A program made the translations under genes and the position numbers. Of a DNA stretch of 24,405 nt, positions 1-24,405 are shown one piece after another. The notes under the pieces are model-generated. The model was not told the DNA's origin and searched no databases. It saw only the letters and a list, made by a program, of their open reading frames with translations. The DNA is from a virus, in IMG/VR virus record IMGVR_UViG_3300008107_000599, positions 1 through 24,405 of that record; one strand, written 5' to 3'. Within the stretch, counting starts at the first letter, position 1. Each line of letters begins with the position of its first letter.

Positions 1-818
1 TCTTGCTGCGCGAACCAGATAGCAGTAGGATCATTACCACCGATATCCCAAGCAGTAAATACAGGTAGGGAAGGGTCCCATGGGTAATTACCTACAAAGC
101 CCTGCTCCTTGAGCATGGCCAAGTTCTTACCATAATATGTACCTTTAACTGCCGCATCAAAAGAACATTCATACTCTTGGTTATATGCCTCATCACCTAT
201 CTCGTCTCTAAAGTCTTTTAGTTGTTCGTGAGTGAATATGCCAGTTTCACTGGCTTTGAATAAATGTGAATACCAGTTTCGAGCATCCTCTTTAAGGCCT
301 CTCTGGTACAGCCTATATAATAGATTCTTCCCTTCTGGTGTACCAATGAATATAGCCCATCCATCTCTATCAGTTAGGGCTGGCATCAATACCTTATCCC
401 AAATCTCTTCAGGCATCTGTGCAACCTCATCTAGTACAACTCCATCAAAGTACATCCCACGCAGACGCGCTGGGTCATCCGCGCCTTCAACATAGATAGT
501 ACATTTCGTACCACCAGCTGTAGTAAACTCTACCTTTAACTCGGCCTCATTATACTTTACATCAGGCAGGAAGCCTGTGTTGTCCTTCATTATACCCCAT
601 ACAATCTTCTTAGCTTGTGCTTTCTCTGGGGCAACATAGGCGTACTGCGGTCTATTCTTCTGACACTGTAGCGCTCTAAAGATCATCTCGTTGATACAGA
701 AGTATGTCTTGCCGAAACGACGATGAGCAACTACCACATTATATTTACGTAAGTCCTTATGTAGATCGGCTTGTAATGGCCTAGGTTGATATGGACTCTT
801 AATTATCTTAGTTGTCAT
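1..818 (-). CDS. terL: Terminase large subunit (3' end outside window)
   Basis: ATP-driven DNA packaging motor and headful/cos nuclease. The reading frame is open from an ATG at 818 to the left edge (272 residues seen, no stop). Residues 31-38 (AHRRFGKT) are the Walker A-like motif, 124-131 (FDGVVLDE) is Walker B with the catalytic Glu, and 157-163 (FIGTPEG) is the coupling motif. The nuclease domain begins around D258 (AWDIGGNDPTA). An AGGT lies just upstream of the ATG, and a consensus promoter lies at 842-870. It is the first gene of a leftward late operon that continues outside the window. The matching small subunit is not next to it; a candidate is the HNH fusion at 7435-8109. The family call is firm. 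Confidence 0.95.
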   Translation of the reverse strand, partial: MTTKIIKSPYQPRPLQADLHKDLRKYNVVVAHRRFGKTYFCINEMIFRALQCQKNRPQYAYVAPEKAQAKKIVWGIMKDNTGFLPDVKYNEAELKVEFTTAGGTKCTIYVEGADDPARLRGMYFDGVVLDEVAQMPEEIWDKVLMPALTDRDGWAIFIGTPEGKNLLYRLYQRGLKEDARNWYSHLFKASETGIFTHEQLKDFRDEIGDEAYNQEYECSFDAAVKGTYYGKNLAMLKEQGFVGNYPWDPSLPVFTAWDIGGNDPTAIWFAQQ

Positions 819-841
819 GGGATACCTCGAATAAGGAGTCT

Positions 842-870
842 ATTATACCACATTAAGGTATTCTACTCAA
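842..870 (-). promoter_or_regulatory. Sigma-70-like promoter of the terminase operon
   Basis: On the minus strand TTGAGT (870-865), a 17-bp spacer and a perfect TATAAT (847-842) lie 24 bp ahead of the terminase start. The expected transcript start is near 835, giving a very short leader. A small hairpin with a GGAA tetraloop (GGGGT/ACCCC, 884-897) lies just upstream of the -35 box. Confidence 0.75.
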
Positions 871-910
871 TACTCTATTATGTGGGGTGGAAACCCCCTA
901 CTACATTGAT

Positions 911-930
911 TGTAACAATTTGTAACATTT
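911..930 (+). repeat. Tandem 10-bp direct repeat, possible operator
   Basis: TGTAACA occurs at 911 and again at 921, exactly one helical turn apart. The first copy is part of TTGTAACAA, a perfect 4+1+4 inverted repeat. The pair lies between the divergent terminase (842-870) and rightward (968-997) promoters, where a regulator could act on both. The 10-mer TTTGTAACAT of the second copy recurs at 6105-6114, next to the leftward early promoter. The operator role is inference; in AT-rich DNA chance is possible. Confidence 0.35.
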
Positions 931-967
931 AGTGATTGATAGTTATGTTAAATTTTTGTTAAACTAC

Positions 968-997
968 TTGACATGACCAATTTAACTTTGCTATTAT
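968..997 (+). promoter_or_regulatory. Rightward promoter of structured-leader copy 1
   Basis: TTGACA (968-973), an 18-bp spacer and TATTAT (992-997). The -35, spacer length and -10 are the same as those at 6101-6072 on the other strand, which precedes the second copy of the leader. The predicted start is near 1004, at the beginning of the conserved leader. Confidence 0.75.
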
Positions 998-1150
998 ACT
1001 GTAGTGAGATTAAGATACGATTATAATTTTAGATAATTCTAGTATCGATGTTCTCACATCTTACACGAGTTCGATTAGACTCTCCTCTCCTCAAGAACGA
1101 TAAACACGATGAAACATAAAGATACTCACTAAACGGTCTATAGAGTATAC
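998..1150 (+). ncRNA. Structured 5' leader RNA element, copy 1
   Basis: About 150 nt directly downstream of the promoter at 968-997, matched in inverted orientation by 6060-5905. Two blocks are nearly identical: 1041-1077 (one mismatch in 37) and 1094-1115 (one mismatch in 22). Supported stems: GATAC/GTATC (1014-1018 with 1042-1046) enclosing TTAT/ATAA with an 8-nt loop; GATGT-NNNN-ACATC directly after; and a 3' hairpin ATACTC/GAGTAT that displays a conserved ACGGTCTA loop. In copy 2 the last stem is built from different bases (CTCTAT/ATAGAG), which looks compensatory. No coding sense is evident. Cis-acting antitermination or translational control is possible; neither is shown. Confidence 0.7.
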
Positions 1151-1170
1151 TTCACAATTTAAGGATAGCT

Positions 1171-1305
1171 ATGTCTGATGATCAAATTCTAGCTCACTTA
1201 CTAATCATAATGGATGACTTCGAGAAAGAATCCAATAGGATTGACCTTAGAGACAATCTTAATGACCTTGTTAGCTACCTTAGTGATTCCGCTGATAAAA
1301 AATAA
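1171..1305 (+). CDS. Small acidic hypothetical protein (44 aa)
   Basis: ATG at 1171 with AGGA six bases upstream, read directly behind leader copy 1. The product (MSDDQILAHLLIIMDDFEKE...) is acidic, probably one or two helices, with no family recognised. It is the only gene on the rightward transcript, which then runs into the convergent end of the leftward operon. It may be a real small regulator, or simply the reporter-like downstream ORF of the structured leader. The good ribosome site and the promoter support expression. Confidence 0.6.
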   Translation: MSDDQILAHLLIIMDDFEKESNRIDLRDNLNDLVSYLSDSADKK

Positions 1306-1353
1306 TTTCGATATTGTTGTCCGTTAGTACCATCAACTTTAACGCCACACCGA

Positions 1354-1383
1354 GGGGGTACAGATATTTTGGGTATACCCCTT
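1354..1383 (+). terminator. Possible terminator between convergent transcripts
   Basis: GGGGTA (1355-1360) pairs with TACCCC (1376-1381), followed by TTT on the plus strand. The inner palindrome GGGTATACCC (1371-1380) is an alternative. It sits between the 44-aa ORF and the dUTPase stop, where a terminator for the rightward transcript is expected. The U tract is short, so efficiency is doubtful. The rest of 1306-1481 shows no gene. Confidence 0.35.
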
Positions 1384-1481
1384 TCCGCAAACACTATATA
1401 TAGATCCAAATCCCGCACAGATAGATTCTGCCTGGGTTTGATAGGGTTTTTCCTGTTTTTGGAGGTTGTAGTAGCTAGGGG

Positions 1482-1856
1482 CTATGGGACACCTAGATCA
1501 GCATACTCATACTTAGCTATTACAAGCTGTGCTATACGCATTAGAGGCTTAACCTCGAACTCATCCTTACTCATGTTAATTAGTATAACTCCAATCTCAC
1601 CCCTATAGTCTGAGTCGATTGTGCCAAAGTGTGCCGTAATTCCATACTTAGCTGCTAGTCCTGACCTTGGTCTAACCTGAGCTTCGTATCCTATTGGTAG
1701 CTCAATTGATATCCCAGTTGGTATAATTACACGTTCTAGTGGTTGTAGTATAATAGATTGAGTTATATTGGCTTGTAAATCCAAGCCTGAGCTATATAAT
1801 GTTGCATATGAAGGTATATCTACGCCATCTGCCTTAGTTATATTAATCTGTACCAT
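1482..1856 (-). CDS. dUTPase-like protein lacking motif V
   Basis: Trimeric dUTPases hydrolyse dUTP to dUMP, keeping uracil out of DNA. The start is taken at ATG 1856, behind a GAGGG site, rather than the upstream ATG at 1871; this gives 124 residues. Motif I is SGLDLQA (23-29), motif II RPRSGLA (62-68), motif III GTIDSDYRGE (78-87) with the catalytic Asp81, and motif IV RIAQL (107-111). The protein stops at LGVP, before the glycine-rich motif V that normally closes the active site (usual family length about 140-150). No other frame downstream restores it. It is the last gene of the leftward operon and overlaps its upstream neighbour. A divergent homologue is at 16967-17338. Activity is uncertain. 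Confidence 0.85.
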   Translation of the reverse strand: MVQINITKADGVDIPSYATLYSSGLDLQANITQSIILQPLERVIIPTGISIELPIGYEAQVRPRSGLAAKYGITAHFGTIDSDYRGEIGVILINMSKDEFEVKPLMRIAQLVIAKYEYADLGVP

Positions 1857-2181
1857 CTTTGGCCCTCGCATGTGTATTACGTATCTTATTTATGAATTCT
1901 AGCTCTGATATCAGGTAGGTTAGGCTTAGGTGACGCTTATAGTCCTCAAATGAGGCCTCAATGAAGGCGTCTTGCTTCTCTATTGTATCCAAGCTCCTCT
2001 CTAGATATAGAAGGTAATCATATGACATCGTTGGATCTCCCATATTATAGTGTTTTGCTTCATATTCCTCAACTAGTGCACATAATCTATCTAGTTCATC
2101 ATAGTTGTCAGTATTGTCCCATATATCATCAATACGCCTGAGTACCTGGTTATACTGCTCTTCTGTCTCAATTATGTTCAT
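1843..2181 (-). CDS. HigA-antitoxin N-domain-like protein
   Basis: Start set at ATG 2181 (AGGTGAG upstream) instead of the in-frame GTG at 2193; 112 residues. The first half (EEQYNQVLRRIDDIWD, then DELDRLCALVEEYEAKHY, about residues 6-49) has the pattern of the N-terminal dimerisation region of HigA/COG5499-type antitoxins. The HTH DNA-binding domain that normally follows is not recognisable; instead there is a helical, acidic C-terminal half. It overlaps the 45-aa gene before it and the dUTPase after it, so translation is probably coupled. An antitoxin-mimic or anti-defence role is inference from a pattern match made by eye. Confidence 0.55.
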   Translation of the reverse strand: MNIIETEEQYNQVLRRIDDIWDNTDNYDELDRLCALVEEYEAKHYNMGDPTMSYDYLLYLERSLDTIEKQDAFIEASFEDYKRHLSLTYLISELEFINKIRNTHARAKDGTD

Positions 2182-2305
2182 CTTCAAACTCACCTAATTC
2201 TATTAGCTCTAGGGCTGCGATTAGTTTATTAATATCATCGTGTACTAGATACTCATTATAGGCTATTGCTGCTAATGTACGTTTAGATCTGATCCTGTAT
2301 CTCAT
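2168..2305 (-). CDS. Small hypothetical protein (45 aa)
   Basis: ATG at 2305 with GGAG about nine bases upstream, overlapping the 3' end region of the HTH gene. The stop (2168) overlaps the start of the HigA-like gene by 14 bases. The N-terminus is basic (MRYRIRSKRTLAAIAYNEYL) and the C-terminus acidic. No family recognised. Its place in a chain of overlapping genes with a ribosome site argues that it is real. Confidence 0.6.
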   Translation of the reverse strand: MRYRIRSKRTLAAIAYNEYLVHDDINKLIAALELIELGEFEDEHN

Positions 2306-2310
2306 TCTAC

Positions 2311-2580
2311 TTATCTCCATGTTTCATTGTAAGAGTCTAGATAGGACTTTAATGCCCTCTTGTAGGTTTGTTCTACCCATAATAGATAACCTGGGAATAC
2401 ATCTACGTAATTGCAGTATGCCCTGTCTAATGCTGCTGGTACTTTCTTACCATCGTACATTACACCTTCTAATGTCTTAAGTTTGACACCTAACTCTGCA
2501 GCAAACTCTTCCATTGTCATATCGCCTCGTGTGGCGAACAACACATCCTCAACTGATTGTGGTAATACTGCCATGTTCAT
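2311..2580 (-). CDS. Small HTH-like protein (89 aa)
   Basis: Start at ATG 2580 behind GGAGGTG. Residues about 18-50 (GDMTMEEFAAELGVKLKTLE, followed by a short helix) have the helix-turn-helix pattern of XRE-type or antitoxin-type DNA-binding domains. The C-terminal 40 residues are aromatic-rich and of unknown role. The start overlaps the stop of the upstream gene by four bases (ATGA-type coupling). It may be a phage transcription regulator; the target is unknown. Confidence 0.6.
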   Translation of the reverse strand: MNMAVLPQSVEDVLFATRGDMTMEEFAAELGVKLKTLEGVMYDGKKVPAALDRAYCNYVDVFPGYLLWVEQTYKRALKSYLDSYNETWR

Positions 2581-2768
2581 TGTACACCTCCATTATTGTT
2601 TATAAGTCCTGCTTGACGTATAATTAGACCGAATTGCATCATCTCTTTCCCTAGTCGTTCGTGTGATCCATGTATTACAAAGTCTTCATATAATGATTGT
2701 ACCACTCTAGTTACTATTTCTGGGTCTTTTTTGATAGCTAATGCTACTTTCTTTAGGTCATTATTCAT
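2577..2768 (-). CDS. Hypothetical helical protein (63 aa)
   Basis: ATG at 2768 with a strong AAGGAGGAG site inside the end of the preceding gene. The product is predicted helical (DLKKVALAIKKDPEIVTRVV) with an amphipathic middle and a polar tail (NNNGG). No family recognised. It overlaps genes on both sides by a few bases, consistent with coupled translation in the leftward operon. Confidence 0.65.
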   Translation of the reverse strand: MNNDLKKVALAIKKDPEIVTRVVQSLYEDFVIHGSHERLGKEMMQFGLIIRQAGLINNNGGVQ

Positions 2769-3315
2769 TTGCTCCTCCTTCTAACTCGTCAGCTAGCTCA
2801 TTTATTAGTTGGTTTAGATCGTCAATCAGTTCATAGTATATATAATCCATACTATGGTCTTCGTTGCGCATTAGACGTGCTATATCAAGTGTATCAGATA
2901 TGTCCTTAACCATTTGCCGACATATTTCTTCTTGTATAGTTATGTTATCATCATCCTTAGCATCTAACTTAGTATGTGTTATTTGTGGCACTTCTTTCAC
3001 TATAACTGACGTTACCTCATTTAATACACGTATAGATTCTATATCAGATGGGGATTGGTAGTCTACATCTAGAGTATCACATAGTAGCTTTTCATTAACT
3101 ATAGGCTCATTCTCAAGGGCATATTTGATATCATTAACTAACTGTAGTAGGTCATCCTTAGATAATGCAACTAGAGGTATAGGTTCCCTATCAAATGCCT
3201 GTATAACTGTTGACTCTGGGTTGTACCTAACCTTCTTTGCTTGGTACAAATGAAAGCTTGGCTGCTCCCCATCTCTATCCATATACTCTATAGATTTAAA
3301 TATTCTTATTGTCAT
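2761..3315 (-). CDS. Hypothetical acidic protein (184 aa)
   Basis: ATG at 3315 behind AGGAGAGGA. The first ~70 residues look beta-rich (MTIRIFKSIEYMDRDGEQPS, then VRYNPESTVIQAFDREPIPL); the rest is helical and strongly acidic, ending in a helix containing LINELADELEG. No enzyme motif, signal peptide or membrane segment was seen. It overlaps the preceding 56-aa gene by four bases and the next gene by eight. Function unknown; probably a cytoplasmic early protein. Confidence 0.7.
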   Translation of the reverse strand: MTIRIFKSIEYMDRDGEQPSFHLYQAKKVRYNPESTVIQAFDREPIPLVALSKDDLLQLVNDIKYALENEPIVNEKLLCDTLDVDYQSPSDIESIRVLNEVTSVIVKEVPQITHTKLDAKDDDNITIQEEICRQMVKDISDTLDIARLMRNEDHSMDYIYYELIDDLNQLINELADELEGGANE

Positions 3316-3482
3316 TTATTATCCTCTCCTAACATATTCTTTAAGAATTCTAGCGATGATTTAAGTTCATCTTTATCTGTACTGTCTTTAAAGTTAGTTC
3401 TCATTCTATCTAGATACTGTAAGATATCTTTGGTATCCATATCTTCCGGAGACTCGTCTCTTACTTTGAATTTGTAGGCCAT
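3312..3482 (-). CDS. Small charged hypothetical protein (56 aa)
   Basis: Start set at ATG 3482 behind GAGGT; a TTG twelve bases upstream is in frame but is itself part of the ribosome-site region. The product (MAYKFKVRDESPEDMDTKDI...) is highly charged and mostly helical, with a possible short coiled coil near DELKSSLEFLKNML. It is the first gene after the internal promoter at 3513-3541, so it leads a sub-operon down to the dUTPase. Confidence 0.65.
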   Translation of the reverse strand: MAYKFKVRDESPEDMDTKDILQYLDRMRTNFKDSTDKDELKSSLEFLKNMLGEDNK

Positions 3483-3512
3483 TGTGTACCTCAACTTCTT
3501 ATCTATAATATA

Positions 3513-3541
3513 ATAGTACTACATTTCTTAAGTAAAGTCCA
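3513..3541 (-). promoter_or_regulatory. Internal promoter of the distal leftward genes
   Basis: On the minus strand TGGACT (3541-3536), 17 bp and TACTAT (3518-3513), with further TATTAT-like sequence just downstream. It lies in the only sizeable gap (113 nt) of the leftward operon, after a hairpin and before the 56-aa gene. Confidence 0.45.
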
Positions 3542-3554
3542 GTAAAATATTTAA

Positions 3555-3573
3555 GGGGACTATTGCTAGCCCC
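3555..3573 (-). terminator. Hairpin after the SSB-like gene
   Basis: GGGG(A)CTA / TAGCCCC forms a seven-pair stem with one bulge and a TTGC loop. On the minus strand it is followed by the AT-rich TTAAATATTTT rather than a clean U run, so it may be a weak attenuator separating the lysozyme/ClpX part of the operon from the distal small genes. Confidence 0.4.
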
Positions 3574-3607
3574 CTCTTTGTATAACTATTATTGTCTTAT
3601 GTTTATC

Positions 3608-3907
3608 TTAGAATGGTGTATCTAGAGAATTGTTTTTAAAAGTTTTAGTATTCTCTTTTTTAAAACCTTTAACGTCTTTAGAATTACTTTCATATACTAC
3701 CTCTAAATTATATGCTTTATATACATTGTCTTGTTTGTCTTTACCTTCGAATGTGTGCCCGAATACTGGTATCTCTACTGATCCATCACTCTGTAGGAAG
3801 GCCTTTAGTTCTTCTTTAGCTATCTTAATTGTACCTTTCAGATATACTTTACCTGAGTCCTTTGCCTTGTTTAGGAACAATCTTGATATAAATTTACGAT
3901 CTGCCAT
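3608..3907 (-). CDS. Possible single-stranded DNA-binding protein (99 aa)
   Basis: ATG at 3907 behind a strong AAGGAGG. The body is predicted beta-rich (KVYLKGTIKI, SVEIPVFGHTF, YKAYNLEVVYES), compatible with an OB fold. The last residues, NNSLDTPF, follow a Lys/Asn-rich linker and resemble the acidic C-terminal tip (DxPF) by which bacterial SSBs recruit partners. No other SSB is visible in the window although a replication module is present. The call rests on pattern and context only; a small decoration protein or unknown is the alternative. It lies just downstream of the ClpX-like gene. Confidence 0.4.
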   Translation of the reverse strand: MADRKFISRLFLNKAKDSGKVYLKGTIKIAKEELKAFLQSDGSVEIPVFGHTFEGKDKQDNVYKAYNLEVVYESNSKDVKGFKKENTKTFKNNSLDTPF

Positions 3908-3921
3908 ATATTAAATCCTCC

Positions 3922-4929
3922 TTATATATACATACGATCTTTCATTAACTTGTCTGCCAGTGTCCTTAATCCACGTGCACCAAGCTTTAAGCGGATTGCT
4001 TCGTCCACTATATCCCAGATCTCCTTCTCGGTTAGTGTTAGATTTAATCCTCTTAATTCCCCTAATATCTTATACTGATTAACTATAGAATCTACTGGTT
4101 CTACCATAATTCTGTAGCACTCTTCTCTGCTTAAGTCATGTAACTCTATAACTTGCCCTATACGCCCTACTAATTCCCTTAGTAATCCAGCTTTAATAGC
4201 TTGTTGTTGATCGAACACAAACTCTTCTGGTTCTTTGGTTTCCGTAGCAAAGCCTATTGTGGTAGGGTTCTTAAGTTTCTTAATAGCTGATTCTCTGTAC
4301 GCAGTGAATGCGCCACCTAGTACCCAAAGGATGTTACGGGTGTCGACTTGGAAGCCGGTATTGCGTCCTTTATCATTGGTTACATTATACTCCTCTTGAC
4401 CCTCAATAAGGGTTAGTAGTTGTTGTTGTACGGCCAATGTACCGACCTTACCTACGCCCTCTTGGTCTGATAGCTTATCAACCTCATCTAAGAAGATGAT
4501 CATGTTTTCCACTCTTTCGGGATTATCGTCGCACCTAGCACATGCCTCAGTTATAATTGAGTCTAGATCTCTACCAACATAGCCTGCTTGAGTGTAAGAT
4601 GATATATCTACGGCCATTACGTCCTTTCCTAATGTACGCCCTATAACCTCTAATAAGTATGTCTTACCTGTACCAGATGGTCCTACTAGCATTAAGTTAG
4701 TTTTCTTTAATCTAGTTTCAGACTTCTTAATCCTTCTATTGTGTTCAGTTATAACCTCATGGTTAACCATAGCAATAGCTAATGCCTTTTTAGCTGCATC
4801 TTGACCAATAACAAACTTATCTAATTCTGCTACCAAATCTGATGGTTTACGTGTACGTTTAAACTGTGGTTCTAGATAAACCTTAACGTCGGGATCTAAG
4901 TCTCTGATGTTGTATAAATTGTTAATCAT
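3922..4929 (-). CDS. clpX-like: ClpX-like AAA+ unfoldase without zinc-binding domain
   Basis: A ring ATPase that unfolds proteins and feeds them to ClpP. The 335 residues align in order with the ClpX core: IGQ box (41-43), Walker A GPSGTGKT (83-90), pore-1 loop GYVG (116-119), Walker B FLDEVDK (146-152), the IGF tripeptide (225-227) that docks ClpX on ClpP, arginine-finger region GRIG (255-258, R256) and sensor-2 GARGLR (317-322). The N-terminal zinc-binding domain of bacterial ClpX (about 60 residues, adaptor and substrate binding) is absent, replaced by ~30 unrelated residues. The ribosome site is weak (GGGTAA). It lies between lysozyme and the SSB-like gene. A full ClpP is encoded at 8096-8686 on the other strand. 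It could act with that ClpP, hijack host ClpP, or both. Confidence 0.93.
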   Translation of the reverse strand: MINNLYNIRDLDPDVKVYLEPQFKRTRKPSDLVAELDKFVIGQDAAKKALAIAMVNHEVITEHNRRIKKSETRLKKTNLMLVGPSGTGKTYLLEVIGRTLGKDVMAVDISSYTQAGYVGRDLDSIITEACARCDDNPERVENMIIFLDEVDKLSDQEGVGKVGTLAVQQQLLTLIEGQEEYNVTNDKGRNTGFQVDTRNILWVLGGAFTAYRESAIKKLKNPTTIGFATETKEPEEFVFDQQQAIKAGLLRELVGRIGQVIELHDLSREECYRIMVEPVDSIVNQYKILGELRGLNLTLTEKEIWDIVDEAIRLKLGARGLRTLADKLMKDRMYI

Positions 4930-4938
4930 AGTTACCCG

Positions 4939-5529
4939 CTAAATTCGTTGAGCTCTGTTTACTTTGTAATCCTCAAAGACGGAGATTATATAATCCATAT
5001 CTGAAGCTCTTACACCTTCTATTATAGCATCCTCGTTAGCTTTGTCAAGGAAAATAAATGTTTCTATCAATCTTCTTACTAGAAGACCTCTAATCTCTTT
5101 CTTACCAGCATATCTCCATCTACCAAACTCTTGTGATATATCCTCTACTCTACTATCTGGTATCCTAGATCCTTTATGCCTAGATAATAATTTAAATAGT
5201 GTAGATCCTCTAAAGTTTCCTACGCCTATATTAAAAACAAGGCTTACTAGTGCGTCAAACTGGCTTTGAGTAAATATAACTCCTACCCTATCAATCTCTG
5301 CAATGAAACCTACCAAATCCAACTCTAATAGCCTCATTATCTGTGCGTCAGTAAGGGATTTAACCTCATCACTATTTGATATACCAGTAACTTTATGCAA
5401 GTTAGGATCATTATCCAATATAAGATGACCTACACCTATAGTATCTAGACCAGCACTATCTTTGTACCGTTTGTTACTGATTCCCTCTAAGTCCATGATT
5501 AATCTAATTCCGGCTGAAGATATCTGCAT
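4939..5529 (-). CDS. T4-type lysozyme (GH24 endolysin)
   Basis: Cleaves the MurNAc-GlcNAc bond of peptidoglycan for host lysis. The GH24 catalytic triad is complete with family spacing: Glu15, Asp24 (eight residues between) and Thr30 (five between), in DLEGIS...KDSAGLDTIGVGH. The C-terminal part (FNIGVGNFRGSTL, then FGRWRYAG) matches the usual helical lobe; 196 residues is within the normal range. No signal peptide or SAR anchor is seen, so export should need the holin. Unusually it is in the early-type leftward operon with ClpX and not beside the holin (17702-18142). Its ATG overlaps the stop of the upstream gene (TAATG). Confidence 0.93.
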   Translation of the reverse strand: MQISSAGIRLIMDLEGISNKRYKDSAGLDTIGVGHLILDNDPNLHKVTGISNSDEVKSLTDAQIMRLLELDLVGFIAEIDRVGVIFTQSQFDALVSLVFNIGVGNFRGSTLFKLLSRHKGSRIPDSRVEDISQEFGRWRYAGKKEIRGLLVRRLIETFIFLDKANEDAIIEGVRASDMDYIISVFEDYKVNRAQRI

Positions 5530-5801
5530 TACTCTACCTCCTCATAATTGCGTGGGGATTCTTGACGTAGTTTGATTTTTAACGTACGTAATACTACATT
5601 TAGCATCCTTAGTGTTATTTTACCGCTTCTAACCATATTACTAAGCACTTCTGCACTAGTACTATTACCAAGCATATCTGATACATAGCCGTAATCGTAG
5701 TAGGTTGTTATGTATTTATCTAATAGTACAAAGAAACCTTCGTGGTCCCTTAATGATAAGGCTTCATTCATCCTATCTATCATAGAAAATTTATCTGTCA
5801 T
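5529..5801 (-). CDS. Small HTH protein, antitoxin-like
   Basis: First gene of the leftward operon, 90 residues, ATG at 5801 behind AGAGGTG. Residues about 40-78 (VSDMLGNSTSAEVLSNMVRS, then a helix ending in LRTLKIKL) match the pattern of the addiction-module antidote/XRE family, in which the HTH is followed by a 'LxALGxKL'-like helix. The ~40 N-terminal residues are helical and aromatic. A 17-bp palindrome (5816-5832) overlaps a promoter just upstream, so autoregulation is plausible. A phage early repressor-like regulator or an antitoxin mimic are both possible; family assignment was by eye. Confidence 0.55.
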   Translation of the reverse strand: MTDKFSMIDRMNEALSLRDHEGFFVLLDKYITTYYDYGYVSDMLGNSTSAEVLSNMVRSGKITLRMLNVVLRTLKIKLRQESPRNYEEVE

Positions 5802-5815
5802 AACACACCTCTATT

Positions 5816-5854
5816 ATATACTTTAAGTATATCACACATATACATATATTACAA
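5816..5854 (-). promoter_or_regulatory. Second leftward promoter with palindromic operator
   Basis: On the minus strand TTGTAA (5854-5849), 17 bp and TATACT (5831-5826). A perfect 17-bp palindrome (ATATACTT-T-AAGTATAT, 5816-5832) covers the -10 box and lies directly upstream of the start of the small HTH gene. This is the classic arrangement for autoregulation. In RNA from the upstream promoter the same bases form an eight-pair hairpin just ahead of the ribosome site. Confidence 0.45.
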
Positions 5855-5904
5855 GATAAATATAATAGATACAGATATCCTTAAGCATTATTATTTTAGT
5901 TTAT

Positions 5905-6060
5905 GAGTACCTCTATTAGACCGTGTATAGAGTAACTATTAGTTTCATTGTGTTTATCGTTCTAGAGTAGAGAGTATTTTAATCGAACTCGTGTAAGATG
6001 TGATAACATCGATACTCTTATTATCTATTAGTATAACTCGTATCTTGAGTCTACTACAGT
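5905..6060 (-). ncRNA. Structured 5' leader RNA element, copy 2
   Basis: Inverted counterpart of 998-1150, transcribed leftward from the promoter at 6072-6101. The 37-nt core is at 6016-5980 and the second block at 5963-5942. It keeps GATAC/GTATC, the inner TTAT/ATAA with an 8-nt loop, the GATGT-NNNN-ACATC hairpin, and a 3' hairpin (CTCTAT/ATAGAG) showing the ACGGTCTA loop. Between core and second block the sequences differ more. About 100 nt of AT-rich leader follow before the first gene at 5801. As in copy 1, the element begins close to the predicted transcript start. Function is not known; promoter-proximal antitermination RNA is the closest analogy. Confidence 0.7.
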
Positions 6061-6071
6061 TAGCTTCTAGT

Positions 6072-6101
6072 ATAATAGCAAGTTTAAAATAGCCTTGTCA
6101 A
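6072..6101 (-). promoter_or_regulatory. Leftward promoter of structured-leader copy 2
   Basis: Minus strand TTGACA (6101-6096), 18-bp spacer, TATTAT (6077-6072): the same boxes and spacing as at 968-997. The transcript would start near 6065 and carry the leader, then the HTH/lysozyme/ClpX operon. Confidence 0.75.
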
Positions 6102-6160
6102 GGGTTTGTAACATAATTATTGTATAAAAATAACTTGACTTTTTACGAATATTGAATCTA

Positions 6161-6177
6161 GCTAGGTTCCACCTAGC
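6161..6177 (+). other. Short perfect hairpin in the divergent intergenic region
   Basis: GCTAGG-TTCCA-CCTAGC, six pairs with a five-base loop, between the leftward promoter and the first rightward gene. No U tract follows, so it is not a typical terminator; it may be a leader hairpin or an operator. The intergenic region 5802-6256 otherwise holds the leader element, promoters and no supported gene. Confidence 0.35.
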
Positions 6178-6206
6178 ACAGGAGCCTACTAAAGATTTTA
6201 CTTGTA

Positions 6207-6235
6207 TTGATATTTTTTTAGGAGTACAATAATAA
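6207..6235 (+). promoter_or_regulatory. Candidate rightward early promoter
   Basis: TTGATA (6207-6212), 17 bp and TAATAA (6230-6235), or TAATAT three bases later, ahead of the first rightward gene at 6257. A TTGACT at 6135-6140 is an alternative -35 but has no good -10 partner. Weak call. Confidence 0.35.
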
Positions 6236-6256
6236 TATAACCAAAGAGTTAATAAA

Positions 6257-6358
6257 ATGAAAAACAATAACGAACTAGAAAACCTAACACTAAGATCAGT
6301 AACAGTATATGTATTAATAATACTAGGAGTAACTCTACTTGTAGCTTTAATCGGGTAG
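6257..6358 (+). CDS. Tiny membrane protein (33 aa)
   Basis: First gene of the rightward early operon. A hydrophilic N-terminus (MKNNNELENLTLRS) is followed by one hydrophobic segment of about 18 residues (VTVYVLIILGVTLLVALIG) to the end. The ribosome site is weak (AAAGAG). No family recognised. It is the first of several one-helix proteins in this operon; an inner-membrane location is inferred from hydrophobicity alone. Confidence 0.5.
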   Translation: MKNNNELENLTLRSVTVYVLIILGVTLLVALIG

Positions 6359-6377
6359 GTGTCGCCAGGAGGAAGAA

Positions 6378-6458
6378 ATGAATTCAACAGAAATATATAA
6401 ACTAGTAGCCTTCTTAAGTTATGTAGGCATAATTGTAGTAACAATATTAATGGGGTAA
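6378..6458 (+). CDS. Tiny membrane protein (26 aa)
   Basis: ATG at 6378 behind a perfect AGGAGG, the strongest sign that this very short frame is translated. Sequence MNSTEIYKLVAFLSYVGIIV, then VTILMG, is nearly all one transmembrane helix. It ends four bases before the next start. No family recognised; the role is unknown. Confidence 0.55.
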   Translation: MNSTEIYKLVAFLSYVGIIVVTILMG

Positions 6459-6462
6459 TAAA

Positions 6463-6648
6463 ATGTTAGATGAATTTTATATAGCACAACAAAGGGACAG
6501 TAATAGAATAATACTATCATTAGTAATAATTGCTGTAGTACTTATAACTCTAATATATATCTTTGCACCAGAATTAGGTATAGAGCAGAGCTTAATCGGC
6601 TCAGATACTGACATGCCTAATCATTTTGAAGATGGTAGACATTTTTAA
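6463..6648 (+). CDS. Small one-TM membrane protein (61 aa)
   Basis: A charged N-terminus (MLDEFYIAQQRDSNR) precedes a single hydrophobic segment at about 16-35 (IILSLVIIAVVLITLIYIF) and a polar acidic tail (SDTDMPNHFEDGRHF). The arginine before the helix suggests N-terminus in the cytoplasm. The start follows the previous stop closely. No family recognised; possible roles include superinfection exclusion or membrane takeover, but nothing in the sequence decides. Confidence 0.65.
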   Translation: MLDEFYIAQQRDSNRIILSLVIIAVVLITLIYIFAPELGIEQSLIGSDTDMPNHFEDGRHF

Positions 6649-6658
6649 ATAAAATGTA

Positions 6659-6687
6659 TTGACTTCGGTTTAGAAAAGAGCGATACT
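6659..6687 (+). promoter_or_regulatory. Candidate early promoter
   Basis: TTGACT (6659-6664), 17 bp, GATACT (6682-6687), in the 87-nt gap before the gene at 6736. Confidence 0.4.
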
Positions 6688-6735
6688 TAAGTTATAGAGG
6701 GAATTAACCCTCACAGAATAAAGTAGGAAAATAAG

Positions 6736-7032
6736 ATGACCAAGATTCAAAGCCCATTCATAATCGCCACAGCAGCAGGCGTGGGTGTAGTAGCTGCAGA
6801 CGCAGCTTGGTTGGTTGGTGAACTACTTACACACTTCCAAGTATTGACTGTAGACCAATATGTAATATATAGACTTGTTATATTAACCTTATTAATAGTT
6901 GGTGGTTTAATTTGTGCCTACAGTATTAAAGTATATTTAAGCAATGGTTACTTAAGAGCCGATAACGAAGCTCACAAAGAACACATGAAACAAAGTATAC
7001 AACAAAGAAAACGTAATAAAATTTTCCAATAG
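6736..7032 (+). CDS. Two-segment membrane protein (98 aa)
   Basis: Two hydrophobic stretches, about residues 8-31 (alanine/glycine/valine-rich) and 43-66 (YVIYRLVILTLLIVGGLICA), then a basic, Gln/Lys/Arg-rich cytoplasmic-type tail ending in QQRKRNKIFQ. TAGGA lies upstream of the ATG. The layout is holin-like in a general way, but its place in the early operon argues against a late lysis role. No family recognised. Confidence 0.65.
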   Translation: MTKIQSPFIIATAAGVGVVAADAAWLVGELLTHFQVLTVDQYVIYRLVILTLLIVGGLICAYSIKVYLSNGYLRADNEAHKEHMKQSIQQRKRNKIFQ

Positions 7033-7041
7033 GAGGAAGCC

Positions 7042-7314
7042 ATGTTTATATATTATAAAGATTTCGTAACTGATGACACATTAGGTTGGAGCGATGTAGC
7101 AGTAAATGACGAAGAAAACCAAGTAATGTTAGTAAAAGGTTCCGAATTAGATAGCTATTTAGAGTCTTTAGAAGACGAAGTACAACATAACGAAGCTATG
7201 TACGAATTACTAAAAGCCCACACAAGTAAATCCAAAGTAGTAAGCTTTGAGATGTATAAAGAAATATATGGACACTATAAAGATTCTCTTGACATTCTTG
7301 AGAAATTACAATAA
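7042..7314 (+). CDS. Acidic hypothetical protein (90 aa)
   Basis: ATG at 7042 behind AGGAGG. Very acidic (DDTLGWSDVAVNDEENQ, then SYLESLEDEVQHNEAMYELL) and mostly helical after residue 30. No membrane segment and no recognised family. Small acidic early proteins of phages often act as inhibitors or DNA mimics, but here that would be a guess. Confidence 0.65.
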   Translation: MFIYYKDFVTDDTLGWSDVAVNDEENQVMLVKGSELDSYLESLEDEVQHNEAMYELLKAHTSKSKVVSFEMYKEIYGHYKDSLDILEKLQ

Positions 7315-7337
7315 ACTTAATATAAGAGGTAAATACG

Positions 7338-7451
7338 ATGACAACTTTAATATTAGTAAGCGTAGCTTATTTAGTAATACCAGCAACACTAAAACTTGCA
7401 CTAGAAACATCAGCAGAAAGAAAGGCACATAGATATGGCAGACATAAATAA
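7338..7451 (+). CDS. Tiny membrane-associated protein (37 aa)
   Basis: ATG at 7338 behind AGAGGT. One hydrophobic N-terminal helix (MTTLILVSVAYLVIPATLKL) followed by a basic tail (AERKAHRYGRHK). Its 3' end overlaps the start of the HNH gene (7435) in another frame. No family recognised. Confidence 0.5.
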   Translation: MTTLILVSVAYLVIPATLKLALETSAERKAHRYGRHK

Positions 7452-8109
7452 AAACAAAGATAAATGCGCCGGACGTAGGGATAGCCTTAAATCAGCTACC
7501 CCTTCCTGGCTAACAGTAGAACAAAAGACACATATTAATAAGTTCTATGATTTAGCAAAACATCTAAGCGCAACAACAGGCGTACAGCATGAAGTAGATC
7601 ATATAATACCAGTTAATAATCCAATAGTATGCGGACTACACGTACCAGCTAACTTACAGGTTATAACTCACGCACAGAATAAAGAAAAAGGTAATGATAT
7701 ACGTTATGAGGCAGAGCCTGGATCTATAACTATAAAAGATATAGAAGGTCTTACCTCAATACGTAATAGAGGTAAGTTCGTTAAAGGTGTTTCAGGAAAT
7801 GCTAATGGTAGACCTAAAACTGTTAAGATAGCTAAAGATCAGCAGGCCACACTCAATGCAATATTTGATGAAGCTGATGGGGATGCAGTTAAGTTCCAAC
7901 AATTGATATTGAAAAATGGTAGTAAGCTTAACTTAGACTTAAGTACAGCAATGAAATTAGCTAAGGAACTATCTGTATACCAAACACCACGTAAGGCTAG
8001 TATAGAAACCAAGAACGAAGATGTTAAGAATTATGTGATACAATACAGTATACCAGCCAAAGAAGAACCTAAAGTAATTGATCATGAGGATAACGATGAC
8101 CAACAATAG
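7435..8109 (+). CDS. HNH nuclease fused to a terminase-small-subunit-like (DUF5681) domain
   Basis: Residues about 45-90 form an HNH nuclease: EVDHIIPV (53-60), LHVPANLQ (68-75) and KEKGN (83-87) give the His-Asn-Lys/His-type signature. Residues 115-200 begin with FVKGVSGNANGRPK, the N-terminal signature of DUF5681/terminase-small-subunit-like proteins, and end with the helix region LAKELSVYQTPRKASIE common in those proteins. An acidic tail closes the 224 residues. HNH nucleases working with terminase are known in packaging; here both appear on one polypeptide. The gene is in the early rightward operon, far from terL. It overlaps the ClpP gene by 14 bases. It could instead be a homing-type HNH that captured a DNA-binding domain. 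Confidence 0.7.
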   Translation: MADINKNKDKCAGRRDSLKSATPSWLTVEQKTHINKFYDLAKHLSATTGVQHEVDHIIPVNNPIVCGLHVPANLQVITHAQNKEKGNDIRYEAEPGSITIKDIEGLTSIRNRGKFVKGVSGNANGRPKTVKIAKDQQATLNAIFDEADGDAVKFQQLILKNGSKLNLDLSTAMKLAKELSVYQTPRKASIETKNEDVKNYVIQYSIPAKEEPKVIDHEDNDDQQ

Positions 8110-8686
8110 AATTATACCAACAACATACGAAGTAAGCGACAAGGGTGTCAAAGCCATGGATGTTTATTCCAGATTACTCAGGGAACGCATCATATTTGTT
8201 AATGGCGAAGTTAATCATTTAATGTCTGATGATATAATAGCCCAGTTATTATTATTAGAATCAGAAGATAAGAATGCTGATATTTATATGTACATTAACT
8301 CACCTGGTGGATGCGTAGTATCAGGAACATCTATAGTAGATACGATGAATCTAATCAAGCCAGACGTAGTTACAGTTGTAACTGGATACGCATGCTCTAT
8401 GGGCTCAGTAATAGCTTCCTCAGGAACATTAGGTAAAAGGTTTATATTACCAAATGCTCAGTTCATGCTACATCAGGTTTCAGCAGGAACGCGTGGTAAC
8501 GTACAGGATATGGAAGCATCGTTCGAACACACTAAAAAACTTAACAAAAAACTTATGCAAATATTAGCTGATAATACTGGTCACACACTTGGTAAGATCC
8601 TAAAAGATACTACAAGAGATTTATGGTTGGATGCAGAGGCATCAGTTAATTACGGCCTAGTAGATTCAATAATGAAAAAGAGGTAG
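8096..8686 (+). CDS. clpP: ClpP-type serine protease, complete
   Basis: Barrel-forming peptidase that degrades proteins fed by ClpX/ClpA. The start is set at ATG 8096 (AGGA nine bases upstream) rather than a TTG at 8078 inside the previous gene; 196 residues, the length of mature bacterial ClpP. The whole ClpP core is collinear: VYSRLLRERIIF (23-34), INSPGG (67-72), nucleophile Ser101 in GYACSMGS, His126 in MLHQ, Asp175 in DTTRD, and YGLVDSI (186-192). Ser-His-Asp spacing equals that of E. coli ClpP (97/122/171). It is therefore closer to a cellular ClpP than to the ClpP-like prohead proteases, and it is not next to capsid genes. Its natural partner is the ClpX-like protein at 3922-4929. Confidence 0.95.
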   Translation: MTNNRIIPTTYEVSDKGVKAMDVYSRLLRERIIFVNGEVNHLMSDDIIAQLLLLESEDKNADIYMYINSPGGCVVSGTSIVDTMNLIKPDVVTVVTGYACSMGSVIASSGTLGKRFILPNAQFMLHQVSAGTRGNVQDMEASFEHTKKLNKKLMQILADNTGHTLGKILKDTTRDLWLDAEASVNYGLVDSIMKKR

Positions 8687-8688
8687 TT

Positions 8689-8787
8689 ATGGATAATAGA
8701 AATGAATATATAATGTTTTTGATGTTCTTAGTATCCTCATTCACTTATATAGTAATGTTTATAATTTTATCAGGGCTTATACAATGA
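8689..8787 (+). CDS. Tiny membrane protein (32 aa)
   Basis: Begins two bases after the ClpP stop; AGGTAG upstream is the likely ribosome site. A polar start (MDNRNEY) is followed by a long hydrophobic helix (IMFLMFLVSSFTYIVMFIIL). The stop overlaps the next start (ATGA), so the two are probably co-translated. No family recognised. Confidence 0.5.
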   Translation: MDNRNEYIMFLMFLVSSFTYIVMFIILSGLIQ

Positions 8788-8894
8788 TAACTAAATTAAG
8801 AAATATACTAGTGTTTATTATATTACCATCCTATATAGTAGGTATGATAACATTCCTCTATCTAGCAATTACGTTTGGTATTAAATTATATTAA
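8784..8894 (+). CDS. Tiny membrane protein (36 aa)
   Basis: Coupled to the preceding gene by ATGA. Basic N-terminus (MITKLRN), then about 25 hydrophobic residues with a proline kink (ILVFIILPSYIVGMITFLYL). It ends nine bases inside the convergent nuclease gene and just before the terminator at 8918-8948, so it is the last gene of this transcription unit. Confidence 0.5.
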   Translation: MITKLRNILVFIILPSYIVGMITFLYLAITFGIKLY

Positions 8895-9260
8895 GAACGA
8901 TACATCGAAAGCTTTAGGTCCAGTTGTAAAAACCAGCTGGACTTTTTTATTGTGATATGTTTGAAAATACGCCATCTTGACCTTCATCTCAGGAGTTAAC
9001 ATACCCTTGACATCTATTATATATTCCTTACCACTATTACCTATAACTACAAAATCTGCAATGTAAGCCATCTTTAACTTACCATCCATATTAGGTAATG
9101 CATATCTTACTTGTTCCTTGATACTTTTTATCTGCTTAAGCTCTAGCATCCTCACTAGTGTCATTGCGTACTCAGCCTCAGACCTTGAGTCATACTTACG
9201 ACCATTAACAGTAACCTTTACGTTATTAAATCTAGATCGTTTAGTAAATCTTGTTGACAT
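8886..9260 (-). CDS. DUF1064-type PDDEXK nuclease
   Basis: Small restriction-fold nuclease of the DUF1064 phage family. Residues 22-31 (KYDSRSEAEY) give the conserved Glu28; IADFVV carries Asp69 and IIDVKGM carries Asp83-x-Lys85, together the PD-(D/E)xK site. The C-terminal segment KKVQLVFTTG is also typical. It is the only minus-strand gene within the rightward early region. The ATG at 9260 has AGAGGA upstream; a weak promoter (TTGCAT-N18-TAATAT on the minus strand, 9327-9298) may serve it. A plus-strand terminator is embedded in its 3' end and a plus-strand promoter overlaps its start. A junction-resolving or host-DNA-degrading role is inferred. Confidence 0.8.
   Translation of the reverse strand: MSTRFTKRSRFNNVKVTVNGRKYDSRSEAEYAMTLVRMLELKQIKSIKEQVRYALPNMDGKLKMAYIADFVVIGNSGKEYIIDVKGMLTPEMKVKMAYFQTYHNKKVQLVFTTGPKAFDVSFLI
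8918..8948 (+). terminator. Intrinsic terminator inside the convergent nuclease gene
   Basis: GTCCAGTTG (8918-8926) pairs with CAGCTGGAC (8934-8942) with one wobble and a 7-nt loop, followed by TTTTTT (8943-8948). It ends the ClpP/small-membrane-protein transcript. The same bases encode the conserved VQLVFTTGPK region of the minus-strand nuclease. Confidence 0.8.
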
Positions 9261-9282
9261 TATACATCCTCTGTGTTACACT
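9254..9282 (+). promoter_or_regulatory. Promoter of the recombination genes
   Basis: TTGACA (9254-9259), 17 bp and TACACT (9277-9282), 40 bases before the YqaJ start. The -35 box overlaps the start codon of the divergent nuclease gene (9260), so polymerase binding and nuclease expression may interfere. It follows the terminator at 8918-8948, marking a new transcription unit. Confidence 0.65.
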
Positions 9283-9321
9283 GAATAGTGATGATACATA
9301 TTACCATACAAATGGGGTAGG

Positions 9322-9975
9322 ATGCAAGTATTTAAATTTACCAACGGTTCTCCAGAGTGGCTACACAAACGTAGACAGTATTTAACTGCTACCGAAGTTG
9401 CATCTTTATTTGGATTGAATCCATATAAGTCAGCCAATAAACTAATCAAATCCAAACTCATACCTGAGCCGCCATTTGATAGTATACATATGCGCGCAGG
9501 AAGAATCTTTGAGAGTTCTGTATTTATGGATTTACGTGAACGAGGTATTATTGCTAAACAACCCGGAGACGGTAATGTAGTAATGATTGCGCATGATACC
9601 GTTAAGATATCGGCAAGCTTAGATGGCTATATAATTAGTGAAGAAGGTAATCATATAGTAGAGGCTAAGACTACAATAGAGAAAATACGTGAGTGGGATT
9701 CAAATCCACCCATTGCATACATTCTACAGGTACAGACTCAATTAATGATTAGTGGATATAAGTCAGGTATCCTGGCTTGTCTAAGCCTTACCGCCCCATT
9801 TCCTGGAATAGGATATGAGATACAACCTAATAAAATAATACATGATCTTATACTAGAAGAGACCAATAGATTTTGGAATTGTTTAGAGAATAATAAGAAC
9901 TTTGTAGTGCATCAACCTAGTAAAAGAATTATCCTACAGCATATATACGACGGTATAGAACTGCTATATAATTAG
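9322..9975 (+). CDS. YqaJ-type viral recombinase exonuclease
   Basis: 5'-3' alkaline exonuclease that resects double-stranded ends for single-strand annealing. Early residues (SPEWLHKRRQYLTATEVASL, 10-29) are the family start; GRIFE (60-64), Asp101 in SLDGY, Glu114-x-Lys116 in VEAKTT, and the Gln-rich helix QVQTQLMISGY (136-146) complete the lambda-exonuclease-like active site. The 217-residue length is normal. It is paired with the ERF annealing protein at 10904-11374, a common phage two-component recombination set. GGGGTAGG lies at the start. Confidence 0.88.
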   Translation: MQVFKFTNGSPEWLHKRRQYLTATEVASLFGLNPYKSANKLIKSKLIPEPPFDSIHMRAGRIFESSVFMDLRERGIIAKQPGDGNVVMIAHDTVKISASLDGYIISEEGNHIVEAKTTIEKIREWDSNPPIAYILQVQTQLMISGYKSGILACLSLTAPFPGIGYEIQPNKIIHDLILEETNRFWNCLENNKNFVVHQPSKRIILQHIYDGIELLYN

Positions 9976-9978
9976 TTC

Positions 9979-10007
9979 TTGACTTTTTGTACATACTGAT
10001 ATAATAT
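9979..10007 (+). promoter_or_regulatory. Promoter upstream of the 89-aa gene
   Basis: TTGACT (9979-9984), 17 bp, TAATAT (10002-10007). The predicted transcript start (about 10014) falls on the first possible ATG at 10014, which argues for the downstream ATG at 10035 as the true start. Confidence 0.7.
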
Positions 10008-10034
10008 AGTTATATGTACATGAGGATATATAAG

Positions 10035-10301
10035 ATGAAAACTAATGTAAGCGATTTACTAGAGATATTAGATACACTTAGAAAGAACCAGCTTAGACAA
10101 GATGATTACGGATCCGAATATAAAAGACTGTGGTTAGCAGTAATTGTTTACGGTATAATAGACTTACAATCTTCAGATAGATTTCTAAGAAAAGACGCTA
10201 AGGAATTTTTTAATAGCGACTATCTAAGAGATATATGTAAACAAATAGATATTGACTACTTAAAATTATATGATAATCTAGTAGTTAGATCTCTGATATA
10301 G
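10035..10301 (+). CDS. Hypothetical helical protein (89 aa)
   Basis: Start chosen at ATG 10035 with GAGGA upstream, because the promoter at 9979-10007 places the transcript start at about the alternative ATG (10014). The product is charged and helical (VSDLLEILDTLRKNQLRQDD, then SDRFLRKDAKEFFNSDYLRD). The C-terminal half resembles small phage proteins of unknown function with an 'AxxFF.sd...IC..l.id' pattern, often found near recombination genes. No catalytic motif seen. Confidence 0.65.
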   Translation: MKTNVSDLLEILDTLRKNQLRQDDYGSEYKRLWLAVIVYGIIDLQSSDRFLRKDAKEFFNSDYLRDICKQIDIDYLKLYDNLVVRSLI

Positions 10302-10309
10302 AGGATAAT

Positions 10310-10894
10310 ATGAATACAATATTCAAACAAGCAATAGTATTAGTAAGCGCAGTGGCAATATCCACATCAATGCTTTATACTGCTTATCAATACGCCGAGC
10401 CAGAGCCTATCGATGCTAATTCATGTGTAATATATAATGGTGAGGTAAACCAGCAAATGGTAGATAGTGTAAAGAAACAGCTGTTGGGAAAGGTTTCCAA
10501 ACCCTGCATTAATCTAACTACTTATGGCGGAGAATTAGAATCTATGGTAGATGTAATTGCTCTACTGAGAAGCATTACAGGAAGCTTCGATATCATTGTA
10601 CCTAAATATGTAATGTCTGCCGGGGCAATCATACTAGCTCACGCAGATCATATATACATAAATAGTCCAGCAGTGGTTCTATTCCACACCCCACGTATAG
10701 CAGATAGGGATGGGCTATTAGTAACTGAGCCTAAATTTAATACAGCATTTAACAAGTACTTACTAAATAGTACATCAGCACGTAAAGCACTCACAGAAGA
10801 ACAGAAGTTCGCATACATTAATGGTATGGATATTATCTTGACATCTACTGAGATTCGTGAGAGAATAGGACATAACAGAGTAAAAATATTATAG
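10310..10894 (+). CDS. Membrane-anchored ClpP/SppA-fold serine protease-like protein
   Basis: 194 residues with an N-terminal hydrophobic anchor (about 5-25) and then a ClpP-fold domain. TYGGELESM (71-79) takes the place of the SPGG strand, Ser103 in VMSAGA is the likely nucleophile, and His126 in LFHTP the general base. The third residue is unclear (Glu181 or Asp174 near the end). Only two cysteines (39, 66) flank the first strand and could form a disulfide if the domain is exported. It resembles the membrane-anchored SDH/ClpP-class proteins rather than the cytoplasmic ClpP at 8096-8686. AGAGGA precedes the ATG; the ERF gene follows ten bases later. Substrate unknown. Confidence 0.75.
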   Translation: MNTIFKQAIVLVSAVAISTSMLYTAYQYAEPEPIDANSCVIYNGEVNQQMVDSVKKQLLGKVSKPCINLTTYGGELESMVDVIALLRSITGSFDIIVPKYVMSAGAIILAHADHIYINSPAVVLFHTPRIADRDGLLVTEPKFNTAFNKYLLNSTSARKALTEEQKFAYINGMDIILTSTEIRERIGHNRVKIL

Positions 10895-10903
10895 GGGGAA
10901 ACT

Positions 10904-11374
10904 ATGAATAGAAGTGAATCAATAGGTAAGTTAGCTACCGCTCTAGTAAAAGCACAGCTAGCAATGGGATCAGCTAAGAAAGATGCAGCTAACCCATTCT
11001 TTAAATCTAAATACGCCGACTTAGCAGAGGTAGTCTCTGTAGTCAAAGAGCCATTACTTAAAAACGGAATCGCGTTCCTACAGATAGTAACAGAAGCAGG
11101 AGTAGAGACAACGCTAGTACACGAAAGTGGTGAGTTTATATCTGGTACCACGCCCGTAGTTGTAGCTAAACAGAACGACCCACAGGCCTTAGGTAGTGCA
11201 ATAACATACGCTAGAAGATACGGACTACAGGCAATGTTAGGCATTCCTGCTGAAGATGATGACGGAGAAAAGGCAATGGGAAGACAAGCCGCAGTTAAGT
11301 CAGTAGCCCAGGCACCTGGATTTAAAAAATCAGATAAAGCCTTTGCACCAACAGGAGACGGCTTCGACTTCTAA
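10904..11374 (+). CDS. erf: ERF-family single-strand annealing protein
   Basis: Anneals complementary single strands resected by the YqaJ exonuclease. The ERF core is clear: NPFFKSKYADLAEVVSVVKE (30-49), LLKNGIAFLQ, then SGEFISG and DPQALGSAITYARRYGLQAM with the conserved GSAITYARRYGL box, and EDDDGEKA. The C-terminal tail ends GDGFDF, acidic with terminal Phe, like the tip of SSB proteins that recruits partners. Strong GGGGGA ribosome site. Confidence 0.92.
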   Translation: MNRSESIGKLATALVKAQLAMGSAKKDAANPFFKSKYADLAEVVSVVKEPLLKNGIAFLQIVTEAGVETTLVHESGEFISGTTPVVVAKQNDPQALGSAITYARRYGLQAMLGIPAEDDDGEKAMGRQAAVKSVAQAPGFKKSDKAFAPTGDGFDF

Positions 11375-11394
11375 ATAACTTATAAGGTTGTACC

Positions 11395-13176
11395 ATGAAG
11401 ACATACTTTCTAGACATTGAGGCAAACGGATTACTCTTAGACGCTACAGATGTTTGGTGCGTAGTAGTCAGCAATGGTACAGCCACAAGAACCTTCACAC
11501 CATTTAAGAACCCAGAGCACTTAGTAGAATTACAATCTATATTAGATAAAGCTGATAGGATAGTTGGTCATAACATAATGATGTACGACCTACCTTGTTT
11601 AAAAAGATTGTATAATGTAAAGTATGACTTTACCAAAGTAGTTGATACTATACTAATAAGTAGGGCCTTACTCCCAGATCGGGAGAACGGACATAGCCTT
11701 AACGCTTGGGGACAAAGATTAGGCGTACATAAATCGGAGTTTAATGATTTTAGTCAATACTCTGAAGAAATGGTGAAGTATTGTATACAGGACGTAGTAG
11801 TAACCGAAAAACTTTATAACCATCTTATATCTGAAGTAGATATCAACGCTACCTTCATAACCATAGAGCACAAGTTCGCCTATCTAATTAACCAACAAAT
11901 CATGGCTGGATTCACGTTAGACGTAGATGGAGCTAAGAAGTTATACGACGAATTAAATATAGAGTACCAAGAACTCAGAGAGAAATTAAGTTCATTAATG
12001 CCAGCACAAAAGGATTTAACGCATTATAAAACAGTCATTAAGAAAGGTGCCCTTCTGTCAGAGAATGATACCTCATATACATATACTTCTAACAAAAAGG
12101 TAGTAACTAAGGAGTTTAAATTTACTGACCCTAATCCAACCAGTAGACTACAATTAATAGCATACTTCAAGGAATTAGGGTGGGTACCAAAAGAGTTTAC
12201 CGAAGCAGGACAGCCAGAAATTAATGAGAAAATCCTAGACTCTATAGGTACTGAATCATCTGCTATTGCTGCGAGAATGTTTAGACTTCAGAAACAAATA
12301 GGTATGATAAACGACGGACAATATGCGTGGATTAAGTGTGTTAATCACCGCACAGGAAGAGTGCACGGAGATGTTATAACCAACGGGGCAAACACCTCTA
12401 GATGTACACACTCCAAACCTAATCTAGCACAGGTAGATAAAAAGGATTTACGTATGCGTGATTTGTGGAAGCCTCGTGAAGGCTTTAAGCTAGTAGGCTG
12501 TGACGCATCATCCTTAGAACTAAGAGTACTAGGACACTATCTATCATTCTACGATAAAGGCTTATTTGCAATCGAGGTAGAAAGTGGCGACGTACACACA
12601 CGTAACAAAGATCTTGCAGGATTAGCTAAACGTGATAGTGCTAAGACCATGATATATGCACTGGTGTATGGAGCTGGTAATGCTAAGTTAGGAAAGATTA
12701 AGGCCGATGACATGGGTGTCGCAGAGAGGGATCCGGTAAAGCTTATGCGTCTTGGTACACAGCTACGCCACACAATTGAAGAACAATTCACTGGATACTC
12801 AGAATTACTTAAGGATGTACAGAACGTATTTCTAAAACGGAAATATCTTAATGGTTTAGATGGAAGGCCACTACATCCGAGAAAAGAATACTCAGCCTTG
12901 AACCTTTTAATACAATCAGCTGGCGCTATAATAATGAAGCAGGCATTAATAAATTCATATGAGCTATACACTAAAGAAGGGTTCTTACTAGGAACAGATT
13001 ACAACTACGTGGGAAACATACACGACGAAGCGCAGATAGAATGCAGACCAGAGATAGCAGAGAAGATAGGATCATTATTTAGAGATGGTATTATTAAGGC
13101 CGGTGAAGATTTTAAAATGAGATGTAAAATGGACGGTGAGTATAAAGTTGGGAATTCTTGGAAAGAAACTCATTAA
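11395..13176 (+). CDS. Family A DNA polymerase with 3'-5' exonuclease
   Basis: Replicative polymerase of the T7 gp5 type, 593 residues. Exonuclease: Asp7/Glu9 (LDIEANGL), Asp65 (HNIMMYDLP), Asp133 (YCIQDVVV). Polymerase: motif A VGCDASSLELR (367-377, Asp370), motif B RDSAKTMIYALVYGAG (413-428) and motif C NIHDEAQIE (541-549, Asp544). Tyr421 sits at the position equivalent to E. coli Phe762/T7 Tyr526, as in most lytic phage polymerases. It is about 110 residues shorter than T7 gp5, and the thioredoxin-binding insertion is not apparent. AAGG upstream; it follows ERF closely. Confidence 0.95.
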   Translation: MKTYFLDIEANGLLLDATDVWCVVVSNGTATRTFTPFKNPEHLVELQSILDKADRIVGHNIMMYDLPCLKRLYNVKYDFTKVVDTILISRALLPDRENGHSLNAWGQRLGVHKSEFNDFSQYSEEMVKYCIQDVVVTEKLYNHLISEVDINATFITIEHKFAYLINQQIMAGFTLDVDGAKKLYDELNIEYQELREKLSSLMPAQKDLTHYKTVIKKGALLSENDTSYTYTSNKKVVTKEFKFTDPNPTSRLQLIAYFKELGWVPKEFTEAGQPEINEKILDSIGTESSAIAARMFRLQKQIGMINDGQYAWIKCVNHRTGRVHGDVITNGANTSRCTHSKPNLAQVDKKDLRMRDLWKPREGFKLVGCDASSLELRVLGHYLSFYDKGLFAIEVESGDVHTRNKDLAGLAKRDSAKTMIYALVYGAGNAKLGKIKADDMGVAERDPVKLMRLGTQLRHTIEEQFTGYSELLKDVQNVFLKRKYLNGLDGRPLHPRKEYSALNLLIQSAGAIIMKQALINSYELYTKEGFLLGTDYNYVGNIHDEAQIECRPEIAEKIGSLFRDGIIKAGEDFKMRCKMDGEYKVGNSWKETH

Positions 13177-13181
13177 ATATG

Positions 13182-13210
13182 TTGACACCGGTTTTATTGC
13201 GTAGTATCCT
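13182..13210 (+). promoter_or_regulatory. Promoter with short leader and AGGAGAACAACA start module
   Basis: TTGACA (13182-13187), 17 bp, TATCCT (13205-13210), with the ATG at 13236 exactly 31 bases after the first base of the -10. The ribosome-site/start stretch AGGAGAACAACAATGA is identical to that at 15849-15864, where the same spacing is kept. Confidence 0.65.
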
Positions 13211-13235
13211 TAAATCATAACCCAGGAGAACAACA

Positions 13236-13460
13236 ATGAAAAATATAATAGAAACACCTAGCGAGAACAGAATCAAAACCATCTTAGGCTCTATTTATAA
13301 AAACGTAAATACCCTAGAAGATTTTTCTCCAAAAAATAAAGCATTAAAAAGTTTTATAAAATATCATTTAAACATAGTACATAACGAACACACTAGCTTA
13401 TCTCAGTTAGAGAAAGTTGACGCTATCTTTAATAACATGGTATCTAAAATTAATAAATAG
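13236..13460 (+). CDS. Small basic hypothetical protein (74 aa)
   Basis: First gene after the promoter at 13182-13210, with an AGGAG site. Basic and helical (SPKNKALKSFIKYHLNIVHN); no recognised motif. It is followed within ten bases by the AdoMetDC-like gene, with AGGAGG between. Function unknown. Confidence 0.65.
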   Translation: MKNIIETPSENRIKTILGSIYKNVNTLEDFSPKNKALKSFIKYHLNIVHNEHTSLSQLEKVDAIFNNMVSKINK

Positions 13461-13469
13461 GAGGACAAC

Positions 13470-13856
13470 ATGGCATTCAAACCAATACACAAACACTTAG
13501 TAATAAAGGCTAAAGTAACCTTACCTATAACATCTGAATCACAAGGAAATACATTCATGGTATCCCTTATAGAGAAAATAGGAATGGTACAAGTAACTCC
13601 AGCCAGATCAGTATATGTATCCGAGGAAGGAAACGAAGGATTAACCGGATCTGTAAACCTAGCTACGTCACATATAGCATATCATATATGGGATAAGGAA
13701 AACTTACTAATGATGGACGTATATAGCTGCAGAGATTTTGATATTGACATTGTATTCGAACACATATACGATTATATGGGAAGCCTAATAGCCGAAGCAA
13801 TAATAATTGATAGGGAAACTGGCGAGATAGAGAATCGTACAGTTAGAATAAAATGA
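13470..13856 (+). CDS. speD-like: S-adenosylmethionine decarboxylase-like proenzyme
   Basis: Pyruvoyl-dependent decarboxylase fold used in polyamine synthesis. The 128 residues match class 1b AdoMetDC in length and order: LTGSVNLATSHIAYHIWD (58-75) holds the self-cleavage site, with Ser67 as pyruvoyl precursor and His72; Cys87 lies in MDVYSCRDFD. Spacing Ser67/His72/Cys87 equals Ser63/His68/Cys83 of the Thermotoga enzyme. The usual Glu before the cleaved serine is Thr66 here. No spermidine synthase is visible nearby. Some phage and bacterial SpeD relatives have other substrates or roles, so the activity is open. AGGAGG ribosome site. Confidence 0.75.
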   Translation: MAFKPIHKHLVIKAKVTLPITSESQGNTFMVSLIEKIGMVQVTPARSVYVSEEGNEGLTGSVNLATSHIAYHIWDKENLLMMDVYSCRDFDIDIVFEHIYDYMGSLIAEAIIIDRETGEIENRTVRIK

Positions 13857-14050
13857 AAACAGTTAAACAATACTCACTAGAGACTTTACTCTCAGAGTTG
13901 AAAACAACAGTCGATGATGCAATACGAGCATCTAGAGCTATAAATGAGGATAACCCAAGTGCAATCATAGATGTAGAACTATTGATGGAAAGATCTAAAG
14001 TACTATCTATAAGAGCACGTAAGTTAGCTGGTAAAATTTATGTTGAATAA
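13853..14050 (+). CDS. Hypothetical helical protein (65 aa)
   Basis: Start overlaps the stop of the AdoMetDC-like gene (ATGA), and the end overlaps the primase/helicase start by 11 bases, so it is coupled on both sides. The product is helical with alternating acidic and basic residues (LETLLSELKTTVDDAIRASR). No recognised family. It may be a small accessory protein of the helicase; that rests on position only. Confidence 0.6.
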   Translation: MKTVKQYSLETLLSELKTTVDDAIRASRAINEDNPSAIIDVELLMERSKVLSIRARKLAGKIYVE

Positions 14051-15695
14051 AACCCTACAGCAATGTCCTAAATGTGCATCTTCAAGAAAGAAGAAACATC
14101 TAGCTACATGCTCAGTAATAGAATTTGAATCCGGATATAGCTACAAGTGCTTTCACTGCGGCTATAAAGAATTCATACAAACAAAGGAGAGGATAGTCAT
14201 GGATAAGGATGAGATAGAAAAAGTCCAGATTACAGACGCTATCGAAATACCTGATGGGGAAGTACCCTTTGAATCAGAGGATACTATATTCCATAAGTAT
14301 TACAAAGATAACAAATGCGTAATGTTGATAGCTAGACGTGGATCTGGAGATGATAAGTGGATACGCCCATTCATACTTACCGATGAGGGGTGGGTAACAT
14401 CAGATACCAAGGGACCTTTCTTGTACAGATCAGAGTTCCTGCATGATGATGGTCGCCCTGTACTAGTGGTAGAGGGTGAGAAAGCAGCTGATGCAGCCGC
14501 TAAAATATTCACTAAGGCTGACGTTGTTAGCTGGAAAGGTGGTGCGACAGCAGTCTTATTAGCGGATTGGGCCAAAATCGATAATAGGGATATAGTACTA
14601 TGGCCAGATAACGATCCAGCCGGTAAGGACGCAATGAATAAACTAGCCGGAGTATTAAAAAGTAAGAGTATCTACTTAGTAGATGTGAGTAGCTTACCAC
14701 CAAAGACAGATCTAGCAGATAACTTATCTTTGGATACAATAGCTGAGATATACAAGACACGTAAGAATGTAGCTAAGCCAATGCTTAGAGGTATAATAGA
14801 TACCGATAATGTACAATCAATGTTTGAGAATATCGAAGAAGGATTATCTCTAGGATGGCCAGGCATGGATAAGTATATTAAGCTACCGACTCACGGATTA
14901 GTAGTAATACCAGGACGTACCAACCACGGTAAGTCACTATTCCAAATAAACATGATGGCAAATCTTTTAAGACAGACTAATACAGCATGTATATACCTAT
15001 CTTACGAGATGCCTAATGATGAGATTATACTAAGGTTGATAAAGACCCTAAATGGTACAGCCTTTGATCCAGTAGGTTATAAAGATGACTTAGTATATAA
15101 ACAAAAGATACAGAATAATGAATTACCAGAAGTTGATGAAGTAAATAAATACATCCAACAAGATAGGTTATTCATAACAGATGCTGACGTAGGTGTGGAA
15201 GAAGTTGAGGAGACAATAAGATATTTAGCAGCGCTTAAGCGCAAAGTGGTTATATTCATAGATTACCTACAGTTAGTACCGGCGAACAGAGGTAGGCAGG
15301 AAAGATACTTAGAAGTTAAGAACATAGTGGAGAAATTTAGACAACTAGCAAATGAGTTTAAGTATATTATAGTAGGTGGATCACAGCTTACCTCTGGCGA
15401 TACCCCATTCCAAGATCAAGCACGTGAGAGTAAAGATATATCATTCACAGCAGCGCTTATATTAAAAGTGTGGAATAAGGAATCAGCTAGAGTTACAGGA
15501 ACAGTAAAACAAGTAAAAGACCCAGACAATCCTAGAGAGAAGATAGAAGCAGATTATTACGATGATGTACCAGGAACATTCGTGGTGGAAGTTATAAAGA
15601 GTAGGCAGGGAAGTTTAGGAAGAACTATTGGGTTTAAAACAACAAACGGATGTAAGCTTGTAGAAGCTTCCGTAGAAAGTAAGGGAGGTTTCTAA
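14040..15695 (+). CDS. Bifunctional primase/helicase (TOPRIM plus DnaB-like)
   Basis: Makes primers and unwinds DNA at the fork, like T7 gp4. Zinc ribbon at 9-40 (CPKC ... CFHC); TOPRIM region about 140-215 with VVEGEKAAD (Glu145, Glu147) and DND (190-192); RecA-like helicase from about 270 with Walker A GRTNHGKS (292-299), Walker B/H2 region VVIFIDYLQLV (403-413) and the SQL motif near 448-450. 551 residues, near the 566 of T7 gp4. It is adjacent to polymerase and exonuclease genes. The motif set supports both activities. Confidence 0.93.
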   Translation: MLNKTLQQCPKCASSRKKKHLATCSVIEFESGYSYKCFHCGYKEFIQTKERIVMDKDEIEKVQITDAIEIPDGEVPFESEDTIFHKYYKDNKCVMLIARRGSGDDKWIRPFILTDEGWVTSDTKGPFLYRSEFLHDDGRPVLVVEGEKAADAAAKIFTKADVVSWKGGATAVLLADWAKIDNRDIVLWPDNDPAGKDAMNKLAGVLKSKSIYLVDVSSLPPKTDLADNLSLDTIAEIYKTRKNVAKPMLRGIIDTDNVQSMFENIEEGLSLGWPGMDKYIKLPTHGLVVIPGRTNHGKSLFQINMMANLLRQTNTACIYLSYEMPNDEIILRLIKTLNGTAFDPVGYKDDLVYKQKIQNNELPEVDEVNKYIQQDRLFITDADVGVEEVEETIRYLAALKRKVVIFIDYLQLVPANRGRQERYLEVKNIVEKFRQLANEFKYIIVGGSQLTSGDTPFQDQARESKDISFTAALILKVWNKESARVTGTVKQVKDPDNPREKIEADYYDDVPGTFVVEVIKSRQGSLGRTIGFKTTNGCKLVEASVESKGGF

Positions 15696-15874
15696 TGTAC
15701 TGGTTTATGATTATGGAATACTTACTAAAGATGCAGCTATCTATGCTGTCAACAATACAAACAAACCCAGTAACTAAGAAGTATTTAGGTGCTGAGATAA
15801 TAAATCTTGACAATTATAGAATACAGAAGTACAATAGATATAATGCTAAGGAGAACAACAATGACAACAATTAA
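15695..15874 (+). CDS. Small hypothetical protein (59 aa)
   Basis: Overlaps the helicase stop by one base (TAATG) with a good GGAGG upstream. N-terminal part Met/Leu-rich amphipathic helix (MYWFMIMEYLLKMQLSMLST), then a polar tail ending in Asn/Asp repeats. Its last ~70 bases contain the promoter and ribosome site of the next gene (15807-15861), which explains the odd tail composition. No family recognised. Confidence 0.5.
   Translation: MYWFMIMEYLLKMQLSMLSTIQTNPVTKKYLGAEIINLDNYRIQKYNRYNAKENNNDNN
15807..15835 (+). promoter_or_regulatory. Promoter of the exonuclease gene, inside the 59-aa ORF
   Basis: TTGACA (15807-15812), 17 bp, TACAAT (15830-15835). The ATG at 15861 is 31 bases after the -10 start and is preceded by AGGAGAACAACA, the same arrangement as at 13182-13236. 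Confidence 0.65.
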
Positions 15875-16613
15875 TAAACCTAAAATATTAATATGGGATA
15901 TTGAGAATTTACCTAATAGAGGATACTTCTTTAATGTCTATAATGGACCTATGGGTACGCTACCTTTTATAGAGAAGACACACTCTATAATATCTATAGC
16001 ATACAAGTGGTTTGAAGAAGGCGAAGCACAGGTAATATCTACAGCTGACTTCCCTAAGAATCTTAAGAAAGATCCCTATGACGATAGTGAAGTAATCAAA
16101 GCTTTCGCTAAGATATATAACGAGGCTGACTACACTGTAGCTCATTATGGAGATAAGCATGATATTAAGATGTTTAACTCTAGGGTATTACTTAACGGGT
16201 TAGATCCACTAAAACCTGTGCAGTCTATAGATACATACAAATTAGTTAAGAAACATTTCAAACTAAATACTAATAAACTAGATCATATAGGGTATTGGTT
16301 AGGTGAGGGTGTCAAAAACAAGATGGAAGCTATGGATTGGGTACGATGTGCTAATGGCGATCTCGAGGCAATTAAGAAGATGGCCGAATACAATAAAGTA
16401 GACGTAGAGCTTCTTGAGAAAGTATTTATTAGATTATTACCATACGTAGATACAAAGATCAACAGCAATCTATTTGCAGTAGATGCGCCAAACCTATGCC
16501 CACACTGCTCATCACACGATGTTATTAAACGTGGATCATACTATAACAAGACGGGACGTAAGCAGATCCTATTATGCAAATCATGCTCAAAATATTTTAA
16601 TATAAAGGAGTAA
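15861..16613 (+). CDS. DnaQ/RNase H-fold 3'-5' exonuclease with zinc ribbon
   Basis: Start set at ATG 15861 (AAGGAGA site); the in-frame TTG at 15807 is the promoter -35 box. The 251 residues begin with ExoI Asp13/Glu15 (LIWDIENLP), then AHYGDKHDIKMFNSR with the ExoII Asp, and YNKVDVELLEKV with the ExoIII Tyr/Asp. The C-terminus holds a zinc ribbon (CPHC ... CKSC) with HDVIKRGSYYNKTGRKQ between, like those of IS1-type InsA proteins. This exonuclease-plus-ribbon architecture is seen in other phages near replication genes. Probably a nuclease for replication or recombination; substrate not known. Confidence 0.85.
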   Translation: MTTINKPKILIWDIENLPNRGYFFNVYNGPMGTLPFIEKTHSIISIAYKWFEEGEAQVISTADFPKNLKKDPYDDSEVIKAFAKIYNEADYTVAHYGDKHDIKMFNSRVLLNGLDPLKPVQSIDTYKLVKKHFKLNTNKLDHIGYWLGEGVKNKMEAMDWVRCANGDLEAIKKMAEYNKVDVELLEKVFIRLLPYVDTKINSNLFAVDAPNLCPHCSSHDVIKRGSYYNKTGRKQILLCKSCSKYFNIKE

Positions 16614-16617
16614 AGCC

Positions 16618-16785
16618 ATGACAGTTTTTACAAATCAGAAACGTTTTATTACACGTCTAACATATGACAAAATGTTTACTTACTTAGTTGATAAGCGCAC
16701 AATAGACTATGTAGTAAACTTAGAAGTAGAGTACGGACAGGAGGCAGTAGTAGAGGAAGCTCGTAGACTAGGCTTCAAGGAGTAA
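16618..16785 (+). CDS. Small hypothetical protein (55 aa)
   Basis: ATG at 16618 behind AAGGAG, four bases after the exonuclease stop. Basic first half (TNQKRFITRLTYDKMFTYLV) and acidic second half (LEVEYGQEAVVEEARRLGF). The gene ends two bases before the next start, and itself ends in AAGGAGTAA, supplying the next ribosome site. No family recognised. Confidence 0.6.
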   Translation: MTVFTNQKRFITRLTYDKMFTYLVDKRTIDYVVNLEVEYGQEAVVEEARRLGFKE

Positions 16786-16787
16786 TC

Positions 16788-16970
16788 ATGACAAAGGTTT
16801 TTGTATATAAAGTTGGTAGTGTACGCACTATAAATAAAAAAGAATACAAAGTAATCAATCAGTTTACAAGTAACGATTTTAGTTACTTAATGTTAAGTCA
16901 CAGCGGATCACACGCGCTGGTAGTTAAGTCGCTAATTAAATTAGGTTATATAGAGGAGTATAATACATGA
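16788..16970 (+). CDS. Small hypothetical protein (60 aa)
   Basis: ATG at 16788 using the AAGGAG at the end of the previous gene. Beta-rich N-terminal half (VFVYKVGSVRTINKKEYKVI) and a C-terminal helix. No recognised family. Its stop overlaps the next ATG (ATGA). Confidence 0.6.
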   Translation: MTKVFVYKVGSVRTINKKEYKVINQFTSNDFSYLMLSHSGSHALVVKSLIKLGYIEEYNT

Positions 16971-17338
16971 AAGTAAAAATAACTAAATTAGCTAATCATA
17001 TGGATCATATAATACGACCAGATGATTCTCAAATCGTAGTTACAGCTGGTATAAATCTACCAGTATTAATAGGTATGGGTACAACAGTAGTAATACCAAC
17101 AGGTATTAAAATCTCACTTCCAGAAGGTCATATAGGCTTACTGTCTATAGATCCACTCTTATCACTAAATAGTAACGTATCATTGGTAAACGGGATAACA
17201 ATATTAGACTCTGAGTCTACTGGTGAGGTTGTACTAGGGTTAGTAAATAATAAGTATACGTCATTCTCAGTAAACCCAGGTGATATAATAGGAACCATAC
17301 ATATAATAAAAACTGCAACAATTAAAATAGAAGGTTAA
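16967..17338 (+). CDS. Degenerate dUTPase-fold protein
   Basis: 123 residues with the dUTPase jelly-roll outline but without its catalytic residues. Motif I is AGINLP (no Asp), motif II is IDPLLSL instead of PRSGLA, motif III is ILDSESTGEV where DYRGE is expected, motif IV is GDIIGTIHI, and motif V is absent. The framework segment VVIPTGIKISLPEGH matches IIPTGISIELPIGY of the intact homologue at 1482-1856. dUTP hydrolysis looks unlikely. It could be a nucleotide sensor, a scaffold, a partner of the other copy, or a phage protein that binds a host regulator as staphylococcal dUTPases do; none is shown. Confidence 0.75.
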   Translation: MKVKITKLANHMDHIIRPDDSQIVVTAGINLPVLIGMGTTVVIPTGIKISLPEGHIGLLSIDPLLSLNSNVSLVNGITILDSESTGEVVLGLVNNKYTSFSVNPGDIIGTIHIIKTATIKIEG

Positions 17339-17340
17339 TC

Positions 17341-17634
17341 ATGACAGTTAAAGATGTACAGGGTAAAGAGAGATTAAGCCTGATTCCATATCAGGCCTTA
17401 AAAGCTATATCTAAAGTTAGAGAGTTTGGTATAAGTAAATATGGAGATGATCAATGCTGGAAGCAGGGAGATCCAAAAGACTTTATTGAAGCATCGTTAA
17501 GACATACGTACAAATATCTACATGTAGGTAAATTGGATGATGAGTCCGGCTTAAACCATATAGCACACGCAGCCTGCAGCTTAGTCCTAGCACTAGCTTT
17601 ATTAGAAGACGAACTTAATAAGGAGGCAGTATAA
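17341..17634 (+). CDS. DUF5664 / dATP-dGTP diphosphohydrolase-N-domain-like protein
   Basis: 97 all-helical residues matching the DUF5664 pattern: GKERLSLIPYQALK (8-21), GISKYGDDQCW (31-41), ASLRHTYKYLHVGK (51-64), DDESGLNHIAHAACSLVLAL (66-85). Proteins of this family are annotated as dATP/dGTP diphosphohydrolase N-terminal domains related to MazG-type nucleotide pyrophosphohydrolases. The Asp-Glu-Ser-Gly and His residues would bind metal. It sits beside the dUTPase-like gene, suggesting nucleotide-pool control. No PurZ-like gene for 2-aminoadenine DNA is visible in the window, so a Z-genome role is not supported. Confidence 0.75.
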   Translation: MTVKDVQGKERLSLIPYQALKAISKVREFGISKYGDDQCWKQGDPKDFIEASLRHTYKYLHVGKLDDESGLNHIAHAACSLVLALALLEDELNKEAV

Positions 17635-17705
17635 TGAACCTATTAATGTTAGTATCAATCTTTATATTTATGGTAATAATACTAAATCTACTTAACGACG
17701 ATTAG
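17634..17705 (+). CDS. Tiny membrane peptide (23 aa)
   Basis: ATG overlaps the preceding stop (TAATG) with AAGGAGG just upstream, a strong ribosome site. Sequence MNLLMLVSIFIFMVIILNLL, then NDD, is one transmembrane helix. Its stop (17703-17705) overlaps the stop of the convergent holin gene (17702-17704). It is the last gene of the rightward operon. Confidence 0.55.
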   Translation: MNLLMLVSIFIFMVIILNLLNDD

Positions 17706-18142
17706 TTGACGTTCTTTTCAATTAATTTAGATAGAACTCTACCAATGTTTATTTGCGTAGCGATCTTTTCTACAGTCCTCGCAGGTATATAACCAGTTAG
17801 TCCAATAGTAAGTAAATTAAATATTTCACCTATTACTGAGTTAGCTGGCATTGGCATCATTAAGTTTGGTGTAGTATATCCAAAGAAGTAAGCCACAAGC
17901 AATCCAGCAAATACAACCATTATCATTGGACGCCATACAGCTGCTAACCAATACCCACTCTGCATCTCTGAAGATATGATGTCTGCTATAGCTCTTTCTT
18001 TCTGTGCAGCAGATGAATTGGCATCACTCAGTGCTGATATCCCACTTTGTACAGTATCTAATTGACGCTCTTTAACTCCGAAGAATCCTTTTACACCAGA
18101 TCCCGCAAGCGATAGAGCACCCGATATTAATCCCGCTAACAT
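17702..18142 (-). CDS. Holin, 3-TM (gene-transfer-release type)
   Basis: Forms the membrane lesion that lets the endolysin reach the cell wall. 146 residues: an N-terminal hydrophobic/amphipathic segment (LAGLISGALSLAGSGVKGFF), a polar helical region, then YWLAAVWRPMIMVVFAGLLV, the signature WRP-containing membrane segment of the Holin_3TMs family, and a third segment near 100-120 before a basic tail. It is the last gene of the leftward late operon. The endolysin is encoded far away at 4939-5529. Confidence 0.85.
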   Translation of the reverse strand: MLAGLISGALSLAGSGVKGFFGVKERQLDTVQSGISALSDANSSAAQKERAIADIISSEMQSGYWLAAVWRPMIMVVFAGLLVAYFFGYTTPNLMMPMPANSVIGEIFNLLTIGLTGYIPARTVEKIATQINIGRVLSKLIEKNVN

Positions 18143-18151
18143 ACTAAACCT

Positions 18152-19120
18152 TTAAATAAATACAAATATTACTAATCCGTCTCCGCCGCGTCCACCAGCA
18201 CCGCCTGTAACGGTAGTACCATTGGCACCTCCACCACCTCCGCCGCCACACCCAGGTCCTCCATTACCACCGCTACCAGCTGTTACAGATGTCCCACTAA
18301 CGCTTCCGCCACCGAGTCCACCAGTTCCAATCAAGGCCGTTTTGGTAGAGCTACCAAAAAGCGATCCTGTAAAATCCATTCCACCAGATCCGTTAGCTCC
18401 AGCAGGAGCTGCAGCCACAGCATACTGAGACCATAATAATCCTGAACCAGTTATCGCTCCGCCAGCAAAGGTAGCATTAGCAGCAGATACTCCGCCACCA
18501 GCTGTTCCAGCAGTTGTAAATAACGGCGATGTAGCAGCAGTAGCTATAGCTATAGAACCACCCACAGCACCCGAAGCTCCAGCACCGCCTGCCTGACCAG
18601 CAATATAACCTGCTGCAGAGTTAGCTAGAACAAAGTTAGCAGATTGTCCGTATATAGTCTGTGCAGCTGTAGCAACACCACCTGCTGTACCCGCAGTACC
18701 AGCCACGGCACCGCCACCACCACCATCGGCCCGTATTATTACAGTGTTAGCCGTTAGCGAAGTATCTGGATAGGCCAATACGTATAATGATGTACCAGCA
18801 TTACCAGCAGTGTTAGCTGCTACCGCAGCGCCACCAATACCTCCAGTTACGTATATAACACCAGGTAATAGAATTGTAGGTATAAATAATTTAGCTACCG
18901 CACCGCTACCACCACCGCCAGCTCCAGCTACAGCAGCGCCTAATGCTGCAGTTCCACCACCAGCTCCTGACCCACCAGCTCCAATAGCCATAATCATTAC
19001 AGCAGAAGCCCATTGTGGTATAGTTACTGGTATCATACTCTGAGTACCAGCCGTACCACTCGCAGGTTTGATTATCCTTATCTTATCAGCTATAGATGGG
19101 GTACCATTAATGAAGTACAT
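18152..19120 (-). CDS. Glycine-rich tail-tip or receptor-binding protein
   Basis: 322 residues. A short N-terminal region (MYFINGTPSIADKIRIIKPA) is followed by repeated runs of four to seven glycines separated by Ala/Thr/Ser-rich strands from about 46 to the end, closing with GGRGGDGLVIFVFI. Such sequences form sandwiches of polyglycine II helices, as in the distal adhesins (gp38) of some T-even phages, with the loops contacting the receptor. GGAG precedes the ATG. It is located between other fibre genes and the holin. The reverse strand reads as a proline-rich shadow frame. Confidence 0.75.
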   Translation of the reverse strand: MYFINGTPSIADKIRIIKPASGTAGTQSMIPVTIPQWASAVMIMAIGAGGSGAGGGTAALGAAVAGAGGGGSGAVAKLFIPTILLPGVIYVTGGIGGAAVAANTAGNAGTSLYVLAYPDTSLTANTVIIRADGGGGGAVAGTAGTAGGVATAAQTIYGQSANFVLANSAAGYIAGQAGGAGASGAVGGSIAIATAATSPLFTTAGTAGGGVSAANATFAGGAITGSGLLWSQYAVAAAPAGANGSGGMDFTGSLFGSSTKTALIGTGGLGGGSVSGTSVTAGSGGNGGPGCGGGGGGGANGTTVTGGAGGRGGDGLVIFVFI

Positions 19121-19121
19121 C

Positions 19122-19526
19122 TTAATAATCTCCGTGTACTGATGATATTTGCCATCCGGCAGATACAGATGTAGCTAATACAACTCTCACTACAAAGTTA
19201 GCTGGAATAGCCAAGTTAAGTGGGACTGTAACATGTGGAGTTCCTACAGTAGCAGAGGCAGTAGTAGCAGGCAAAGAGTATTGCATTACTAAGGCGTTGT
19301 TTGACGCAGTACCTACAGCCGATCCATTATTTATAAATACCCTTAGTACTGTTGCAACGTTTGTACCAGCAGCCTCTAATTCTAATGATCTTAGGAAAGA
19401 TCCAGATGATCCAGCAGTAAATACTACAGTAGTACCAGACGTACCATCATAAGTGTTAGTACCTGTAGTCAAGTTTCCTGACCAAGCGATTTTAGGTGTT
19501 GCAGTAAAGTTTGGTGAAGTTGCCAT
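19122..19526 (-). CDS. Minor structural protein, beta-rich (134 aa)
   Basis: Low-charge, Thr/Ser/Ala/Val-rich protein with alternating strands (GTTVVFTAGSSGSFLRSLEL, VATVLRVFINNGS, FVVRVVLATSV). This is typical of small jelly-roll-like tail or capsid decoration proteins found in tail modules of environmental phages. It lies between two fibre genes and ends one base before the adhesin start. Exact role unknown. Confidence 0.6.
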   Translation of the reverse strand: MATSPNFTATPKIAWSGNLTTGTNTYDGTSGTTVVFTAGSSGSFLRSLELEAAGTNVATVLRVFINNGSAVGTASNNALVMQYSLPATTASATVGTPHVTVPLNLAIPANFVVRVVLATSVSAGWQISSVHGDY

Positions 19527-19556
19527 TTAATCCTCAATATATTGTTAAGCCAAATG

Positions 19557-20717
19557 TTAGTAGAGAGAGAATTGCGCACTTCCTCCCGAAGAATCCTTAT
19601 TAAAGTTAGCGTTTAGGTCCCCAGATCCATTAGCATCAAATAATAAATCCCCATTAGTTTGTAAGACATTAGAACCGCTTGTTGCAGATCCTACTCCTAT
19701 TTCAGAAACTTGAATTGATGCGGCTGAATCTATAGTCATTACGGTACCTGTACCAGATACGACTATGTCCCCATAATCACCATCTGATAGCCCACCTCCA
19801 CCACCTCCGGTAGCATTTATAGTAGTGCCTGTTATGGATAAATTAGTACCTAACGTTAACCACGCTACAGATCCAGCTGAATCATCCCAAAACATTAGCC
19901 TGTCCGCGTTAGGATCAGTTAGAGAAGCACCAGTACCACCTTTACCTATGGATATGTTTGTAGCATTCCAAGTTCCAGTAGCTACTGTACCAAGCGTAGT
20001 GATGTTTGTTGAACCTGACCATGTAGATAGCGCAGTGTTCTCTACGTTATTTATAGATAACATAGTACGTGCTGTTGAAGCACTTAATACCTCTGGAGAA
20101 CCAGTTCCTGCAGTATTTCTACCAAGAAAAGATGCAGTAGCCATATTAGCCATCTTAGATAGGGATACAGCACCAGCAGCAATAGTTGTTGCAAAAGAGC
20201 CCGTACCAGACCCTGTAACGTCTGACGTTAAAGTTATTGTTTGGTCACCGGTGTTAGTTCCGCTAGATGTTCCAGAGAAGGTTCCAGACTGTGTCGCTAA
20301 TGTTCCTAACTCAAGTGTTGCTCTAGCAGCAGCTGCATCGGCATCATCTATTAGAGTTGCACCAAACGCAGATATTTGTGAATCGTCAACTTTAGCATCT
20401 AAGGAAGTCTGTAAATCTGTTATTCTAGATATTGGTAAAGAATCCACAGTCCATACAGATCCTGATCCAGATACTATGATATCCCCTTTATCACCATCAG
20501 TTACTCCAGCCCCACCGCCTGAAGCGTCTATCAAGGCCTGCACAGCCGTATTAAAATCAGATATAGATGTAGACGTTACGTATTTCCAGGTTCTATCACT
20601 GCATAGAAATTTATCGTCATCAAATCCAGAAGCTGGTACAAGACCGCCCACAGTAGAACTAAATGTAGTAGTTCCAACCGGTATTAATCTTACAATACGC
20701 CTGTCTATATAGGTCAT
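19557..20717 (-). CDS. Tail fibre protein with repeated DGDxGDI modules
   Basis: 386 residues of fibre-type sequence. The module DGDKGDIIVSGSGSVWTVDS (74-93) recurs as DGDYGDIVVSGTGTVMTIDS (312-331), each after a Gly run. SSGTNTGDQTITLTSDVTGSG (151-171) is a motif widespread in phage fibres, and the stretch before GGTGA (260-264) is a common trimeric-fibre repeat. The C-terminus (FNKDSSGGSAQFSLY) is short. Probably trimeric and external. Which part binds the receptor cannot be said. Confidence 0.8.
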   Translation of the reverse strand: MTYIDRRIVRLIPVGTTTFSSTVGGLVPASGFDDDKFLCSDRTWKYVTSTSISDFNTAVQALIDASGGGAGVTDGDKGDIIVSGSGSVWTVDSLPISRITDLQTSLDAKVDDSQISAFGATLIDDADAAAARATLELGTLATQSGTFSGTSSGTNTGDQTITLTSDVTGSGTGSFATTIAAGAVSLSKMANMATASFLGRNTAGTGSPEVLSASTARTMLSINNVENTALSTWSGSTNITTLGTVATGTWNATNISIGKGGTGASLTDPNADRLMFWDDSAGSVAWLTLGTNLSITGTTINATGGGGGGLSDGDYGDIVVSGTGTVMTIDSAASIQVSEIGVGSATSGSNVLQTNGDLLFDANGSGDLNANFNKDSSGGSAQFSLY

Positions 20718-20953
20718 TAAAACATTCTCCTAAACGCGTCTACTACCATACCAGATACACTAGCAGCAGCTACAGATATTGCTACCATTATACCCTTCAT
20801 ATAGCTTTGGAAATTTTCTACTTTAGCTACTCTATTTTCAAGATTCTCTAGATCATCTATCTTTTCTTTTAGTATTTCACTAAGAAAGGTTACACGCTCA
20901 AGCTTTTCAATTACACTGTCTAGTTTGTCATCTAATTCTTTTATAGGATGCAT
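20717..20953 (-). CDS. Coiled-coil plus one-TM protein (XhlA/holin-like)
   Basis: 78 residues. The first ~50 form a coiled coil (ELDDKLDSVIEKLERVTFLS, then LKEKIDDLENLENRVAKVEN), followed by one hydrophobic segment (MKGIMVAISVAAASVSGMVV, 52-71) and a short basic end. This is the layout of XhlA-type haemolysin/holin-accessory proteins. It overlaps the upstream gene by 13 bases and abuts the fibre gene. It may assist lysis with the holin at 17702-18142, or anchor tail components to the membrane. Confidence 0.6.
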   Translation of the reverse strand: MHPIKELDDKLDSVIEKLERVTFLSEILKEKIDDLENLENRVAKVENFQSYMKGIMVAISVAAASVSGMVVDAFRRMF

Positions 20954-22056
20954 AGCAGCTCCCCTTTATTTACAGTTAATATTAAGGCATTGAGGCCCTG
21001 ACCGTACTCAGCTAAAACACTGCACAACCCGTTTGCAGAGGATCCAGTTGAGTGAGCAGATCCGGATGCAGAGAATTCATAGTATCTGTTTGCCACTAGT
21101 TGGTACTTTATATTGATATTTATGTTACCATAGTGATCGGTAACGTCTATGATATTCTTACCGCTTACAGCGTTGGTGATATCTGAGAATGATGCCGCCT
21201 GACATTCTTGCCATGTGCTACCAGATCTAACTACTATGTGCCCAGCTATACCTACTGCCCCTGAGTATATGTTATTGTGTATAACATCCATTCTAAAGGT
21301 TAATGTTGCTACAGAATCTACATCTGAAATTGTAGCTATTCTAAATCCTGGGATCTCACTAGCATACCAGTTTAGAGGTACATTAGTATTCAATGAACGC
21401 TGTAATGAGTATTGATTAGAGTTTATAATTGATGGAGCTGAAGGCAGTACTACACTATATATTTTTACAGATGAGGCAACTGCCCAAACACCTGTTGATA
21501 TTACTACCCATACATGATCGTAATTAGTAACTCTATTATTAGACATAATGGTTCTAGATACCTGAGAGTTTACATCAGTAAAAGATAGTGTACCTAGTTT
21601 GGTACCATTTGTAGGAGAGGTTGGAGATGATCCTACCTTACCGTATAGATCTATCGTAATAGATGAGGTTAATCCACTAGCATCAAATCCATTTGACGCA
21701 GGTACAAGCTCAACTTTATCTATAGCTGTGGGTACAGATAATGTTATTCCGGCCCATCCCTGAGCAGTAGTTGAGTATCCTGTGTTTGAAGTGTCTAAGT
21801 CTAGGACAGCGTTTAGACCGCCATGAAATATTAAATCAAGTTGGTCTTCAATTGATGGATAAGCTGCTTTTCTTAATTCTTTATACCTTGTGCTATTTTT
21901 ATATTCTAAAAATGCAATATAGGCATTCAATAATTCTTCATATGATGGTTTAGGTATGCTAACACTGTGCCAAATAAGTGATTCATAATCTTCACCTACC
22001 GTGTACTCTGCTTTCAAATCTTTGTTATAAAAGTATAATGCATCTTGTATATTCAT
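20941..22056 (-). CDS. Tail-associated protein, probable fibre or baseplate component
   Basis: 371 residues. The N-terminal 80 residues (YEELLNAYIAFLEYKNSTRY, then AYPSIEDQLDLIFHGGL) carry the 'YPsieeQLDliyhgG' motif common in phage tail assembly/fibre-associated proteins. The rest is beta-rich, with a lectin- or jelly-roll-like feel (SITIDLYGKVGSS, DHVWVVISTGVWAVA). The C-terminus overlaps the coiled-coil gene. It is likely a virion protein; the precise position in the tail is unknown. Confidence 0.65.
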   Translation of the reverse strand: MNIQDALYFYNKDLKAEYTVGEDYESLIWHSVSIPKPSYEELLNAYIAFLEYKNSTRYKELRKAAYPSIEDQLDLIFHGGLNAVLDLDTSNTGYSTTAQGWAGITLSVPTAIDKVELVPASNGFDASGLTSSITIDLYGKVGSSPTSPTNGTKLGTLSFTDVNSQVSRTIMSNNRVTNYDHVWVVISTGVWAVASSVKIYSVVLPSAPSIINSNQYSLQRSLNTNVPLNWYASEIPGFRIATISDVDSVATLTFRMDVIHNNIYSGAVGIAGHIVVRSGSTWQECQAASFSDITNAVSGKNIIDVTDHYGNININIKYQLVANRYYEFSASGSAHSTGSSANGLCSVLAEYGQGLNALILTVNKGELLCIL

Positions 22057-22058
22057 AA

Positions 22059-23474
22059 CTAACCTTTTATTTCCATTACTGTTATAGAGCTTGATCCACG
22101 TGCAAAGTTTGATGCGTCTGTATCTGTCCTAGATCTGTTTAAATAGTTTGTACCAGCGGTATTACATATCCATTGTACTTTATAAGTTGTGGATGAGGTT
22201 GTTGCGGGCGAATCTAAGAACAGCATCGTTAGATTTTGCATCGTAATAGAGTCATTCACATAGGATTGTCTACCTACGGCAAACCTAGAGCCTACTGCCA
22301 CACCAGAACCTACTGCACTTCCACCACGATCTATTCTTATACTAGCATTGTTTGCTGAGTCAGTTGAAATTGATAAGTCAATAAGTACTAGTATTTTATT
22401 AGAGGAACTAGATGGGGTTATGCTAACAGTTAAACCAGATATATCTGCAAACGTAGTAGATGTAGAGGTTGTTGTTGCAGTAACTTGTGTAGATACTACT
22501 TGTAGTACGGCTCCTGCAGCTTGGTTTATTGTAATAGTGCTACCAGCACCGCCATCAGTAATTGATATACCTGATCCAGCTGTAAGTACTCGTTCGTTTG
22601 GTAAGACTCCATCTGTACCTAATGTTACATAGGAAGGAGATGTTAATGCTATGGTACCATCACTATCTGGTACAGTTAACGTACGTGTTGTAGCTGTGGT
22701 TATCCCAGAAGCTTCGAATTTAAATCTCTTAGTAGTATCGGTTTGATCTTTTATTGTTAGATCATTGTCATGCATACTAATTGTTGGGTTAGAGAACGTA
22801 CCGTTTGTTACTGTTTTACCAGTAAAGGTTAGTGCTGATGGTAGTGATATTGTAGGGTTTCCGCTAACGCCGTCACCATTAGTAACAGTTATTTCGTTAG
22901 ATGTTCCAGTTATTGTGCGTGAAGTTAAGGCGGTAGTTCCTGTGTAGGCTAGCATTCCATTTCCCGAGAACACAATTGCATCTATTGAGGCCAATGAAAC
23001 TGATTCTAAGTTAGTAGCTGCGTTATTCCATTTTATGAACTCGTCAGATGCTGGAGTAGGAAATACTAATCCTGATATACCTGAGGTACTAGGTAAGACT
23101 AACGACCTTCCTATTGATTCTTCTAACTCCTGGGTTATTAAAGTTAGTTTATCTAATGCACCCTCGTGAGATTCTGCTGGGAATGAGTCATTCTCAATAT
23201 AGTCCACTGATTGTGTACGAGCTGTCCTACGCTGTATTGTTAATGTTTCACCGCTTCCTGGTGCCACTGACATTATAACTGTTCCAACAGATCCAGATCC
23301 GCCGGTTACTGTGTAGTCTGAGTTTAATATTTGTGTTGTGTCAACATCACTTGTATCAGTAAGGATTACTACTAAATCAGTAGCTGCTGTAAATACGAAA
23401 GTGGTAGCAAAGGAGGTTGTTACTCCGTTACCGTTATACTGTTTTAAAGGTGTGACTACTGAAGATACTGTCAT
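22059..23474 (-). CDS. Tail fibre with T7-gp17-like N-terminal domain
   Basis: 471 residues. Residues about 8-120 have the podovirus fibre-attachment pattern: YNGNGVTTSFATTFVF, then LNSDYTVTGGSGSVGTV, GETLTIQRRTARTQSVDYIE, FPAESHEGALDKLTLITQEL and ESIGRSLVLP. That domain joins the fibre to the tail tube in T7-like phages. The middle is repetitive beta (SNEITVTNGDGVSGNPTISL). The C-terminal ~150 residues (SFxxISGLTVSITPSSSSNK pattern; ending SSITVMEIKG) resemble a globular fibre head found in many environmental phages. The ATG overlaps the upstream stop (ATGA). Confidence 0.85.
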   Translation of the reverse strand: MTVSSVVTPLKQYNGNGVTTSFATTFVFTAATDLVVILTDTSDVDTTQILNSDYTVTGGSGSVGTVIMSVAPGSGETLTIQRRTARTQSVDYIENDSFPAESHEGALDKLTLITQELEESIGRSLVLPSTSGISGLVFPTPASDEFIKWNNAATNLESVSLASIDAIVFSGNGMLAYTGTTALTSRTITGTSNEITVTNGDGVSGNPTISLPSALTFTGKTVTNGTFSNPTISMHDNDLTIKDQTDTTKRFKFEASGITTATTRTLTVPDSDGTIALTSPSYVTLGTDGVLPNERVLTAGSGISITDGGAGSTITINQAAGAVLQVVSTQVTATTTSTSTTFADISGLTVSITPSSSSNKILVLIDLSISTDSANNASIRIDRGGSAVGSGVAVGSRFAVGRQSYVNDSITMQNLTMLFLDSPATTSSTTYKVQWICNTAGTNYLNRSRTDTDASNFARGSSSITVMEIKG

Positions 23475-23872
23475 TGTGGTTTACCTTGGTTATTATTTGG
23501 TTGTCTTCCTATTTGGTTTATTAACCAGCCCCAGTATATTAAGTTTTGACCCGGTAATAACTGAAGACTTTTCCTATACTCTGAATCTGAATATCCATTA
23601 GTATTAGAATCATATATATTATTTACGATATCTAACGAATATCTAGCTGATGGTCCAAGTAACATTCCCGCCATTCCTTTAACATAATCCGACCCATTGT
23701 GATAATAGGAAGGCTTATCTGCAAGTACTTGATCGGGGTGTAATCCGGCCATACCAGCTGCATCAAATCCAAACCCTAGTATAGCAAATGTGGAGTTCTT
23801 TGTCAAGGCACTGGCTAATAAAGCCTCTGGTGTATAGTTAACTTCCCTACCGCCACTCCAATCTTGTAGCAT
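23471..23872 (-). CDS. Structural-module protein of unknown function (133 aa)
   Basis: ATG at 23872 with AGGT upstream, two bases after the stop of the preceding gene. Gly/Ala/Leu-rich N-terminal half (LASALTKNSTFAILGFGFDA) with features of a membrane-interacting region, then Tyr-rich polar segments and an Asn/Gln-rich end. It may be a separate small virion protein or the detached C-terminus of the internal virion protein before it. The frame is closed upstream by a TGA, so it is not simply a missed extension. Confidence 0.5.
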   Translation of the reverse strand: MLQDWSGGREVNYTPEALLASALTKNSTFAILGFGFDAAGMAGLHPDQVLADKPSYYHNGSDYVKGMAGMLLGPSARYSLDIVNNIYDSNTNGYSDSEYRKSLQLLPGQNLIYWGWLINQIGRQPNNNQGKPQ

Positions 23873-23874
23873 GG

Positions 23875-24405
23875 CTACCTGGTGTCAAAGCTATTTATAA
23901 TTTTTTTAGCAAGCTTGCTGTCTATACCAAGTTTTGATAATTCCAAATATTCCGAAGATCCTTTAACTAACTTACCATCGATCAAATCCCTTGAGTACTT
24001 AAGAACCTTTCTACTTACGTCCTCAGCTATTGCAGTACGCGTTATATTGTTTAGTGGATCCATTAGGTTTAATCTAGAGAATACACTAGATGCAAATTTA
24101 GTACCCTGCTCTATTTTAGTAGGTACGTTTAGATCAATTACTTCTGAGAATAAAGATGATCTAGCGACACCGGTAATCCTATCAGAGACTACACCGAATA
24201 ATCTACCTACATCCCTATCTGGGATGGCTTTAAATACATCGGCTACTTTAGTAGATGTTTGTAGTATATCATCACCAAGTCCTACAGAAGTTAGTTTAGA
24301 TGTAGCTACACGTACTAAGTCAGGTACCATTGAGAATATAACTTTACCCATAGTCCTCATATATACTAGGGCTTTTAAGACTGCGGTTGTGTCTCTAGTA
24401 AACTC
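23875..24405 (-). CDS. Internal virion protein-like, C-terminal end (5' end outside window)
   Basis: The frame is open from the right edge (reading EFTRDTTAVLKALVYMRTMG) to a stop at 23875, so the ATG at 24360 need not be the start; 176 residues are visible. Helical with basic and hydrophobic alternation (VIFSMVPDLVRVATSKL, then LVKGSSEYLELSKLG). Position directly before tail-fibre genes fits the large internal virion/ejection proteins of podoviruses. The family could not be confirmed from this fragment. Confidence 0.45.
   Translation of the reverse strand, partial: EFTRDTTAVLKALVYMRTMGKVIFSMVPDLVRVATSKLTSVGLGDDILQTSTKVADVFKAIPDRDVGRLFGVVSDRITGVARSSLFSEVIDLNVPTKIEQGTKFASSVFSRLNLMDPLNNITRTAIAEDVSRKVLKYSRDLIDGKLVKGSSEYLELSKLGIDSKLAKKIINSFDTR

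Follow-up and report, generated by a model that had tools for sequence, protein, structure and literature searches.

A trimmed ClpX-like unfoldase, possibly retargeted, and a complete ClpP in a small podovirus-like phage

The locus

The window that we analysed, 24,405 nucleotides of IMG/VR virus record IMGVR_UViG_3300008107_000599, carries a gene for a ClpX-like unfoldase and, on the other strand, one for ClpP. The question is whether these make up a degradation machine of the phage's own, and if so what it might degrade. The phage genome is closed at about 39.15 kb and podovirus-like. The structural module is of the HTVC010P type, the portal being 36-43% and the capsid protein 27-36% identical to those of the listed Pelagibacter phages. 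Pelagibacter is the host of these structural relatives, and extracts of PMC6811365 link freshwater SAR11 with HTVC010P-related phages. Pelagibacter/SAR11 is a candidate host.

The features of main concern are as follows.

3922..4929, minus strand: ClpX-like AAA+ unfoldase, 335 aa (profile match, motif alignment)
4573-4584, minus strand: GYVG pore loop of the ClpX-like protein (codons 116-119)
4249-4257, minus strand: IGF docking tip of the ClpX-like protein, I225-G226-F227 (codons 225-227)
8096..8686, plus strand: ClpP, 196 aa (PF00574 match, triad alignment), overlapping the upstream gene by 14 bp
8396-8398, 8471-8473 and 8618-8620, plus strand: catalytic Ser101, His126 and Asp175 of ClpP

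Judged by profile scores, the match of both proteins to their families is far beyond chance.

The ClpX-like protein keeps the motor and the docking tip

All of the elements that the preliminary description had listed for the ORF at 3922-4929 are present: Walker A (GPSGTGKT) and Walker B (IIFLDEVDK), the GYVG loop, the arginine finger (GR in AGLLRELVGRIG), sensor 2 (GARGLR) and the IGF tip, to which sensor 1 can be added. The loop that carries the IGF tip is shorter than that of E. coli. The protein matches the ClpX model NF003745 with an E-value of 8.8e-72, the match beginning at profile position 56, and is under the NCBIfam equivalog cut-offs for both NF003745 (242 against 359 bits) and TIGR00382 (206 against 370.75).

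Another contig (G003) includes part of the same gene. There are 5 nucleotide differences in the shared part, all at third codon positions, and the protein is 100% identical over that part, so clpX looks to be under selection. Chance or decayed ORFs are ruled out by the E-values, the intact motifs and this silent variation.

One sister genome was found, with a ClpX 47-48% identical and trimmed in the same way; the ClpX and ClpP model searches covered fragments other than the capsid-bearing L042, L043, L045 and L046. In the sister the docking tip is MGF, with G-F-A identical and the rest of the loop mostly diverged. Both phages thus retain the ATPase and translocation motifs and an IGF or MGF tip.

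Recognition elements are lost

In alignment the N-terminal Cys4 zinc domain is absent from the ClpX of both the window phage and the sister. This bears out the preliminary description, and such a domain cannot be added by moving the start upstream, as only 9 bases separate the ATG from the end of the endolysin gene. Beyond this domain, the RKH loop, a pore-2 loop of the usual kind and some 38 residues at the C-terminus are gone or replaced as well. At the position of GRKHPQQE the window protein has GRNTG and the sister DRVKEGG, and the pore-2 loop of the window protein is shortened. The RKH loop is described as unique to ClpX in extracts of PMC12383707, and in our sample of bacterial ClpX the zinc motif was present in 80/80, RKHP in 79/80 and DVSGEGVQ in 79/80. 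With three recognition elements lost or changed the substrate choice of the phage ClpX is probably altered, as had been proposed earlier, and since the parts that normally choose substrates are missing or changed, the proteins destroyed are probably ones selected by the phage. Loss of the C-terminal small-domain residues could also weaken ring assembly.

Neighbouring genes

4939..5529, minus strand: endolysin (Phage_lysozyme), immediately upstream of clpX in both phages
5529..5801, minus strand: 90-aa protein, first gene of the endolysin-clpX block, 36% identical over 45 aa to its sister counterpart
3608..3907, minus strand: 99-aa protein, immediately downstream of clpX in both phages, C-terminus DTPF
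5021..5048, minus strand: promoter TTGACA-16-TATAAT with TG extension, inside the endolysin gene, some 90 bp ahead of the clpX ATG
7435..8109, plus strand: HNH/endonuclease VII-like protein containing a stretch that resembles DUF5681 but scores under the Pfam cut-off; the gene lies upstream of clpP and overlaps it

The sister counterpart of the 99-aa protein ends in GLPF, and we take the tail of the 99-aa protein to be SSB-like; its predicted structure (pLDDT 45) is not interpretable. The promoter is an extended sigma-70-type consensus and the sole 12/12 match in the closed genome. In the sister no perfect promoter was found close to clpX; the best site in that neighbourhood, further upstream, matches at 10/12, and 12/12 sites are present elsewhere in that genome. 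The promoter is thus weak evidence, and we rejected the idea of a conserved clpX promoter. Promoter-like sites matching at 9/12 or better were not enriched (38 observed against 38.2 in shuffles), and the divergent intergenic region gave no RNA-folding signal (z -0.32).

ClpP is complete and not beside the capsid genes

The ClpP matches PF00574 with an E-value of 9.8e-67 (224.8 bits, cut-off 20.2) and is below the NCBIfam cut-offs for NF001368 (239.6 against 249) and TIGR00493 (217.3 against 308.6). In alignment Ser101, His126 and Asp175 correspond to S97, H122 and D171 of E. coli with equal spacing. The N-terminus aligns with that of the mature E. coli protein, and a 14-residue propeptide is lacking. 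This confirms the earlier view of a complete ClpP of mature length. Other in-frame starts exist (ATG 8084, TTG 8078), and 8096 is preferred because a GAGG ends six bases before it.

For the pocket that receives the IGF tip we used 15 positions that we take to be those of E. coli ClpP. On that list 10 of the 15 aligned residues are as in E. coli (R26, L27, E30, L52, Y64, Y66, T83, F116, L118, R196) and five are changed (L53, L86, V94, T96, M193), the least conservative being T96 for Met92 of E. coli. These five changes, with the shortened IGF loop, count against the docking on ClpP that we propose below.

That this ClpP is a prohead protease for capsid maturation is suggested by the names of the PHROG families it matches, 7 of the 11 being "head maturation protease". 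However, in the closed genome clpP does not adjoin the portal or capsid genes; it lies amid replication genes on the strand opposite to the capsid gene, 12.7 kb away from it, as the preliminary description had anticipated in setting it apart from prohead proteases, and clpX is likewise away from the capsid gene. The closest solved structures are of housekeeping-type ClpP, and canonical ClpP is absent both from the sister, with a capsid protein 83% identical, and from all five of the named genomes with related portals. On gene position and relatives we rejected this identity, and regard it as scarcely credible.

There is a second ClpP-fold protein, which we call mClpP.

10310..10894, plus strand: mClpP, ClpP fold with Ser103/His126/Asp174 and a hydrophobic N-terminal segment

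It has a counterpart in the sister (30% identity) and is perhaps membrane-anchored, going by a hydropathy peak of modest height (1.75 and 2.24). The predicted structure is weak (pLDDT 57), so its structural matches to ClpP only support the assignment made by sequence profile.

Do the two proteins form a pair?

The preliminary description had proposed an orthogonal machine of ClpX and ClpP, and asked if related phages always carry both genes. The sister genome yielded no canonical ClpP; there the HNH/endonuclease VII-like gene abuts a RecE-like gene. The sister ClpX therefore needs no phage ClpP, and an obligate pair is not supported; with one sister, the finding that a relative carries one gene without the other falls short of a rule. 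The suggestion that the dosage of the two genes could be set separately applies to the window lineage alone. In the window they are indeed on opposite strands and therefore transcribed separately, but the endolysin-clpX block is inverted between the two phages, so that the arrangement is specific to the window lineage and not a general trait.

The explanation we prefer, at a probability of roughly 0.5, is that a retargeted unfoldase docks on ClpP, the phage's own in the window lineage and presumably that of the host in the sister. The 335-aa protein would be a minimal ClpX-type unfoldase forming an ATP-driven ring, with protein substrates drawn through the GYVG pore and the IGF tips docking in the hydrophobic pockets of the ClpP barrel. 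With its zinc domain, RKH loop and pore-2 loop lost or altered, it would be free of host adaptors and ssrA-tagged substrates and be directed to substrates chosen by the phage, for degradation. In the window lineage the barrel would be supplied by the ClpP at 8096-8686, whereas the sister would need host ClpP. More tentatively, and we would not put it above a possibility, there may be a distinct small-phage ClpX lineage that has shed the known ClpX-specific recognition elements, kept motor and docking, and in infection commandeers host or phage ClpP against a specific host or phage protein.

Retention of ClpX without canonical ClpP in the sister would also fit a ring that acts independently of ClpP, unfolding or disassembling a phage complex, for example in replication, with the IGF tip a relic and ClpP acting separately or with a host ATPase. 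The sister clpX is on the replication-gene strand, and the small protein with the SSB-like tail follows clpX in both phages. A relic tip should, however, have decayed along with the other ClpX-specific elements, and the IGF or MGF tip is kept, so we think this unlikely. Distinctly unlikely in our view is capture of host ClpP, in which the trimmed ClpX, perhaps with barrels mixed from phage and host ClpP, would block or displace host ClpX or ClpA and shut down host proteolysis. A docking tip and a ClpP interface that are kept, the latter for the most part, with recognition loops lost, are as expected for this, and it would work in both lineages, with or without a phage ClpP, but a pure blocker has no need of the ATPase and pore-1 motifs that are retained. 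Recent capture of functionally neutral genes could account for canonical ClpP being in just one of the two lineages found. It is nonetheless very improbable given that both phages share a ClpX (48% identity) whose motifs are intact, that 5/5 differences from contig G003 are silent, and that ClpP retains its triad and most pocket residues.

If docking of a retargeted unfoldase on ClpP is correct, the motor and docking functions of ClpX have been separated naturally from substrate choice within 335 residues, and the parts sufficient for unfolding and coupling to ClpP without the RKH loop or zinc domain become directly testable. It would suggest that phage-owned ATP-dependent proteolysis extends beyond the giant phages, and would give two natural contexts, with and without a phage ClpP, for asking if a phage unfoldase works with host ClpP.

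Comparison with known systems

Phages with both ClpX and ClpP are already known among jumbo phages: Lak, phage G, Atu_ph07, Phosso, the PA5oct-like PAC2, SCTP-2 and LR756504, with genomes of 286-636 kb against about 39 kb here. Eight of the nine ClpX-bearing jumbo records examined have a ClpP match at E < 1e-60, and several of these ClpP proteins are also under the NF001368 cut-off. The zinc domain is retained in 7 of the 8 aligned jumbo-phage ClpX proteins, the exception being LR756504, which keeps a C-terminal segment. The RKH motif is missing at the same place in some of them too. In the trees, which were for ClpX only, no jumbo-phage ClpX groups with the window protein.

With regard to other phage records, the raw counts of 234 and 1,550 among 50,697 in the "phages" collection probably overstate the number of phage carriers, because of bacterial carry-over. 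Acinetobacter phage MD-2021a was set aside as such, having the order tig-clpP-clpX, and so was MT835536, an unverified record with a full zinc-domain ClpX, ClpP just upstream and a bacterial label in the tree. Several fragments entered as "phage" under Listeria, Staphylococcus, Enterococcus and Escherichia may be further cases.

The HTVC010P-type pelagiphages have a structural gene order similar to that of the window phage but differ in their replication genes, and the five named genomes searched gave no match for the window ClpX or for PF00574.

The window ClpX and HslU are both in the Clp/HslU branch of AAA+ proteins. The HslU model gives 125 bits (cut-off 362) as against 242 for the ClpX model, and matches in three stretches, as expected of a protein without the I-domain, and HslU identity is ruled out by these scores and the missing I-domain.

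E. coli ClpX-deltaN, a laboratory construct, retains the C-terminal segment. It resembles the window protein in being a core without the zinc domain (3HWS), and differs, according to extracts of PMC12383707, in having the RKH and pore-2 loops and in being an engineered single chain and no natural protein. E. coli ClpXP itself has the same AAA+ motifs, GYVG loop, IGF tip, ClpP triad and most of the pocket residues, whereas its ClpX has the zinc domain, RKH loop, standard pore-2 loop and last 38 or so residues, and its genes lie in the order tig-clpP-clpX, those of the window phage being apart and on opposite strands.

The ClpX-like protein and ClpP

The two genes on which the argument turns are:

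3922-4929, minus strand: ClpX-like protein, 335 aa, closest profile NF003745 ClpX
8096-8686, plus strand: ClpP, 196 aa, Pfam CLP_protease at E 9.8e-67, over the cut-off

The match of the ClpX-like protein to NF003745 (E 8.8e-72) is under the curated cut-off of that profile. Trimming was judged by aligning this protein and its counterpart from a divergent sister phage with ClpX of E. coli and ten other ClpX sequences. Walker A and B, the sensors and the arginine finger are retained in both, as is GYVG, where the next residue is R and not E, and the ClpP-docking tip is present as IGF in the window and MGF in the sister. The zinc domain is absent from both in this alignment, and both C-termini lie one residue past the position of E. 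coli Tyr385, with about 38 residues lost. The pore-2 loop is shortened and without the SITRDVSGEGVQ signature, and the RKH loop is exchanged for other sequence. The preliminary description of a zinc-domain-less ClpX-like protein with an IGF loop and motor motifs is thus borne out. RKH loss alone is not unique to this pair, since the loop also deviates in the jumbo-phage ClpX of PAC2, SCTP-2 and LR756504. Among the best 80 of 570 bacterial ClpX loci confirmed in one scan, an uneven sample that is mostly Betaproteobacteria, the zinc motif is found in all 80, and RKHP and DVSGEGVQ in 79 each. In a tree of 27 ClpX sequences the window and sister proteins cluster at 100/100, outside bacterial and jumbo-phage ClpX, on branches so long that their exact place is unsure. 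Judged by its sequence the protein fails several of the tests that define ClpX; we file it as a ClpX-like unfoldase and not as ClpX proper, although it probably works like ClpX.

In the case of ClpP, GAGG ends six bases upstream of the start at 8096, and the ORF shares 14 bases with the HNH-type gene before it. The catalytic triad S101/H126/D175, on which the claim of a complete ClpP was partly based, is present, and R174-D175 is retained. Of 15 pocket positions known from the literature, ten have the E. coli residue and four a hydrophobic replacement (L53, L86, V94 and M193), and T96 stands for Met92. The solved structures with the best sequence match are bacterial ClpP, and the best phage match among those listed is from Staphylococcus phage SpP (52% identical). 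By the Pfam definition we file the predicted protein as ClpP.

The phage genome

The window is an IMG/VR virus record of 24,405 bases and has near-identical contigs, including G002 of 39,257 bases. An exact 103-base repeat at the ends of G002 makes it very likely that this contig, although classed as linear by IMG/VR, represents a complete and permuted genome of 39,154 bases. G+C is 38%, and the structural genes form a module of HTVC010P pelagiphage type, with portal and capsid proteins up to 43% and 36% identical to those of Pelagibacter phages. Within 1-1871 the window has indel differences from G002 and G003, another near-identical contig, near 697-855 and 1494-1501, and the dUTPase is 129 aa in the window and 147 aa in G002. 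Three other genes were noted:

3608-3907, minus strand: small protein after clpX, C-terminus x-PF, in both phages
10310-10894, plus strand: second ClpP-fold protein, hydrophobic N-terminus, Ser/His/Asp retained in both phages
13470-13856, among replication genes: S-adenosylmethionine decarboxylase-like protein (PF02675, 48.3 bits against a cut-off of 25), with a partner in the sister, 52% identical

The small protein matches no PHROG or Pfam family at E 0.01, and its ending resembles the tail of SSB proteins. The second ClpP-fold protein, perhaps an SppA/NfeD-like membrane protease, gave no match when 50,697 phage records were searched by tblastn at E 1e-5. It and the canonical ClpP are the only PF00574 matches in G002 (E <= 0.01), which leaves no additional head protease of ClpP type within PF00574, the one family searched.

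In the part of clpX common to G003 there are five nucleotide differences, all at third codon bases, and the proteins are identical over residues 151-335. clpP does not vary among the near-identical contigs. About 90 bases upstream of clpX, within the endolysin gene, is TTGACA-16-TATAAT with a TG extension, the only 12/12 match in the genome (0.075 expected under a first-order Markov model, 40 simulations); for sites of at least 11 with TG, 4 were observed against 0.1 expected under the same model. The clpX-upstream site was not found in the sister.

The sister phage

Contig G001 (IMGVR_UViG_3300042691_012197; also L014-L016) is 54,719 bases long and apparently chimeric, two related phages being joined within near-identical tail genes, with the relative from 1 to about 39.8 kb and the window phage in the remainder. 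The relative's early region, with ClpX, has been seen twice, as G005, a separate 22.8-kb contig, is identical to it over 20.5 kb (2358-22887 of the relative) and, in another piece, over 208-18761. Its structural half is known only from the chimera, and the last stretch of this may belong to the window phage. The tail-end genes at 17917-19567 are 96% DNA-identical to the end of the sister part, most other genes being far less so; this suggests recent exchange, but may be partly an artefact because the chimera joins near there.

Between the relative and G002 there are 38 pairs of reciprocal best ORFs, of which at least three are antisense ORFs inside tail genes. Among the pairs are ClpX (47-48% identical), the second ClpP-fold protein (30%), the endolysin and the small protein that follows ClpX. 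Orientation agrees for 34 pairs; the remaining block of four genes, 90aa-endolysin-ClpX-SSB-like, is inverted in one genome relative to the other. For canonical ClpP in the relative, a PF00574 search gave only the second ClpP-fold protein, and tblastn gave no match at E up to 10; its HNH gene adjoins a RecE-like gene, at the position that ClpP and a resolvase gene occupy in the window phage. Of the ClpX/ClpP set of the window phage, only the ClpX half was found in the relative.

Proposed function

The clpX/clpP system is, as far as sequence can tell, real and functional-looking. The motor, pore-1 and docking parts are complete, and those for ssrA-tag recognition lost or altered. The zinc domain of ClpX has an established adaptor role. 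The roles of the loops in ssrA-tag recognition are described in PMC12383707. In the simplest mechanism a retargeted unfoldase would feed ClpP, and we give such ClpP-coupled degradation slightly better than even odds (about 0.5). The relative, with ClpX and no canonical ClpP found, suggests that phage ClpX can do without phage ClpP, and there either host ClpP serves or degradation is not the function. The latter would suit remodelling alone, which we think unlikely given the retained docking tip. A trimmed ClpX that docks on host ClpP to block it would also need no phage ClpP, and seems a little less likely again, the motor motifs being intact.

Distribution and comparison with known phage Clp systems

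An IMG/VR pattern scan with both ClpX proteins, which can miss relatives, gave 103 pattern matches, of which five loci in four contigs were confirmed. Eleven records that are related or structurally similar were searched. Only G005 among them has this ClpX, and only G005 a PF00574 gene, that for the second ClpP-fold protein; several of the 11 are short fragments, so absence counts only for five named phage genomes and a 42-kb contig of unstated completeness. Four more capsid-bearing fragments were outside these 11.

None of the titles and abstract openings listed from open-licence papers describes a small-phage ClpX that lacks the zinc domain or RKH, and the available parts of PMC6811365 and PMC8163748 do not mention Clp. 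SpP and XaC1, two records chosen for ClpP, have no ClpX match. L057, labelled as an Acinetobacter phage, bears the bacterial tig-clpP-clpX locus and has probably entered the phage collection as bacterial carry-over. In Prevotella phage Lak-C1 (L049:1501-3477) a 740-aa ClpX frame has a long in-frame insertion within Walker B (FLDE/C...TGN/CDK) that looks like an intein.

Nine records of jumbo or huge phages that have ClpX were picked from best matches and so give no rate; eight of them have a ClpP match at E < 1e-60. Freshwater siphophage P26059A carries ClpP (PMC5964084), some jumbo phages carry both ClpP and ClpX (PMC7824862), and the Clp proteins of Atu_ph07 include ClpX, a proteolytic subunit, ClpA, ClpB and ClpS, for which its authors suggested roles in replication or assembly (PMC6102473).
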